Shown: piece after piece, positions 1 through 64,000 of the stretch
How positions within the stretch are numbered: position 1 is the first letter of the stretch
Layout of the letters: every line of letters starts with the position of its first letter
Source: Phycisphaeraceae bacterium
GTDB taxonomy: Bacteria > Planctomycetota > Phycisphaerae > Phycisphaerales > UBA1924
NCBI GenBank assembly: GCA_019636655.1
Contig: JAHBXB010000002.1
Location: 322,537-386,536 of the forward strand
Direction of reading: 5' to 3'
DNA: 64,000 nt
Notes under the pieces: model-generated
Seen by the model: the letters and a program-made list of their open reading frames with translations, nothing else
The model's database searches: none
Told to the model about the DNA's origin: nothing
Position numbers and translations under genes: made by a program

Positions 1-2
1 TG

Positions 3-962
3 ATCGTCTCGACCACCGATGGGCCGGCGCCGACCGCACCGGCCACATCGCGCCCACCCGCGGCGTCCATCGCACCGGCTGACCCGCCGGCGGGAGGCGC
101 CGCAGGGCCGGAGGAATCTGACCTGCTTGAAGCCCTCCTGACGGGACGGGACCTGCTGCTGCCGCTGCTCGCCCTCGTGCGTCGCCGAACCGGCTCTCCC
201 GATGTCGTCTTCACCCCTCCCGGGGCGCCGGCGGCGGTGATGGGCACGGCCGAGGTCTCCGTGGTCCACCGGGGCCGGTCGCTCGGCACGCTCTCCAGCC
301 GCTCCGCCACGCGCGAGGCCCTCGCCGCCGCGGCGAACTGGTTCGGGGCGTGGGTGGCCCTGCGGGACCAGCAGGAGCAACTCCGCGATGCGGCGTTTAC
401 CGACGACCTGACGGGCGCGTTCAACCGACGGTACTTCGACCGGTTCCTCGCCGCGGCGATCGATCGGGCCCGCGGCGAGCGGCAGTCCGTAACGGTGCTC
501 TACTTTGATATCGACGACTTCAAGATGTACAACGACCGCTACGGGCACATCGCGGGGGACGAGATCCTTCAGGAAACGGTCCGCCTGCTCAAGAGCGTCA
601 TCCGCCCGACGGACAAGGTCTGCCGGATCGGCGGCGATGAGTTCGCGGTGGTCTTTTTCGAGCCCGCCGGGCCGCGCGACCCATCCAGCAAGCCGCCGTC
701 GAGCATCTGGGGGATCGCCAGCCGCTTCCAGCGGCAGATCTGCGAGCACCGCTTCCCGAAGCTCGCGGAGAAGGCCCCGGGCACGCTCACGATCTCGGGC
801 GGACTCGCCACCTTCCCGTGGGACGGCACGACACCCAAGGAACTCGTCGCGCGTGCCGATGCCCTCGCGCTCGAAAGCAAGGGCAAGGGCAAGAACGTCA
901 TCACCCTCGGCCCTGGCGCAGAGCGTGTGTGCAAGGTCGACTTCGGCAGCCGGCCGGAATAA
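3..962 (+). CDS. Diguanylate cyclase (GGDEF domain), 5' end outside window
   Basis: The frame is open from the window edge, so the true start lies upstream; an internal GTG at 177 is only the first in-window start. The C-terminal ~175 residues are a GGDEF domain that makes cyclic di-GMP from two GTP. The catalytic motif is intact (RIGGDEFAVVFF, about nt 625-660). An RPTD sequence sits five residues before GGDEF, which is the spacing of the inhibitory RxxD I-site, so product feedback is expected. The domain opens with the usual DDLTGAFNRRYFD. The visible N-terminal part is Ala/Pro-rich and then a short GAF-like stretch (VSVVHRGRSLGTL), so the missing N-terminus may be a sensor. No EAL domain follows. 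Function is confident; the sensor and its signal are unknown. Confidence 0.93.
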   Translation: MVSTTDGPAPTAPATSRPPAASIAPADPPAGGAAGPEESDLLEALLTGRDLLLPLLALVRRRTGSPDVVFTPPGAPAAVMGTAEVSVVHRGRSLGTLSSRSATREALAAAANWFGAWVALRDQQEQLRDAAFTDDLTGAFNRRYFDRFLAAAIDRARGERQSVTVLYFDIDDFKMYNDRYGHIAGDEILQETVRLLKSVIRPTDKVCRIGGDEFAVVFFEPAGPRDPSSKPPSSIWGIASRFQRQICEHRFPKLAEKAPGTLTISGGLATFPWDGTTPKELVARADALALESKGKGKNVITLGPGAERVCKVDFGSRPE

Positions 963-994
963 GCGGCTCGCGTCTGCGCGCGAGTCCCGTCCCT

Positions 995-2524
995 CTACAC
1001 CCCGTAGATCGGCGCCAGCTTCCCTTCCAGGTGCCTGAGCAGGGCATCGGCCGACAGCGGCCGCCCCGTGATCCTCCGGCACAGATCGCCGGCCCGATAC
1101 CGCTTGCCGTGGACATGGATGTTCGTCCGCAGCCACTCGCGCAGTGCCATGAAGTTGCCCCCGGCCATCTGCCGGCTCAGATCGGGGATCTGCGTGTTGA
1201 TCGTCTCCCAGATCTGCGCCGCGTAGAGGTTGCCCAGCGTGTAGGTCGGGAAGTACCCGACCAGCCCGTGGGACCAGTGGACGTCCTGCAGGCAGCCGCG
1301 CCGATCATCGGGCACCTTGAGGCCCAAGAGCTTCTCGAACTTGGCGTTCCACGCGGCCGGCACGTCCTTCACACCCAGGGACCCGGAGATGAGGTCCCGC
1401 TCCATCTCGAACCGCAGCATGATGTGCAGGTTGTACGTCGACTCGTCGGCCTCGACCCGGATGAACGTGGGTGTGCACGTGTTCACAGCGCGGTACATCT
1501 GCTCGACCGTGCAGTCCGCCAGGGCGGGCGAGAACTCCTTCTTGGCCAGCGGCAACGCCCACTGCCAGAACTCCCGCCCGCGCCCGACGAAGTTCTCCCA
1601 CATCCTCGACTGGCTCTCGTGGATCCCCAGCGAGATCGAGTCGGCCAGCGGCTCGCCGAAGCGGTCGCTCTTGGGCAGGCCCTGCTCGTAGAGCCCGTGC
1701 CCGCCCTCGTGCATGGTGCCGTAGAGCGAATCGGTGAACTTCTCGTCACGGTATCGCGTCGTGAGGCGCGTGTCGCCGGGCGCGATCCCCGAGCAGAATG
1801 GGTGTGTGGTGACATCCAGGCGGCCCGCCGCGAGATCGAACCCCATCGCCCTGAGCACCGCCTGGCCGAAGACGTGCTGCTTGTCGGCCGGGATCGCCGC
1901 GTTGAGCACGCTGGTGTTGGGCGGAGTCCCCTTGCCCGCGATCCTCGCGATCAGGGTGCTGAGCCGATCCCTGAGCGGGCCGAAGATCGAGGCGATCTCC
2001 CTCGCGGTCATCCCCTGCTCGTACTGGTCCAGCAGCGCATCGTACAACTCGCCGCCCTTCGGTACGCCCAGGCACTCGGCCTTGCGCCGCTGCAGCGCCA
2101 TCATCTTCCCGAGCCATGGCTCGAAGAGCGCGAACTCGGACTTCGCCCGCGCCTCCTTCCACGCCTGCTGAGACTGGCTGGCCGTGCGGGCCATCTCCGA
2201 GACCAGGTCCGCCGGGAGTTTCGTCGCCAGGTCGTAGTCCCGACGGATCTCGCGGATGTTCGCCGCGGCGGACTCATCGGCCAGGATCGATGCATCGGCC
2301 TCGCACGCGGCGATCAACTCGCCAAGTCTGGGGGCCGTGTCCCGCTCGTGAACTAGCCGGGAGATCAGCGCATGCTGGTCCGCTCGCGTCGCCGCGCCGG
2401 ACTCGGGCATGTACGTCTCCTCGTCCCAGGCCACGAGGTGCGAGACGGACTTGAGCGTCGCCGCCTCCCGGAGCATGGCACGGAGCTGGTCGTACGCCGG
2501 GGCGCGGGTGGTGGAATTCGACAT
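995..2524 (-). CDS. Metallocarboxypeptidase, M32 family (carboxypeptidase Taq type)
   Basis: 509 residues, the usual length of M32 carboxypeptidases, which remove C-terminal residues from peptides using a metal ion. The HEGGH metal-binding and catalytic motif is at about residues 272-276, and the third ligand is in IHESQSR at about 302-307, both typical of the family. The family block CTPTFIRVEADESTYN is also present. There is no signal peptide, so the enzyme is probably cytoplasmic and used in peptide turnover. The ATG at 2524 gives an N-terminus (YDQLRAMLREAATLKSV) that matches where family members begin. It converges with the GGDEF gene (32 bp between stops). No operon partner is obvious. 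Confidence 0.95.
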   Translation of the reverse strand: MSNSTTRAPAYDQLRAMLREAATLKSVSHLVAWDEETYMPESGAATRADQHALISRLVHERDTAPRLGELIAACEADASILADESAAANIREIRRDYDLATKLPADLVSEMARTASQSQQAWKEARAKSEFALFEPWLGKMMALQRRKAECLGVPKGGELYDALLDQYEQGMTAREIASIFGPLRDRLSTLIARIAGKGTPPNTSVLNAAIPADKQHVFGQAVLRAMGFDLAAGRLDVTTHPFCSGIAPGDTRLTTRYRDEKFTDSLYGTMHEGGHGLYEQGLPKSDRFGEPLADSISLGIHESQSRMWENFVGRGREFWQWALPLAKKEFSPALADCTVEQMYRAVNTCTPTFIRVEADESTYNLHIMLRFEMERDLISGSLGVKDVPAAWNAKFEKLLGLKVPDDRRGCLQDVHWSHGLVGYFPTYTLGNLYAAQIWETINTQIPDLSRQMAGGNFMALREWLRTNIHVHGKRYRAGDLCRRITGRPLSADALLRHLEGKLAPIYGV

Positions 2525-2602
2525 GGCGGGGCGGGTTCCTCGAGGGGAGCAGAGAATCTCGGGCCAAGGGTACGCACACCCTGCCCGCTTCGGGCCTCGG
2601 GA

Positions 2603-4621
2603 TTATCCCCCAACGGGCGCCGCGTCCCCGAGCCGGCGCTCCTTCTCACCCGCAACCACTGACGGTCCAGAGAGTTGGAGCTGCAGCATCTCCCAGTACC
2701 GCCCCTCGCGGGCCGACAGCTCGTCATGCGTGCCGGTCTCGATGATGCGGCCGTGCTCGAGCACCACGATCTGATCCGCGTGCCGGATCGTGCTCAGCCG
2801 GTGAGCGATGACGAAGCATGTCCGGCCCCGCATCAGCCCCTTGAGCGACTGCTGGATCAGTGTCTCGGACTCGGAATCGAGGTTGCTCGTCGCTTCGTCG
2901 AGGATCAGAATCCGCGGGTCGGCCAGGACCGCCCGGGCGATCGCGATGCGCTGCTTCTGCCCGCCGGAGAGCCGGACGCCTCGCTCGCCGATGAGCGTCT
3001 GATAGCCCGACTCGAGCCGCTCGATGAAGCCGTCGGCGTTGGCGGCCCGCGCCGACTCCCGGATCTGCGACTCCGAAGCGCTCCGCCGCGCATAGCCGAT
3101 GTTCTGCGCGATCGTGCCGTCGAAGAGGAACACGTCCTGCTCCACGATCCCCAGCAGCCTCCGGTACGACTCGACGTCGAGCCGCCGAAGGTCGGCCCCG
3201 TCGAGGGTGATGACCCCCTCCGTGGGGTCGTAGAACCGCGCTACGAGGTTGCACAGCGTCGTCTTTCCCGACCCGCTCGGACCGACCAGCGCCACCGTCT
3301 TGCCCGGCGCCACATCCAGCGTGATCCCGTGGAGCACCCGCTCGCCGTGACCCGGGTAGGCGAACGACACACCAGAGAACGTCACGCGTCCCCGCACCCT
3401 TGCCGGCTCAACCTGCTGCAGGCTTGATGCATGATCACTCGCTCGGTCCAGTTCCGTTGGTTCCTGGAGCAGGTCGAGGATCCGGTCAAGGCCGGCGAGG
3501 TTGTTCTGGATCGTCGTGGCGGTCGACACCAGCACCTCGAGCGGCGAGAGGAGCATGAACATGTACGCCGAGAACATCATCAGGTCGCCGATGGTCAGTT
3601 CGCCGCGGACAACAGCCCGCCCGCCGTAGACCAGCACCGCGACGGACGCGGTAGGAATACTCAGCGTCCACACGATCTCGACGATCCGGGACCACCACCA
3701 GACGAAGACCTCCTGACGGGCCATCAGGTGACCGCCGCCGGAGAACCGCAAGCTCTCGCCGCGCTGCCGCCCGAATCCCCGCACGACCCGCATGCCTCCG
3801 AACGCTTCCGTCGCGTGGGCGTCGATCGCCGTTCGGTTCGCGCGGATATCCCGGTACACCGGCCTGATGCGGGCGATCCACGTCCGGTGGCTGATCCAGA
3901 CAGCGGGGATCAGCAGGATGGCCCCCATCAGCAGCCGCCAATCCGTCAGCGCCAAAGCGCCGAGCGTGCCCACCAGTTGCACCACCGCGCGCCACGGGTT
4001 GTAGATCAGCGTGAACACCATCTCCCCCGCGCCGCCGGCGTCCTCCCGAAGGATGCTGGCCACCCCCCCGCTCTTGATCCGGTACACCCGGTGCAGCGGC
4101 AGCCGCACCGCGTGCATGAACACCCGCCTCCGCACGTTGGCCTGCAGCCGCTTGGTGAGCTGCGTCATCTTCCATCGCCCGATCAGCGACACCCCGGCGC
4201 CAAGGAAGGTCACGCAGAGCAGGCCTCCCCCGAGCGCGTACAGCATGGACAACCGGTCCAAGCCCGCAACGGGGATCCATGCCGGGATGCCGGCCGGGCC
4301 AGGATGGTCCGTGATGATGTAGTCGATCGCGACCTTGGTCGCCAGAGGCGCCATCAGGCCGGCGCCCACCGCCACCGTCAGCGTCGACAGCGCCAGCAGG
4401 ATGCTGAGCCGCTCGCCCCGCAGCAGCCCCCAGAACTCCCGGACGAGTGCCCAGAACGACCGCGTGCGCTTCCGCCGCTCTTTCTGCTCCTCATCGCTCA
4501 GCAGCGCGGCCCCGGGCGGAGCACCCTTGGCCGCCCCGGTATTCGCCAGCTTGTCTCGCTCGCGGTGGGCACGCAGGTACTCGCGGAACCGTCTCTTGCT
4601 CGATACCCACACTGGACGCAT
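2603..4621 (-). CDS. ABC transporter, fused permease and ATPase (exporter, MsbA/MDR-like)
   Basis: 672 residues from the ATG at 4621. The frame stays open upstream to 5344, but that part is antisense to the symporter gene and has no transporter character, so it is left out. Residues ~80-370 are a six-helix exporter membrane domain (DYIITDHPG near the first extracellular loop). The C-terminal ATPase has every motif: Walker A GPSGSGKTT at ~443-450, Q-loop VEQDVFLFDG, signature LSGGQKQR, Walker B ILILDEATSNLD and H-loop IAHRLSTI. Half-transporters of this kind work as homodimers and flip lipids, drugs or peptides outward. The substrate cannot be told. It is divergent from the symporter with an 84-bp shared promoter region. 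Confidence 0.94.
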   Translation of the reverse strand: MRPVWVSSKRRFREYLRAHRERDKLANTGAAKGAPPGAALLSDEEQKERRKRTRSFWALVREFWGLLRGERLSILLALSTLTVAVGAGLMAPLATKVAIDYIITDHPGPAGIPAWIPVAGLDRLSMLYALGGGLLCVTFLGAGVSLIGRWKMTQLTKRLQANVRRRVFMHAVRLPLHRVYRIKSGGVASILREDAGGAGEMVFTLIYNPWRAVVQLVGTLGALALTDWRLLMGAILLIPAVWISHRTWIARIRPVYRDIRANRTAIDAHATEAFGGMRVVRGFGRQRGESLRFSGGGHLMARQEVFVWWWSRIVEIVWTLSIPTASVAVLVYGGRAVVRGELTIGDLMMFSAYMFMLLSPLEVLVSTATTIQNNLAGLDRILDLLQEPTELDRASDHASSLQQVEPARVRGRVTFSGVSFAYPGHGERVLHGITLDVAPGKTVALVGPSGSGKTTLCNLVARFYDPTEGVITLDGADLRRLDVESYRRLLGIVEQDVFLFDGTIAQNIGYARRSASESQIRESARAANADGFIERLESGYQTLIGERGVRLSGGQKQRIAIARAVLADPRILILDEATSNLDSESETLIQQSLKGLMRGRTCFVIAHRLSTIRHADQIVVLEHGRIIETGTHDELSAREGRYWEMLQLQLSGPSVVAGEKERRLGDAAPVGG

Positions 4622-4705
4622 CGATCGATCGTATCCCGCACACTCCCAGACACGGCCCCCAATACCCCGCAGCGCACAGCGGCTTTGAGGTACCATCGGC
4701 GGACC

Positions 4706-6016
4706 ATGAGAATCGCCCTGCATTGGAAGATCGTCATCGGGCTGATCGCCGGCATCCTTGTCGGATTGCTGCTGAACTCCTTCGGCCCCGCGATCCAGGC
4801 CGCGGCGGGCGACACCGGGCCGGCCGCGGGCACGATCCGGTTCCTCACCCAACTCAACGACTTTGTCGGGGCCCTGTTCATCCGGGCCCTTCGGTTCATC
4901 GCCGTCCCGGTGGTCTTCACTTCGCTCATCGTGGGCGCGGCGGGCCTCGGCGACCTCCGCCGACTCGGCCGCATCGGCGGGAAGACATTCGGCCTCTACC
5001 TGGGCACCACCGCGTTCGCCGTGGTCCTCGGACTCGTCCTCGCGAACGTGATCAAGCCGGGCTCGTTCGTCGGCGAGAGCGCCCGCACCGCCCAGTTCGC
5101 GGCGAACGAGGCCACGGTCGCCGCGAGCGTCGAGAACATCAGCAAGGTCAAGAGCCTCTGGCAGCAGGCCCTGGACGTGGTGCCCGAGAACCCATTCGGT
5201 GCGCTCGCCCAGGGCGAGATGCTCCAGATCATCGTCTTCGCCCTGGTCATCGGCATCGGCCTGACGATGATCCCCCGCGACAAGGCGGCCCCCGTGATCG
5301 CCTTCTTCGATGCGCTCACGGACGTGATCATCAAGATCGTTCACCTGGTCATGCGCCTGGCGCCCGTGGCGGTGTTCGCGCTGGTCGTGCCCAAGGTCGC
5401 CACGCTCGGACTCGATGTGCTGGCCGCGCTCGGGGCCTTCTGCCTCGTCGTCGTCCTGGGGCTGGCCATCCTGACCTTTGTCGAGTACCCGCTCCTGCTG
5501 TGGCTGCTCGGCCGCATGAGCTATGGCCGCTTCTTCAAGGCCATGGCCCCGGCCCAGGTCCTGGCCTTCTCCTCCTCCTCATCCGCGGCGACGCTGCCCG
5601 TCACCATGGACTGCGTGCAGAACCGCATCGGCGTCTCCGAACGGATCACCTCGTTCGTCTGCCCGTTGGGCACGACGATCAACATGGACGGCACAGCCCT
5701 GTTCCAGGGCGTCGCGGTGCTCTTCATCGCGCAGTTGTACGGAATCTCCCTCGACGTCGGCGCGCAGATCAGCATCGTGCTGCTCGCGACACTCTCATCG
5801 ATCGGCTCCCCGGGCGTCCCGTCGGGCGGAACGGTCATGCTCCTGCTCGTGCTCAAGCAGGTCGGCCTGCCCGCCGAGGGGATCGCGGTCGTGCTCGGCG
5901 TCGACCGCATCCTCGACATGTGCCGTACGGTGACCAATGTCACGGGCGACGGCATGACCGCCGTCATCATCGCCCGCAGCGAGGGCGAGGAGATCGAGCC
6001 CCCCGCGTCGGAGTAG
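4706..6016 (+). CDS. Dicarboxylate/amino acid:cation symporter (DAACS/SLC1 family)
   Basis: 436 residues from the ATG at 4706, which starts directly at the first membrane helix (WKIVIGLIAGILVGLLL). It is a sodium- or proton-coupled importer of dicarboxylates or acidic amino acids in the inner membrane. Family signatures are clear: the Ser-rich re-entrant loop SSSSSAATLPVT at ~288, NMDGTALFQGVAVLF at ~325 (cation and substrate site), and GSPGVPSGG in the second hairpin. The domain order matches GltP/DctA; glutamate versus C4-dicarboxylate preference cannot be decided here. Its TAG stop (6014-6016) abuts the stop of the convergent GH31 gene with no spacer. Confidence 0.94.
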   Translation: MRIALHWKIVIGLIAGILVGLLLNSFGPAIQAAAGDTGPAAGTIRFLTQLNDFVGALFIRALRFIAVPVVFTSLIVGAAGLGDLRRLGRIGGKTFGLYLGTTAFAVVLGLVLANVIKPGSFVGESARTAQFAANEATVAASVENISKVKSLWQQALDVVPENPFGALAQGEMLQIIVFALVIGIGLTMIPRDKAAPVIAFFDALTDVIIKIVHLVMRLAPVAVFALVVPKVATLGLDVLAALGAFCLVVVLGLAILTFVEYPLLLWLLGRMSYGRFFKAMAPAQVLAFSSSSSAATLPVTMDCVQNRIGVSERITSFVCPLGTTINMDGTALFQGVAVLFIAQLYGISLDVGAQISIVLLATLSSIGSPGVPSGGTVMLLLVLKQVGLPAEGIAVVLGVDRILDMCRTVTNVTGDGMTAVIIARSEGEEIEPPASE

Positions 6017-9000
6017 TCACGCCGGGTCCAGCCCCTCCTGCAGGGCTCGCTCCCCGTCCACCGTCAGCGTGAACCCGAAGCCCCCGCCCCCCTCGCTCAC
6101 CTTGACCACCACCCGGTTCCACCCGGCCCGCAGCACTACCTCCGCGCTCCCCGTGGGCGAGTCCATCGTGTCCCCGGTGTCCATCGTCAGCACCTTGTCC
6201 TCGCCCACCCACACCTCCGCGCGATCGCCCGAATCGATGTGCATGGTCGCCCGCTGCTCGGTCTCGCTGAACAGATGGGTCGCCGCGTAGCCCATGCGGA
6301 ACGCGCCCGCGAAGTGGCGGCGGAGATCGACCGCCCAGCCGCGTCCACCGGACCAGTCGTCGGAACCGTGTGCAAGATGCCATCGCACGTCCGCGCCGTC
6401 CACACCGCAGTACGTGCGGTCACGATCCCAACCCTCCGTTTCAGGACCATGTGACTGTTCATCGATCCGCCGCTGCGGATCGAACGCGAACGGCCCGACC
6501 GCCCGCCACGCGCGAACCGGCGTGAGCCGCCACGCCACGGGCACATCGAACGCAACCTCCTCACCCCCCTTGCGGAACGCCACCCGCGCCACCGTGGACG
6601 ACCGAAGCCCCAGCGGCGGTTCCGGCGGCGGCGCCTCGGCCCGTTCCAGCCGCACCGCCCCGTGCGGCGATACTCGCATATGGTCCTTACCAAGCGATTG
6701 CGTCTCGCGGCCTACCACATGAATCGCCTCGACCACCGCTTCACCGCCGTCGATCAACCCCTCCGAATCGATCAACCACGCTCCCCCGTCGCCGCGTGAT
6801 ACGCCGATCCCAAGCCCAATCTCGACCAGTTCATGGGCCGGCCCGCCGACTCGCCCCAGCGCGAGCAGAGCCTCGATCCCACAGCCGCTCGTCTCCGCAG
6901 ACGCCCCCATCGCACCGGCCAGCCGTCTCGCCCGATGTCGCCGTGACACGTCACCCGGCTCCGCTCTCGTGAACGTCAGGTCCAACTCGATCGCCTTGCG
7001 GATCGATCCCGTGGCTAACCGCACCGTCGCCACCCCACGGCCAGTGTCCATGGCGCCCGGCGCTCCGACCTCGCGTACTCCACCCAGCACCACCTCGACC
7101 TCGCGTTCCGCAGCCTGCCCGTCGAGGCGCCCCGTAGTCGGGCCGATGCTCAGCCGCACCCGCCCATCGCCCCACGCTGCACGCAGCGGCGTCCACGCGT
7201 GCTCGCCCCGCTCGTACCCCCTCGTCAGGCCGTCATCCTCGTACAGCGCTGTGTCGTAGATACTCCCCGGGGCGCCCGGGAACACCCTCACGACCAGCGC
7301 TTCGAGCGAGGCACTCCCCATCCTCAGCGTGGGCCTGCCGCAGACGATCGGGACACCCCCCGGCGCGAATAACGGGATCTCGTCGATCTCCGCGCTGACA
7401 ATCGCCTCCGTCCCCGCCTGGAACGACTCCCCGGTCTCCAGGTTGTACCACCGCTCCACCTCGACCCCGCCCGTCCTGGGAGGAAACCAGACGGCCCGCG
7501 CCGCGACCCGGCGTGGCCCGATCCCCATCGACACGATCGGCGCGGCGAGGAGGTGATCGCCCAGCATGTACTGATCGGTGTACCGGTACGCACGCTCATC
7601 CGCCGGCTCACCGATGTACATCCCGCTCAGGAGCGGCAGTGTCTCGTCCCAGCACCGCCGGACCGCCGTGTAGATGCTCGGCATCAACTCCGAGCGCAGC
7701 CGCATCGCCTTCCGGATCGCCTCCGCGAACATCGGCTCGCAGAGCCACGGGCGACGGTCCAGCGCCGCCGACCGGGCCGAGTGGAACCGCAACGCCGCGC
7801 TCAGCGCGCCGAACTGCGACCATCTCGTCATGCTCTCCTCATCGCGCCGGCCAAAGTGCCCGCCGATGTCGTGCGACCAGTAGAAGCACCCCGCGTTGCC
7901 CGATGCGATCGTGAACGGGACGACGAACTGCAGCGCCCGCCAGGTCGACGCCACATCACCCGAGAAGTGGATCGGGTGCCGGTGGTCACCCCACCCCCCC
8001 CACCGGCTGAAGCCGGCGCCACGCAGTTCCTGTGCCGACCCATCGCGGCCGTCCTTCCCCCACGCCCGCTCAAAGAACACCCGGTTGAGCCATGGCGTCA
8101 TCGTTGCCCCGGGCACGCCGCGGAGTTCCTCCCCCTGCTGCCAGTCCATCCACCAGAAATCCACGCCGTCCCGCTCTAGCGGCGCCAGCACCTGTGCGCC
8201 AAGCGCGTCCATGTATCGCCGGTCCGCCGCCTCGAACGGGGCCGTCTCCTGGCTCGCCGAGTCCCTCCCCAGGGCCCGCATGAACGCCGCGTAGGCATCC
8301 TCAAACGGCCGGACGGAGTCCGCCGGATGCAGGTTTAGTGTCGCGTGCTGCCCTCTCGCATGGAGCCAACTCAACAGCCCCGGAGCATCCGGCAGCAACT
8401 CGCGGTTCCACGACCAACCCGTCCACCCCGGATAGCCGCTCCCCTTTGGCGGCTCGCTATGCCAATCCATATCGAGCACCAGCACATCCAGCGGGCACCC
8501 GTGTTCGTCGAACTCCTCGACGATCCGCTGGTAATCCTCCTGCGTGTACGGCCAATACCTCGAGTACCACGCCCCCAACAGGTATCGCCGCGGCAGCGGC
8601 GCCCGCCCGGCCACCGCGGCCAGCGCCCGGAACGCTGCTCGATAGTCCCGCCCGTATCCGAAGAAGTACCAGTCGATCCCGCGCCCCTCGCCCGAGGATG
8701 CTCGCGGCGAGATCCACCCATCCCGAAGAACGGCCGACGACGAATCGTCGAGCACAAACCACCCGTCCCGCGTCAGCAAGCCATCGCCCATCGGCACCGC
8801 CCGGCGAACGCCGTCGAGCGTTCGGAGCGGCCCCCCAAGGTTGCGTTCAGCCCGATCGCCCGGCCGCCAGACCACGGATCGGCCGCCCGAGTCCCTCACC
8901 GTCGCCGCGAGGTTCCCCGCGTGGAACTCCCTTCCGTCGGGCGTGTACTCCAGCCGGATGCGGCCTGTGTCGACCACGGCCGGCGCATCGCCCTGAACAA

Positions 9001-9142
9001 CCACCCGCGCCGACAGGTCCTCGGGCACATTGGATCGATGGCCCAGCGAGAACAGCGTCGGCTCATCGACGAACCGTCCGCTCTCGCTGTACTCCAGCCG
9101 GATGCACTCGGGTGTGATGACCGTCAGCCGTGCCGCGTGCAC
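6017..9142 (-). CDS. Glycoside hydrolase family 31 (alpha-glucosidase/alpha-xylosidase type) with C-terminal beta domains
   Basis: 1041 residues. GH31 enzymes hydrolyse alpha-glycosidic bonds with retention. The (beta/alpha)8 core spans roughly residues 180-510: LVLDMDWHSEP is an early barrel strand, WWMDWQQG at ~331 supplies the likely nucleophile Asp, and HFSGDVASTW at ~392 the acid/base Asp; FYWSHDIGGHFG follows. The ~350 residues after the barrel are longer than in a minimal GH31. The last part resembles a carbohydrate-binding or jelly-roll domain (RAVGPFAFDP... AEVWVGEDKVL... GWNRVVVKV). No signal peptide follows the GTG start, so it is probably intracellular. The substrate is not predictable. 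No sugar transporter or regulator adjoins it. Confidence 0.9.
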   Translation of the reverse strand: MHAARLTVITPECIRLEYSESGRFVDEPTLFSLGHRSNVPEDLSARVVVQGDAPAVVDTGRIRLEYTPDGREFHAGNLAATVRDSGGRSVVWRPGDRAERNLGGPLRTLDGVRRAVPMGDGLLTRDGWFVLDDSSSAVLRDGWISPRASSGEGRGIDWYFFGYGRDYRAAFRALAAVAGRAPLPRRYLLGAWYSRYWPYTQEDYQRIVEEFDEHGCPLDVLVLDMDWHSEPPKGSGYPGWTGWSWNRELLPDAPGLLSWLHARGQHATLNLHPADSVRPFEDAYAAFMRALGRDSASQETAPFEAADRRYMDALGAQVLAPLERDGVDFWWMDWQQGEELRGVPGATMTPWLNRVFFERAWGKDGRDGSAQELRGAGFSRWGGWGDHRHPIHFSGDVASTWRALQFVVPFTIASGNAGCFYWSHDIGGHFGRRDEESMTRWSQFGALSAALRFHSARSAALDRRPWLCEPMFAEAIRKAMRLRSELMPSIYTAVRRCWDETLPLLSGMYIGEPADERAYRYTDQYMLGDHLLAAPIVSMGIGPRRVAARAVWFPPRTGGVEVERWYNLETGESFQAGTEAIVSAEIDEIPLFAPGGVPIVCGRPTLRMGSASLEALVVRVFPGAPGSIYDTALYEDDGLTRGYERGEHAWTPLRAAWGDGRVRLSIGPTTGRLDGQAAEREVEVVLGGVREVGAPGAMDTGRGVATVRLATGSIRKAIELDLTFTRAEPGDVSRRHRARRLAGAMGASAETSGCGIEALLALGRVGGPAHELVEIGLGIGVSRGDGGAWLIDSEGLIDGGEAVVEAIHVVGRETQSLGKDHMRVSPHGAVRLERAEAPPPEPPLGLRSSTVARVAFRKGGEEVAFDVPVAWRLTPVRAWRAVGPFAFDPQRRIDEQSHGPETEGWDRDRTYCGVDGADVRWHLAHGSDDWSGGRGWAVDLRRHFAGAFRMGYAATHLFSETEQRATMHIDSGDRAEVWVGEDKVLTMDTGDTMDSPTGSAEVVLRAGWNRVVVKVSEGGGGFGFTLTVDGERALQEGLDPA

Positions 9143-9226
9143 ATTCGCTCCCTGGCCCAGTGTAAGGAGCGAACCCAGGAAAGTGGGCGGCCAATCCCGA
9201 CCTCAACCAACCGCGGCAAAGACCGC

Positions 9227-11587
9227 TCACCCACACGCACCGATCGAGCTAAACCACGCGTTCACAAAGACCGCGATATCCGTCGGCGTCACCTCGCCAT
9301 CACCGTTGAAGTCCGCCACAAGGGTGCCGGCGCCAAGGTCCTGCGCCCACGCGTTCACGAACTGGGCCAAGTCCACAGGCTGTACCACGCCGTCGCGATC
9401 AAAGTCCCCGGCGCACGCCGGCGTCGGGCACCCCACACGCACCGCGGCAAAGTTGTCAACCGCCGCCTCGACAATCGAGCCCGCCCCCTGGTCCTGAGCG
9501 ATGAAGCGCACCTTCATCGTCGCCGTGGGAGTCATCGCCGGCGACAGCAGCGACAACCGCCACGACGCTGACCTCCAGCCGCCCACCGCCTCCGCACCGG
9601 CCGGTCCGACCGTCTCGGCGCGCCGCCACGTGGCGCCGTTGTCCGATGACACGTCGATGAGGAAGGTGTCCGCCGCGGGGGCGGCCCCCTGGTTGTTCGA
9701 ATACCACCGCCAATATGAGATCAGCCCATCGGCCGATCCGGCGAGGCTGAAGGTGGGGCTGGTCAGCGTCGTCTGCCCACCATCCACATCCGCCTGTCCA
9801 GCCGCACCCCCCACCGTCCCCTGACCGGTGAAGAAGCACTGCGAACCGGCGTGAGCATCCTCGGGTTGGGCGGCCGTGCCGATGGGGTCTCCCCGCACCC
9901 ACTGCCCGCTCGTCGCATTGTCCTGCGGCGACCCGACGGTCCACCCGAGATTGGTCTCGAACCCATCTGAGAACGCCGCCACGCTCTGCATCGCGGCGAG
10001 CTCAATCGCGCCATTCGGACCCGCGGCGGGGTACCACACGGTCTCTCCGTCGACGGTCTGAGCCTCAAGGTACACCTGCACAACGGAGTTGCACGGCCCG
10101 GCCTGCACCATCGCTGTGAAGGTGCCGTCGCCGCCGTCGGTCAGCGTGTTGCTGGTGAACGCCGCCGAACGGCCGATCCGCGAGTAGAGGCGGGCCGATC
10201 CGGGAGCGGGCTGCTTCATGCCGCGCCGGGCCTCGAACGTGATCGGCGTCGTCGTCCCGGCCTCAACCATCACGGGCGTCCCCGTGGGGAAGCCGAGGTA
10301 CAGCCGGTGATCCAGCAGCCACCCGGCCGCCCAGGCGATCGCGTTGTAGCACTCCGTCGCCGATGGCACGATCTGGTCGGCGGGCAGCGTAAACCCGTTC
10401 TGGCCGGTGTCCCGAAGTTCGAAGCCATACGCGAGCGCGCCGGCCACCGCGTACCCCCAGTCGCCCGATGCCCCCGACGCCGGATAGATCGTCGAGTACG
10501 TCGGCCCCGCGCGATACGCCAGCCCGCCGGTCGATTCGAACGCATTCTTCATTCCCGCGTTGAGCGTCTCGAAGACGCCCGAATCGCTGGGGAGCTCGCT
10601 CGTGTACGACCACGGCGACAGGATCAACTGCCCGTACGAATGAATGTCCACCGCGAACACCGTCCTCGGGTTCGCCAGCAGGAAATCCCGCATGTTCTGC
10701 GTCTCCGGCTCGGAGAACGGCCCCGGACCGCGATACGTCTCCTCCGCGGGATTGGTGGCCGCCCCCTCGCCGCCCCACTGGTAGCCCCAGTTCCGGTTCG
10801 GATCGACGCCAATGGTGCCGTTCCCATTGTCGCGCCGGTTCTTCCGCCACATGCGATTGTTCGTCCACGTGTACACGAACCCATCCGGGTTCACGATCGG
10901 TACGATCAGGATCTCGTACCCGTCGACGAGCCGTCGGACACTCGCATCCGATGCATACGAGTTCACCAGGCGGTCCGCGATCCACATCGTCGTCGCCCCC
11001 GTGATCCACTCCCGCGCATGCTGGAGACTGTAAAGCACAATCTGCGGCTTCACCCCGGCTCCGCCCACGATGCTCGTGATCTTGATCCCGAACACCGTCC
11101 TCGCCTGCAGCGACTGCCCGACCGTGAACCGCGAGCACAACTCCGGATGCGCGGCGACAAGCGTGTCCACGAACGCCGAGATCTCGTCGTACGTGCGGTA
11201 CGTCGAGAAGTACCCCGGCCCGCGGAGCCCCGCCGCCTCCTGCTCCCGCACCGCCGCGATCTGATCCCGCTCCGCGTCGATGAGCCGCTGCACGTCGTCG
11301 ATCACCACTGTCGACTTGAGGCCGGCCGCCTTCAGCCCTTCCTGCGCCTCCGGAGAGACCAGGTAGTCCGACACCCCGACCACAACCCCCCCGCACCGCC
11401 ACACCTCGCCCCCGATCGCCTCCATCGTCTGCAGGTCCCGGATGGATCCGACGTTGACCCGGACAACACGGTATCCGTCATACCTCACGACACTCTGCGG
11501 TACCTGCCCGTGCAGCGGCGCACCGGCGAGAAGGACCGCAACAACGCCCGCAAGCGCCATGCTCAGGGCGCGAACTGAGTTCACCAT
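9227..11587 (-). CDS. Secreted zinc carboxypeptidase (M14) with C-terminal GC-type dockerin-like tail
   Basis: 786 residues. The ATG at 11587 is chosen over upstream starts because GGAGGAGA lies 8 bp before it and a signal peptide (RALSMALAGVVAVLLAG, cleavage after APLHG or AP) follows at once. The M14 core has the zinc motif QHAREW at ~189, DPNRNWGYQWGG (substrate Arg/Asn), zinc ligand His in DIHSYGQLI, and the catalytic Glu in FELRDTG at ~387. Residues ~590-715 look like a secreted beta-sandwich. The last ~62 residues hold two EF-hand-like units (DFDRDGVVQPVDLAQFVNAW and DFNGDGEVTPTDIAVFVNAW) and end SSIGACG. It probably digests peptides outside the cytoplasm. It is the only one of the seven GC-tail proteins outside the 49-60 kb block. 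Confidence 0.93.
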   Translation of the reverse strand: MVNSVRALSMALAGVVAVLLAGAPLHGQVPQSVVRYDGYRVVRVNVGSIRDLQTMEAIGGEVWRCGGVVVGVSDYLVSPEAQEGLKAAGLKSTVVIDDVQRLIDAERDQIAAVREQEAAGLRGPGYFSTYRTYDEISAFVDTLVAAHPELCSRFTVGQSLQARTVFGIKITSIVGGAGVKPQIVLYSLQHAREWITGATTMWIADRLVNSYASDASVRRLVDGYEILIVPIVNPDGFVYTWTNNRMWRKNRRDNGNGTIGVDPNRNWGYQWGGEGAATNPAEETYRGPGPFSEPETQNMRDFLLANPRTVFAVDIHSYGQLILSPWSYTSELPSDSGVFETLNAGMKNAFESTGGLAYRAGPTYSTIYPASGASGDWGYAVAGALAYGFELRDTGQNGFTLPADQIVPSATECYNAIAWAAGWLLDHRLYLGFPTGTPVMVEAGTTTPITFEARRGMKQPAPGSARLYSRIGRSAAFTSNTLTDGGDGTFTAMVQAGPCNSVVQVYLEAQTVDGETVWYPAAGPNGAIELAAMQSVAAFSDGFETNLGWTVGSPQDNATSGQWVRGDPIGTAAQPEDAHAGSQCFFTGQGTVGGAAGQADVDGGQTTLTSPTFSLAGSADGLISYWRWYSNNQGAAPAADTFLIDVSSDNGATWRRAETVGPAGAEAVGGWRSASWRLSLLSPAMTPTATMKVRFIAQDQGAGSIVEAAVDNFAAVRVGCPTPACAGDFDRDGVVQPVDLAQFVNAWAQDLGAGTLVADFNGDGEVTPTDIAVFVNAWFSSIGACG

Positions 11588-11705
11588 GTTCCGCGTCTCC
11601 TCCGAAGCCCACGTATCGAGTGACCAAGCATGGCCCATGGTTGCACGAACCGCAACCGTCCGTACCCCCTGCAGTGCCCTGAATTGTGAACGGCTCGCCA
11701 ACCAG

Positions 11706-12944
11706 CTACCGAATGTCGAGTTCCTCGCGGAGCGCCTCGGCCAGGTACTCCACCTGCTCGATCGAGTTGTACATCTGCATCGCGATCCGCACGAGCCGGG
11801 CCGGTGGCGCCGGGTAGGTCACGATGGGCACCTGCACCGCATGCCGCGAGACCAGCCGCTCATTCAGCGGGTCCGCGTACTTCACCGGCGCCCCCTCCTC
11901 TTGACGCCGGTCCGGCAGCCTCACCGCCGCAAGAGACCCGATCATCGACTCGGGCGCGGGCGCCTCGACGCGAAGAGCCCGGCACAGCGTCTCTCGTCCC
12001 AGCAGCGCCATCTCCCGGTTCCGCTTCATCACCTCCGGCCAGCCCCCGGGCATCATCCCCCCGACGCACCTGATCGCCTCCGGCACGCTCAGCCACGCCG
12101 ACACATCGATCGTGCCGGGATAGTCGAACTCCAGCCGGAAGCGGCTCCGGTCCTTCCGCGGCGAGTTCGCGCCGTGTGAGACGATCAACGGCCGCATCTT
12201 CGCCTGCCGATCCCTCCGCACGTGCAGGAACGCCGACCCCTTCGGGGCGCACACCCACTTGTGGAAGTTGCCCGTGTAGTACGCCGCGCCGAGCGAATCG
12301 ACGTTGAGCGGCACCATGCCCGGCCCGTGTGCGCCGTCCACCAGGACATCGATGCCCCGGCCCTGGATCTCGCGCACCAGCCGCTCGACCGGCAGCACCA
12401 GCCCTGTCGGGCTCGTGATGTGGCTCACCATCACCAGCCGCGTGCGGTCGGTAATCCTCCCGGTGATCGCTTGCACCACCTGGTCTTCGCCGGCAACCGG
12501 AAACGGCAGCGACGCCCGGACAACCCTGGCCCCCGCCCGCTGGGCCGCCCGCTCCAGCGCGTTGTTGCACGCGTTGTATTCCTGGTCACTGGTCAGCAGC
12601 TCGTCGCCCGGCGAGAGCTCCAGTGACGCCGCGACCGTGTTCACACCCATCGTCGCATTCAGCACAAACCCGAAGTCCTCTGGCGAGCACCCGATGAACG
12701 CCCCCACCTCAGCCTTGGCCTGGTCCATCATCGGCTCGTACAACTCGACGAAGAACCGCACCGGCTCGGCTTCCAGCAGATCACGCAACCTTCGCTGATG
12801 CTCGTGCACCACCGACGGAACGGCCCCAAACGACCCGTGATTCAGGAACACCACTTCGGGCGAGAGCCGCCAGTGAGGGGCGAGATCGGACCACACCGGC
12901 AGCTTCCGGCCGGCTCCACGCGATTGGGTTGCTGGGAGGCTCAC
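11706..12944 (-). CDS. Class V aminotransferase, isopenicillin-N epimerase-like
   Basis: 412 residues, a PLP-dependent fold-type I enzyme. The Asp that binds the pyridine nitrogen is in VDGAHGPGMVPLN, and the Schiff-base Lys is in TGNFHKWVCAPKG at ~226. The N-terminus HWRLSPEVVFLNHGSFGAVP is typical of the epimerase-like (CefD) branch, whose members act on amino acids or peptides in many ways; a specific reaction cannot be assigned. It starts with GTG only 8 bp after the stop of the small ORF at 12953-13255, so the two are probably co-transcribed. It lies 118 bp upstream of the M14 peptidase on the same strand. Confidence 0.88.
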   Translation of the reverse strand: MSLPATQSRGAGRKLPVWSDLAPHWRLSPEVVFLNHGSFGAVPSVVHEHQRRLRDLLEAEPVRFFVELYEPMMDQAKAEVGAFIGCSPEDFGFVLNATMGVNTVAASLELSPGDELLTSDQEYNACNNALERAAQRAGARVVRASLPFPVAGEDQVVQAITGRITDRTRLVMVSHITSPTGLVLPVERLVREIQGRGIDVLVDGAHGPGMVPLNVDSLGAAYYTGNFHKWVCAPKGSAFLHVRRDRQAKMRPLIVSHGANSPRKDRSRFRLEFDYPGTIDVSAWLSVPEAIRCVGGMMPGGWPEVMKRNREMALLGRETLCRALRVEAPAPESMIGSLAAVRLPDRRQEEGAPVKYADPLNERLVSRHAVQVPIVTYPAPPARLVRIAMQMYNSIEQVEYLAEALREELDIR

Positions 12945-12952
12945 GACCCAGT

Positions 12953-13255
12953 TTAGCCGTTCAGGTCGAGCACCCGGCCCAGGGTCACTCCGGTCGCGGC
13001 GGCGTTGCGGTCTGCGGGGTGACGGTACATGGTCATCCGGCTCGTGCCCGACGTCTCCTGGCCGAACTCCACGCCTCCGGGAACCACGCCGGCGACCAGT
13101 CTCGCCGTGTTCGTGCTCACCCTGGCGCCCGCGGCCGGCTCACCCGCCTGGTTCTGCACGGGCCTCGCCGCGGCGGGCGGCTGCACGCCGTAGGCATTGG
13201 CCACCCGCATCGGCATGGCCGGCCGCAGGCCCGGGTTCTGTCCTTCGATTCGCAT
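12953..13255 (-). CDS. Small conserved-looking hypothetical protein, 100 residues
   Basis: I do not recognise a named family with certainty. The frame has the strong third-position GC of its neighbours, an ATG at 13255, and ends 8 bp before the class V aminotransferase start. The N-terminal half is Pro/Ala/Gln-rich and low complexity; the C-terminal half (RLVAGVVPGGVEF, then TMYRHPADRNAAATGV and GRVLDLNG) looks like a conserved block with a fixed end. There is no signal peptide or membrane segment, so it may be a small cytoplasmic or regulatory protein. The opposite strand is partly open too (the PhoU frame extends back through it), so the call is moderate. Confidence 0.5.
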   Translation of the reverse strand: MRIEGQNPGLRPAMPMRVANAYGVQPPAAARPVQNQAGEPAAGARVSTNTARLVAGVVPGGVEFGQETSGTSRMTMYRHPADRNAAATGVTLGRVLDLNG

Positions 13256-13454
13256 CGGCGTCTGGTATCGTACCGCCCGCCCGAGCCCCTCGAATCGAGA
13301 GCGAAGATGGCGTTATCCCGGACCCGCCCGGTGCGCTATTTCTGCGCCCCCAACCTCTTGCCGCACACCCGGAGGCCTGTGCCTGCGTATCGTCCCTGTC
13401 CCCCGTCGCGGGCATTGGACGCCTCGCGACGCCGCACCTTGGAACCTTCTCCCG

Positions 13455-14225
13455 ATGCCAAGCCAGCCCCAGACTCCCAACCCTCCCTCGGGCCCGATCG
13501 CCCCGGTTCCACGCGACATCTCCAGCACCTTTACGCGCGACCTCGGCGCCCTCAAGCAGCGCCTCGTCCGGGAGGCCACCAGCGCCGTTGGAATGCTCGA
13601 GTCGTCCCTCGATGCCCTGTGGCGCGCCGACCGCGCCGCGGCAAAGGACGTCCGTCGACGCGACGACCGCATCGACGTCGAGGAGGTCGCCATCGAGGAG
13701 GCATGCCTGCGGCTCATGGCCCTGCAGCACCCCTTCGCCAAGGACTTCCGTGCCCTGGCGTTCATCCTCAAGGCCAACGCGGACATCGAACGCGTCGCCG
13801 ATCACGCGACATCGATCGCGAAGACGGTCAACAAGGTCCCGCCGGAGTTCACCCCCGAGTGGCCGACCGCGCTCGTGGAGCTCGGCCAGCGAGTTCCGAT
13901 CGTCTGCCACACACTGCTGCGGGCGCTCATGGCCGAGGACGCCGAGGCGGCCCGCGCGATCGTCGCGGGCGACGAATCCATCGACACGCTCCACCGCCGC
14001 CTCTTCGACGAGACCCTTGAACTGATGAGCAGCGCCCCCAACTACCACATCGTGGGACTGCTCGTGTACCGCGTGGGACGCGAACTGGAGCGGATCGGCG
14101 ACCTCATGGCCAACATCGCCGAGGACATCGTCTACCTCCAGACCGGGCAGATCATCCGGCACGAGAAACGCCGGGTGAAACCCGCCGCGGGCGAATCTTC
14201 GGACGGGGCGTCCCAGCCCGCGTAG
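13455..14225 (+). CDS. phoU: PhoU-family phosphate signalling/transport accessory protein
   Basis: 256 residues from the ATG at 13455; the frame is open further upstream but that portion is Arg/Pro-rich shadow of the opposite small ORF. Two PhoU three-helix domains are visible: ALKQRLVREATSAVGMLES... with DDRIDVEEVAIEEACLRLMALQHP, and a second with GDESIDTLHRRLFDE and GRELERIGDLMANIAED. Both carry the E/DxxxD and RxxDH-type metal clusters (ERVADHATSIAK). PhoU proteins restrain PstSCAB and PhoR signalling when phosphate is plentiful. No pst or pho genes adjoin it in this window, which is unusual but not unknown. The N-terminal ~20 residues are Pro-rich and probably disordered. Confidence 0.9.
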   Translation: MPSQPQTPNPPSGPIAPVPRDISSTFTRDLGALKQRLVREATSAVGMLESSLDALWRADRAAAKDVRRRDDRIDVEEVAIEEACLRLMALQHPFAKDFRALAFILKANADIERVADHATSIAKTVNKVPPEFTPEWPTALVELGQRVPIVCHTLLRALMAEDAEAARAIVAGDESIDTLHRRLFDETLELMSSAPNYHIVGLLVYRVGRELERIGDLMANIAEDIVYLQTGQIIRHEKRRVKPAAGESSDGASQPA

Positions 14226-14231
14226 GCTGCC

Positions 14232-15341
14232 TTAGGGCGTCAGCCACGCCGTCCACCGGTGCCACCTGAGGGCCTTCGCAACCACCACGCTCCCCGCGGC
14301 GGCGATCGCGAACACCACCGGGTACGCCCACCAGTAGTTCAGCATTCCCGCCTTCTGCGCCACGACCTCAACGACTTGTACGACCAGCACGTGGGCCAGG
14401 TAGATCCCGTAGGTCAACCTCCCCAGCTTCGCGAGCCCCACCGCCACGGCAAGCAAAGGGCTGAGCGCGGCCACGAACAGCCCCACACCCTCGAGGTTGT
14501 GGTACACGTTCATCTGACCCTGATCCAGCAGTACGCCAACACACACGCCGATCAGCGCCACCCCCACCAGCCCGGTCCCAACCGAGAGCGGCGTCTTGCC
14601 ACGTCGGGAGCCCATAGCGTTCCGCACGTCCCACAACAAGCCAAGACCGATTCCCCACAGGAACCCCGGCGCCCGTGCCCACCACTTGCCGAGCGCGAAC
14701 ACCGTGTTCTCGACATCCAGCACCGGGAGGTGAATCCCGAGGATGTCGCCGTCCTTAATCTGTGGAATCTGGGAGTCGACACTGCCGTGCAGTGGCCACA
14801 ACGCCACGACCGCCCCGAGCAGCAGCGCCGCAAACCCAACCAACACCTCGCGCCGTCGGCTCGCCAACGCGAACTTCACCACGGGGAATGCGACAAGCAG
14901 ACACGCCAACAGGAACGGCAGGAACCAGAGGTGGTATGCCGTGCCCCACCACAGCACGCTGACCCCGAGTCCCTGGCTCGGCGTGTGCGTGATGAACCGG
15001 TGATTGACCTCGCTTGCGAGGTAGTAAATCGCCGCCCAGCCCAGGAACGGCAGGTACAGACGACGAAACCTTCCCCCCGCGAAGGTCCGGTAGGATTTCG
15101 ACGGATCGCGCCTGAGCGATAGCACCAGGAAGAACGCCGCGGCCATCGCAAAGAACGCCACGGCGAACCGGGTGACCTCGGCCCAGGCCAGCATGCTCTG
15201 GGCGACGCGATTCCCGCCTGCCCCCCGCCCAGACAAGGACTCGGCAGCGTGGAACCAAACCGTTGCCAGCGACGCGATGACGCGCGCGGCATCTACGCCT
15301 TCAAAGCGGATGCGGTCGCTGGGTATCGCGATCTGGTTCAT
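14232..15341 (-). CDS. Membrane acyltransferase, acyltransferase 3 family
   Basis: 369 residues from the ATG at 15341; a TTG at 15374 would add 11 residues but has no better ribosome site. The protein is a ten-or-so-helix membrane enzyme of the OafA/NodX type, which O-acylates surface polysaccharides or lipids. The opening RFEGVDAARVIASLATVWFHA carries the conserved Arg and His of motif 1, and LWFLPFLLACLL and GRLTYGIYLAHVLVVQVVE are typical later helices. The acceptor is unknown; no polysaccharide cluster adjoins it. It converges with phoU (6 bp between stops) and lies downstream of the 16S terminator, so it needs its own promoter. Confidence 0.87.
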   Translation of the reverse strand: MNQIAIPSDRIRFEGVDAARVIASLATVWFHAAESLSGRGAGGNRVAQSMLAWAEVTRFAVAFFAMAAAFFLVLSLRRDPSKSYRTFAGGRFRRLYLPFLGWAAIYYLASEVNHRFITHTPSQGLGVSVLWWGTAYHLWFLPFLLACLLVAFPVVKFALASRRREVLVGFAALLLGAVVALWPLHGSVDSQIPQIKDGDILGIHLPVLDVENTVFALGKWWARAPGFLWGIGLGLLWDVRNAMGSRRGKTPLSVGTGLVGVALIGVCVGVLLDQGQMNVYHNLEGVGLFVAALSPLLAVAVGLAKLGRLTYGIYLAHVLVVQVVEVVAQKAGMLNYWWAYPVVFAIAAAGSVVVAKALRWHRWTAWLTP

Positions 15342-15480
15342 GCGATCGGCCGGTACGCTGCCCGCCCCGCCCAACTCGCGCTGGGCTCACCACTTATCGG
15401 CGCGCACCGGGGGCACGGCCACCGAATGCCAACCTAATCACAGACTATTCATTTGCTCACCCGGTCCGTAGCACGGGGAC

Positions 15481-15515
15481 AAAAACAACAACCCCCGCCT
15501 TCGTGGGGCGGGGGT
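15481..15515 (-). terminator. Intrinsic terminator of the 16S rRNA transcript
   Basis: Arms 15491-15499 and 15507-15515 form a 9-bp GC-rich stem (ACCCCCGCC with GGCGGGGGT) and a 7-nt loop. Reading the minus strand, it is followed by TGTTGTTTTT. It stands about 160 nt past the 16S 3' end and shows that the rRNA transcript ends here without reaching any 23S gene. Confidence 0.85.
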
Positions 15516-15670
15516 CATCGGCCATATGGCAGATATCGTGAAACAGTTGGGTGTCCTTCGCCGGTCGTTGCCGAACGGCTATCCGTGCGAGGCTTGTGGC
15601 GCTCTCACGGACAAGAATGTGCTGACAGTACCGGCTGCGGGTCTCCCCGCGTGACCGGTCCAAGGAAATC

Positions 15671-17166
<1,496 letters not shown>

Positions 17167-17529
17167 AAATCCTTTGATCTCCGTCGGACCGGCAAGCCGG
17201 CTTTCCGGAGAGTACTTCAAATGGAGGTCTGCCTGTTTAGCCCGCCCGGCCTCTTCTTGCGTCGAGGGCGAACGGGCCGGTCTCAATCCGCGACCCGCTT
17301 GCGCGAGCCTCGGACTGCCCGCCGGCCGGCTAAAGCCGACGGGTTGATTTCTGAGGGTTCTCAACAAACTTCATACAAATTTTGGTTTGCTGATCTGTCT
17401 GTGGCACGAGAACTCTCAGAGACCGGGTGCTGTGAACACCCGGTTCGCTGTTGAATCGATCGTCGCTGCCCCGCTGAAAGGGCCTGGCGTGCACCAGTGC
17501 GACGGTCGCACATTCTCGTGGCCACCCAA

Positions 17530-17551
17530 CTGTTCACTTTTCAAAGAGGTC
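17530..17551 (-). promoter_or_regulatory. boxA-like antitermination element in the 16S leader
   Basis: On the minus strand the leader reads CCTCTTTGAAAAGTGAACAG, close to the boxA-containing leader motif of bacterial rRNA operons (TGCTCTTTGAAAA or GTTCTTTGAAAACT types). It lies about 60 nt after the predicted start site and about 365 nt before the 16S 5' end, where the Nus antitermination complex would load. The rest of the 17167-17610 leader holds GC-rich inverted sequences, possibly for RNase III processing, and no gene that I can support. Confidence 0.6.
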
Positions 17552-17615
17552 TGCTGCTTTCCGGCGTCTCGCCGAGAAGAAGCGGCCCCCGCGGGTTCCC
17601 GCAGAGGCGAGGGAG

Positions 17616-17643
17616 AGTGTAGCCCTGCACCTCACCCAGTCAA
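17616..17643 (-). promoter_or_regulatory. Candidate sigma-70 promoter of the 16S rRNA gene
   Basis: The minus strand has TTGACT (complement at 17638-17643), a 16-bp spacer, and TACACT (complement at 17616-17621). Transcription would start near 17609 and give a leader of about 440 nt before 16S. A second TTGACA lies just upstream (TTGACACGTGC, ~17648-17653). The order promoter, boxA, 16S, terminator is complete, which supports the call. Confidence 0.6.
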
Positions 17644-17809
17644 GCACGTGTCAAACTTTCCGCCCCGGCCCAGAAGAATGCACAAATCCGCCCAATTCCC
17701 GGCGTTTTCTCCACCGATTCCCCACCGCTGAGGGCGAGTTGTCCACGCGATGCACCCCCCGCTCACTCATGCTACGTCCCGACCCGCCAAGGGTTCCCGT
17801 GAACAGCCA

Positions 17810-18799
17810 TCAACGCCGATCGGCCGACGTCCGGGCCACGATCGCCGCCAGCACCACCGGTCGCCGATCCCGCGGCAAACCGCGGCAGGCCGCCCGCACC
17901 GCTCGGCAGCACGCCCTCATCGTGGCCCCCGTGGTCAGTACATCATCCACGACGACGATCGCATCGACGGCCGTCCCGGCCAGCAGCCGCGACAGGCCGC
18001 CTCGCGGCCGTATTGTCCTGCCAATGTTCGATTTGCGTTCGCTTGCCGGCAGGCTTGCCTGGGACGGTCGATGCCGGCGCCACAGCCCCCGGCGGACTCG
18101 CGCGAGCTCGTGCCCCCCCTCCCTGAGGCCACTTGCCACACCCCGCGCCAGCACCAGAGCGTGGTCGATCCCCCGAAAAACGCGTCGCCGAAACGAGACC
18201 GGGGCCGGGATCACCAAAACCCGGCCCCGCGGCCCGATCCCGGCCTCGCGCAGCCCCTGACCGGCCTGACGACCGAGCATCACCCCGACATCACTCCCCA
18301 GCCTCCGCCAGCGGGTGAACTTCACGTCGGTCACGATGCCGGACCACGGCTCCACATACTCCCCCAATCGAACAAGCCGGTCCCACGGGGTCGACCCGGC
18401 GGAACCGTCGCGGCACGCCGCGCACCCGCTGGCTGTAGTTTCATGGGGGCCCGCCGCGAGCCCGCAGCGATGGCAGTATCGCGAGCCGTCGTCGGGGCCC
18501 GCCCCGTGCTCCGCCAGTCGCTCGGCGAACGGGGGCGCCACGACATCGAGCCAGGTTCTCTCGATGTCGTGGATTGCCTGGACCAGCCAGGTCGAGGGCC
18601 GGCCGCCATGCGCTTCAGTCCCAAGTTCGGCCGCGACCGGACGTGGCGCCACAGGTGCCGCACTACAAGGCGCCGCCGAGTCAACAAGTTCCCGCCGCGG
18701 AGGCCATGTGAAGCCGCGTCCACGGCGGGACAGATCATCGCGGCTGGGAATCTCCTCAGCCGACTCGTGATCCCCAGGATTCGTCCCGTTTGCGAGCAT
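17810..18799 (-). CDS. ComF-family phosphoribosyltransferase-like protein
   Basis: 329 residues from the ATG at 18799; a TTG at 18823 is possible but falls in the T-run of the rpmB terminator. ComF proteins are needed for DNA uptake in competent bacteria and have a type I phosphoribosyltransferase fold. The PRPP loop is clear near the C-terminus (AIVVVDDVLTTGATM). Two Cys pairs before the catalytic domain (YCHRCG and GCAACR) are the usual ComF zinc finger, and VKFTRWRRLGSDVG matches the family KY/F-R block. The ~90 N-terminal residues are Arg/Pro-rich with no match I know. It begins ~30 bp after the rpmB terminator, so expression may depend on read-through or an internal promoter. Confidence 0.85.
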   Translation of the reverse strand: MLANGTNPGDHESAEEIPSRDDLSRRGRGFTWPPRRELVDSAAPCSAAPVAPRPVAAELGTEAHGGRPSTWLVQAIHDIERTWLDVVAPPFAERLAEHGAGPDDGSRYCHRCGLAAGPHETTASGCAACRDGSAGSTPWDRLVRLGEYVEPWSGIVTDVKFTRWRRLGSDVGVMLGRQAGQGLREAGIGPRGRVLVIPAPVSFRRRVFRGIDHALVLARGVASGLREGGHELARVRRGLWRRHRPSQASLPASERKSNIGRTIRPRGGLSRLLAGTAVDAIVVVDDVLTTGATMRACCRAVRAACRGLPRDRRPVVLAAIVARTSADRR

Positions 18800-18820
18800 C
18801 TGTGGGGATCCAGAGTACCG

Positions 18821-18856
18821 CAAAAAGACAACACCCCCGCGACCAGGCGGGGGTGT
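18821..18856 (-). terminator. Intrinsic terminator downstream of rpmB
   Basis: Perfect 10-bp stem between 18831-18840 (ACACCCCCGC) and 18847-18856 (GCGGGGGTGT) with a 6-nt loop. On the minus strand it is followed by TGTCTTTTTG. It separates rpmB from comF. Confidence 0.85.
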
Positions 18857-18880
18857 CGTGTAGTTGATTCGAGTGGCGGC

Positions 18881-19162
18881 TCAGGCCTTCTGGGCCAGGG
18901 CCTTCTGCTGCAGGGTGTAGCCGTACTTGCGGCGGAGGGGCTTCACGACCAGCCCAGCCTTGATGGCACGAGCCGAGGCCTTGACCCGGGTCGGAACCCC
19001 GTCAACGACCGCAGTCACCGACTGCAGGTTGGGGCGGAACTTCCGGCGGGTGATGCCGGTCGGCTTGAGGCCGAAGCCGCCCTTGGCGATCTTCTGGCCG
19101 CGATAGGTTCGCTGCTTGCCGTAGGACGATTTCTTGCCGGTGTAGTGGCAGACAAATGGCAT
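18881..19162 (-). CDS. rpmB: Large-subunit ribosomal protein bL28
   Basis: 93 residues from the ATG at 19162, which has GGAGGT seven bases upstream; the open frame beyond it is not coding. bL28 binds 23S rRNA near the E site. MPFVCHYTGKK is the standard family opening and KFRPNLQSV the conserved core block; the second half (ARAIKAGLVVKPLRRKYGYTL) matches the L28 beta strand and C-terminal helix. It is slightly longer than the E. coli protein (78 residues) because of an insert around YRGQKIAKGGFG and a Lys/Ala/Gln tail. It is transcribed alone: terminators lie on both sides. Confidence 0.95.
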   Translation of the reverse strand: MPFVCHYTGKKSSYGKQRTYRGQKIAKGGFGLKPTGITRRKFRPNLQSVTAVVDGVPTRVKASARAIKAGLVVKPLRRKYGYTLQQKALAQKA

Positions 19163-19247
19163 GGGGACCTCCGGTAAACGGGACGGGAAGATTAGAGGGG
19201 GTCGGGGCAAGGGGCAAGGGGATGGGCGTTGTGGCCCAAATTCAGTC

Positions 19248-19276
19248 AAAAAACCCGTGTTGCGGCCGCAGACACG
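19248..19276 (-). terminator. Intrinsic terminator downstream of the DegT aminotransferase
   Basis: Stem 19256-19260 (CGTGT) with 19272-19276 (ACACG), enclosing a self-complementary TGCGGCCGCA; on the minus strand it is followed by GGTTTTTT. It closes the dnaA-side gene string before rpmB. Confidence 0.65.
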
Positions 19277-19294
19277 TCCGCCGGCGTTCCCGGC

Positions 19295-20473
19295 TCAGCC
19301 GCGCTTGATGTTCTCCCGGCTGATCATCAGGGCCAGCGTCTGGCAGACCATCTCGACCTGATGCTCTGAGAGGTCGTTGAAGAACGGCAGCGCGATGGTC
19401 CGCTGGCTGACGGTCTCGGCCATCGGGAAGTCGCCCGGCTTGAATCCAAACCGCTCGCGGTAGAACGGCTGGAGGTGGATGCACGGGAAGTAGTCGCCGG
19501 CGCCAATCTCGTGCCGCCGCATGCCCTGGATGATGCGGTCTCGCTCGTCCCTCGTGTAGGTGCTCGAGAGCCGGACCACGAAGACGAACCACGACATCAC
19601 GACCCCCGGATCGCACGTCGGGAGCACGATGTCGTGGTGCTCCAGCAGGAGTTTCATGTAGTGCTGGGCGACGTGCTGCCGCTTCGCGATGATCTCCGGC
19701 AGCCGCCGCATCTGGGCGATGCCCACCGCGGCGTTGATCTCGCTGAGGCGGTAGTTGTACCCCAGCCGCTCGTGGGCCAGCCACGACCCCATGCCGGGCG
19801 CGGCGGGGCCCGCCGCCGACACGCCGTCGAGCACCGGGCGGCCCTGCGACCGGAGCGATCGGCACAGGTCCGCCAGCCGCTTGTCGTTCGTTACCACCAT
19901 CCCGCCCTCACCCGTGGTGATCTGCTTGTTGGGATAGAACCCGAAGACGCCGATGCGGCCGAACGACCCCGCGGGCCTGCCCTTGAGCGAGCAGCCCAGC
20001 GCCTCGCAGCAATCCTCCACAATCGGGATCTCGTGCCTCGCGGCGATCGCGGCGTACTCGTCCATCCGCGACGGATTGCCGAAGGTCTCGACCGCGATGA
20101 TCGCCTTGGTCCGCGGCGTGATCGCGGACTCGAGCCGCTCGGGATCCATATTGAGCGTCCGCGGACAGATGTCGACGAACACCGGCTGCGCGCCCACGAA
20201 GAGGATCGCGTTGGCCGACGCGATGAACGAGAACGGCGTCGTGATCACCTCGTCACCCGGCCCGATGCCGAGGGCGACCATCGCCATGTGCAGCCCCGCC
20301 GTGCCGCTGGAGCAGGCGACCGCGTGGTCGCAGTCGGATGCGGCGGCCACAAGCTGCTCGAACTGCTCCTGCATCGGACCAATCGAGAGCCGGCCGGATC
20401 GCAGCACAGACTCGACGAGCGAGACCTCAAGTCCGGAGATGTCGGGGCGGGAGAGCGGGATCTCGTGGCTCAT
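19295..20473 (-). CDS. DegT/DnrJ/EryC1/StrS-family sugar aminotransferase
   Basis: 392 residues from the ATG at 20473, the start that fits the family opening (IPLSRPDISGLEVSLVESVL). These PLP enzymes transfer an amino group to nucleotide-linked keto-sugars for LPS, glycans or cofactors. Landmarks: ACSSGTAGLHMAMVALGIGPGDEVITTPFSF, the PLP Asp region VEDCCEALG, and the Schiff-base Lys in GFYPNKQITTGEGG. The C-terminal HEIGAGDYFPCIHLQPFYRERFG is typical of this branch. No sugar-nucleotide genes adjoin it, so its product is unknown; it may serve glycosylation of surface structures. It lies 147 bp after the helical-repeat gene and is closed by a terminator. Confidence 0.93.
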   Translation of the reverse strand: MSHEIPLSRPDISGLEVSLVESVLRSGRLSIGPMQEQFEQLVAAASDCDHAVACSSGTAGLHMAMVALGIGPGDEVITTPFSFIASANAILFVGAQPVFVDICPRTLNMDPERLESAITPRTKAIIAVETFGNPSRMDEYAAIAARHEIPIVEDCCEALGCSLKGRPAGSFGRIGVFGFYPNKQITTGEGGMVVTNDKRLADLCRSLRSQGRPVLDGVSAAGPAAPGMGSWLAHERLGYNYRLSEINAAVGIAQMRRLPEIIAKRQHVAQHYMKLLLEHHDIVLPTCDPGVVMSWFVFVVRLSSTYTRDERDRIIQGMRRHEIGAGDYFPCIHLQPFYRERFGFKPGDFPMAETVSQRTIALPFFNDLSEHQVEMVCQTLALMISRENIKRG

Positions 20474-20620
20474 GTCGATTGGCTTCCGGTGCTCGCGTCG
20501 CGGGTGATGGAACGGAATCGGGCCCGCCCCTTGGGGTGTGATTATCGGCGCGCTGTGCCCTCGCCGTGTCAAGGGGCGTATCGGCGCGCTTCAAACTTGA
20601 TCGGGGAGCAGCGATCGCCG

Positions 20621-22231
20621 CTACTTCGGCGGGGCCTCGGCCAGCACGCGGGCCAGTGCGACCCGCTGCTCACCCTTGGCTCTCAGCGCGAGCCAGGCGG
20701 CCTGCACCCGGTAGGCCTCGGGGAGGGATCCGGCGCCGCCGGCGATCGCCGCGAGGCGGTCAAAGTCGAGCCGGTCGGGCTGGGCGGTGTGCTGCGCTAT
20801 GACCAGATCGGCCACGGCGCGGGCCGTTGCCATCGAGGCCGGGACCTCGTCGGCCAGCGAGGCCGACCCGGAGTTCCCCGACTGGAGCACTCCCGCCAGG
20901 ATCGCCACCACCAATCGTTCATCACCAGCCGCGATCGCCCGGGAAAGTGGCCCCTTGAGCGCCTCGGGGTCGGAGCCAGCCAAAACCGCCGCGGCGGCCG
21001 CACCGACCTGGTAGAGCCCGGGCTGCTGGCTCGGGTCCGCCGCCGCAGCGATCACGGAAAGCCGGACGGCGATTGCATCAGGCCCGGGCAGCGAATCGCT
21101 GTCGGCAAGGGCCCACTCCAGCGTCGGGACGTGACCGAGGCGGGTGAGTGCGAGCAGCGCCGCCAGCCGCGCTTCAGCCGGCTTGTCCTCGACGATCGAG
21201 AGCCCCACCTCGCCGATGGCGTGCATGACCGGCTCGGGGTCATCAGCCATCGGCTGGAACAGCGCCGGCGCGGCGAGCGTGCCGTCGCGTCGCGACATTC
21301 CGAGTCCGATCAAGCCCATTCGGACGCGCCGCGCCAGGTCGTACCCGGCGTACAGCCCCGCCCATTGCTTGAGCGCCTCAGCATCTCGCGGCTCCAGAGC
21401 AAGGATCGTCCGCACGCACTCGAATCCGACGCCGGGCGATTCCACCCACTTGCGCTGGATGTCCCGGACGTAGCCCACAAGCTTGTCCAGCTTCGCCTCA
21501 CGGATCTGCGAGAGGACGCCGAGGACCGTCTCCACGTTCCGTGAGTCCGACTGGTCCGCCGCGAGCAGCCTCTCGAGCGGGTCGTCCGCAGCCTTGAGTG
21601 ACTGCCCGATCTGCCGCAGGAACAGCGCCGCGAACACGGCCGTGGCTTCGTTGGGTGATTGCGCGAGCCGGATCAGTTCCGCCGCGTTCATGGATCGCCC
21701 GCGCCGGATGAGCTCGCCGTAGATCAGCGTGCGAAGGGTGTCGTCAAGCCCGGGCCACTGGGCGACATCGTCAAGTTGCCCTTCCGTAAGCAAACCGCTG
21801 CGCAGCGCCTCGCCGAGCACCACGGCCTGGTCCCGAGCCTCGGACAACCTCTTGACCAGTAGCAGATCAATCCCCGACCCGCCTTCAAGCTCCGCAAGGC
21901 CCAGGATGCCGTGAACCCGCAGCACGGGGCGGTCCGCCGACGCGAGTTGCGCGTACAGCGGCTTGAGCGCCGGATCTTTAAGGAGCCGCAGCGCCCGCAT
22001 AAGTTGGTCCAGCCCGCTATCTCGCTGATCGACCAGCGCCGCCCGGAGTTGGTTGACCAGCGGCTCACTTTCGGGGCCTAGCGAGAGGCTCGGCAGTGCC
22101 TCACTCGGCGCGGCCACCGCAGCGGGGCCGTCGCGCCCGGGGCCCGCGCGCTCCCTGGGAGCACCGCTGCCGGTATCCGCGACCAACAACGCGACACCGG
22201 CGCCCAGTAGAAGTCTGATCAGGAATTGCAC
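20621..22231 (-). CDS. Secreted or membrane-anchored alpha-helical repeat (HEAT-like) protein
   Basis: 536 residues if the GTG at 22231 is used. That start begins directly with a hydrophobic export signal (MQFLIRLLLGAGVALLVAD); the open frame further upstream is Arg/Trp-rich and unlike coding sequence here. The mature part is almost all helical with recurring Leu/Ala units (LDQLMRALRLLKDP, LRVHGILGLAELEGG, IYGELIRRGRS, EARLAALLALTRLGHVPTLEWALADSD) that look like HEAT or similar repeats, so a scaffold role outside the cytoplasm is likely. No catalytic motif is seen. It lies 91 bp after dnaA on the same strand and may share its transcript. The function is unknown. Confidence 0.7.
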   Translation of the reverse strand: MQFLIRLLLGAGVALLVADTGSGAPRERAGPGRDGPAAVAAPSEALPSLSLGPESEPLVNQLRAALVDQRDSGLDQLMRALRLLKDPALKPLYAQLASADRPVLRVHGILGLAELEGGSGIDLLLVKRLSEARDQAVVLGEALRSGLLTEGQLDDVAQWPGLDDTLRTLIYGELIRRGRSMNAAELIRLAQSPNEATAVFAALFLRQIGQSLKAADDPLERLLAADQSDSRNVETVLGVLSQIREAKLDKLVGYVRDIQRKWVESPGVGFECVRTILALEPRDAEALKQWAGLYAGYDLARRVRMGLIGLGMSRRDGTLAAPALFQPMADDPEPVMHAIGEVGLSIVEDKPAEARLAALLALTRLGHVPTLEWALADSDSLPGPDAIAVRLSVIAAAADPSQQPGLYQVGAAAAAVLAGSDPEALKGPLSRAIAAGDERLVVAILAGVLQSGNSGSASLADEVPASMATARAVADLVIAQHTAQPDRLDFDRLAAIAGGAGSLPEAYRVQAAWLALRAKGEQRVALARVLAEAPPK

Positions 22232-22322
22232 AGTCTTGATGATAGGTGCATCCGGACCGTGCGCTCGCCGATTGAAGAAGCGACCCGGACACAACCCGCT
22301 CGCCCGTGATGTCCGCCAAGCC

Positions 22323-23981
22323 TCACACCATGGCTGCGGCCTGGGTTCCGATCCGGTCGCACAACTCCGTGAGCGACACGCCGGCGAGGTCGCTCTCAAG
22401 ACCCGCCGCCGACCCGGCCGCGAGCTGACCCTCGAACCGCTGCACCGCGGTAACGATCGTGGAGTGGTTCGGCCGTCCCATCTCCCTGGCGATCTCCGGG
22501 AAACTGGCGGTGGTGAGCCGCCGGGCGAGATGCGAGACGATCGACCTTGCGAGGACGACTCGCTTGTGGCGGCCGCGGCCCGTGAAGTCCTCCTTCTCGA
22601 CGCCCAGCATCTCGCACGCGGCCAGGATGATGTGTGCCACCCTCACCGGCCGGCGGGGTCGACCGCTCGCAGCGCCCGAATCACCCAGCAGGGCCGTGCG
22701 GACGGTGACGAGCCCGATCGATGTCGCAACGGTCCCCGCATCCGACGCGGGCATGAGGCGCCACACCGCCTCGACCCGTGTGACCATTCCCTCCAACTCA
22801 CGGATGGAGGCGGGCGTTCGGGCCGCGGGGGGCCCGGCCAGTTCGGCGATCGCCTTGACCGCGGCCTCCTCCATCGGAAGGCCGCGGCGCTGGGCGATCC
22901 TCCGAACCAGCCGCTCACGCAGTTCCCGCTCGGGCGGGCGGATCTCGACGACCATGCCGGCCATGAAGCGAGAAACAAGGGCCTCGCTGAATCGCGAGAT
23001 CTGGCGAGGGTGCCCGTCGGAGGCGAGCACCACCCGGGCGCCGGAGAGATCGATCGCATCGAAGGTGTGCAGCAGTTCGCTCTGCGTCGCCTGCTTGTTG
23101 GCGAGGAAGTGGACGTCGTCGATGCACAGCAGGTCAACCGCCCGGTACTGGCGCCTGAACTTCTCGCACGCCGCGGGGCCCGCACGCACGGCGGCGATGA
23201 ACTCGTTCGTGAACGCTTCGCCGGTCGTGTACCGGACGATCGCGGCCGGGTTCAGCTCCTTGAATCGCCGAGCGGTGCCCTGCAGCGCGTGCGTCTTGCC
23301 AAGGCCGCACTGCCCGTGAACGAACAGCCGAAGGATCGACGACGAATCGGGGGTCGAGATCGCCATCGCCGCGTTGTGCGCCAGCCGATTGCTCTCGCCG
23401 ACGACGAAGTCATCCAAGGACGCCCACTGCTGCCGGCGCGATTGAACCCGCGGACGATCGGCGCTTCGCTGCTCAGCCGGCGCGGACGGTCTCGCCTCGC
23501 CCGGATCCGCCGGGATCGGCGCGGTCTCGACCACGAACTCCACGCCGGCATCGGGTTCACCCGACTCCACGCGAGCCGCCTCGGTGAGGGCTGTGCCGTA
23601 CCGCCGCAGCAGCAGGTCGGCCATGAACCGGCTCGAAACCCGCACCTCGAGGCGCTTGCCGCGCCAGGTCAGCAGCGACGGGTTCCCGAAGTACCGCCGG
23701 CACGACTCGGCGTCCATCTGGTCCGCCACCCGCGCGACGATCCTCGTCACGACCGGGCAGGCCGAACCGACGCCCGGACGCCCCGCAGCGCCCGGTTGAC
23801 CACCGCCCGCGGCGCGTACCGTGCGTCCGCGGGCGAGGTCCTCTCGCGACGCCGGGCCGGCGCCATGCCGGGCCTTCGTCGGAGCCCCCCGTCTGGGGCC
23901 CTGGGCGTCCGCCTGACGCCCGGGTGCCGATGAGTCCTTCGTTGCAGCGCACACATCGCTTGCAGCGTGACGTGTCTCCAC
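22323..23981 (-). CDS. dnaA: Chromosomal replication initiator protein DnaA
   Basis: 552 residues from a GTG at 23981 preceded by AGGAAAGGTGT. The N-terminal ~75 residues are Ala/Gly/Arg-rich; then a domain I-like segment (CRRYFGNPSLLTWRGKRLEVRVSS, with VSSRFMADLLLRRYG) that binds helicase and partners. After a linker, WASLDDFVVGESNRLAHNAA opens the AAA+ domain: Walker A GQCGLGKTHALQG, Walker B LLCIDDVHFL, sensor I VVLASDGHP, and the arginine-finger region LVSRFMAGMVVEI. Domain IV ends with the box-binding helix MGRPNHSTIVTAVQRF, a variant of the usual RDHTTV motif. It initiates replication by binding DnaA boxes; candidates lie ~400 bp upstream. The 452-bp upstream gap also carries its promoter. 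Confidence 0.94.
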   Translation of the reverse strand: METRHAASDVCAATKDSSAPGRQADAQGPRRGAPTKARHGAGPASREDLARGRTVRAAGGGQPGAAGRPGVGSACPVVTRIVARVADQMDAESCRRYFGNPSLLTWRGKRLEVRVSSRFMADLLLRRYGTALTEAARVESGEPDAGVEFVVETAPIPADPGEARPSAPAEQRSADRPRVQSRRQQWASLDDFVVGESNRLAHNAAMAISTPDSSSILRLFVHGQCGLGKTHALQGTARRFKELNPAAIVRYTTGEAFTNEFIAAVRAGPAACEKFRRQYRAVDLLCIDDVHFLANKQATQSELLHTFDAIDLSGARVVLASDGHPRQISRFSEALVSRFMAGMVVEIRPPERELRERLVRRIAQRRGLPMEEAAVKAIAELAGPPAARTPASIRELEGMVTRVEAVWRLMPASDAGTVATSIGLVTVRTALLGDSGAASGRPRRPVRVAHIILAACEMLGVEKEDFTGRGRHKRVVLARSIVSHLARRLTTASFPEIAREMGRPNHSTIVTAVQRFEGQLAAGSAAGLESDLAGVSLTELCDRIGTQAAAMV

Positions 23982-24363
23982 AGGTCACACCTTTCCTCTC
24001 CCTGCCCAGCGAGGCCGACAATTCTGGTCAAGAACATCGCGCCGCTCCGGTGCAGCCGAGACCGCCCTTGGTCATGGCCGAAAACCGAGTCCGTCCACGC
24101 GGCTGCAGCGAACGCCAGGATCGAGAGCGCGATGACACCACCACGGCGCCGCGGGCGCTCCGCTTCGTGTCGTCATGCCGTTCTCGATTCTCGGCGGTGC
24201 CGGGCCCGAAGCGCCGTGCACCGTCGTCTCGTTCGCAACAACCGTTGGTCGTTCCGTGACCGGGCGGAAACATACCGCGCCGGCCCCGACGCCTCAACAC
24301 ACGCCTGCACACAATCTTCACCGAGCGCACCAAGAGCCGCAGATTTCAGGCACTTGCGCGACG

Positions 24364-24416
24364 AAAAAAATCTTGTCCACGGCACGCCGATCAACGGCTG
24401 GATTCTCCGTGGATAA
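24364..24416. other. Candidate replication origin element upstream of dnaA
   Basis: The 23982-24433 gap between dnaA and the GNAT gene has no credible coding sequence. Near its far end are two DnaA-box-like 9-mers in opposite orientation 35 bp apart: TTGTCCACG at 24373-24381 (7 of 9 to TTATCCACA) and the complement of TTATCCACG at 24408-24416 (8 of 9). An A7 run (24364-24370) adjoins the first. Position beside dnaA is the classical oriC location, but two boxes are few and no long AT-rich unwinding element is evident, so this may instead be a dnaA autoregulation site. Confidence 0.4.
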
Positions 24417-24433
24417 CTCGAGCGGACGCTCCG

Positions 24434-25483
24434 CTACGCCGGCGCGCCAAGGCGCCGAACGAAGGGAATCCTCGATGAAAACGGGCTGAAACCCGCGCGC
24501 TCGTACAGCGCCATCGCCGGCGCGTTGCGCGTGTCGACCGCGCACGTCACCCACCGCTCACCTCTTCCCGCGAGCCGGTCGAGCGCTCTCGCGAGCAGCG
24601 ACGCACCGAGCCCCCGTCTCCGCACCGCTGGCGCCAGACCGAGGTACACCAACTCCACCGAGTCCTGCTCCGGGCACGCGCTCAGTAGCACGCAGCCGTG
24701 ATGCCGCTCGCCGCCGATTGGCTCACGTGATCGCAGCACCCACCACAGGTTGGGGTCGTACACCCCAACCGCCTTGTGCGAGTCCAGCACATCGCTTACG
24801 TCGCGCAGCCCTGCCAACTCGGGACAGTCCAGGGTTTCGATGTACGACCGCTCCAGCACACCCGAGAGCACCGCTTCCGCACCACTTAGCTCCGGCATCG
24901 CGACGAGTTCGAACCCCTCCAACACCGCCGCGCCCTGCCAGTCTTTCCCCGAGGGCATCCGGCGCCTGAGGTAGGCCAGTTCGCCCAGGCGCGTAAATCC
25001 CGCGTCCCTCATCGCCGCCGCGGCATCGGTCTCGGTGGCTTCCAGCAGGCCCTGTCCCAGGCGGGCCCCCCGGCCCGTCCGCGGGCCGGCGGAGCCAATC
25101 GCGGTGCATGCTGCTTCGAGCAGCCCCACCCGCTCGGCGTGCGCGGCGGCCCTGGCCCCGTGGTCCCGCTTGCCTCCGGGCACACCCGAGGAAACAAACA
25201 GGTTGGCAGTTCGCCCGCTCCCGACCACGGCCAGGCACACCTGCCGCACCACCGGCCCCCCGGGGAGGGCCGATGCGGGCCCCGCAACCGCCCCCTCCTC
25301 GATAGTCGCCCAAAAAAGCGACAGATCGATGCCGAACTCCCGGGCGTTCTGCACGAATCGGATGGCGGCGGCCCGCCGCTCTGCGGGGGCGGTGGATCGG
25401 GCCCGGTCGCCGACTAGCCGTTCGGCCGCCGCGAGCTCCCACGTGGGTTCCACGGGCACAACCTTGACCGCCGCCGTTGTCAC
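24434..25483 (-). CDS. GNAT-family N-acetyltransferase (mycothiol-synthase-like, two-domain)
   Basis: 349 residues from the GTG at 25483, selected because GAAGGGGAG lies just before it. The C-terminal third is a GNAT domain: SVELVYLGLAPAVRRRGLG carries the acetyl-CoA pyrophosphate loop (Q/RxxGxG/A form RRRGLG), followed by ASLLARALDRLAGRG and the C-terminal strand TRNAPAMALYERAGF. The N-terminal part (residues ~60-180) resembles a second, degenerate GNAT unit, as in MshD-type double-domain proteins (ATETDAAAAMRDAGFTRLGELAYLRR). The acceptor is unknown. It lies between the candidate origin and a divergent secreted-protein gene. Confidence 0.8.
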   Translation of the reverse strand: MTTAAVKVVPVEPTWELAAAERLVGDRARSTAPAERRAAAIRFVQNAREFGIDLSLFWATIEEGAVAGPASALPGGPVVRQVCLAVVGSGRTANLFVSSGVPGGKRDHGARAAAHAERVGLLEAACTAIGSAGPRTGRGARLGQGLLEATETDAAAAMRDAGFTRLGELAYLRRRMPSGKDWQGAAVLEGFELVAMPELSGAEAVLSGVLERSYIETLDCPELAGLRDVSDVLDSHKAVGVYDPNLWWVLRSREPIGGERHHGCVLLSACPEQDSVELVYLGLAPAVRRRGLGASLLARALDRLAGRGERWVTCAVDTRNAPAMALYERAGFSPFSSRIPFVRRLGAPA

Positions 25484-25577
25484 ACGCTCCCCTTCGTGCC
25501 CAGCCCTGTTTGACGGACGCCCGCGACCCATTAGACTAGAACGTTCCGAACCGACCACCCGCCCGGAGTCCCGCCGA

Positions 25578-26219
25578 ATGCCGCAACCGAGCCAGCCGCG
25601 TCAGTTTAGCGTTGCCCGTCGTACCGGATTGGCGGCCGTGGTCCTCGCCGCGTTCGCGATACTCGCCGGCGCCATGGCGCCCGAGCCGGATCCGGTGCCA
25701 CGCCGCTGGCAGCTCGATGTTGCCGAGGGCCCGATGCGAGTCATCAGTCTCTCGACGCCAGGGACCGGGCCGCGGACCTACCTGTATTTCACCTACACCG
25801 TGACCAACAACTCCCCGGACGACCAGCTCTTCGCCCCGTCCTTTGAACTGGCGAGCACCGCGGGGGACCTCATCCGGTCAGGCCGGAACGTTCCCGTGGA
25901 CGTCACCCGGCAGATCGTTGAGAGCCTGGAAAACCCCATGGTCCAGGATCAGATCAAGATCATCGGTGAGCTTCGCCGGGGCGAGGAAAACGCCAAAACC
26001 GGGGTGATCATCTTCGAAGCGGGTTCCATGGCCCCCGCGGAACTCACCCTGTACGGAGCGGGCTTCTCCGGGGAGACCGCCAAGGTCAAGACCCCGGGCC
26101 AGGCCGAGGAGAAGACCCTCAGGAAGACCCTGATGATCCGCTACCGGGTCCCCGGGACGCTGGTCGGGCAGGGATCCACCCCGCTCGAGGTCATCGAGAA
26201 GCGCTGGATCATGCGATAG
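25578..26219 (+). CDS. Secreted hypothetical protein, single beta-domain
   Basis: 213 residues from the ATG at 25578, with CCGGAG ~9 bp upstream. I do not recognise the family. An Arg-containing N-terminus is followed by a signal sequence ([19 protein letters not shown]). The mature part reads like one Ig-like or beta-sandwich domain: [26 protein letters not shown] is typical of domains that describe unstructured partner strands, and [29 protein letters not shown] closes it. Residues ~100-160 are more helical and charged. It lies 80 bp upstream of rpmA on the same strand and is divergent from the GNAT gene (94 bp). Confidence 0.75.
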
Positions 26220-26299
26220 AACCCCGCTATCGTTCCCGCCCGTCGCTGGAGGCCGCTGGCCCCCGCGATGATTGGGCATTACGCGCGGAGTTCTTCGTC

Positions 26300-26584
26300 A
26301 TGGCACACAAAAAGGGACAGGGCTCGACCCAGAACGGGCGGGACTCCAACCCCCAGTATCGCGGTATCAAGCTCTACGGCGGCGAGGTCGCCCAGCCGGG
26401 TTCGATCATCGTCCGGCAGGTCGGCACGCCGTTCATGCCGGGCTACATGGTCCGGCGTGGCAAGGACGACACCCTCTTCTCGGTGGCGCACGGCAAGGTC
26501 GTGTTCCAGGGGCGGAAGGTACACGTCGACCCGAGCGATCCCGCCACGCCGCGCCCGATCTGGCTCGCGCAGAACAAGGCCTAG
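26300..26584 (+). CDS. rpmA: Large-subunit ribosomal protein bL27
   Basis: 94 residues, the normal length. [16 protein letters not shown] is the unprocessed bL27 N-terminus whose tail reaches the peptidyl-transferase centre, and [20 protein letters not shown] plus [20 protein letters not shown] are the core. It has no cleavable leader of the Firmicutes type. The usual upstream partner rplU (bL21) is absent: the gene before it is an unrelated secreted protein. A strong terminator follows 36 bp after the stop. Confidence 0.97.
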
Positions 26585-26620
26585 TGTCGCTCCGGCGGAC
26601 CCTTCGATGGATTCTCCAAT

Positions 26621-26658
26621 GAGGCCCAGCGCTCCCCGCCGGGCCTCAGTTTGTTTTT
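26621..26658 (+). terminator. Intrinsic terminator of rpmA
   Basis: Arms 26621-26627 (GAGGCCC) and 26641-26647 (GGGCCTC) form a 7-bp perfect stem, followed by AGTTTGTTTTT. A second GC-rich hairpin (GCCCGTGC with GCACGGGC, ~26662-26682) lies in the leader of the next gene. Confidence 0.85.
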
Positions 26659-26705
26659 GAAGCCCGTGCGTTCCGGCACGGGCCCCGCAACAAGGTGCCC
26701 GACCG

Positions 26706-28328
26706 ATGTCCCATGACGCGTCCCATCACGCCAAGGGCTTCCACGGCCCCCTCTGCTGGGTGATCAGCGCGATCGTCGGCGCTCTGATCGGCTACGGCCT
26801 CACGTTCGTCCTTCCGGCGAACTACCCCGCGCCGTCGTCGGGCGATGACCACCCCCGCGGCTCGGTGATCGAGCGACGCAGCACCGGCGAGGTGCGCACG
26901 GTCAGCGGCCCCGGCGCAGAGAAGAATCAGCATGGGGAACCCGGGGGTGCCGGCTGGTCCCACGCGGTGGCCCCGACGATCCCGCTGGTACTGTGCATCC
27001 CCTTTGCCCTGCTGCTGGGCAGCATCGCGCTGATGCCGTTCATCAGTTTGCGGTTCTGGCACCATCATTACCCCGACTTTGCGTTCTTCCTCGGCTCAGC
27101 GGTGCTGGTGTACTACCTGGTTGCGTTCGGGGGCTACGGCCGGCATGAGATGCTCCACGTGGGGCTGGAGTACTACTCCTTCATCGCGCTGGTCGGCGGG
27201 CTGTACGTGGTGTCGGGGGGCATCATGGTCAACGTCCGAGCCCGCGGCACGCCCCTCAACAACGCCCTGGTTCTGGCCGGCGGCGCCGTGCTCGCGAACC
27301 TGATCGGGACGACGGGCGCCAGCGTGGTGCTGATCCGGCCGTTCATGCGGATGAACGCCGGACGCCTCCGGCCGATCCACGTGGTGATGTTCATCTTCAT
27401 CGTCAGCAACTGCGGCGGCTGCCTTACGCCCATCGGCGACCCCCCGCTGTACCTGGGATACCTCAAGGGCGTCCCATTCGCATGGACCCTCACGAGCCTG
27501 TGGCCGATGTGGATCGCCTGCGTGGGCGGGCTGCTGGCCGTGTTCATCGTGATCGACACCGCCATCGGACGGACGGCCGTCAGCGAGCACGCCGCCGAGC
27601 ACCCTCCTGGCGAGGCCCGCCCCCTGCCGGTGTCGCCGGTGAGCGTGCACGGGGCCTCCGCGGTGATCTGCCTGGCCCTGCTGGTCGCGGGGGTCTTCAT
27701 CGATCCGCTGCTCAAGACCTACGCCGGCATCTCCGGCCTCCCGGTGGGCGCCACGTTCCAGATCATCGTCGCGGCGACGGCCTACGCGATCGCGGACCGC
27801 AAGTACCACGATGCGAACTCGTTCAACTTCGAGCCCATCAAGGAAGTCGGCCTGCTCTTCGTGGGGATCTTCGCCACGATGGCCCCGGCCCTGGGGTACC
27901 TGCAGACCCATGGCGGGAGCCTGGGGCTCGAGACACCGACCCAGTTCTTCTTCGCCACCGGCGTCCTTTCGGCGGTGCTCGATAATGCCCCGACCTATCT
28001 CTCCTTCCTGCAGGTGGCCTTCGCCGCGATCGGGCTCCCGGTCGACCCCGAGGGCATCCGGATGTTCATCGACAGCACCTACACCATCACCCACGCCGAC
28101 GGCAGCCCGCCCGTCACCGTGTCCGGACCGGTGATCCTCGAGTCCATCTCGCTCGCCGCGGTCTTCTTCGGCGCCATGACCTACATCGGAAACGGCCCCA
28201 ACTTCATGGTCAAGTCGATCGCCGAGTCCAACGGGCTGCGCATGCCGTCGTTCATCGGGTATGTCGGGTACGCGGTGGTCCTGCTGGCGCCGGTCATCGT
28301 GGTGGTCTGGGCGATCTTCATCAAGTAG
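26706..28328 (+). CDS. Sodium:proton antiporter, ion-transporter superfamily (NhaD/CitMHS-like)
   Basis: 540 residues with about 12-14 membrane segments. Residues ~10-35 form a first helix, then a ~50-residue periplasmic or loop segment rich in Ser/Gly/His, then the transporter core. The block SNCGGCLTPIGDPPLYLGYL at ~235-255 is the hallmark of this family (a GD-PP re-entrant loop), and ATGVLSAVLDNAPTYLSFLQ with NGPNFMVKSIAE is the second repeat. Related NhaD proteins exchange Na+ for H+; a citrate-like substrate is less likely but cannot be excluded. It starts 47 bp after the rpmA terminator and precedes murJ by 55 bp, so antiporter and murJ may be co-transcribed. Confidence 0.88.
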   Translation: MSHDASHHAKGFHGPLCWVISAIVGALIGYGLTFVLPANYPAPSSGDDHPRGSVIERRSTGEVRTVSGPGAEKNQHGEPGGAGWSHAVAPTIPLVLCIPFALLLGSIALMPFISLRFWHHHYPDFAFFLGSAVLVYYLVAFGGYGRHEMLHVGLEYYSFIALVGGLYVVSGGIMVNVRARGTPLNNALVLAGGAVLANLIGTTGASVVLIRPFMRMNAGRLRPIHVVMFIFIVSNCGGCLTPIGDPPLYLGYLKGVPFAWTLTSLWPMWIACVGGLLAVFIVIDTAIGRTAVSEHAAEHPPGEARPLPVSPVSVHGASAVICLALLVAGVFIDPLLKTYAGISGLPVGATFQIIVAATAYAIADRKYHDANSFNFEPIKEVGLLFVGIFATMAPALGYLQTHGGSLGLETPTQFFFATGVLSAVLDNAPTYLSFLQVAFAAIGLPVDPEGIRMFIDSTYTITHADGSPPVTVSGPVILESISLAAVFFGAMTYIGNGPNFMVKSIAESNGLRMPSFIGYVGYAVVLLAPVIVVVWAIFIK

Positions 28329-28383
28329 AGCCCCCACTTGGCCTCGTTGCGGCCCGGCACCCAGCGCGGGCCGATATTGACGC

Positions 28384-30024
28384 GTGCCCGATGATCAGCC
28401 GCCCCAGCCCGCCCCCGGTCGCACGCCCGATCCCAAGGGCGACGAGCACCACTCCCATCGTGCACTGGCCGGCGCGGTACGAGCCGTCTCCGGCGTGACC
28501 CTGCTCTCCCGTCTCGGCGGCCTCGTGCGCGATGTGCTCCTGGGGCGGATCTTCGGCAACACCGCGATGGGGTCCGCTTTCGCCGCGGCCTTCGCCATCC
28601 CGAACATGTTCCGCCGCCTGTTCGGCGAGGGCGCCCTCTCCGCCGCGTTCATCCCCGAGTACACCGACGCCCTGAAAGACGACCCGGCGCGCGCCGACGA
28701 ACTGGCTTCTCTCACCGTCCGGATCCTGGGTGCGGTCGCCGGCGGGTTGACCGTCGTCATCGAGCTGGTGCTCCTGGCCCTGCTGCTCACCCTGCCGCGC
28801 GACGCCGACCGCGAACTCTCGCTCCGGCTGATCATGGTCATGCTGCCGTTCATGCCCATGATCTGCATCGTGGCGGTCCTCGCCGGGATGCTGCAGGTCC
28901 ACGGCCGGTTCGCGGCCTCCTCCTCAGGCCCGCTGCTGCTCAACGGGTTCATCATCGCGGTCGGTCTGTACCACGAACTGTTCGCCACGCACGCCACCGA
29001 GGGCACGGCCTACGCCCTCGCGATCGCGACGCTCCTCTCGGGCTTCACGCAGGCGTTCTGGTTCGCCCGACTGCTGAGGCCGCACGTCCGCTGGACCCGC
29101 GTGTTCGCCCACGTCCGCGACAGAGCCTCCCGCATGCTCCACCGCTTCATCCCGGTGATGATCGGCATGGGCACGCTGCAGCTCAACGCCTTCCTGGACA
29201 CGCTCGTCGCGATGTGGCCGATCTGGGTCGGCCCGACGCTGCTGGGCTACGCCTACCCGCTCGACGACGGCTCCAACATCATCCTCTCGCTCACGACCCG
29301 CCTGTACCAGTTCCCGCTCGGAGTCTTCGGGATCGCGGTGGCCACCGCGACGTTCCCGCTCCTGGCCAGGCACACCGACCGGCCCGACCTCTTCATCTCG
29401 ACGCTCCGTCGCGGCCTCAGGCTCTCGATGTTCATCGGGCTGCCGGCGTCGATCGGCCTGGTGCTCGTCAGGAGCGACCTGACCCGCGTCTTGTTCTCGG
29501 GCGGCACATCGGGCTTCGACGAGCAGGGGCTGGCTCGCTCCGCCGCGGTCCTCGCCGGGTTTGCGCCGGGGGTGTGGGCCTATTCGATCAACCACGTCCT
29601 GACCCGCGCGTTCTACGCACGCGGCGACACGCGCACACCGATGCGGATCGCGATTGCTATGGTCGGCGTCAATCTCGCCCTCAACTGCACGCTGATCTGG
29701 TTCCTCCGGGAGGCGGGCTTGGCCTGGGCGACCTCGACCTCCGCCGTGGTCCAGTGCGCGGTGCTCGCGATCGTCTGTTCGCGCACCCTCAAGATCCGCA
29801 TCCTGGACCGGGACACGGCCGTGGCGTTCGCCCGGCTCGTCGTGGCCGGGCTCCTGATGGGCCTCGCCGTGTGGCTCGCGATCACGTTCATTCCATCGCC
29901 CCCCGGATGGAGGGGATCGATGGTGCGACTGGTCGAGGCCTGCCTTGTCGGCGTCGGGGCGTACGCCGCCCTGACCTCAATCTTGCGCGGGCCCGAGCTC
30001 GCCTGGCTTCTCAAGCGTTCGTGA
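28384..30024 (+). CDS. murJ: Lipid II flippase MurJ (MviN family)
   Basis: 546 residues from a GTG at 28384. MurJ carries lipid-linked peptidoglycan precursor across the inner membrane. After a ~25-residue Pro/His-rich cytoplasmic start come the family blocks VTLLSRLGGLVRDVLLGRIFG, AIPNMFRRLFGEGALSAAFIPEY (the conserved GEGA/S portal region), and later TRLYQFPLGVFGIAVATATFPLLA and NHVLTRAFYARGDTRTPMRI. About 14 helices are expected and fit the length. Its presence supports a peptidoglycan wall, in line with modern views of planctomycetes. The entericidin-like lipoprotein follows 65 bp on. Confidence 0.94.
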   Translation: MPDDQPPQPAPGRTPDPKGDEHHSHRALAGAVRAVSGVTLLSRLGGLVRDVLLGRIFGNTAMGSAFAAAFAIPNMFRRLFGEGALSAAFIPEYTDALKDDPARADELASLTVRILGAVAGGLTVVIELVLLALLLTLPRDADRELSLRLIMVMLPFMPMICIVAVLAGMLQVHGRFAASSSGPLLLNGFIIAVGLYHELFATHATEGTAYALAIATLLSGFTQAFWFARLLRPHVRWTRVFAHVRDRASRMLHRFIPVMIGMGTLQLNAFLDTLVAMWPIWVGPTLLGYAYPLDDGSNIILSLTTRLYQFPLGVFGIAVATATFPLLARHTDRPDLFISTLRRGLRLSMFIGLPASIGLVLVRSDLTRVLFSGGTSGFDEQGLARSAAVLAGFAPGVWAYSINHVLTRAFYARGDTRTPMRIAIAMVGVNLALNCTLIWFLREAGLAWATSTSAVVQCAVLAIVCSRTLKIRILDRDTAVAFARLVVAGLLMGLAVWLAITFIPSPPGWRGSMVRLVEACLVGVGAYAALTSILRGPELAWLLKRS

Positions 30025-30089
30025 CTCGACGGCCGACCAGAAAAAGCGGTCGGTGGTCATGACGACCGCCGGACGTCCGGAGATTCGCA

Positions 30090-30284
30090 ATGAAACTGCC
30101 CGCAGGCCGCCGCTGCCTTCTGCTCGCCCTGATCGCTCTTCCTCTCACCGGGATGATCCTCCTCGTCGCCGGATGCAACACCATGAAGGGCATGGGCCGT
30201 GACATCACGTCGGCGAGCACCGACATCGAGTCGAGCGTGTTCGGCTCGAGTGAAACGGGCGCACCGCCACCCCGCCATAAGTAG
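30090..30284 (+). CDS. Entericidin-like small lipoprotein
   Basis: 64 residues. A basic N-terminus (MKLPAGRRC) and hydrophobic stretch lead to the lipobox LVAGC with the lipidated Cys at residue 29. The sequence just after it, CNTMKGMGRDI, matches the entericidin EcnA/EcnB motif (CNTxxGxGxDI). Entericidins are tiny cell-envelope lipoproteins linked to stress or stationary-phase lysis in Enterobacteria; in other phyla the role is unknown. The tail is Ser/Pro-rich. It is a single copy here, not the antidote-toxin pair. Confidence 0.85.
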   Translation: MKLPAGRRCLLLALIALPLTGMILLVAGCNTMKGMGRDITSASTDIESSVFGSSETGAPPPRHK

Positions 30285-30430
30285 CCTCGGCCGTTCCGGA
30301 TCGACGCCGCGGCGACCGGGGTGGTACGCTTGTCTCGGCGTGCCGACGCCGGCGCCGGCGCTGCACGGCCACCCCCGCGCCGCGACCGTCCGCGGCCGGG
30401 CCGCGCCACCCCTGACCGCCCGAGGTCCGT

Positions 30431-31303
30431 TTGGCCATCGATCTCGCCGGAAAGCCCATCGCCATCACCGGTGCTTCGAGCGGCATCGGTGCCGCCACCG
30501 CCATCGCGTGCGCCAAGGCCGGGATGCCCGTGGCCCTCTCCGCCCGTCGGGAGGACAAACTCCGCGAGGTCGTCGACCGCATCACGAGCGCCGGTGGCAA
30601 AGCTATCTGCGTCCCGGGAGACGTCACGGACCCCGACGACTGCCGCCGCCTGATCGACGAGTGCGTCGCACGCTTCGGCTCCATCTACGCGGTCTACGCC
30701 AACGCCGGGTACGGCCTCGAGCGTCCCGTCCTCGAGATGACCGACGCAGAAATCCGCGCGATGTTCGAGACCAACTTCTTCGGCTCGCTCAACGTCATCC
30801 GCCCCGCCGTCGCCCGCATGCTCGCCAGCCCTGAACCGCCCGGCGGGCGGGGACCGCGGGGGCACGTGCTGCTGTGCTCCTCGTGCGTCGCCAAGATGCC
30901 GCTTCCGTACTACGCGGTCTACTCCGCGACCAAGGCCGCGCAGAACCACATCGGGCGGTCCATGAACCTGGAACTTCGGCCGCGGGGGATCCAGGTTTCC
31001 ACGGTGCACCCCGTGGGCACGCGGACCGAGTTCTTCGACCAGGTGAAGACCCGCAGCGGCAGCGCCAAGCTTGTCGAGCACTCGCCCGACATCTTCATGC
31101 AGAGCCCCGACCGCGTCGCCCGCGCCACGCTCCGGTGCCTACGGCGGCCGCGCGCCGAAGTGTGGACCAGCACCGCGATCCGGCTGGGCATGGCGGTGTG
31201 CACCGCGTTCCCGGGCATCGAGGACGCCGTGCTGCGCCGCATGGTGACCAAGCGGCTCCGCAACCACGCCAACGCGGCGACCCAGGCCCAGGCGCCGCGC
31301 TGA
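30431..31303 (+). CDS. Short-chain dehydrogenase/reductase (SDR)
   Basis: 290 residues from a TTG at 30431, supported by GAGGT five bases before it and by the fold starting at once (AGKPIAITGASSGIG). The Rossmann glycine motif TGASSGIG, the NAG motif in YANAGYG, the catalytic Ser in LLCSSCVAKM and the YxxxK pair in YYAVYSATKAAQ are all present, so it should be an active NAD(P)-dependent oxidoreductase of the classical type. ALSARREDKL suggests NADP preference (Arg after strand 2). The substrate is unknown. The ~35 C-terminal residues are an added helix. It converges with kdsA (19 bp). Confidence 0.9.
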   Translation: MAIDLAGKPIAITGASSGIGAATAIACAKAGMPVALSARREDKLREVVDRITSAGGKAICVPGDVTDPDDCRRLIDECVARFGSIYAVYANAGYGLERPVLEMTDAEIRAMFETNFFGSLNVIRPAVARMLASPEPPGGRGPRGHVLLCSSCVAKMPLPYYAVYSATKAAQNHIGRSMNLELRPRGIQVSTVHPVGTRTEFFDQVKTRSGSAKLVEHSPDIFMQSPDRVARATLRCLRRPRAEVWTSTAIRLGMAVCTAFPGIEDAVLRRMVTKRLRNHANAATQAQAPR

Positions 31304-31322
31304 TCCTCCCGATCTTTCAGGG

Positions 31323-32216
31323 TCACGCCGCGCCGACCGGCCCGATGGCTCTCCGCACCGCGGCGACCGACCGCAGCACCGCGGGCACGTCCGCAAGCCG
31401 CATCATGGTCGCTGCGTCGCTGAGCGCCTTCGACGGCTCGGGATGGCATTCGAGGAACAGCGCATGGACGCCCGCGGCGGTCGCGGCGCGCGCGAGCATC
31501 GCCGCCATCCCCGGCTTGGCCCCGCCCGTGACCTTCGCGCCCCCCTCCCAGCCGCCCGGCCGCTGCGTCGAGTGCGTGCAATCAAAGCACACCGGCGGGC
31601 TCCCGCCGTCAAGCCCCAGGCTCATCAGCTCGGCGACGCCGATGAAGTCGTTCACCAGCCGGCCGTAGCCGAAGAACGTCCCCCGCTCTGTGAGCATGAC
31701 GTTCGTGCACCCTGCCTCGGCCAGTTTCTCGACCGGTCCGACCATCTCGCCGGGCGACAGGAACTGCCCCTTCTTGATATTGACCCCTCGCCCATGCTTC
31801 GCGGCGGAGCGTCCCGCGGCTACCAGAAGGTCGGTCTGCCGGCACAGGAACGCAGGAATCTGGAGGAGGTCCACGCCCGCTTCCGCCGCGGGCTCGGCCT
31901 GGTTGATCTCGTGGATGTCCGTGGTGACCGGGACGCCCAGTTCGCGCCGGATCGCCGCCATCCACTTCAGGCCCTGCTCAAGCCCCGGGCCTCGGGCCGA
32001 GTTGATCGACGAGCGGTTTGCCTTGTCGAACGACGCCTTGAAGACGTACGCGAGCCCCGCGCTGTCGCACGCGGCCTTTACCACGCGCCCGACCTCGAGC
32101 CCGAGTTCGATGCTCTCAAGGACACACGGCCCGGCGATGATCGCCAGCGGCCGCCCCTCCCCGATCTCCACGCTGCCAGCACGGCACAGCCTCGCCATGG
32201 CCATGACAGTAGCCAC
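31323..32216 (-). CDS. kdsA: 3-deoxy-8-phosphooctulonate synthase (KDO-8-P synthase)
   Basis: Up to 297 residues from a GTG at 32216; ATGs at 32204 and 32198 are alternatives. The enzyme joins phosphoenolpyruvate and arabinose 5-phosphate to give KDO 8-phosphate, the first step to the inner core of LPS. Landmarks: LAIIAGPCVLES, KASFDKANRSS, GRGVNIKKGQFLSP and CFDCTHSTQ. The Cys in IAGPC (residue 31 from the GTG) sits where metal-dependent (Aquifex-type) KdsA proteins have their metal ligand; the E. coli type has Asn there. The other ligands (His, Glu, Asp) appear conserved. It indicates an LPS-bearing outer membrane. The 59-residue membrane protein lies 31 bp upstream. Confidence 0.94.
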   Translation of the reverse strand: MATVMAMARLCRAGSVEIGEGRPLAIIAGPCVLESIELGLEVGRVVKAACDSAGLAYVFKASFDKANRSSINSARGPGLEQGLKWMAAIRRELGVPVTTDIHEINQAEPAAEAGVDLLQIPAFLCRQTDLLVAAGRSAAKHGRGVNIKKGQFLSPGEMVGPVEKLAEAGCTNVMLTERGTFFGYGRLVNDFIGVAELMSLGLDGGSPPVCFDCTHSTQRPGGWEGGAKVTGGAKPGMAAMLARAATAAGVHALFLECHPEPSKALSDAATMMRLADVPAVLRSVAAVRRAIGPVGAA

Positions 32217-32247
32217 CCATCCGCCGCGGGCCGCCGGCGTGGCCGGA

Positions 32248-32427
32248 TCAGTACTTCGAGGTGCCGATCACGCCCGAGGCCCAGGTCTCGACGTTGTCGA
32301 GCCAGCCCACGATGCGGTACCGCTGCGCTCCGATGATCACCACCAGCGCTCCAAAGAACGCCACGCGGTACCGCCAGAGCGACCGCTCCATCGAATCCAT
32401 CTTCTCTTCGGGGCTCTTCACAGCCAT
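32248..32427 (-). CDS. Small single-pass membrane protein, 59 residues
   Basis: A short gene in the gap between kdsA and the polyferredoxin. From an ATG (complement at 32425-32427) it reads MAVKSPEEKMDSMERSLWRY, a charged helical start, then a membrane segment RVAFFGALVVIIGAQRY (residues ~21-37), then GWLDNVETWASGVIGTSKY and TGA. Codon use has the GC-rich third positions of the neighbours and the topology is sensible, which supports a real gene. No family is recognised. It lies 31 bp upstream of kdsA on the same strand, so co-expression with KDO synthesis is possible, but a role in LPS is only a guess. Confidence 0.6.
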   Translation of the reverse strand: MAVKSPEEKMDSMERSLWRYRVAFFGALVVIIGAQRYRIVGWLDNVETWASGVIGTSKY

Positions 32428-32601
32428 GACTCGTCCCAGCCTTTGTTGACCGAGTGCGTACGTCTGCGGCCCGGCCCTTCGCCGGCCGTGGCGGCCACGT
32501 CGCCGCCCGCTATCCCCATCGTCCAGCGGACCGGTAAGAGTTCAGCCCGGAGCGAGATAAGCGTGATGGGACGTACGAAGTTGCGTTATCGGCCCTGCCG
32601 C

Positions 32602-34791
32602 TCAGTGCTCGGCGGGCGGCCGCGTCGAAGACGGGGCGTTCCTCGGCCACTCCGCCAGCAACTCTTGCGCTCGCGAGGTCCACTGGCCGGCCTTCTCCGC
32701 ATCGCCAGCCTCGGCGTACAGCGTGCCCACCTGCGCCGCCAGTTCGGGGTTGCGGGGGGACCGCTCGGCCTCCGCGAGCGCGATGTCGATCGCGTGAGAC
32801 AGGGCCTTCCTGGACTTGTCCGTCTCGCCCACGAGCCCCAGGGCGCGGGAGATCTGACGCAGCGTCTCCGCGCTCCGTCGGAACCGGTGCCCGTACGCGA
32901 GCGCGGCCGCCTCGTCCAGCAGCGCGATGCCGCGTTCCCGCTGCCCCACCTGCGCCAGCAGCATGCCGGCGTCCTTCTTCGTCACCGGATCCCCGGGCCG
33001 CAGAACGATCGCCTCGTCATACAGCCGCACGGCGTCATCGACCCGGCCGCTGCGGGCGTAGTTGGTCGCCAGCGCGGCTCTCAGCCCGTTGAGTTGCGGC
33101 TGCGCGGCGAGCGTCGACTCGAAGACGCCAGTCACCTCGGCCTCGCTGGCGCCGCGCGATCGCATCAATGATCCGAGCTCGCTCACGAGGACGTCGGTCG
33201 GTCGCCCGTGCTGCATGATGCGGAGCAGGTCGCGCTCGGCGCGGTCCTTCCGCCCGGCGATCAGCTCCAGGTAGGCCGTCTTGAGCAGGTCGTCGGGCCC
33301 CAGCCGCCACCCCCAGCCGCCGGCGTCGGGCGCATCCGCCCGGCGGTAGAGCGCCAGGGCCTTTGCGGCGCTTCGCTTCACGTCCTCCGGCGCCTTGAAG
33401 CCCGGCGCCATGGCCTCCGCTGCGCCGATCCCCGCTTGTTCAACTTCCAGGCCTTTGAGGCCCGCCGCGAAGAGACTCGCGCGGACCGCCCCGCCCCACG
33501 CCCCCGCGCCCAGAAACACGACCGCGATCAGCACGAACACGACCCCGGCCCGCGCCAGGCTCCCCTTGTACTTGAGTTGCCACGAGTGCAGGCGCACATT
33601 GTCCAGCCTCAGAAGCCGCCAGAGCGTCCACGCGAGGTAGGTCCCGATGCCCGCGAGCCCCATCGCCATGAGCAGCGGCACCATGTTGAACATCTGCCGG
33701 AACCCGAAGAACAACAGCAGGAACACGAGGCCGAAGACAATGTCCTCGCGGCGCGTCGTGTCCCACTGGCGCGGGTTGGCCTTCTTCGCGGCCAGCCGTT
33801 TCGTCGCGGCTTCGTCGCGGGGTCTGGCCATGACGGTCGGCGCGCCAAAACCGAAGTACAGCGCGTCGTTGGGGCAGACGCTGACGCAGTCCATGCACTT
33901 CATGCACCCAGGGTCCACGACCATCCCAAAGTCGCGGACCTCCTCGTGCACGCGCACGTTGCTGGTGCACACCGCCGTGCAGTGCCCGCACCCCTCGCAC
34001 GCGTCCGTGACGCGGATCTTCCCCGGCGCGACAAGGTCGGCGGGCGCGAAGAAGCCGCCGTACGGACAGCCGTACGTGCAGAACCCCTTGGAGCCCAGGA
34101 AATACACGATCGCGAACCCGCACACAAACAGGAAGGGGATCGCGACATACCACGGCGGGAAGGTCTTCCAGAAGTCCTCGACGATCAGCCCGCTCGACCA
34201 CCCCGGGAAGTCGTGCGCCTCGCCGATCCAGGGGGCGAACGAGGCCCAGTGATCTCGCCCCACGATCAGGTCGCGCAGGACCAGCCGCCGGAAGGTGGGC
34301 CAGACGAACATGTACATCGCGAGCACCAGGGGCGCCAGCATCAGCAGCCGCGACCGCCACGCCCGCGGCCGGAGGCCGACCTTCTCCATCATCCACGAGC
34401 ACAGGTCCTGCAGCGCCACGATGTGGCACCCCCACCCGCAGACGTACCGCCCGAAGACCAGCGTCGCGACAATGGCCGAGACGAAGAAGATGAACCCGGC
34501 GTTGATCGCGCCCGTCTCGATGGTGTACATCGACTCGCTCGGCTCGATCGGGGAGATCGTCTCCCGCACCCCGTCGCTCATCCCCGAGAGCCACCACACG
34601 ATAATGTGGGCCGCCATCAGCACGTTGAGCAGGATCAGCGCGCCGGCCCGCCACCACGACGCCCTGGACCGGCGGATCTTCGTGCCGTGCCCGCCCACGT
34701 GCATGCTCTGCACCACGGGCAGCGACATCACCACGCCGCGCTTGGATTCGCAGACTCCAGCATCGTGTTGTTGGTTGGACGCTTGACCCAT
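32602..34791 (-). CDS. Membrane polyferredoxin (CcoG/NapH-like) with C-terminal TPR domain
   Basis: 729 residues; an internal ATG at 34728 is a possible later start. The N-terminal ~430 residues are a membrane-bound 4Fe-4S protein: helices around WWRAGALILLNVLMAAHII and INAGFIFFVSAIVATLVF, the membrane Cys motifs YVCGWGCH and FCTYGCPYGG, then two ferredoxin clusters CEGCGHCTAVC and CMKCMDCVSVCP. Such proteins move electrons at the membrane or help assemble oxidases or reductases. After two more helices, residues ~490-720 form TPR-like helical repeats (LRAALATNYARSGRVDDAVRLYDEA, AAQVGTLYAEAGDAEKAGQW), an uncommon fusion. Its electron partner is not nearby. It sits between tryptophan dioxygenase and kdsA on one strand. 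Confidence 0.88.
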   Translation of the reverse strand: MGQASNQQHDAGVCESKRGVVMSLPVVQSMHVGGHGTKIRRSRASWWRAGALILLNVLMAAHIIVWWLSGMSDGVRETISPIEPSESMYTIETGAINAGFIFFVSAIVATLVFGRYVCGWGCHIVALQDLCSWMMEKVGLRPRAWRSRLLMLAPLVLAMYMFVWPTFRRLVLRDLIVGRDHWASFAPWIGEAHDFPGWSSGLIVEDFWKTFPPWYVAIPFLFVCGFAIVYFLGSKGFCTYGCPYGGFFAPADLVAPGKIRVTDACEGCGHCTAVCTSNVRVHEEVRDFGMVVDPGCMKCMDCVSVCPNDALYFGFGAPTVMARPRDEAATKRLAAKKANPRQWDTTRREDIVFGLVFLLLFFGFRQMFNMVPLLMAMGLAGIGTYLAWTLWRLLRLDNVRLHSWQLKYKGSLARAGVVFVLIAVVFLGAGAWGGAVRASLFAAGLKGLEVEQAGIGAAEAMAPGFKAPEDVKRSAAKALALYRRADAPDAGGWGWRLGPDDLLKTAYLELIAGRKDRAERDLLRIMQHGRPTDVLVSELGSLMRSRGASEAEVTGVFESTLAAQPQLNGLRAALATNYARSGRVDDAVRLYDEAIVLRPGDPVTKKDAGMLLAQVGQRERGIALLDEAAALAYGHRFRRSAETLRQISRALGLVGETDKSRKALSHAIDIALAEAERSPRNPELAAQVGTLYAEAGDAEKAGQWTSRAQELLAEWPRNAPSSTRPPAEH

Positions 34792-34860
34792 GAATCCGTC
34801 ATTCTCGACACCATACGGTACGGGCCGGAGCGTGCCTGGGATCTCGCTATCGGCCGTCCC

Positions 34861-35685
34861 CTACCCGCCGTAGCCGCCTCCCACCTCGTCCCGGACCATC
34901 CAGATCTCCGGGAAAAACCGGATTGCCAGCGTGCTCGCCAGGTATTTCGCCCCCGACGACCCGCCCGTGCCCATCATCCCGCCGATCATGCGCTCCACCA
35001 TCTTGACGTGGTGGAACCGCCAGATGGAGAACAGCTCCTCCATCTGCAGCAGGTGTTCCGCAAGGAAGAACTGGGGGAAGTGCGCCTCCGACTCGCGGTA
35101 CAGGCGCGTCAGGCTCGCCACGACCTCCTTGCTTGCCTCGTGCGGCTGCGAGGTGTCGCGATCCAGCACGGACTGGGGGATCGTGAACCCGGCCCGGTGG
35201 ATGTGCCTCAGAAAGTGGTCGTAGATCGTCGGCGCCCGAAGCGCCGCCTCAAGGTCGGACCGGATCGCCGGATCGTCCCCCGCCAACGCGAGCATCTTCG
35301 GGTTCTTCGCGCCGCACAGGAACTCGATCTTGCGGAACTGCACGCTCTGGAACCCGCTCGCGGTTCCCAGGTTCGAGCGGAACTTGGCGAACTCCACCGA
35401 GAACATCGTCTCCAGCAGCGGGATCTGCTCGATCAGCAGGTGCTGCACGCGGTGCACACGGTGCAGCAACTGGCTCGCCCGCAGCGCCTGGTCCTGGTCG
35501 AGCCAGTCGCAGATCGCGCCGAACTCGTGCAGGATCTGCTTGAACCACAGCTCGTACACCTGGTGGGACAGGATGAACAGCAGTTCATCGTGATGGGCCG
35601 GCTGCGACCGCTCTCGCTGCAGCTCCAGCAGTTGCGGAACACGCAGGTACGAGCCGTAGGTCACCTTGTCGCCTTCGGTTGTCAT
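34861..35685 (-). CDS. kynA: Tryptophan 2,3-dioxygenase
   Basis: 274 residues from the ATG at 35685 (a GTG lies two codons upstream). This haem enzyme opens the indole ring of L-tryptophan to N-formylkynurenine. The opening VTYGSYLRVPQLLELQ and HHDELLFILSHQVYELWFKQILHE are diagnostic, as is FRKIEFLCGAKN. The C-terminal FSIWRFHHVKMVERMIG carries the proximal haem His, and GTGGSSGAKYL is the conserved tail loop. Length is normal. No other kynurenine-pathway gene is near, so it may act in tryptophan catabolism or feed NAD synthesis. It is divergent from an SDR gene (100 bp between starts). Confidence 0.95.
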   Translation of the reverse strand: MTTEGDKVTYGSYLRVPQLLELQRERSQPAHHDELLFILSHQVYELWFKQILHEFGAICDWLDQDQALRASQLLHRVHRVQHLLIEQIPLLETMFSVEFAKFRSNLGTASGFQSVQFRKIEFLCGAKNPKMLALAGDDPAIRSDLEAALRAPTIYDHFLRHIHRAGFTIPQSVLDRDTSQPHEASKEVVASLTRLYRESEAHFPQFFLAEHLLQMEELFSIWRFHHVKMVERMIGGMMGTGGSSGAKYLASTLAIRFFPEIWMVRDEVGGGYGG

Positions 35686-35785
35686 GGTCACACTCTACCC
35701 GCCGCCTGGGGTGCACGCGGCGCCGCGTGCCGGCCCCTCGACACGCCGGAGCGGCCCGGCGGGGGCCGAGGTATCCTCTCCTGCG

Positions 35786-36574
35786 ATGAACACCAATCTC
35801 GTCGGAAAGCGTGCTTTGGTCTGCGGCTCCACCCAGGGGATCGGCCGGGCCTGCGCCCAGGAACTGGCCCTGCTCGGGTGCCGCGTCACCCTCCTGGCTC
35901 GTGACGCCGACCGCCTGCGCACCGTCACCGCGGAACTGCCCACCCCCGCCTCCCAGAAGCACGACTTCCTCGTCGCCGACTTCTCAAGCCCCGAGACGGT
36001 CAAGGTCGCGGCGGCCTCCGCGGCGGAGGGCTCCGACCCCTGCCACATCCTGATCAACAACACCGGCGGCCCGCCCGGCGGACCCGCCCTCGATGCCTCC
36101 ACCGAGGCCTACCTCGCCGCGTTCTCCGCCCACATTGTCTGCAACCAGATCCTGCTGCAGGCCCTCGTGCCGGGGATGAAGGCGGCCACGTTCGGGCGGA
36201 TCCTGAACATCATCTCAACCAGTGTGAAGGCCCCGATCCCGAACCTGGGCGTGTCGAACACGATCCGCGCCGCCGTGGCCTCCTGGGCCAAGACGCTGGC
36301 CAACGAGCTGGGCCCGTTTGGCATCACCGTCAACAACATCCTGCCCGGGTTTACCGACACCGCAAGGCTGACTGAACTGTTCAAGAGCCGCGCGGCCAAG
36401 ACCGGGAAGCCCCTCGATGCGGTCACCAAGGAGGCGATCGCAACTATCCCGGCAGGGCGGCTGGGACGGCCGGAGGAGATCGCGGCCGCCGCGGCGTTCC
36501 TGGCAACCCCGGCGGCGGCGTACATCAACGGCATCAACCTGCCGGTGGACGGCGGACGGCTCGGAACGCTGTAG
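35786..36574 (+). CDS. Atypical SDR-family protein (FabG-like, non-canonical active site)
   Basis: 262 residues from the ATG at 35786. The Rossmann motif is intact (ALVCGSTQGIGRA), with ILINNTGGPPGG at the NAG position, NIISTSVKAPIPNL around the catalytic Ser, and the C-terminal INGINLPVDGGRLGTL typical of FabG-like enzymes. Where classical SDRs have YxxxK the sequence is LGVSNTIRAAV, so the Tyr is replaced by Ser and the Lys by Arg. A subgroup of SDRs shares this SNxxR pattern; its members may be inactive as standard reductases or use another mechanism. An activity should not be copied from FabG. It is divergent from tryptophan dioxygenase. Confidence 0.88.
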   Translation: MNTNLVGKRALVCGSTQGIGRACAQELALLGCRVTLLARDADRLRTVTAELPTPASQKHDFLVADFSSPETVKVAAASAAEGSDPCHILINNTGGPPGGPALDASTEAYLAAFSAHIVCNQILLQALVPGMKAATFGRILNIISTSVKAPIPNLGVSNTIRAAVASWAKTLANELGPFGITVNNILPGFTDTARLTELFKSRAAKTGKPLDAVTKEAIATIPAGRLGRPEEIAAAAAFLATPAAAYINGINLPVDGGRLGTL

Positions 36575-36588
36575 CTAGCGCCGCGCCA

Positions 36589-37092
36589 TCACCGATCACG
36601 CACCTTCCGCTCGCCCTTCTCCACATACCCCTTGAGCCCCTCGTCGCCGAAGAGCATCCGCCACCCGTTCTCCAGCGACGCGGCGGTCCCTTCGTCGACT
36701 CTCCCGAAGACCCCGTCGCGGAGCCTCAGCGTGCACCCCCGCTCCCCCGGCAGCAACTCGATCCGGACCATGGTCGTTGCCGGACCCCCGAACGACGGGG
36801 TCAGGTGACCGGCAAACTCCAGCACCCGGCCCTCGTCGAACACCACGACAGTGCCCCACACAGCGCCCGACGACCCGCCCCAATCCTCGTACATCCGGCC
36901 GCCGATCTTGGCCTCGATCCGGAAGCCGCGGGCCAACGGGCTGGTGTAGAAGTCGCGGTGCCACCATTTGCCGGTCTCGTCGACCAGCGCACGCCACACC
37001 CGGTCGGCGTCCGCCGCGATCGCGACATCAATCTCGATGGTCACCGCGCCGCACGCCTCGACGCGGGCACGCGGCGTCGCCTGCCTGGCCAC
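36589..37092 (-). CDS. SRPBCC-superfamily (AHSA1-like) ligand-binding protein
   Basis: 167 residues from a GTG at 37092 with GGGAG seven bases upstream. The START-like helix-grip fold is evident: VTIEIDVAIAADADRVWRALVDE, then GFRIEAKIGGRMYEDWG, VVVFDEGRVLEFAGHL and a long C-terminal helix ENGWRMLFGDEGLKGYV. This is the common SRPBCC layout seen in Hsp90-activator-like proteins; ligands are usually small hydrophobic molecules, and the function is rarely known. It starts 19 bp after the stop of the 37112-37660 gene and is surely co-transcribed with it. Confidence 0.83.
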   Translation of the reverse strand: MARQATPRARVEACGAVTIEIDVAIAADADRVWRALVDETGKWWHRDFYTSPLARGFRIEAKIGGRMYEDWGGSSGAVWGTVVVFDEGRVLEFAGHLTPSFGGPATTMVRIELLPGERGCTLRLRDGVFGRVDEGTAASLENGWRMLFGDEGLKGYVEKGERKVRDR

Positions 37093-37111
37093 TCGGTTCT
37101 CCCGTCGGCGG

Positions 37112-37660
37112 CTACTTGGTGCCAGCGCCCGCGTTCGCCTTCGATCGCTTCAGGTGGAAGATCGTCTTGTCCGGGCTTTCCTTGCCGTTCTGGAAGGACG
37201 TCCACTCCTCGGTGATCGTGTCGTCGTCGACCATGGTGATCGTCAGACCGCCCATGTAGTTGCCCTTTGCGGGGTCCAGGTTGGTGCCGTCCATGAACGT
37301 GAACGCGAACACCTTCGGGTCTTTCTGCTCAGCGCACTTCATCCGCGGCTGGTTCCCACCGGCGCAGTAGTGCGTCACGAGCATGTCCGGGCCGTCCATA
37401 ACGTACATGTTGGTCATCTCGTGGTTCGTGCCGGGGAACATCGTCTCCACGATCGCGCTCCCAGCCGAGGACACCCGGAAGACGCAGACGCCGTCCGGCT
37501 TCCCGTCCTTGTCCGCATCGTCGGTCTCCCACGTACCCGCGAGCTTCTTCATGCTGTCGAGACGAGTCGGAGCCTTGTTGGCCTGCTTGTCGGGTTCCCC
37601 CATGCCGAGCCCGATCGCCGCCGCCGAGATCACCGCCAGAGAGAGGATGGTCCGTTTCAT
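37112..37660 (-). CDS. Secreted small lipocalin-like protein (DUF1579-like)
   Basis: 182 residues from the ATG at 37660, fixed by AGGAG seven bases upstream and by an immediate signal peptide (MKRTILSLAVISAAAIGLGM). The mature part opens LDSMKKLAGTWET, the way many small lipocalin-like or DUF1579-type proteins begin (a LxxLxGxW motif), followed by alternating beta strands (GVCVFRVSSAGSAIVETMF, NMYVMDGPDMLVTHYCAGG, LTITMVDDDTITEEWTSF). Such proteins probably bind small molecules; no activity is known. It pairs with the SRPBCC gene 19 bp downstream. The gap before it on this strand holds the small RNA candidates. Confidence 0.75.
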   Translation of the reverse strand: MKRTILSLAVISAAAIGLGMGEPDKQANKAPTRLDSMKKLAGTWETDDADKDGKPDGVCVFRVSSAGSAIVETMFPGTNHEMTNMYVMDGPDMLVTHYCAGGNQPRMKCAEQKDPKVFAFTFMDGTNLDPAKGNYMGGLTITMVDDDTITEEWTSFQNGKESPDKTIFHLKRSKANAGAGTK

Positions 37661-37820
37661 GGCTTGCTCCTGTTCAACAGCCCGCGGCGACCGCCTCGGG
37701 CACTGAACGGTTATACCGCGCCACGCCATGCGGGGCTGATGGATTCAAGGGGGGATTGAGGGGTCCAGTCAGGCCTATCACAACCATCGGACGGGGGACA
37801 GGCCAAAACTGTATTGGTCC

Positions 37821-37933
37821 AAAAACAACCCAACCGTCGGCTGCCCGCCGGCGGTTGGATCGTCTCTCTCAAGACGTTGTCGTTGAGTCGTCCCTGCCCT
37901 GGCGCCTCTCACAACGCCAAGAAGGAACTCCAC
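37821..37933 (-). ncRNA. Candidate small RNA A (~113 nt) with intrinsic terminator
   Basis: No protein gene fits here. On the minus strand a TTGACA promoter (next entry) would start an RNA near 37933. Its 3' end is a perfect terminator: CCAACCG (37830-37836) pairs with CGGTTGG (37852-37858), with further internal GC pairs, then GTTGTTTTT. Inside, GGCG...CGCC (GGCGTTGTGAGAGGCGCC) and CTCAACGACAACGTCTTGAG form two more hairpins. A compact, promoter-to-terminator structured unit of this size is typical of a bacterial sRNA. It does not match 6S, tmRNA, SRP or RNase P RNA as I know them. Targets are unknown. Confidence 0.5.
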
Positions 37934-37939
37934 GGGGCA

Positions 37940-37968
37940 AAGGTACATCACGATCGGGCTGCTGTCAA
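37940..37968 (-). promoter_or_regulatory. Candidate sigma-70 promoter of small RNA A
   Basis: Minus strand: perfect TTGACA (complement at 37963-37968), 17-bp spacer, TACCTT (complement at 37940-37945). The perfect -35 box and ideal spacing in so GC-rich a genome make chance less likely; the -10 box is weak (3 of 6). Confidence 0.5.
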
Positions 37969-38018
37969 CCACTCAGTCCGGTTTTCCGGTTTATCCCCAA
38001 TGAATGCACCAGATCGGC

Positions 38019-38276
38019 CAAAACGAAAACTCGCCGGGGGGCTTTCGCCACCCCGGCGAGAGAGAGCAAGATGAAGGCCCGAGAGGGCCACTAGGACCAT
38101 GCCGCCCAGGCTGGCGCACTGCCAACCAAATCCCCGGCCATGCCGGGGACGAAGCGTTACTACGGGAGCAAAATCCGTTCGCTCAACGCAGCCAGCACCG
38201 GATATATCCAAGGGAAAACCCAAGGAATCCGAACGCCGTCGAGATTTCGGGGGATTCTCTCTCTCCCGAAACCAGT
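38019..38276 (-). ncRNA. Candidate structured RNA B (~258 nt) with intrinsic terminator
   Basis: Another minus-strand unit without a credible protein. It ends in a 10-bp perfect terminator stem (38030-38039 with 38051-38060, CTCGCCGGGG/CCCCGGCGAG) then TTTTCGTTTT. Upstream hairpins: TTTCGGG...CCCGAAA around 38245-38270, a long-range CGTTCG/CGAACG pair (~38180-38237), CCCCGGC-ATG-GCCGGGG (~38131-38147) and GGCCC-TCTC-GGGCC (~38076-38089). A GAGAGAGAG run near the 5' end is complementary to CTCTCTCTC that adjoins and overlaps the terminator's 5' arm, so an antiterminator fold is possible. It could be a stand-alone sRNA or an attenuating leader; no known class was recognised. Confidence 0.45.
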
Positions 38277-38282
38277 ATGAAC

Positions 38283-38310
38283 AGGATACCCCACTGCCGC
38301 ACGTTTGCAA
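38283..38310 (-). promoter_or_regulatory. Candidate promoter of structured RNA B
   Basis: Minus strand: TTGCAA (38305-38310), 16-bp spacer, TATCCT (complement at 38283-38288). Each box matches consensus at 4 of 6 positions. It lies about 120 bp beyond the terminator of the giant gene, so transcription of RNA B would be independent of it. Confidence 0.4.
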
Positions 38311-38435
38311 GCATTTTCCGTGCCCCATGGGGTGTGTTGCCACGTGTGCCCACGCTCGCCCGAAGCAGGGTGAAATTCTTGGACTTACAGCTAATACCTA
38401 GGGTGAATACCAGTCGTGCCCAATCTCTAGAATTG

Positions 38436-38467
38436 AAAAAGGCCCACAGCTCGGACAGCCGTGGGCC
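38436..38467 (-). terminator. Intrinsic terminator of the giant surface-protein gene
   Basis: An 8-bp stem (AGGCCCAC with GTGGGCCT, within 38440-38468) closed by GGCTGTCCGAGCT, followed on the minus strand by TTTTTC. It lies ~20 bp after the stop of the 38489-48127 gene. Confidence 0.85.
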
Positions 38468-38488
38468 TCATGATCGTTGTGCGGACGC

Positions 38489-41400
38489 TCAGACCGACGG
38501 CAGCAGCCGGCGGAGCAGTGCGACGTCGTTCGAGTGGCCGAGGTAGAAGTTCGTTCCCCGGACCGTGTCGTGGTTGTTGGACAGGCGGATGTTGTTCGAA
38601 GAGAACGCGTAGGTGGTCGACGTGTTGGTCACCGAGTTGGCCGACATGACGACGCCCTGACCCGCGTTGCTGAGCATGCGGAGGCCGACCAGCTCCGCGA
38701 CGCGGCGTGTGGTCGCGGCCGTGAGGGCCTGGATCAGCACGTCCACATCGGCCTGGTCGGGTCCCGAAACCAGCTGCGAGAAGGCCGGGAGGAAGACAAC
38801 AGCCTGGTCATTCGGGTCCGCGTTGAACGGATCGACATGCTGGGCGGCGCCGAACTCGCGGTTGTTGAAGAACGCCGTGGGAGCCTGGGAGCCGGCGAGG
38901 AAGACGGTCGAGAAGTTCTGACCAGCGAAGGCCGCCGCGTTCGTCGAGAGCTGGATGTTCACGCCGGCGTTGCGGAAGACGTTGGTGACGTTGGTAACCA
39001 GGCGGGTGACGATGTAGTCGTTGACGGTCTGGTTCCCGATGAACCCGGTGAACCCGAGGACCGCGGCGGAGAACGGTGCGAGCGACGTCTGGCGGTCGCC
39101 GGCCTCGAGCCAGTCGATGATGCCGCCGCGGGTCTCGACGAAGACGTTCTGAGCCACAGGTGTAGAGGTCGCCGTTCCGAGTTGGTTGATGCTCAGCACG
39201 TAGTCGGAGCGGATGGCGCCCTGGACGTAAACCGCGTAGGTCGCCGGGGCGTTGCCCGCCACATCGAGCCGGCCCGACGTGACCCACTGGATGAAGAAGT
39301 TGCCGTTCTCGTCGTAGCCGTAGGCCGTGCTGCCGCGGCTGACGACGTGGCCCGGCTGCCCACCCACCGCCTCGATATCCGAGGACGAGGCGACCAGGAG
39401 AGCGTCCGTGATCCCGATGGACCCGGAGGTATCGAACACGGCGAGCTGAACATCGCCCCGCAGGTCGAGGCTCCTTGGATCCTGCGTGAGGCCGATATTG
39501 GAGCCGAACTCCGAGAGATCCAGCGTGGCGCGGATGACCGTGCCCGGCAGGATGGCCTCGCGGTTGTTGAGGTGGTACACATCGACGTCGGCCTGGACCT
39601 GCGACGGGACGCCGACGCCGGCGCTGGCGCCGATCGAGGAGGAGACCGACTCGCTGAGAGCATCGTCGGCGGTGCCGAAGACGCCGTCGGCGCCCGCCAT
39701 GCGGGCGGCGCTGATCCCGGCCCCGTTCGAGCCGGAGACGATATCGTCGGCGGTCCCGGCGATTCCGTCGGTCCCGCGGTTGAGTTGGAAGACGAAGTTC
39801 TGGATCGCGACCGCGCCCAGATCGTCGGCGGTGTTCAGAACACCGTCGGCGCCCGCGAAGGCGATGGGGGACGGGGCGTGGACGATCCGCGAGCCGTCGC
39901 CCGCGTTGTTGGTCGCAGAGAAGCCGGTGTCGCCGTCGTCGAAGATCTCGACTGAGAACTGGTACGTGCCCGTCGCTCCGCCGATCGGCGTCACGTTCGC
40001 CACGTCCGAGTTGTCCGCGACATCCACGCTGGCCGGCGAGGCCGTGACAAGGATGTAGTACGTGCCGGTCTGGAGGATCAGGTAGGCATCCTCGATGCTG
40101 CGGGCGTCGGACGCCAACAGGTTGACGGGCAGGCGGAGCACCGAAGCGGTCTCCGTGCCGGTGGACGTGACGCTGGAGGTCGACATGATCGTCGTGCCGT
40201 TCGCGTCGAGGAGTGCACGGGTGGCCAACTGGGCCCCGCCCTGCATGGCGCCGAGGCGGAGGATCTGACCCGCCAGGAGCGTGACCTTATACACGTCGGC
40301 GTCGCCGCCGAGACCAAAGTTGTTCACGTCGTGGTTCGGGTGGTCGCCGAGGACGCCGCGGAGCGTGAGGACCGTGTTGGTATCGGGCAACCCGTCCGGG
40401 GTGTAGTTGTTGTCGAGGACCTGGTTCAGGTCGGAGGCGGCACGGAAGTTGATGGTCGTACCGTTGGCGGTCGCAACGTTGGAGGAGAGCTTGTCGCCGG
40501 CATCGCCGACGAAGGCATCGCGAGAGTAGTGGTCGCCCGCCGCCGCGAAGCCGTCGCCGTTGCCGTCCAGCGACTGGTTCTGCGTCTCGCCGCGGAGGGT
40601 GTCCGCGTTAAGCTCGAAGCGGTAGACGCCGGGGCCGGGAAGCGCCGGGGTCTCGGGGAGGGCGCGGCTGGTGATCGCCGCGGAGAAGGCGATGGTCGCC
40701 GTCCGCTCGGCCTCGTTGTAGCTGAGGATGTAGTCCGTTCCCTCGGCGAGGGCGATGGTGACGTTGCCGCTGCTGCGCACCTCGGAGATCCGGAGCGACT
40801 TGGCCAGCGAGGCCGAGTTGATCTCCTGGTTGAAGGTGATCCGGGCCATGTAGACGCCCGACTCGAGTTCCACGCGGAGATCGGCCACCTGCAGCGGCGT
40901 CGACTCGGGCGTCGCGCCGATCGCGGCGAGATTGCCGTTGGCCGTGAAGTTGACGCCGCCCACCACCACCGGGCCAAGCGTGCCGCCGGTGGCCTGGATG
41001 CGGAACGCCTGGGAGTTGAGCTGCGAGCCAACGGCCTGCCCGGCGACGACCACCGAGCCGATCGAGGAGAGGCCCTCGTCGCCGACGTCGTCCGCCGTGC
41101 CGAAGAACCGGTCCGGGCCGGGGTGCGAGCCCGCGACGATGCTGGACCGGATGAAGCTGCCGCTGATCGCGACCGCCCCGATATTTCCGTCATCCAGGAT
41201 ATCGGCGTTGGTGCCGGTGCCGCCGTACTCGCCGTCGAAGCCCAGGTCGGCCCCGGCGAGGATCGACGAATCCGTCACGTTGCCGAAGAACCTGGCGCTG
41301 GACAGCCGGGTGTGGGCGGAGATACGGGAATCCGTGACGTTGTTGGCCTGCACCGAGCCGAGGCTCAGCCCGGCGCGGATGTTAGCGGTGTCGATGTTGC

Positions 41401-44400
41401 CGTTGACCTGGATCGACCCGATGTCACGCGCCGAGGTGATCAGGCCGTAGTTGGAACCGGCCATGATCACCGAGCCGACGCCAAGGACATCGATGGTCGC
41501 CGCCTGGCGGTCGCCACGGATGCCGTAATCGAGCCCGATGATGATCTGATTGACGTAGTTGCCGAAGATGGTGCCGCGGACGACCTGGCCCACCACGATG
41601 GTGCCGAAGTCGTTGCCCGCACCCAGGAGTCCTGTGGTGTTGAGCGAGCCGAACTCGGCGAACTGCACGTAGCCGTCGAAGTAGAACGACGAGGCCCCAT
41701 TGAGGCTCGCCCGGACCGATGCGAACCCGAGCGACGAGCCGTCGTTGGAGATCAGCTTGAAGTCCGTGAGCGTGCCCTGATCGGTGTCAACAACGACGCT
41801 GGAGGCCAGGGTCGAGTTGATGATCGCCAGGCGGCCGATGACGCGCCCGGCTTCGGCGTCGAACGTCTGCTCGAAATACGCCTGGCCCGGGCCGGTGAAG
41901 GTGATCCGGCCCGTCTCGCCCGAGGGCATCACGAACGGCGTGGGGACGCCGTTGGCGATCAGGCCCGTCGAGGGGACGAACTCGATGACTCGACCGGGGT
42001 TGGCCTGGCGCAGGCCCGGCCCGCCGCGGATCAGGCCCGGCGAGGTGAAGCCGATGCCGTTATCGGCATAGACCGACGTGAGCGCCGAGCCCACGTGGAC
42101 GGTGACCGAGTTGATCAGCGAGAGACCGTCGGCGACCGAGTCATCGTCGGTGTTGTAGATCCCGTCCGCCCCGGCGTTGATGCCGGCGGAGATGGTGACG
42201 GCGCCCGTTCCGCCGCGGAACAGCAGGTCGCCGATGCGGCCGAACTGCACGGTGTCGGCGTTGATTCCGACGCCGCCGGGCCGGTTGTCCGCGCCCAGTG
42301 AGGTCACGCCCGCGGCGATGATCGCGCCGCCGGCGTACGCCCCGACGTCGATCGCGCCGATCGCATCGCCGGCGATGATGAACGATCCGCCAAGACCCGG
42401 GGTGATGTTGTCGTTGAGGATGACGCCCCGGATGAAGACCTTGCCGACCGAGTGCCCGGCGACGATCGCGGACTCCCAGAACGACCCATCCGTCACCTCG
42501 ACCACGCCGACGTTCCGGCCCGCCTCGATGCGGGCACCCTGGAAGGTCGGGATCGGTGCCACGCCGGGCGGGAGCTGGTTGCGGAGCGCGTCGGCGGGGG
42601 TGAACTGCGAGAGGTTGGGGTTGACGCCGATGTCGCCGTAGAAGGTCGCGCTGCGGCGGACCGAGACCAGGCTGATGTCCTCGTCGGCGTAGATATCGCC
42701 CAGCAGGTGCCCGCCGACGATGACGAACGAGCTGATCGTGCCGGCGCGAGCCTCGATCCGGTTCCCCGGGCGGAAGGACCCGTCGACGATCAGGATGGAC
42801 CCGATGCCGCCGGACTCGGAGATGATCGACCCGTTCAGGTCGCCGTGGATCTCGATGGAGTTGATCCGGCCGTAGGCGCGGATCGAGCCGGTGGAGACCA
42901 GGTCGAACCCGGGCACCGAGGCGACCGCGGCGTTGCGGACGTAGCCGGTGATGTTGTTGCCGACCTTGATGTCGGAGTAGATCTGGCCATTCTGCGACTC
43001 GATGATGTTGAGGTTGCCGCGGACGTTGATCGCGCGGGCCTGGGGCGTCGAGTCGCGGGAGCCGATGTGGCCGCCGGCGAGGATCGTGTTGACGTCCCCC
43101 TCGGCGTCGAGGTCGACCAGGATGTTACCCGCAGCGCGGAGCAGCGCCAGGGTGCCGTTGGATCCGACCGTCGAGACCTTGGCGACGATATCGGCCGTGA
43201 GCGAGGTAATCGTGTTGATCGGGCCCTCGGAGCGGATCTCGCCCGTGAGGTAGCCGACCGACTGGATCAGGTCGATGCGGCCGTCGGGACCGGTGGAGGA
43301 GAACCGCGTCGAGGTGATGTTGGCGCCCGCGACGACTTGGAAGATCGGGCCGGCGATGTCGAACGAGCTGGAACGGATGTCCTGCCCAGCCGAGGCGAGC
43401 ACGAGGCGGCCTGCGCTGACGCTAGTAGCCGCGATGTCGATGACCGCGGAGAGTTCCTGCACGTCGCCCGCCGCGTGGAGGTCGAGGCGGTTGATACGGC
43501 GGGCCGTGACGCCCTGCGTGATCGAGTTGGCCGCGTCCACAGTCAGGTCGGAGATGTCGCCCGCGCGGTTGTGGGTCGCGACGAAGGCGATGTTCCGCGA
43601 GGCCTTGATCGAGTTGAGGCGGAACTCCAGCGGCTCGCCCAGCAGCGTCGAGTTGACGAAGTTGTCCGCGAACACGTTGCCCACATCGCCCGTCGCCTCG
43701 ATGGACGTGGCGTCGTAGTTCGCGCCCGTTACCACCACGCTGTTGATGTTGATGCCGACGATGGTCGACCGCGTCAGCGGCGAGCCGACGGCGGCGATCT
43801 CGTTCACCACGCCGCGCGTCTCGCGGTCGTCCGCGTGCGCCGTGATCGGGATGAACCGTGCCGACGACCAGAACGAGTCGAGCGTCGCCGCACCGATGAA
43901 GGCGCCGTCGATCCGGCCGCCCTCGATGCGGATGCTGCCGATGCCGTTGAATACGCCAACCGGATCAGCCGCGGCGTTCGCCGCGATGATCGGACCGGAG
44001 ATCACGGGGTTCAGGCCCCGCCCTGCGACGATCTCGATGATGTCATCGTTCGCGAAGATGCCGGCCGCGGCGAACGCGCTGTTCCCCGCCGAGGCAACGC
44101 CGTCGCCGACGTCGATCCGGGTGATGTCGTTCGCGTAGATCACGCCCACGATGCCCTCGAACCGGCCGGGCGAGGCCCGGACGCCGTCGTCGTTGGCGAT
44201 CAGGGTGCCGAGGTTGCCGCCGCCCTGGATGATCACGTCGCCCACCTGGCCCGAGACGGCGATCGCCGTCACGTTCCCGCCGCGGACGCGCAGCCCGTTG
44301 AGGTGCGGGTGCACCGGGGAGCCGATGTCCTCGAGCGCGACGTCGTCCGGGAAGTCGGAGGTAAAGGCATCAAGCGGGTAGTAGAGCTCGCCGTTCCACG

Positions 44401-47400
44401 CCGCGTTCAGGTTTGCGGCCACCACGGCGATCGGGTCGCCGACCGCGCCGCCGCTGTCGGTACCGGAGATACCCAGGAACGAGCCGATCAACCGCTGCGT
44501 CGATCCGGGCGCGCCGGTCTGTGTGCGGCCCAGATCGCCCGCGGCGATGTGCACGCGGTCCACCTGCGCAACGTCGAGCATGACGATGTCGCCGCCGGCG
44601 GTGAGGTTCTGCACCAGGTTGAGGCGCCCGCCGGTCTGGTCGATACGACGGACGTCGATCTGGCCCTGGCCATCGATGATGATCGAGGAGAGCGCCGCGC
44701 CCCCATCGGTCGTGACCACGATACGGCCGATGGAGATCCGGCCCGACTGCTGCGTCCCGCGGATCAGCAGCGAGGCGCCGCCGACCAGGTTGACGTCGAT
44801 GCGGGAGATCGCCACGCCCTGCGAGCCGTTGATCGGAAGCACGCGGATCTGGCCGACCGAGCCGGCAAGGCCGTTCTCGATGGAGATCGTGACCGTGCCG
44901 CCGGCGTCGTCCGTCAGCGTCACCGGGGCGCCGGGGACCAGCGGGCGGAACACATCGGGGTTGAGGCCCGACTGGATCTGCGTGAACGAGGCGAACCGCA
45001 GGTCCGAACCGGCGCCGAGCGTGAACCGCGGCGTCGCCGCGTCGATAAGGCCGCTGCCGGCTTCGTCGGCGATGAACTCGTCGATGATGGAGCCGGGCGA
45101 GGTCGTGACGTTGAAGTTGTCGCCCTGGATCCGGGCGCCGACCGAGATCCGGCCAATGTCGCCACGTCCACCCGCCAGGCCGGTGCGGATCGAGACGGCG
45201 CGATCAGCGCTCGGGTACCGGCCCCGATCCTGATCGAACCGGACCGCACCTCTAATGTCGATCTCACCGATCGAGCCGCTGACATCCAGCGACAGATCGA
45301 GCACGTCGCCATTGGTGCTGTCCGCCGCGACAAGCGGATTGAACCCGGTCCGGAATGTGCCGAGATTACCGCCGATCGAGAACTGCGTACCCGGCACGCC
45401 GACACCGCGGAAGCCCATGACATCGGCGCCTGTGATCACCGCATGCAGGCTTCCCGCGACCGCGATCGATGATTCTCGCAGATCCAGCAGGTCCGCGATG
45501 TCGTCGGCCGTCGTGATGATCGCCGAGGGGTCCGAATCAGCCCCCGCGCCATCGACAGAGCCGACGCCGACCCGCAGCATCCCCATGGAACCGCTCTGAA
45601 CGATGATCGAGGTCGGGGTCTGCGTGAACCCCATCCGGGCACCGACGGTGACGCCGCCAAGAGTGGTCGATGCCATGCCCGAGAGCACGACCTCGTACTC
45701 GTTGGAACCCAGCCGATTCGCCCCGTCCTGCGGCGAGTTCATGACCAGGTAGTACACATCCGATGTGGTCGGCATGAACTGAAGACGAATACCGAGGCTC
45801 AAACTCCCCGCGAGCCTGTTCTCGCTCACCTCCGGGTACTGTTGCGACGACACCGTCCGGCCGAAAGCGTCCACGATGCGCGCCGTCGCCCACGTATCGA
45901 AGCCGCGGCTGGCATCGAACCCGATATCGATGAAGTCAAACACCACATCCGCGTTAACCGCAATCCCCGCCGTCGCCGAAAACGCGTAGACGTCCGCCGA
46001 GTCCCGCTTCGTCGAAATCGGATCGCGGTTGCCCATCGTGCCGACGATCCGCACCGAAGTGTTCGGACTGCCGACATACTCGGCGCCTTGGATCGTGTCG
46101 TTGCGGTACAGCCCCAGCCCCATCGCCATGGCCTGCTCTGGAAAGAACAGCCCGAAGAAGAAGCTGTTGAACTGGTTCTGACTCAGGAACGCGGCGTCCA
46201 TCAACTCTTCGATGGTGTCGCGGATATCGGCGTCCGTCTGATCAGCGAAGGTGTAGATGACCTCCCGCTCCTGGTACGCGCGGAAGTCCACACGGGAACG
46301 AGTCGGGTTGTTGACATCACCGAGCACGGTGATGTTCATCGCGTTTCGACCGCCAATCGTAATCTGGCCGGCCGTGCGACCCACGGTCATGTTCGAGTTG
46401 GTAAAACCGGTGAACCCGCTGTCTGGATCGATCACCACGTCGTCCACGTCAGGCACGTCATCCCGCACCCACAGCCCCGAGTCGGACGCAACGAAGAGCG
46501 AACCCAGGTCGCCGTTCACGGAGATGTTGCCCAGCTGGACTCCAGTCGACAGCCTCCCCAGTGAACCGCCGAACTGAATCTGCCCGTGCATGATCCCATT
46601 GATGTTGACCGTGCCCCAGTTCAGCCCCGCCGGAGCGAACAGCCCCTGGTTGGGGTTGCGGAACAGCGTGGAATCGGTGATCTGGGCGCCGTTCAGGAAG
46701 TTCTGCCACGTTGAGAACAACTGCTGATCGCGAACCACCAGTTCGCCCAAGTAGGACGCGGTCGTCGCATTGTTCCTGACAAACGGGCTACCGATGACAA
46801 TCGACGCATTGCCCGCGGGGAGGCCGATCACAGTCGGCGTATCCGTGCCTTGGGTAAGCGCATAGCCGAAGCCGGCCTGCTCGAAATCATCTAGCAAGCC
46901 CGCAGCGGAACCGGGCAGCTTGAAGAGGAAGCCGTTCTCAAAGGCCCGAGTATCTTCATCCGGCGCCTGACCCGTCGTGATCTCGCCGCCCCACATCGTG
47001 AGCTTCGACCGCGAGTCTCCCGCCAGGAAGTTGATCCGACCGATACCGTCGTTGAAACGAGGAACACCCGTATCCGTCGGATCGACGATCGCCACCTGGG
47101 AGCCCTGTGGAATCCCAAGGGCGATGGTCGCAACCATGTCACGGCCGTACGCATCAAACACCTGGACCGAGGTCCCCACCGGACCCGAAAGTACTATTTC
47201 CGCGCCAGCAATACGGGCGTCATGGACCGGCCCAAACCGGCCTTGAGGGAACGAAACCGTAATGTCATCAATCCGAAAAATGTCCTGATAGGTCTGGTTG
47301 TCTGGCGGCGGCTGCGCGGAAGAGAACCGCACCGTGTCGAATCCATCGGACAGGTTGAAATCAAACCTCATCAGCGGCTGACCATTGCCCAAGACCGGAG

Positions 47401-48127
47401 TACCGATCGCGGCGAGCGTCGCCCCCGAGAGTTCCAGCACGACAATGCCGCCCCTGAGCAGCTGAACCTTGGACCCCGTGGCTGCATCCGTATTCAGACC
47501 GCCACCGTCGCTCCCGATGAGTGACGGTCCGATTACGAACGACGCGGTCTGCGTCAGCCGCAGGCGCGGCATGTTGTTCTGAACACCCTCAAAGAACGAG
47601 AACGATGCAAAGCCCGAACCCGACAGTTGCACCCGCAGGTCGCGGTCGTTCTGTCCCTGCTGCCCCGCATCTGGTCCATCCTCGAGCCGCACGAACGCGC
47701 CGGTCGGCGAGTACGCAATCTGAATTTCAGACTGGGAGAAGAACGTGCCCGACGGCGGCACCGGCGGGTTGTTGGTCGCCCATTGGTCGTTCTCGTCCGC
47801 GAACTCCTCGACAAGCGGCGTGACCGTCTGCTCTTCCGGGATCTGAGTCCACAGATACGGCAGCAGGTAGCCGAACTGCATCACCACCGAGCCAATCCCG
47901 GTGTTCGGATCAACGTTGTCACCCGGGCCGACAGTCATGGTGAACATCAAGGTCCGCTGTTCGAGCGCCTCGAGCCCACCCTCGAGCCCGCCGCGATCGG
48001 CAATCGAGGACCACTGACCGGCGGCCGCGGCCACCCGCGCGGGTCGGTTCGCCGATCGGCTCCGCTTGAAGAGGTTCGAAAGGGTGCGAACCAGCGGGAG
48101 CCCCCGACGCTTCGTGTTGCTGACCAT
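38489..48127 (-). CDS. Giant surface protein (3212 residues) with LEPR-XLL-like N-terminal signal, beta-repeat body and PPC domain
   Basis: The ATG at 48127 has CGAGG 11 bases upstream. The N-terminus is basic with no ordinary signal peptide; residues 55-61 read LEQRTLM, aligning with the planctomycete LEPR-XLL export motif. Most of residues ~450-2300 is a regular array of beta strands of ~20-25 residues (patterns like GSIRIEGGRIDGAFIGAAT, VGNVFADNFVNSTLLG), probably a solenoid such as a beta-helix. Several acidic Gly/Asp loops (GADGVFGTADD, NTADDLG, YNTDDDS) may bind calcium. Residues ~2596-2700 look like a pre-peptidase C-terminal (PPC) domain (DADVYKVTLLAGQILRLG). The last ~220 residues form a separate alpha/beta domain. 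It is most likely a surface adhesin or fibre. It lies alone, with its own terminator. Confidence 0.9.
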   Translation of the reverse strand: MVSNTKRRGLPLVRTLSNLFKRSRSANRPARVAAAAGQWSSIADRGGLEGGLEALEQRTLMFTMTVGPGDNVDPNTGIGSVVMQFGYLLPYLWTQIPEEQTVTPLVEEFADENDQWATNNPPVPPSGTFFSQSEIQIAYSPTGAFVRLEDGPDAGQQGQNDRDLRVQLSGSGFASFSFFEGVQNNMPRLRLTQTASFVIGPSLIGSDGGGLNTDAATGSKVQLLRGGIVVLELSGATLAAIGTPVLGNGQPLMRFDFNLSDGFDTVRFSSAQPPPDNQTYQDIFRIDDITVSFPQGRFGPVHDARIAGAEIVLSGPVGTSVQVFDAYGRDMVATIALGIPQGSQVAIVDPTDTGVPRFNDGIGRINFLAGDSRSKLTMWGGEITTGQAPDEDTRAFENGFLFKLPGSAAGLLDDFEQAGFGYALTQGTDTPTVIGLPAGNASIVIGSPFVRNNATTASYLGELVVRDQQLFSTWQNFLNGAQITDSTLFRNPNQGLFAPAGLNWGTVNINGIMHGQIQFGGSLGRLSTGVQLGNISVNGDLGSLFVASDSGLWVRDDVPDVDDVVIDPDSGFTGFTNSNMTVGRTAGQITIGGRNAMNITVLGDVNNPTRSRVDFRAYQEREVIYTFADQTDADIRDTIEELMDAAFLSQNQFNSFFFGLFFPEQAMAMGLGLYRNDTIQGAEYVGSPNTSVRIVGTMGNRDPISTKRDSADVYAFSATAGIAVNADVVFDFIDIGFDASRGFDTWATARIVDAFGRTVSSQQYPEVSENRLAGSLSLGIRLQFMPTTSDVYYLVMNSPQDGANRLGSNEYEVVLSGMASTTLGGVTVGARMGFTQTPTSIIVQSGSMGMLRVGVGSVDGAGADSDPSAIITTADDIADLLDLRESSIAVAGSLHAVITGADVMGFRGVGVPGTQFSIGGNLGTFRTGFNPLVAADSTNGDVLDLSLDVSGSIGEIDIRGAVRFDQDRGRYPSADRAVSIRTGLAGGRGDIGRISVGARIQGDNFNVTTSPGSIIDEFIADEAGSGLIDAATPRFTLGAGSDLRFASFTQIQSGLNPDVFRPLVPGAPVTLTDDAGGTVTISIENGLAGSVGQIRVLPINGSQGVAISRIDVNLVGGASLLIRGTQQSGRISIGRIVVTTDGGAALSSIIIDGQGQIDVRRIDQTGGRLNLVQNLTAGGDIVMLDVAQVDRVHIAAGDLGRTQTGAPGSTQRLIGSFLGISGTDSGGAVGDPIAVVAANLNAAWNGELYYPLDAFTSDFPDDVALEDIGSPVHPHLNGLRVRGGNVTAIAVSGQVGDVIIQGGGNLGTLIANDDGVRASPGRFEGIVGVIYANDITRIDVGDGVASAGNSAFAAAGIFANDDIIEIVAGRGLNPVISGPIIAANAAADPVGVFNGIGSIRIEGGRIDGAFIGAATLDSFWSSARFIPITAHADDRETRGVVNEIAAVGSPLTRSTIVGININSVVVTGANYDATSIEATGDVGNVFADNFVNSTLLGEPLEFRLNSIKASRNIAFVATHNRAGDISDLTVDAANSITQGVTARRINRLDLHAAGDVQELSAVIDIAATSVSAGRLVLASAGQDIRSSSFDIAGPIFQVVAGANITSTRFSSTGPDGRIDLIQSVGYLTGEIRSEGPINTITSLTADIVAKVSTVGSNGTLALLRAAGNILVDLDAEGDVNTILAGGHIGSRDSTPQARAINVRGNLNIIESQNGQIYSDIKVGNNITGYVRNAAVASVPGFDLVSTGSIRAYGRINSIEIHGDLNGSIISESGGIGSILIVDGSFRPGNRIEARAGTISSFVIVGGHLLGDIYADEDISLVSVRRSATFYGDIGVNPNLSQFTPADALRNQLPPGVAPIPTFQGARIEAGRNVGVVEVTDGSFWESAIVAGHSVGKVFIRGVILNDNITPGLGGSFIIAGDAIGAIDVGAYAGGAIIAAGVTSLGADNRPGGVGINADTVQFGRIGDLLFRGGTGAVTISAGINAGADGIYNTDDDSVADGLSLINSVTVHVGSALTSVYADNGIGFTSPGLIRGGPGLRQANPGRVIEFVPSTGLIANGVPTPFVMPSGETGRITFTGPGQAYFEQTFDAEAGRVIGRLAIINSTLASSVVVDTDQGTLTDFKLISNDGSSLGFASVRASLNGASSFYFDGYVQFAEFGSLNTTGLLGAGNDFGTIVVGQVVRGTIFGNYVNQIIIGLDYGIRGDRQAATIDVLGVGSVIMAGSNYGLITSARDIGSIQVNGNIDTANIRAGLSLGSVQANNVTDSRISAHTRLSSARFFGNVTDSSILAGADLGFDGEYGGTGTNADILDDGNIGAVAISGSFIRSSIVAGSHPGPDRFFGTADDVGDEGLSSIGSVVVAGQAVGSQLNSQAFRIQATGGTLGPVVVGGVNFTANGNLAAIGATPESTPLQVADLRVELESGVYMARITFNQEINSASLAKSLRISEVRSSGNVTIALAEGTDYILSYNEAERTATIAFSAAITSRALPETPALPGPGVYRFELNADTLRGETQNQSLDGNGDGFAAAGDHYSRDAFVGDAGDKLSSNVATANGTTINFRAASDLNQVLDNNYTPDGLPDTNTVLTLRGVLGDHPNHDVNNFGLGGDADVYKVTLLAGQILRLGAMQGGAQLATRALLDANGTTIMSTSSVTSTGTETASVLRLPVNLLASDARSIEDAYLILQTGTYYILVTASPASVDVADNSDVANVTPIGGATGTYQFSVEIFDDGDTGFSATNNAGDGSRIVHAPSPIAFAGADGVLNTADDLGAVAIQNFVFQLNRGTDGIAGTADDIVSGSNGAGISAARMAGADGVFGTADDALSESVSSSIGASAGVGVPSQVQADVDVYHLNNREAILPGTVIRATLDLSEFGSNIGLTQDPRSLDLRGDVQLAVFDTSGSIGITDALLVASSSDIEAVGGQPGHVVSRGSTAYGYDENGNFFIQWVTSGRLDVAGNAPATYAVYVQGAIRSDYVLSINQLGTATSTPVAQNVFVETRGGIIDWLEAGDRQTSLAPFSAAVLGFTGFIGNQTVNDYIVTRLVTNVTNVFRNAGVNIQLSTNAAAFAGQNFSTVFLAGSQAPTAFFNNREFGAAQHVDPFNADPNDQAVVFLPAFSQLVSGPDQADVDVLIQALTAATTRRVAELVGLRMLSNAGQGVVMSANSVTNTSTTYAFSSNNIRLSNNHDTVRGTNFYLGHSNDVALLRRLLPSV

Positions 48128-48706
48128 GCTGCGTTACCTCGGTTCTAGAGGGCGCCGACCACGTCGGTTGCGCGCCGCTCCACTTCTTCCGGTGGGCGAT
48201 AAATGCATGCTCTCTCGACCGTGCCTCGGCGCGCCTGCCGCCGCCGAAACTCTCGCCTCAGCGACGGGACGGCAGTGCCGATCCCCGTCCATGGGCGGTC
48301 GAAAGATCCTGTCTGCGGGGCCAGCCTATCGCGGGTTCTCGCCGATCGCAAGTTCGTGCCGTCCCGGACCTTGGGTCGACAAACCGTTCTGTTGCAATCG
48401 TCCGCTGAGCGGTTGTCCGCCGCTCCTGCCAGCCTCGTCGCCCGGCTCCTGTGTGGGTCCAGCCTGGCCTCAGATACGACGCGACCGCCCCATTGGGTTC
48501 CGCTCCGGGTGCCGTTTTGGCAACTGGCACCGCTTCCATACTCAGTTCAGGTATCGGACACCAGCGCTTCGCCGACCGTTACAGTCCCCCCGGTCTGACG
48601 CCGGAACAGGGGTGAAACCCGACGCTGCCTCACCGGAACTACGAATAGATATCTGAGGTCTGCCACCGGCCCCGGTCCGTCTCCACCGCCGAATGCGGAG
48701 CACGCC
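48128..48706. other. 579-bp divergent intergenic region, mostly unassigned
   Basis: Nothing here reads as a protein or a known RNA. It must hold the promoters of the giant gene (minus) and the membrane protein (plus). One minus-strand candidate is TTGCGA (complement at 48346-48351), 17-bp spacer, TAGGCT (complement at 48323-48328), which would give a ~190-nt leader rich in inverted repeats (for example CGACGTGGTCGG near 48150-48165). The long leader could carry regulation, but no riboswitch class was recognised. Confidence 0.35.
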
Positions 48707-49627
48707 GTGCCCAGCCATCCGCTCATCACCGCCATGTCCACCACGCTCGATGCGCTGCAGGATCTCCCCTGGGCGGCCCACGCGGCGGTCGGCATGGCCC
48801 TCGCCGCCGGTGTTGTCCTGTGGCTGTTCGGTCGGCGTGTGCTGCGCCCAATGACCATCGTCCTCATGGCTGCCGTTGGCGGCATCGCCGGCTGCCTCAT
48901 CATCCCCTTCACCCCCTTCGGCGATGAGGTTGGCCTCGTCGGAGGCGCCATCGCCGGGCTGGCCGTCGGTGGCCTGGCGGGGATGCTCCTCCACCGCTTC
49001 GCGACGGCACTCGGGTTTGCACTGGTGCTGGGATGCGCGGCCCCGATCGCGACCGCCGTCCTCCTTCCCCTGGCTGGCGAGCCGGATCGCCCCTCGGCAC
49101 CGCTGGCCCTGGGCGACCACTACCTCCGCGGCGCCACGGCGTACAACCAACTCGCCACCGAACTCCGCGACTCGGCCAGTGTCGGCAACTCCTATTCGTT
49201 CGGCGATGAGCAGCCCGGAACTCGCCGCGACGCCATGAGGGAGTCCGTCTCCGATGCCGGTCGCAAGGTCGGCGCGTTTGTCGGCGCGATCAAGGACGAG
49301 GCCGCCGGGCGGTGGGAGGAAGTCCCGCAGCACCGGCGCTTCTACGTGATCCTCGCCGCGGCGGGCGGCTCGGCCCTGGGCTTCCTTATGGGCCTGGCCA
49401 TGCCCATGTGGGCGGGCGGCGCGGTAACGGCCATGATCGGCGCAGGCGTGATGCTCTCCAGCGGCGTCTGGCTGATGACCGCCGGCGCGGTCCCCGGCAC
49501 CGAGCAGATCTCGGGCTTCAAGGGCGCCACCTGGCTGATGATCTGGGGCGTGACCGCCGCGATCGGCATGGGCGTGCAGTGGAGCGGCCTGGGCAAGACC
49601 GTCCCCGGCGACGATGCCCCGCAGTAG
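48707..49627 (+). CDS. Multi-pass membrane protein of unknown function
   Basis: 306 residues from a GTG at 48707 with GGAG seven bases upstream; an ATG at 48734 is an alternative. No named family is recognised. About seven hydrophobic helices: HAAVGMALAAGVVLWLFG, MTIVLMAAVGGIAGCLII, VGLVGGAIAGLAVGGLAGML, FALVLGCAAPIATAVLLPL, then a ~95-residue soluble loop rich in charged residues, then YVILAAAGGSALGFLMGLA, AVTAMIGAGVMLSSGVWLM and a last helix. The Gly/Ala-rich small-residue helices resemble channel-like or TM-glycine-zipper proteins. It converges with the diheme protein gene (15 bp). Confidence 0.75.
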   Translation: MPSHPLITAMSTTLDALQDLPWAAHAAVGMALAAGVVLWLFGRRVLRPMTIVLMAAVGGIAGCLIIPFTPFGDEVGLVGGAIAGLAVGGLAGMLLHRFATALGFALVLGCAAPIATAVLLPLAGEPDRPSAPLALGDHYLRGATAYNQLATELRDSASVGNSYSFGDEQPGTRRDAMRESVSDAGRKVGAFVGAIKDEAAGRWEEVPQHRRFYVILAAAGGSALGFLMGLAMPMWAGGAVTAMIGAGVMLSSGVWLMTAGAVPGTEQISGFKGATWLMIWGVTAAIGMGVQWSGLGKTVPGDDAPQ

Positions 49628-49642
49628 CCCCGCCGGCCGCAC

Positions 49643-52348
49643 TCAGCCGCACATCCCCCGCAGCGCCCCGAGCCACGCGTTGATAAACGCCGCGATATCC
49701 ACCGGGTCGACGGTGCCCGAGCCGTCATAGTCCGCGCTCAGCAGGCCGGAGGACACCGACTGCGTCCACAGGTTGATGAACACCGCGATGTCGGTCGGCG
49801 TGATCGCCCCGTCGCCGTTGCGGTCCGGGTTCCGAGGATCGCCCGGGTAGGAGTTCTCGTTCGCCGGGTCGGCGCAGACGTCCATCTCGGTGCGGTCAAA
49901 GAAGCCGTCGCTGTCCCGGTCGATCCCGATCCGCACCTCGCTCCCCGCGGGGACCACCGTGTAGGTCAGCTCCGATCCCGGACCGGCGAGCGACAGCAGC
50001 TGCGCCGGCGAGAGCGTCGCTTCGGAGTTGCGGTCCGGCCGGAAGGCGCCGCCCCCGATGTTGCTGTAGACGTAGCCGCGGACGATCCCCCCCACGCGGC
50101 CCTTCACGACAAGCCCCACCGCCTGCGACTGCGCCATCGAGATCATCGAGCCGAGCAGTGCCTGCTGCGGCGCCGGCGGCGAGGGGGACTCCACGGTGGT
50201 CTGCGCCCCCACCGCCGCGTGCGTCTGCGTCGAGAAGGAGAACATGAACGCCTCGAGGTCCCGCCGCTGCTGCAGCGCCACCGACGGGTCCGTCGCGAAA
50301 CGGAAGACCGGCGACTGCAGGAACTCGACGAGTGTCGCCGAGGACCCGTCGTGGATAAATCCGAACCCCCGGTTGCTCTGCGGCGAACGGCTGAACCCGC
50401 TCTTCTCGTGCATGTTCCGCAGCTGGGGCACCTTCATCGACTGCGACTCCAGCAGCGCCTGCCCGGAGATCACGATCGGGCTCGATCCCGTCGGCAGCGC
50501 GTGGCACGACACGCACGTCAGCACCCCGCCGTCGAACGGGACCGTCTGGAACAGCACGGCGCCGTTCGCGGGGTTCCCGTTGCCCAGCGACGTCTTGAGC
50601 GAGCCGTCGAGGTTCCGGTTCGGGTTGGGCGGCGGCGTCAGCGATGCGACGAAGTCCTCGACCGCCGAGATCTGCCCCGGCTCCAGCGGAGCCGACCGCC
50701 CCTGCAGGCTCATGAACGCCGCGTTGAACATCCCCAGGTCCTCCCGGTCGCCCCGCCAGTGCAGCGGCTCGGTCCCGGTGATCCCCACGAGCGTCTGCGT
50801 CGTCATCGGCCCCTTCATCGGGTGCCAGTCCTCGCATGTCCCAAGCCCGCCAAGGCCGCCGTTGCAGTTCTGATTGAACGGCTTGACCGTCCCGGCCGGG
50901 TTGCCCAGGTCCCACGCGAGGTGGTCCGTCCTCCCGTCGATGTGGCACGCCGCGCACCCGGCCTGCCCCAGGCCCGACGTCAGGTGGGCTCCGTAGAAGT
51001 ACTGCCGCCCGGTCGAGATCGACGCGGGCGTCGGGTCGTAGAACGGCGTCACGTGGCTCAGCGTCAGCGACGCGGTGTCCACCACCGCGACCGTCGCGCC
51101 GAACTTCCCGATCACGTACAGCCTCGCGCGCGACTCGTCCAGCACCAGCCCGGTCGGCCCGAACGCCACATCCTGCACCTGACCGACCCTCGCCCCGCTG
51201 CCGTCGAACACCGACACATCGTTCGACCCCATCCCCGCGACGTACCCCCTCGTCCCGCCCGCGTTCCACACCACCGCCCGCGGGTCCGCCACCGAGAGGT
51301 TCCGCATCGGCTCCGGAATCGAGGCCGTCGCGTACGTCAGGTGCGGGTTCAGATCCGTGATGCTCACCGCCCCAGGCGACGCCGGATTGAACCGCGCCAT
51401 CACCGATCGCACGAACGTCCCCTGCACGTTCGGCTCGAACCGGATGTGGTTCGTCGCATCGGTCCCGACCACCGTCACCTGCCCGGCCGGCCCCGCCGCG
51501 ATCGCCATGTTCGCGTTCATCAGGCCCGTGGCGTAGGTCACGCTCAGGCTCGCCGCGTCGATGATCGCCACATCGTGGTCGTGCAGGTCCCACGTCACCG
51601 CTCCCGTCCACGCGTGCCCGTTGTCATCGACCCACTGCCCCCCCACCTTCTTCACGATCAGCCCCACCGGCGGCGCGCTCGGGAGCCCCGCGCTCATCGG
51701 GGGGCTGAAAAGCGTCCCCGCGTTCGGCGGCGGGTTCGGCCGCCCCGGGTACGGGTTCGCCGCGCCCGACACCACGCTCTGCCCGAGGATCGTCGTCCCA
51801 TTCCCCGATTCAAACACCGCCGCGTACACCCGCGTCCCATCGGTCGCTAGCGCCCGCGGGTCCTCGCCCGCGATCGCCACCACCGTCGGCGGGCTCTGCG
51901 GCGACACCAGCGAGAACACCAGCACCTGGTTCAACTGCGACGCCGACACGAACGCCCGCTTGCCCGCGAACACCACGTCGCACGGCTCATCCCCCGCGGC
52001 GAGCGTCCGCACCACGCGCATCGTCGTCAGGTCCACGATGCTCACCGAGTCCGAGATGTGGTTCACCACCCACGCCTCGGTGTTCGACCTCGCACGCACC
52101 GACACCGGGTCCAGCCCCACGCTCACCGATCCCGCCTTCACCGGCGGCCCGGATCGCGTCACGTCGAACACCTCCAACCGGTTGTCCGCCGTATTCACCG
52201 CCAGCAGCAGCCCGCGGTCCGGCGTCAGGTCGATCGGATGGACGTGCGGCGACTCCCAGTTCACGAAATCCGACTGCCCCCTCGCGCCAGACGCCCCGGC
52301 GACCACGGCCGCGCACGCGGCGATCAGAAGAGTCGTAGCCTTGCTCAT
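49643..52348 (-). CDS. Secreted diheme cytochrome c / propeller protein with GC-type dockerin-like tail
   Basis: 901 residues with a signal peptide (TTLLIAACAAVVAGASGARG). Residues ~30-440 form a YncE-like beta-propeller (repeated units such as VFDVTRSGPPVKAGSVSVGL and SVSIVDLTTMRVVRTLAAGD). Two haem c sites follow, GCAACH at ~464 and TCVSCH at ~611, in a MauG/cytochrome c peroxidase-like region (MKGPMTTQTLVGI, LHWRGDREDLGMFNAAFMSL, KVPQLRNMHEKSGF). Family members use paired haems for peroxide reduction or protein oxidation. The C-terminal two EF-hand-like units (DRNGDGAITPTDIAVFINLW, DYDGSGTVDPVDIAAFINAW) end in GMCG. It is probably a surface or periplasmic redox enzyme. No maturation genes are in the window. 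Confidence 0.9.
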   Translation of the reverse strand: MSKATTLLIAACAAVVAGASGARGQSDFVNWESPHVHPIDLTPDRGLLLAVNTADNRLEVFDVTRSGPPVKAGSVSVGLDPVSVRARSNTEAWVVNHISDSVSIVDLTTMRVVRTLAAGDEPCDVVFAGKRAFVSASQLNQVLVFSLVSPQSPPTVVAIAGEDPRALATDGTRVYAAVFESGNGTTILGQSVVSGAANPYPGRPNPPPNAGTLFSPPMSAGLPSAPPVGLIVKKVGGQWVDDNGHAWTGAVTWDLHDHDVAIIDAASLSVTYATGLMNANMAIAAGPAGQVTVVGTDATNHIRFEPNVQGTFVRSVMARFNPASPGAVSITDLNPHLTYATASIPEPMRNLSVADPRAVVWNAGGTRGYVAGMGSNDVSVFDGSGARVGQVQDVAFGPTGLVLDESRARLYVIGKFGATVAVVDTASLTLSHVTPFYDPTPASISTGRQYFYGAHLTSGLGQAGCAACHIDGRTDHLAWDLGNPAGTVKPFNQNCNGGLGGLGTCEDWHPMKGPMTTQTLVGITGTEPLHWRGDREDLGMFNAAFMSLQGRSAPLEPGQISAVEDFVASLTPPPNPNRNLDGSLKTSLGNGNPANGAVLFQTVPFDGGVLTCVSCHALPTGSSPIVISGQALLESQSMKVPQLRNMHEKSGFSRSPQSNRGFGFIHDGSSATLVEFLQSPVFRFATDPSVALQQRRDLEAFMFSFSTQTHAAVGAQTTVESPSPPAPQQALLGSMISMAQSQAVGLVVKGRVGGIVRGYVYSNIGGGAFRPDRNSEATLSPAQLLSLAGPGSELTYTVVPAGSEVRIGIDRDSDGFFDRTEMDVCADPANENSYPGDPRNPDRNGDGAITPTDIAVFINLWTQSVSSGLLSADYDGSGTVDPVDIAAFINAWLGALRGMCG

Positions 52349-52499
52349 GGATCTGGTCTTTGCTTGGGTTCTGGCGTGCGCGGGCGGCGAATGCCTGGAT
52401 CTCAGAGTGTACTCCCGGACCGATCAGGTGCCACGACCGGCCCCCAGTCCCGGACGGGGACGAAGCCCTGTAACACCCTTCGCATGCGGCGTGTAACGG

Positions 52500-53348
52500 T
52501 TGGAGCGAATGTGCATGCAGGCCCAGGAACCGAGATCCAGCCACGGCCCCGCCCCGGCCGCTCGCCTCAAGTGGCGACTCGTCGCGGGCTACTGGGCCGT
52601 CCAGGCTGTCGTCCTGTATGTCGGATGGCCCATTCTCACAGACTTCGGCTGGAGTGACCTGGTCTTTTCCCGCGGCTGGCTCGCCTGGGGTGGCGGATCC
52701 ATCGCCGTCATCACCACCCTGCAGGCCCTGTTCCTGCTCCCTATCCGCCGGCCCGGCCTGACCAGCGAGGGAACGTGGTCGGTCAGGACCAGCCTCGCCA
52801 TCGCGGGGCTCGCCATCGCGTTCATGATCATGGCGATCCTGACCACCGTCACCGATATCTTCTTCCTCAGCGATATCGACCAGCCCCTGCGCGACTGGGG
52901 CTACCTCGCCGCTTTCGGCGCCACGCTCGCGATGTTCTGGACCATCGTCACCCCGCTGGTCTTCGCCTTCTGCCGCAACCGCCCGCGAGAGTCCGCGCTC
53001 GCCCGCCTCGCCGCTCTGATCTTCACCGGCACCGTCATCGAAGCCGCCTCAATCATCCCCGTGGACGTGATGGTGCGCCGCAAATCCAAGTGCTACTGCG
53101 ACCAAGGCACGTTCTGGAGCCTGACCATCTGCGGCGTCGTCGGCACGTTCATGCTCGGACCGGCCGTCTACCTCCCGCTCCTCGCCCGCCGCCGCCAACG
53201 CTACTACGCCGGCCACTGCGCAGTCTGCGGTTACGACATGTCCGGCTGCATGACCGCCGACCGCTGCCCCGAGTGCGGCGCCGGCTGGCGCGCGTCCCGC
53301 GGCGACATCAGCACCCCGCCGACACCGCCGCGAGCCACCGCCCGATGA
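52500..53348 (+). CDS. Membrane protein with C-terminal CGYD-CPECG zinc ribbon
   Basis: 282 residues from a TTG at 52500; ATGs at 52509 and 52515 are good alternatives. Five or six hydrophobic helices (LVAGYWAVQAVVLYVGWPIL, LAIAGLAIAFMIMAILTTV, LAAFGATLAMFWTIVTPLVF, SLTICGVVGTFMLGPAVYL) lead to a cytoplasmic-type zinc ribbon: GHCAVCGYDMSGCMTADRCPECGAG. This CGYD/CPECG pair is common at the ends of planctomycete membrane proteins, and its function is unknown. The last 41 bp overlap, tail to tail, the end of the 53308-54471 gene on the other strand. Gene limits on both sides are supported, so the overlap looks real. Confidence 0.75.
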   Translation: MERMCMQAQEPRSSHGPAPAARLKWRLVAGYWAVQAVVLYVGWPILTDFGWSDLVFSRGWLAWGGGSIAVITTLQALFLLPIRRPGLTSEGTWSVRTSLAIAGLAIAFMIMAILTTVTDIFFLSDIDQPLRDWGYLAAFGATLAMFWTIVTPLVFAFCRNRPRESALARLAALIFTGTVIEAASIIPVDVMVRRKSKCYCDQGTFWSLTICGVVGTFMLGPAVYLPLLARRRQRYYAGHCAVCGYDMSGCMTADRCPECGAGWRASRGDISTPPTPPRATAR

Positions 53349-54471
53349 ACACCGCGATGTCCGCCGGTGTCACCGCCCCATCGTGGTCCACATCCGCGAT
53401 CGGCACGCCATAGGTCAGCGACGCCGTCCACGCGCCGACGAACTGTGCGATGTCCGCGGGCAGCGCCGAGCCGTCCCCATCCCAGTCTGCGACGCACTGC
53501 GTCCGCCCGCACGGGAACTGCCGGAACCACATCAGCGACTGAGCCCCGCCCCCATCCACCGCCATGAACAGGCCCCGCCGCTCCGAGACACAGTCCGTCG
53601 CCGCCATCACCGCGAGCCCCTCCAGGTTCGCGTCGGGCGCCGACCCCGGCGGCGGCAGGTACGTCGCCAGGTCGTTCAGCACCCGCTCCCCGCCCTGCCC
53701 CGGCGACGACGCCAGCGTTGACACCTGCACCGTGTTGTGGTTCTCGCCGTGCAGGATGAACATCAGGCCTGTCGAGCGGTCGAAGAACAGTTCCGCCGTC
53801 TCCGTGAAGTTCGTCGCGTAGACCCCGACGAAATCAAACGTCGAGTTCCCCCGATCCAGGTCGAAGACGTACACCTTCCCGCCATTCTGGTGCCCCACGA
53901 ACATCAGCCCCCCCATGCCCCGCTGGCTCACCCGCAACTGCCCCGCCAGGTCGACGAACCCCGCAGCCCGCAGGTACGCATCGGGCACAAACGCGAGCCC
54001 CTCCGCGCCGAGCCCCCCATCCAGCGGCAGGTGCGGCCGCGTGTTCCAGTTGTTGGCGAGCACCGCCGTCCCGTAGGTCGAAACGCTGTACTCCTTGATC
54101 CGCTCCTCCCCCTCGATCATCACGTACACCGTGTCCTGCGACAGGTCCGCCTGCGTGATCGCCTCCAGATCCCCGAACCCGGTCCACTCCCCGCGCAGCC
54201 CGCTCCGAGTCTCCACCGCAAACCCCGCCCCGTTCTCCTTCAGCACCCAGAACTTCGACGCCGCCGCCCCGGGCCCGTTGCGGCAGACCCACAGCCGGCG
54301 CGTCAGCGGGTTCCAGAACGCGCCCGAGAGGTCCACGTGGAAGTCGTTGACCCCCGGCCCCTCAACATCGGTCAGATTCGTCGCCGCGCCCCACGCCTCC
54401 GCGGGCCATGGCGCCGGCGGCGCCCCCACCACACCAAGCACAAGCGCCGCCACCATCACGCCGACAGGCAT
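53308..54471 (-). CDS. Secreted esterase-like propeller protein with GC-type dockerin-like tail
   Basis: 387 residues from the ATG at 54471, with a signal peptide (PVGVMVAALVLGVVGAP). The body resembles SdiA-regulated or phytase-like propeller proteins: DLSGAFWNPLTRRLWVCRNG, GDLEAITQADLSQDTVYVMIEGEE, LPLDGGLGAEGLAFVPDAYL, GLMFVGHQNGGKVYVFDLD. These folds handle phosphoesters or unknown ligands; no catalytic site can be assigned. Two EF-hand-like units (DWDGDGSALPADIAQFVGAW and DVDHDGAVTPADIAVFIGRW) end in VSAGC with Cys as the last residue. Its 3' end overlaps the membrane protein gene on the plus strand by 41 bp. Confidence 0.85.
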   Translation of the reverse strand: MPVGVMVAALVLGVVGAPPAPWPAEAWGAATNLTDVEGPGVNDFHVDLSGAFWNPLTRRLWVCRNGPGAAASKFWVLKENGAGFAVETRSGLRGEWTGFGDLEAITQADLSQDTVYVMIEGEERIKEYSVSTYGTAVLANNWNTRPHLPLDGGLGAEGLAFVPDAYLRAAGFVDLAGQLRVSQRGMGGLMFVGHQNGGKVYVFDLDRGNSTFDFVGVYATNFTETAELFFDRSTGLMFILHGENHNTVQVSTLASSPGQGGERVLNDLATYLPPPGSAPDANLEGLAVMAATDCVSERRGLFMAVDGGGAQSLMWFRQFPCGRTQCVADWDGDGSALPADIAQFVGAWTASLTYGVPIADVDHDGAVTPADIAVFIGRWLAAVSAGC

Positions 54472-54501
54472 CACGCGACTCCGGCCCCGCCAGGCCCGAG
54501 T

Positions 54502-55368
54502 CTACTCCCCGCCCCGCAGCGCGACCCCCTCGCCCTCAAGAATCCGGTACTCCGTGCCCGATCGGGCCCTCACCACGGGCCGCGCCACACTCGCTCCGTC
54601 ACGTCCGAAAACCTCGATCGCGTCCAGCGTCACGCGGCCATCCACCGCCGCCTCACCCGTCGCCCCGAGCGGGAACGCCGCCATCCCCGACGCCAGCAGC
54701 GACACCTCAAACTCCTCCCCGAGCGTGATCGGTACCCGCTCGCTGCGGTGCACCCCTTGAGCGCCAAGATCGATCGGCACCTCCAGGTCCGCCGCGTCGC
54801 CGCTGCGGATGAACACGTGCAGGTCCGCCCCGCCCGCCGCGTGGTGATCCCCCGCCGGGCCGACCACGCTCCCCGAGACGCGAAGCCGGTAGACCACCCA
54901 CGCCCGGCTCCCCGGCGCGCCCGCCGCGGTCACCACCAGCCGATCCGTAAACCCCGCGGCTGCCGACGCACCATTCGCATCGAACGACGCCGCAACCGCC
55001 TCAACGCGCGCCCGCACGGACATCGCGCCAAACGCCGCGTCCGCGTCGGCATCCGCCGCGAGCCGGCCGCGGGACGTGAACCCGCTGTAGGCCATCGTGG
55101 CCCGCGCGTCCCCCTCGCCGACGTGCTCATCGGCGACAATCCCGCGCGCCGTCCGGTACCACGCGCGCGCACGCGACCGCAGCGTGACGCCCCCCACCGG
55201 CTCATTCGCCCGCGGCTTATCACCCGGCGCGGAAACGGCCGGCACGGTGGTGTCCGCGACGGCCGTCAAAGGAGGACCTGACTTCATCGAACCGCCAACT
55301 CCGGCCGCTCCGGCGCACCCGCCCAGCACCGCAAGCACGCACACGGCCCCGACGCTCCGGCGATTCAT
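54502..55368 (-). CDS. Lipoprotein of unknown function, coupled to the upstream GC-tail gene
   Basis: 288 residues from the ATG at 55368. The start codon overlaps the TGA of the preceding gene (ATGA), so translation is likely coupled; longer reading upstream is a shadow of that gene. The signal MNRRSVGAVCVLAVLGGC has a lipobox LGGC with Cys 18 lipidated. The mature part is a beta-rich domain with Arg/Asp/Glu-rich strands (TLRSRARAWYRTARGIVAD, GRVTLDAIEVFGRD, SGTEYRILEGEG) and no known family. It lacks the GC tail of its neighbours. It may be the membrane partner of the protein encoded just before it. Confidence 0.75.
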   Translation of the reverse strand: MNRRSVGAVCVLAVLGGCAGAAGVGGSMKSGPPLTAVADTTVPAVSAPGDKPRANEPVGGVTLRSRARAWYRTARGIVADEHVGEGDARATMAYSGFTSRGRLAADADADAAFGAMSVRARVEAVAASFDANGASAAAGFTDRLVVTAAGAPGSRAWVVYRLRVSGSVVGPAGDHHAAGGADLHVFIRSGDAADLEVPIDLGAQGVHRSERVPITLGEEFEVSLLASGMAAFPLGATGEAAVDGRVTLDAIEVFGRDGASVARPVVRARSGTEYRILEGEGVALRGGE

Positions 55369-56237
55369 CCGCACCCGCCCGACAACGCGGCCACCCAGGC
55401 GCCGATGAACGAGGCAATGTCCGCCGGCTCCACCGTCCCGTTGCCGTCGAAGTCTCCTGCGAGCGTCCCGCCGGAGATCGAGTTGAACCAGTCCAGCACG
55501 AAGATCGCGATGTCCGTCGGCTCGATCACGCCGTTCCCGTCCCGGTCCGCCGGGCACGGGGGCACGCTGATCGTAAAGGCTGTTCCGGCGAAGTTGTTGA
55601 ACACCGCAGCGCCCGCCGTCAGCGCGTAGTCCGCGGCGTTGGTCGTGCTCCCCGCCGAGGCCGTCCCGCTGAACCGCAGCGCCTGCAGACCGGCCGTCGG
55701 CAGCGGGCCCGCGAACGAGGGGCCGAAGTTGCCGTTGCTGTCGTTGGTGAACTCGCCCGTCGTCGACCCGGTGTACGCCGCGCCCCCGAACGACACCGAC
55801 CACAGGATCGAGCCGAAGTTGTCCTCGAACGTGACCCGCCCCGCCGCGAGGTACGACGCCGGGATCGGGCTGGTCATCACGAAGTCCGCCTGCATCGCCG
55901 GCGTCGAGTGGTTCCCGAATCCGGGGCTCACCACCAGCACGCGCGACCCCAGCCCCGACCCCACCAGCTGGTCCGGCGAGTTCGGCGGGAACGCGATCAG
56001 CACGACCGGGTTCAGCCCCGCCGCGTCGTACGCCACCAGCCGCGAGTTCTGCAACTGGTCCTGCGGAAACGCACTCCGCATCCGCAACTGGATCGCCTGC
56101 GCCGTGGTGTCGCCGTTCACCCCGCCGATCACCATCTCGATCTGCATCAGGTGAAACGTCGCGTGCGCCAGCGCCGGGAAGACCGTCAGAACAACCGCGG
56201 CGATCAACCCGCCGCGGACTCTTCGGTGCATGATCAT
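55365..56237 (-). CDS. Secreted beta-sandwich protein with GC-type dockerin-like tail
   Basis: 290 residues from the ATG at 56237, with AAGGAGA six bases upstream and a signal peptide (RGGLIAAVVLTVFPALAHA). I do not recognise the body: FHLMQIEMVIGGVNGDTTAQ opens a domain that looks like the planctomycete lamin-tail-like or LTD-type beta domains (RLVAYDAAGLNPVVLIAF, VTFEDNFGSILWSVSFGG). The tail has two EF-hand-like units (DRDGNGVIEPTDIAIFVLDW and DFDGNGTVEPADIASFIGAW) and ends LSGGCG. It overlaps the start of the lipoprotein gene by 4 bp. Confidence 0.82.
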   Translation of the reverse strand: MIMHRRVRGGLIAAVVLTVFPALAHATFHLMQIEMVIGGVNGDTTAQAIQLRMRSAFPQDQLQNSRLVAYDAAGLNPVVLIAFPPNSPDQLVGSGLGSRVLVVSPGFGNHSTPAMQADFVMTSPIPASYLAAGRVTFEDNFGSILWSVSFGGAAYTGSTTGEFTNDSNGNFGPSFAGPLPTAGLQALRFSGTASAGSTTNAADYALTAGAAVFNNFAGTAFTISVPPCPADRDGNGVIEPTDIAIFVLDWFNSISGGTLAGDFDGNGTVEPADIASFIGAWVAALSGGCG

Positions 56238-56321
56238 GGTGCGTCTCCTTCGGGCCTCGCCGTGCGACTGCGAGCCCCTCTACCGCACTATGTCACGCCC
56301 CGCCCGGCCCCTTGCACCCCC

Positions 56322-57059
56322 TCAGCACCCCCCCTGCACGGCCTGGAGCCACGCCTGGATGAACGCCGCGATATCCACCGGGTCCACCGTCCCGCTACCG
56401 TCAAAGTCCCCCTCCAGCGTCCCCCCGGCCACCGACGCCAGCCACGCCTGGATGAAGACCGCGATGTCCGTCGGCTCGACCTCGCCGTTGCCGTCAAAGT
56501 CCGCCGGGCACGCCCCGGTTCCCTCGACCCGCAGGCACAGCGCCGCCGAAGCCCCGCCACTCCACTCCCCGAAGTCCGTCGTCGCCGTGTACCCACTGCC
56601 CGTCGCGGCGAAGTTCCACACGCCGTTCTCCTGCGCCTCGGCCGACGACTCCGCCACGACCCAGTACTTCCGCCCCGACCGCAGCAGCGGGTGCGACGAC
56701 GAGTTCACGAACTGCTGCACCGGCTGCCACCCCACCGCCGCGACATTGATCTGCCACGTCTCCAGTACGGTCCCCGACGGCACCGAGACGCCGCCGCCAA
56801 ACTCGTCCGACGCATCCGTCTGCAGCGTCAGCGTAACCGATGGATGCCCACCGCCGAAATCGTTGTTCATGAAGTACACCCCCACCCGGTCCAGTGTGTA
56901 GCTGCCCGAGGGCGCGAACCGCGCCGCCACCGACTGGGCGTCGAAGACATCCGGGCCCCAGAAGCCGAGCGCCCCGCCCGGCGCATCGGTGTCGTGCAGC
57001 ACGTCCGCAACACACAGGCTCGAACACGCCAGAACAACCGCACACGCCGCTCGCTTCAT
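56322..57059 (-). CDS. Small secreted beta-domain protein with GC-type dockerin-like tail
   Basis: 245 residues from the ATG at 57059, fixed by GGGAGG seven bases upstream and a short signal peptide (MKRAACAVVLACSSLCVADV). The ~180-residue body looks like one jelly-roll (AARFAPSGSYTLDRVGVYFM, HPSVTLTLQTDASDEFGGG, GRKYWVVAESSAEAQENGVW), typical of planctomycete proteins with a hydrolase- or carbohydrate-binding fold, but no family can be named. The tail units are DFDGNGEVEPTDIAVFIQAW and DFDGSGTVDPVDIAAFIQAW, ending AVQGGC. The two units are almost identical to those of the neighbouring genes. Confidence 0.82.
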   Translation of the reverse strand: MKRAACAVVLACSSLCVADVLHDTDAPGGALGFWGPDVFDAQSVAARFAPSGSYTLDRVGVYFMNNDFGGGHPSVTLTLQTDASDEFGGGVSVPSGTVLETWQINVAAVGWQPVQQFVNSSSHPLLRSGRKYWVVAESSAEAQENGVWNFAATGSGYTATTDFGEWSGGASAALCLRVEGTGACPADFDGNGEVEPTDIAVFIQAWLASVAGGTLEGDFDGSGTVDPVDIAAFIQAWLQAVQGGC

Positions 57060-57153
57060 GATCCGGCCTCCCTGTGCAAGACTCGCGGCAGCACCATCGG
57101 CTCCGCCGCCCCGCGCCCGCATCATAACATTGGATCTAGCCCCTACAACCCCC

Positions 57154-57190
57154 AAAATGACAAGCCCGGCCGTTCGGTCACGGCCGGGCT
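57154..57190 (-). terminator. Intrinsic terminator of the lectin gene
   Basis: A stem of 57163-57173 (AGCCCGGCCGT) with 57180-57190 (ACGGCCGGGCT) and a ~6-nt loop; on the minus strand TTGTCATTTTG follows. It closes the 57221-58300 gene before the next GC-tail gene. Confidence 0.8.
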
Positions 57191-57220
57191 CGGCAACAGG
57201 CCTTGTCCGATCGCCAGGGA

Positions 57221-58300
57221 TCAGCAGCCGTTCTGTACCGCGTTGAACCACGCGTTGATGAAGCCGGCAATATCCGCCGGTTCTACCACGCCGTTGTTAT
57301 CCCAGTCGCCCGCCACGCCGCCGAACGACACGCTGGTGAACCAGTCGTTGATGAACGCAGCGATATCCACCGGCTCGACCACCCCGTTGTGGTCCCAGTC
57401 CGGCGGGCACGAGGGCGTGCCGATCTCCACCGTGCCGTACACCACCACCGCCGTCGGGTTCACCGAGTTGTCGTTCCACAGCCCGTTGGACCCGAACATC
57501 TCCGTGTAATCCTCGACGCCGCCGGAGTCGTTTGGCTCGCCGCCGCTCCAGTTGGTAAACCCCGGCGTCTCTCCACTGGTCCAGACGAACGTGCCCTCGC
57601 TGGCGATGTCGTTGTACCCCAGCCAGAGCCGCCGGCCCGTGCCGCCGAAGTTCCCGAGGTTCTCGCGAACCCACTCGTTCTCGGCCGCGTCGTTGATCGT
57701 CACCAGGTGCCCGCCCATCGACACCGCCGTGGCCTCACCGACGGTCCACGGCGTCCGCTCCAGCAGGTAATAGGTGTGCCCGTTTGCGGGGTTCACGATC
57801 GGCCCGCCCAGCACTGGGGTCAGCCCCGAGAGGATCTCGAGCGTCCCCGTGCCCGTCGCGTCCGCCGCGTACGAGCCCAGGCGAACCATGTACTGCTGCC
57901 CCGCCGTCGCGACAAAGTCCAGTTCGCTCCGCGTGCCGCAGGAGTCGTCGTTGCAGACCAGGATCCCGCCCGCCTCGGGGCACGGGGAGCACCCGGCGTA
58001 CACCGCCAGTTTCGTGTCGTACGTCGCCGTGCAGGTCCGCATCTTCGTCGGCCCCGACACCTGCGCCGTCCAGCAGTACCACGTGTCGTTGAAGATCTGG
58101 TCCTGGCTGAAGAACAGGCACGATGGGCTCGACACGCCGTCGGTCGTCGCCCCCGTGGTGTCGAACGCCACGCTCGCAAAGCCCGCGATCGCCGTCGGCG
58201 CATCGCACGCGTCGTTCACCGGCTGCGCCATCGCACCCGACCACGCCGCCACCGCAACCGCCGCCGCCACGATGCCCCGACTCGCTTGTCGACCGTTCAC
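57221..58300 (-). CDS. Secreted C-type lectin-like protein with GC-type dockerin-like tail
   Basis: 359 residues from a GTG at 58300, fixed by AAGGAGGT just upstream and a signal peptide (GIVAAAVAVAAWSGAMA). Residues ~33-160 are a beta domain of the PPC-like type with Cys (NDACDAPTAIAGFASVAFD). Residues ~172-285 are a C-type lectin domain: GHTYYLLERTPWTVGEATAV, LVTINDAAENEWVRENLG, RLWLGYND, then GGEPNDSGGVEDYTEM and LWNDN, which give the EPN and WND calcium/sugar ligands (mannose-type). The tail units are DWDHNGVVEPVDIAAFINDW and DWDNNGVVEPADIAGFINAW, ending NAVQNGC. It should bind a glycan at the surface. Confidence 0.9.
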   Translation of the reverse strand: MNGRQASRGIVAAAVAVAAWSGAMAQPVNDACDAPTAIAGFASVAFDTTGATTDGVSSPSCLFFSQDQIFNDTWYCWTAQVSGPTKMRTCTATYDTKLAVYAGCSPCPEAGGILVCNDDSCGTRSELDFVATAGQQYMVRLGSYAADATGTGTLEILSGLTPVLGGPIVNPANGHTYYLLERTPWTVGEATAVSMGGHLVTINDAAENEWVRENLGNFGGTGRRLWLGYNDIASEGTFVWTSGETPGFTNWSGGEPNDSGGVEDYTEMFGSNGLWNDNSVNPTAVVVYGTVEIGTPSCPPDWDHNGVVEPVDIAAFINDWFTSVSFGGVAGDWDNNGVVEPADIAGFINAWFNAVQNGC

Positions 58301-58375
58301 GCTGACCTCCTTCGGTTGCCCCACGAGCGTGGGCCCTTTCTCACTCCGATCGCCAGCGACCCGGACTCACGCCAC

Positions 58376-59938
58376 TCAGCACCCGGTCGTCAGGCGACTG
58401 AACCACGCCGATACGAACGCGGCGATATCCGCCGGTTCCACCACTCCGTTCTTGTCATAGTCACCGCCCAGCGTCCCGTTGGCCACCGAGTTGGCCCACA
58501 GATTCACGAACACCGCGATCTCGGTCGGCACTGGCGGAGGCGGGTTCCCCAGCGTCCCTTCGATGTTCACCCGCTGGGCGTACACATCGTTGTTGCCCGT
58601 CCTGTTGTCGTGCCAGACCACCAGGCCCGTGCCGTCAGGCCGCGACGACGCATCCAGCCGGCCCTTGCTCCCGCTCCCGGTCCCGACACCCAGCGGCGAC
58701 ACCAGCCAGTTCGGATTCCCCAGCGTGTCCACCTTGAACCCGCGCACGGCGGCGCTCGCCCCGGGCTGGTCGAAGTAGTACACCATCGCGCCGTTCACCG
58801 AGTTCACAACCTTGACGAACGAGTTCTGCATCGTGCTCAGCGGCAGGAACTCCACCCCCGAGTCCGTCCACAGCCTCGCCCCGCCCGCGCTGATCTTCTG
58901 GCCGGAGAGCCCCCACTGGCTCTGCACCGTGTTGCTCTCGGTCCAGAACAGGAACGTCTCGCCCGTGCCCCCGTGGTACGCAATCGACGCCGAGAGCTTG
59001 TAGTTCGCCGTCGTCGACCCCGCGACGCCGCCGTGCGGGAAGACCTCGACGCCCGCCGCGGACACCCGCTGCACGTACGCGTTCCGTGTCCCGCCCGTCT
59101 CGTACCAGCCATAGACCGCCCCGCCCGCGCCATCCGACACAAACGTCGGGAAGTACCCGTTCTGCACGCTGTTCGCGTCGAACACGATCACCGGGTTCCC
59201 CGAGTTCCACAGCGGCGCTCCCGCAGCGTCGTACTTCTGCGTGTACAGGTGCTTGTTCGACAGGAAGTTGCCGACGTACCGGATCCACAGCGCGATCACC
59301 GCGCCGTTGTCGGAGCCCACCAGCTCGCTCACCGCGTACGACCCGACCGCCGGAGCGCTTGCGATGCCGTCGCTCACCCACTGCGTCGCCCCCGCCCCGT
59401 CGAGCCGCTGCATCCGGAACCCGGCGCCCAGCGACCACCCCACCACCACGCTCCCGTCCGACGTGCACGCCACCTTCGGGTTGTTCCCGCCCGAGGTCGT
59501 CGACACCGTCACCGATCCATCGACTCCCCACGGCATCGAGCCCGATGGCGTCACCTTGTTCACCGACACCTGCACCGACCCCGACCGGTCATCCCGGTAC
59601 GCCAGGTACGCGTTCCCCGCCCCGTCCACCGCTAGCCCGTAGTCCTGCGTCGACGACTGCCCGCCCGCCGCCACCAGCATCCCGTCCGCGCCCAGTTGCG
59701 GGTTGCCGCGGCAGTCCAGCCGCTGGATGTACATCCCGTACCCCGACCCGCGGTTGTCGTAGAACGACACCCAGCACCCCCCATCGCTCGTCGAACGAAC
59801 TTTGGGCTGAACCGAATCCCCGGAAATGTTTGTGATGGCCAAGTTGGTTGACGAATCAGACGACCACTGGGCAGCCGCCCCAGTAGCCAGTACGCTCACG
59901 ACAGCCAGCGCCCCGACCCATCGCATACGCTTCTTCAT
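58376..59938 (-). CDS. Secreted beta-propeller-like protein with a half-degenerate GC-type tail
   Basis: 520 residues from the ATG at 59938, with AGGAGAG eight bases upstream and a signal peptide (VGALAVVSVLATGAAAQ). The body is a run of beta-propeller-like units (repeats such as DNRGSGYGMYIQRLDCRGN, DDRSGSVQVSVNKVTPSG, DNRTGNNDVYAQRVN), a pattern of D-N-R-x-G followed by Q-R, without a known catalytic motif. At the C-terminus the first EF-hand loop is lost: GNPPPPVPTEIAVFVNLWAN keeps only the helix, while the second (DYDKNGVVEPADIAAFVSAW) is intact. It still ends in TTGC. Its upstream region is shared with the 60106 gene. Confidence 0.85.
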   Translation of the reverse strand: MKKRMRWVGALAVVSVLATGAAAQWSSDSSTNLAITNISGDSVQPKVRSTSDGGCWVSFYDNRGSGYGMYIQRLDCRGNPQLGADGMLVAAGGQSSTQDYGLAVDGAGNAYLAYRDDRSGSVQVSVNKVTPSGSMPWGVDGSVTVSTTSGGNNPKVACTSDGSVVVGWSLGAGFRMQRLDGAGATQWVSDGIASAPAVGSYAVSELVGSDNGAVIALWIRYVGNFLSNKHLYTQKYDAAGAPLWNSGNPVIVFDANSVQNGYFPTFVSDGAGGAVYGWYETGGTRNAYVQRVSAAGVEVFPHGGVAGSTTANYKLSASIAYHGGTGETFLFWTESNTVQSQWGLSGQKISAGGARLWTDSGVEFLPLSTMQNSFVKVVNSVNGAMVYYFDQPGASAAVRGFKVDTLGNPNWLVSPLGVGTGSGSKGRLDASSRPDGTGLVVWHDNRTGNNDVYAQRVNIEGTLGNPPPPVPTEIAVFVNLWANSVANGTLGGDYDKNGVVEPADIAAFVSAWFSRLTTGC

Positions 59939-60013
59939 CACGATCACTCTCCTGGTGAATTCCGTTATTTCTAAGGTGTTTTTGGCCAATCGACTGCTGT
60001 ATTCTTTGGATTG

Positions 60014-60052
60014 TTGGTCAATCGATCTCAGATCAGTATGATTGATCTCAGA
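60014..60052 (+). promoter_or_regulatory. Candidate promoter with 9-bp direct repeats (possible operator)
   Basis: TTGGTC (60014-60019), 17-bp spacer, TATGAT (60037-60042; 5 of 6 to consensus) reading toward the 60106 gene. Two identical GATCTCAGA copies lie at 60024-60032 and 60044-60052, exactly 20 bp apart, about two helical turns: one in the spacer, one at the expected start site. That layout suits a repressor dimer. The region is also AT-rich compared with its surroundings and lies between divergent genes. Confidence 0.5.
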
Positions 60053-60105
60053 ACGGCGTCAAGGCTGGGTCCGAGTTTTTCTGCCTGATTCAGAAAGGAA
60101 GCAGG

Positions 60106-61419
60106 ATGCTGAATGCGACCGCAGGCATTTCCGCCGGTTCCTGGGGGGCGGGGTTCCTCGTCGGCCGGCCCGTCCAGCCCCTCTCCGAACGCGAGCGGGC
60201 CGATGCCGACCACGTCGCTCGCCGCCTGCACGCCGAGCTCCGCTCCCTTGTTGCCTGCCTGAATGAGCCCGACCGCGGCGCCAGCGCCATGTCCCGCGCC
60301 CTTTCCCTGGACCGAGCGACCTGCCAGCGCATCGTCGCCGCGACGTCCCGGTCCACCGCCGACCCAGAGACGCTGGTCCAGCTCCCCGGCGTCATGGGGC
60401 TCCGGCAGTTCGTCGAGGCCATGAGCGCCCGCACCGAGGTCGCGGCCGAGCAGATTGCCGCCGCCACCGCCGCCATCGATCGGTTCGCCGAGTTCCTTGA
60501 TCGCATCGGCGCCAGCCAGCGCAAACTCAAGGAACGACTTGGCGCGGACCGCGCCTCGCTCGACGGCGTCGCCCACCAGCACCCCGGCGCGAGCGATGAC
60601 CCCGCCATCCGTGAGGCGCTCTTCATGGCCGCCGCCGCGGTCACCGGCCGATCCAGCGAAGTTGCCAACTACATCCGCGTCATCCGCCCCGTGCCCGGCA
60701 TGCCCGGCAAGACCGAATGGGCCCTCGTCAAAGGCCTGATCGGCCACCGCTCCCGCACGCAGGCTGTTCCCCTCGTCGCCGGGCACGACGCCACGCAGCG
60801 CACCATCGAGGCCGGGCCACCGGTTTTCGCCACACTCGACGACAAGCCCGCCAGCGGGCCCTCCCAGGCCTCGCTCCTCGCCCCGTTCTGCTCCCAGCCT
60901 CTCCCCTCCGTCACCTCCCGCAATGCGGGCCCGCGCGTCGTCCACGTCATCGATACCGACCAGACCAATCCAGGACCGGCGGACATCGTCATCGCCAGCC
61001 GCAGCGCCCTCCCCGACACCCACCCGGCCTCGCTCCGCCCCGCCGTCGGTGAGGTCTGGCTCCTCCAGACGTTCCCGGCCCGCCGCCTCATCTTTGACGT
61101 CTACCTCCACCGCGATATCGCCCGCCGCTGCATCCCGTCGATCGAATTGCACCTTTGGGAGCCGGACGTCGGCCGCCAAGGCGCAGGCCGTTGGGCCACC
61201 CAGTTCCCCGGCGGGCCGCGCCTGGAACTCCTCGGCCCCGGCCTCTCCGGCGCCGCGACCGACGCCTACCCGCGCCACGCCGACCTCACCTCGCACCTGT
61301 TCTCCCGCCTTGATTGGCCGGCCGACGAGTTCGTCGGCTACCGCTGCGATATCCCCTACCCCGTCTGGCGCGCCGGCTACTGCATGGTCTTCGATTTCGC
61401 CGGGAACGAAACGGAATAG
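60106..61419 (+). CDS. Uncharacterised protein, 437 residues, upstream of an ECF sigma factor
   Basis: The ATG at 60106 has AAAGGAAG close by. I do not recognise the family. Residues ~25-175 are helical (ERERADADHVARRLHAELRS, AMSRALSLDRATCQRIVAAT, EQIAAATAAIDRFAEFLDRI); the second stretch could be a helix-turn-helix of a regulator. Residues ~180-437 are beta-rich (RLIFDVYLHRDIARRCIPSI, GYCMVFDFAG). No signal peptide or membrane segment is seen. A reading frame of similar length exists on the other strand but lacks protein-like composition. It lies 41 bp upstream of the sigma factor gene and may form one operon with it and the kinase. Confidence 0.7.
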   Translation: MLNATAGISAGSWGAGFLVGRPVQPLSERERADADHVARRLHAELRSLVACLNEPDRGASAMSRALSLDRATCQRIVAATSRSTADPETLVQLPGVMGLRQFVEAMSARTEVAAEQIAAATAAIDRFAEFLDRIGASQRKLKERLGADRASLDGVAHQHPGASDDPAIREALFMAAAAVTGRSSEVANYIRVIRPVPGMPGKTEWALVKGLIGHRSRTQAVPLVAGHDATQRTIEAGPPVFATLDDKPASGPSQASLLAPFCSQPLPSVTSRNAGPRVVHVIDTDQTNPGPADIVIASRSALPDTHPASLRPAVGEVWLLQTFPARRLIFDVYLHRDIARRCIPSIELHLWEPDVGRQGAGRWATQFPGGPRLELLGPGLSGAATDAYPRHADLTSHLFSRLDWPADEFVGYRCDIPYPVWRAGYCMVFDFAGNETE

Positions 61420-61460
61420 CAGCAGCGGGAACGGCTTGACCGCCCGGTACACTGGACGGC

Positions 61461-62077
61461 GTGGAACCCGCGCCGCTCAACCCCGATCTCCCCAATCGGG
61501 CTGCCGGCGATCTCCTCCCCCTCGTCTACGAGCAACTCCGCGCCATCGCGCGCCAACGCATGGCCCTGGAGCGCCACGCCGGCGCCGGCCACACCCTCCA
61601 GCCCACCGCCCTGGTCCACGAGGCCTTCGCCCGCCTCTCGCGCGAAGCCGACCACCCGCCCGGCGAGCCCGCCGCACCAGCCACCTGGCACGACCACCGC
61701 CAGTTCTTCCTCGCCGCGGCCAGGGAGATGGAGCGAGTCCTCGTCGACCACGCCCGCATCAAGTTCGCCGCCAAGCGCGGCGGCGATCCGTCCCAGTCCG
61801 GCGGCTGGAAGCGCCTCCCCGTCGACATCATCGAACTCGCCCAGCCCGAGCGAGGCGGCGATGTCCTGGCCTTGCGCGACGCCCTTCTTCGCTTAGAACA
61901 GGAGGACCCGCAGGCGGCCGCGGTGGTCCGCCTCCGGTTCTTCGCCGGTCTCTCGACCGAGCAGACCGCGCTCGCGCTGGGCGTCTCGGAGCGCACCGTG
62001 ATCCGTGAATGGGCGTACGCACGCACCTGGCTCGCTGCCGAAGTGGCCACGACCGAGCCGCCAGAGGCCGGGAACCC

Positions 62078-62081
<4 letters not shown>
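61461..62081 (+). CDS. ECF-type RNA polymerase sigma factor (planctomycete group)
   Basis: 206 residues from a GTG at 61461. Region 2 is readable in LLPLVYEQLRAIARQRMALE and HTLQPTALVHEAFARLSREA, the hallmark opening of an ECF group common in Planctomycetes and Acidobacteria; the -35-binding region 4 is AAAVVRLRFFAGLSTEQTALALGVSERTV with its helix-turn-helix. A short insert lies between regions (KFAAKRGGDPSQSGGWKRL). No anti-sigma factor gene adjoins; instead the next gene is a Ser/Thr kinase whose ATG overlaps this stop (ATGA). So the kinase may control the sigma factor by phosphorylation, as proposed for such pairs. Confidence 0.92.

Positions 62082-64000
<1,919 letters not shown>

Follow-up and report, generated by a model that had tools for sequence, protein, structure and literature searches.

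The window analysed here, a 64,000-nucleotide stretch of a Phycisphaeraceae genome, contains all seven open reading frames that a sequence-only reading had described as exported proteins sharing a paired EF-hand tail with a cysteine at its end. An N-terminal hydrophobic stretch of the kind expected of an export signal is visible by eye in each of the seven, and every one either ends in cysteine or has it as the penultimate residue. The same reading held that Gly-Cys closes the tail every time; glycine precedes the cysteine in five of the seven, the exceptions being alanine (SIGACG) and methionine (LRGMCG). Two tail units had been credited to all seven proteins and are complete in six, while in the product of gene 58376-59938 calcium loop 1 has been lost in frame (at about 58510-58560), with no upstream cysteine nearby. 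A second cysteine, overlooked in that reading, stands at position -3 of loop 1 in five of the seven tails, which leaves genes 49643-52348 and 58376-59938 as the two exceptions to the pair. The tails are as follows, 'stapled' standing for a putative disulfide between the two cysteines:

9230..9430, minus strand: putatively stapled dockerin tail of the M14 carboxypeptidase (gene 9227-11587), with Cys 725 at -3 and Cys 785 next-to-last
49646..49837, minus strand: dockerin tail of a beta-propeller/diheme cytochrome protein (gene 49643-52348), with C-terminal Cys 900
53311..53511, minus strand: putatively stapled dockerin tail of gene 53308-54474, with Cys 327 and Cys 388
55368..55571, minus strand: putatively stapled dockerin tail of gene 55365-56237, with Cys 228 (55554-55556) and Cys 289 (55371-55373)
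56325..56522, minus strand: putatively stapled dockerin tail of gene 56322-57062, with Cys 185 and Cys 246 (PF00404 above cut-off)
57224..57424, minus strand: putatively stapled dockerin tail of a C-type lectin protein (gene 57221-58324), with Cys 306 and Cys 367
58379..58528, minus strand: incomplete dockerin tail of gene 58376-59938, with helix 1, unit 2 and C-terminal Cys 520 retained

The bodies that carry these tails are diverse. Gene 9227-11587 matches the zinc carboxypeptidase model PF00246 as well as PF00404 above cut-off, and gene 57221-58324 matches the C-type lectin model PF00059 above cut-off. In gene 55365-56237, Cys 228 and Cys 289 are the only cysteines of the whole protein and are exactly the terminal pair. 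The product of gene 49643-52348 has no cysteine at -3, the nearest upstream one being Cys 825, 17 residues before loop 1. Its beta-propeller body contains two CxxCH haem motifs (Cys 465/468 and 612/615), and close relatives in the genomes G316 (60% identity) and G296 (47%) likewise end in a dockerin tail.

A profile built from six of the window tails found 102 matches in the 3.66-Mb genome, far beyond chance, which in part supports the earlier suggestion of a common tag on exported proteins with unrelated bodies, here spread over the whole genome, if not that of a lone processed cysteine (see below). Three of these matches, at C2:391286, C2:48068 and C3:297862, contain one internal stop each (TAG, TGA and TAG, respectively), which may reflect truncation of the tail or an error in sequencing. 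The type I dockerin model PF00404 is above cut-off in three of the seven window proteins and has 39 matches in the genome at E-values up to 0.001. The name GC-type dockerin, used in the sequence-only reading, proved to be correct, being that of the NCBI model NF041540, although a literature search for this phrase found no paper. NF041540 matches six of the seven window proteins at E-values up to 0.003, near full model length in five; one is unmatched, and the best of them (26.1 bits) stays under the model's cut-off of 29 bits. A dockerin with a C-terminal cysteine, a feature taken from the name of the model and not from its alignment, is present in all seven. The model also matches tails that lack the terminal cysteine: G316 has 32 matches among those listed, yet none of its 11 tails that were read ends in cysteine. 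Genomes with at least 28 NF041540 matches at E-values up to 0.01 are called tail-rich in the comparisons below, which were split by hand (cohesin, VKOR and the giant neighbour). Among the matches listed they make up 16 of the 41 genomes of the order, including 10 of 10 in the same family and six of eight in a second family; a count of 111 matches per genome is to be read as at least 111. Across 294 genomes, at least three were matched by the tail profile of this genome (best 23 candidates per genome, E-values up to 1e-6).

The fold agrees with the profiles. An AlphaFold2 model of the tail of gene 56322-57062, computed from 46 aligned tails, reached a pLDDT of 94.5 and a pTM of 0.81, with two helices at residues 17-33 and 48-64. 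The first 16 rows of a Foldseek search with this model were solved dockerins, as were the first 19 rows of VIA-align. The Foldseek E-values were weak (best 0.23) and the Z-scores of VIA-align, 5.1 to 3.5, fall in a range for which the tool issues a caution about common arrangements; such modest values are as expected of any 66-residue domain. By profile and fold together, the tail is a dockerin-type domain in which a single helix follows each of two F-hand calcium loops.

The terminal cysteine of this domain depends closely on the one at -3. Tails of sister genomes were located with a core model free of cysteine, and 216 of 229 extracted tails from 18 genomes were usable, seven having been dropped as partial (the incomplete tail of gene 58376-59938, a C-terminal-only exception, is taken to be among these) and six as lying far from the C-terminal end. 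Both cysteines occur in 132 tails, that at -3 alone in one, the terminal one alone in 13 and neither in 70; hence the terminal cysteine is found in 132 of the 133 tails with a -3 cysteine versus 13 of the 83 without it. Outside this genome the corresponding numbers are 50, 1, 6 and 66, and within it the two occur together in 82 of 93 usable tails. For comparison, cysteine makes up 281 of 22,773 body residues (1.2%). A looser count, admitting any cysteine up to six residues before loop 1, gave 137 tails with both, 12 with the N-terminal one only, eight with the C-terminal one only and 59 with neither, for a stratified odds ratio of 59 in a test that corrects for genome only, the tails not being independent of one another. 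Genome by genome, this looser association was significant in G251 (Fisher P = 0.001), G270 (0.003), G278 (0.001) and G311 (0.029), and not so in G298 (0.40), G307 (0.09) and G316 (1.0), where the terminal cysteine is absent from all 11 tails.

Sampling favours paired tails, given that the profile of this genome itself contains both cysteines and that G002, G034, G095, G172 and G319 were sampled from the best-ranked NF041540 matches. A fairer set is formed by G251, G270, G278, G298, G307, G311 and G316, sampled mostly with the Cys-free Pfam model, for which the looser table, summed by hand, reads 30 both, 10 N-terminal only, four C-terminal only and 55 neither. The fixed cysteine that had been expected throughout the wider family is only partly borne out: six of the seven Pfam-sampled genomes mix paired and unpaired tails, and the seventh, G316, has no terminal cysteine. 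The dependence of the two cysteines on each other also shows on a single gene: the tails on M14 bodies (n = 12) have both cysteines in three cases and neither in nine. The M14-like tails of G270 and G311, which were filtered out of the M14 analysis, have neither a -3 nor a terminal cysteine, the body match in G311 being partial. An odd number of cysteines is found in 30 of 93 tails of this genome and 22 of 123 others, often by virtue of a third cysteine at loop position 4. This residue of the F-hand (D-x-D-C) occurs in loop 1 of 13 of the 93 own tails, and also in the second loop of a variant in which the linker is longer (for example L117, L123, L126 and L133). Several of the loop 1 cases follow Ig-like repeats with cysteines of their own.

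A second arrangement of paired cysteines was found in the linker between the two units of 21 tails, all from sister genomes (23 under looser linker bounds). Helix 1 ends in a Trp or Phe, and counted from this residue the first of these cysteines is at +3 in 21 of 21 tails; in 20 of 21 the second stands at -3 relative to loop 2. In tails from outside this genome the terminal cysteine takes the equivalent place, at +3 or +4 counted from the Trp or Phe that closes helix 2 (48 of 50 tails); within this genome helix 2 extends further and the cysteine is mostly at +8 (64 of 82). Under the pseudo-twofold symmetry of the domain, the linker and terminal pairs are therefore mates of each other. Both pairs are rarely present in one tail, with two tails having both, 48 the terminal pair only, 19 the linker pair only and 54 neither (P = 0.0012); a single linker cysteine was seen in four further tails. 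A symmetry-related pair in mid-domain points to a structural disulfide, since a cleavage or lipidation signal would have no reason to be there.

These observations bear directly on the earlier proposal that the terminal cysteine is cleaved, lipidated or joined to another molecule, for instance by a sortase-like enzyme. In its favour, all 145 tails with a cysteine in the C-terminal flank have it at most three residues from the end, and Cys-bearing C-terminal tags with dedicated proteases do exist, such as MYXO-CTERM (PMC11980579). The picture of a lone, fixed cysteine is, however, not supported: it is strictly dependent on the -3 cysteine, it has mid-domain mates related by symmetry in the 21 tails just described, the number of residues after it varies from 0 to 3, and the residue before it is glycine in only 24 of the 55 tails counted outside this genome. 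The helix reaches the end of the domain, with no hydrophobic stretch beyond the cysteine, and the transmembrane helix that would follow in a tag of the MYXO-CTERM type is absent from the 145 tails. Exosortase (PF09721), considered as a sorting enzyme, was rejected, as it occurs in all 41 genomes of the order, tail-rich and tail-poor alike, irrespective of tail number. We regard processing of the cysteine as very improbable. As a separate observation, in L155 and L157, from the tail-poor genomes G231 and G318, dockerin-like pairs are followed by what by eye is a PEP-CTERM-like end in place of the terminal cysteine.

A structural role has a precedent in cellulosomal dockerins. In the dockerin of C. 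thermocellum, Tyr-5 is described as stacking on Pro-66 and so holding head and tail together (PMC4728124), an intramolecular clasp credited there to Slutzki et al. (2013). The 2mte chain has the Tyr and Pro letters at 5 and 66, with the first loop Asp at residue 7. Residues 2..64 of our model align to 1..64 of 2mte, which places Cys5 and Cys66 of the model at approximately residues 4 and 66; by this superposition the pair would fall at about the site of the head-to-tail clasp. The strong covariation makes it very likely that, in the GC form, the -3 and C-terminal cysteines form a disulfide that staples the ends of the domain. Such a bond would be a covalent version of the cellulosomal clasp, and the linker pair of some sister tails would do the same job on the other side of the domain. 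Covariation alone cannot tell a bond within a molecule from one between molecules, and the cysteines might instead link tail to tail or tail to receptor. We give this very little credence, given that both ends adjoin in known dockerins (PMC4728124) and that the linker pair occupies the place related by symmetry to that of the terminal one. If the intramolecular staple is right, the terminal cysteine of GC-type dockerins has a structural cause and there is no new Cys-processing enzyme to seek.

The tails mostly follow the genome and not the body to which they are attached. The nearest tail comes from the same genus for 180 of 216 tails (93 of 93 in this genome and 87 of 123 in the others), compared with an expected share of 0.23. 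In particular, one M14 peptidase, with bodies 35 to 44% identical across genera, wears the dialect of each genus: its tails place their own genus first (rank 1 of 10) in nine of ten evaluable cases, four of which come from a single genus, although three M14 tails score higher against their best counterpart on an orthologue from a different genus than they do on average against own-genus tails. Genus information peaks at F-hand position 10, at 1.35 bits in each repeat, the next best position having 0.88, and the two repeats have the same residue at position 10 in 64% of same-genus pairs versus 9% of different-genus pairs. According to PMC4728124, the C. thermocellum dockerin contacts its cohesin through residues 11, 12, 18 and 19 in that paper's numbering, which on the 2mte sequence are F-hand positions 10, 11, 17 and 18. 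At the contact positions 11, 17 and 18, genus information is no higher than at positions 13, 14, 16 and 20.

Recent duplication or gene conversion is not the cause of this uniformity, as synonymous sites are saturated. Synonymous codon agreement within the genome was 0.538, against 0.536 expected from codon usage, over 1,595 pairs of 40-50% amino-acid identity, and only the few closest of 3,321 tail pairs clearly exceed that expectation. The uniformity is explained by an old founder spread or by selection by a common partner. The former leads to an alternative in which the tail is a stabilising C-terminal cap, held by calcium and a disulfide, that has no shared receptor and owes its dialects to the founder. 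The pairing and symmetry of the cysteines speak of stability only, no receptor has been found, and an ancient founder spread would equally leave synonymous sites saturated. This alternative is nevertheless unlikely in our judgement, as the dialect seen on orthologous M14 bodies is that of the respective genome, both repeats have their maximum of genus information at a contact position, and one surface is common to unrelated bodies. A shared genus-specific receptor is proposed instead to account for one dialect per genome on such unrelated bodies.

The sequence-only reading had regarded the machinery that reads these tails as undescribed, and indeed no recognised reader emerged here: none of cohesin, exosortase, VKOR and a giant neighbouring protein tracks the tails. 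VKOR, one route to disulfides in exported proteins, was considered as a mark of disulfide capacity and rejected, being present in two of the 16 tail-rich versus 16 of the 25 other genomes, contrary to expectation, a distribution that counts against the proposed disulfide. The giant neighbour (38489-48127; 3212 aa) was likewise rejected as a receptor; relatives identified through a 1198-aa part of it occur in 12 of the 41 genomes of the order, namely five of the 16 tail-rich and seven of the 25 others. It has no Pfam or NCBIfam match at E-values up to 0.1, and near its N-terminus there is a stretch LEALEQRTLM, which we take to be a motif of planctomycete type.

Cohesin (PF00963), the known partner model, was above its Pfam cut-off in none of the 16 tail-rich genomes, a result that a strongly diverged cohesin could still escape. 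The best match in this genome has an E-value of 0.466 and lies in a frame with a stop. In the order, cohesin is above cut-off in two of 41 genomes, G220 and G309, both tail-poor, and in a phylum-wide draw in 33 of 294 genomes, this one not among them. A receptor in the form of a diverged cohesin missed by the Pfam model, binding the same stapled plug, would fit a domain that is a dockerin by profile and fold, and a cohesin/dockerin 'planctosome' with M14 peptidases has been proposed for Nemodlikiaceae (PMC6461901). In addition, a member of the same family, G278, has one cohesin match below cut-off (E-value 2e-4) in L303 1165-2868. Against this stand the lack of any match above cut-off in the tail-rich genomes, the broken frame of the best one here, and the fact that the cohesin-bearing G220 and G309 hold only 0 and 2 GC-type tails; we consider such a receptor possible but rather unlikely. 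The G278 open reading frame was itself rejected as a scaffold, appearing by eye to be metalloprotease-like with an inner dockerin, as was one in G300 with a weak cohesin-like match, which by eye resembles a subtilisin-type protease ending in a dockerin.

The best reading of the tails, to which we assign a probability of roughly 0.6, is that of a dockerin plug stapled by a putative disulfide and fitting a putative genus-specific receptor. The plug would probably dock many exported proteins onto one shared receptor that differs between genera. That this receptor would be something other than a cohesin recognised by the Pfam model is suggested by the absence of such matches, and here we consider the chances to be even. 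A wider proposal, a third kind of dockerin system in which stapled plugs on tens to hundreds of exported proteins per genus meet a non-cohesin receptor that co-changes with them by genus, is tentative, and we would put the odds against it. If the docking reading is right, a whole order carries dockerin plugs on its exported proteins without a known socket. The dialects would then provide a handle on the receptor, in which changes are to be expected at the face that contacts F-hand position 10. A further use of stapled plugs could be as stable, oxidation-locked docking tags.

Several known systems invite comparison. MYXO-CTERM, GlyGly-CTERM and PEP-CTERM, like the tails described here, mark numerous exported proteins of unrelated kinds with a single short tag at the C-terminus. 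They are brief signals that membrane proteases or transpeptidases recognise, whereas each of the present tails is a calcium domain with a fold of its own, and its cysteine is not followed by a hydrophobic stretch. The 'planctosome' of Nemodlikiaceae similarly has planctomycete dockerins on peptidases including M14; the model (PMC6461901) includes cohesin-bearing adaptor and anchor proteins, in contrast to the present genome, where none is above cut-off. The closest relatives are the type I dockerins (PF00404) of cellulosomes. Doc48S (PDB 2mte) has the same fold, two F-hand units, internal symmetry and an adjacent head and tail, with Tyr-5 and Pro-66 where the present tails probably have a covalent cysteine pair. 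The clasp of Slutzki and colleagues likewise ties the N-terminal segment of a dockerin to its C-terminal one, by hydrophobic stacking in that case and probably by a disulfide here, with the linker pair as an alternative. The cellulosomal system further differs in that its bodies are cellulases, unlike those found here, and in having cohesins, of which this genome has none above cut-off. The tails of this genome are dockerins of a known kind and of an already named subtype; what is new is that they are without a recognised cohesin, that they have genus dialects, and that they have a probable staple with symmetric alternatives.
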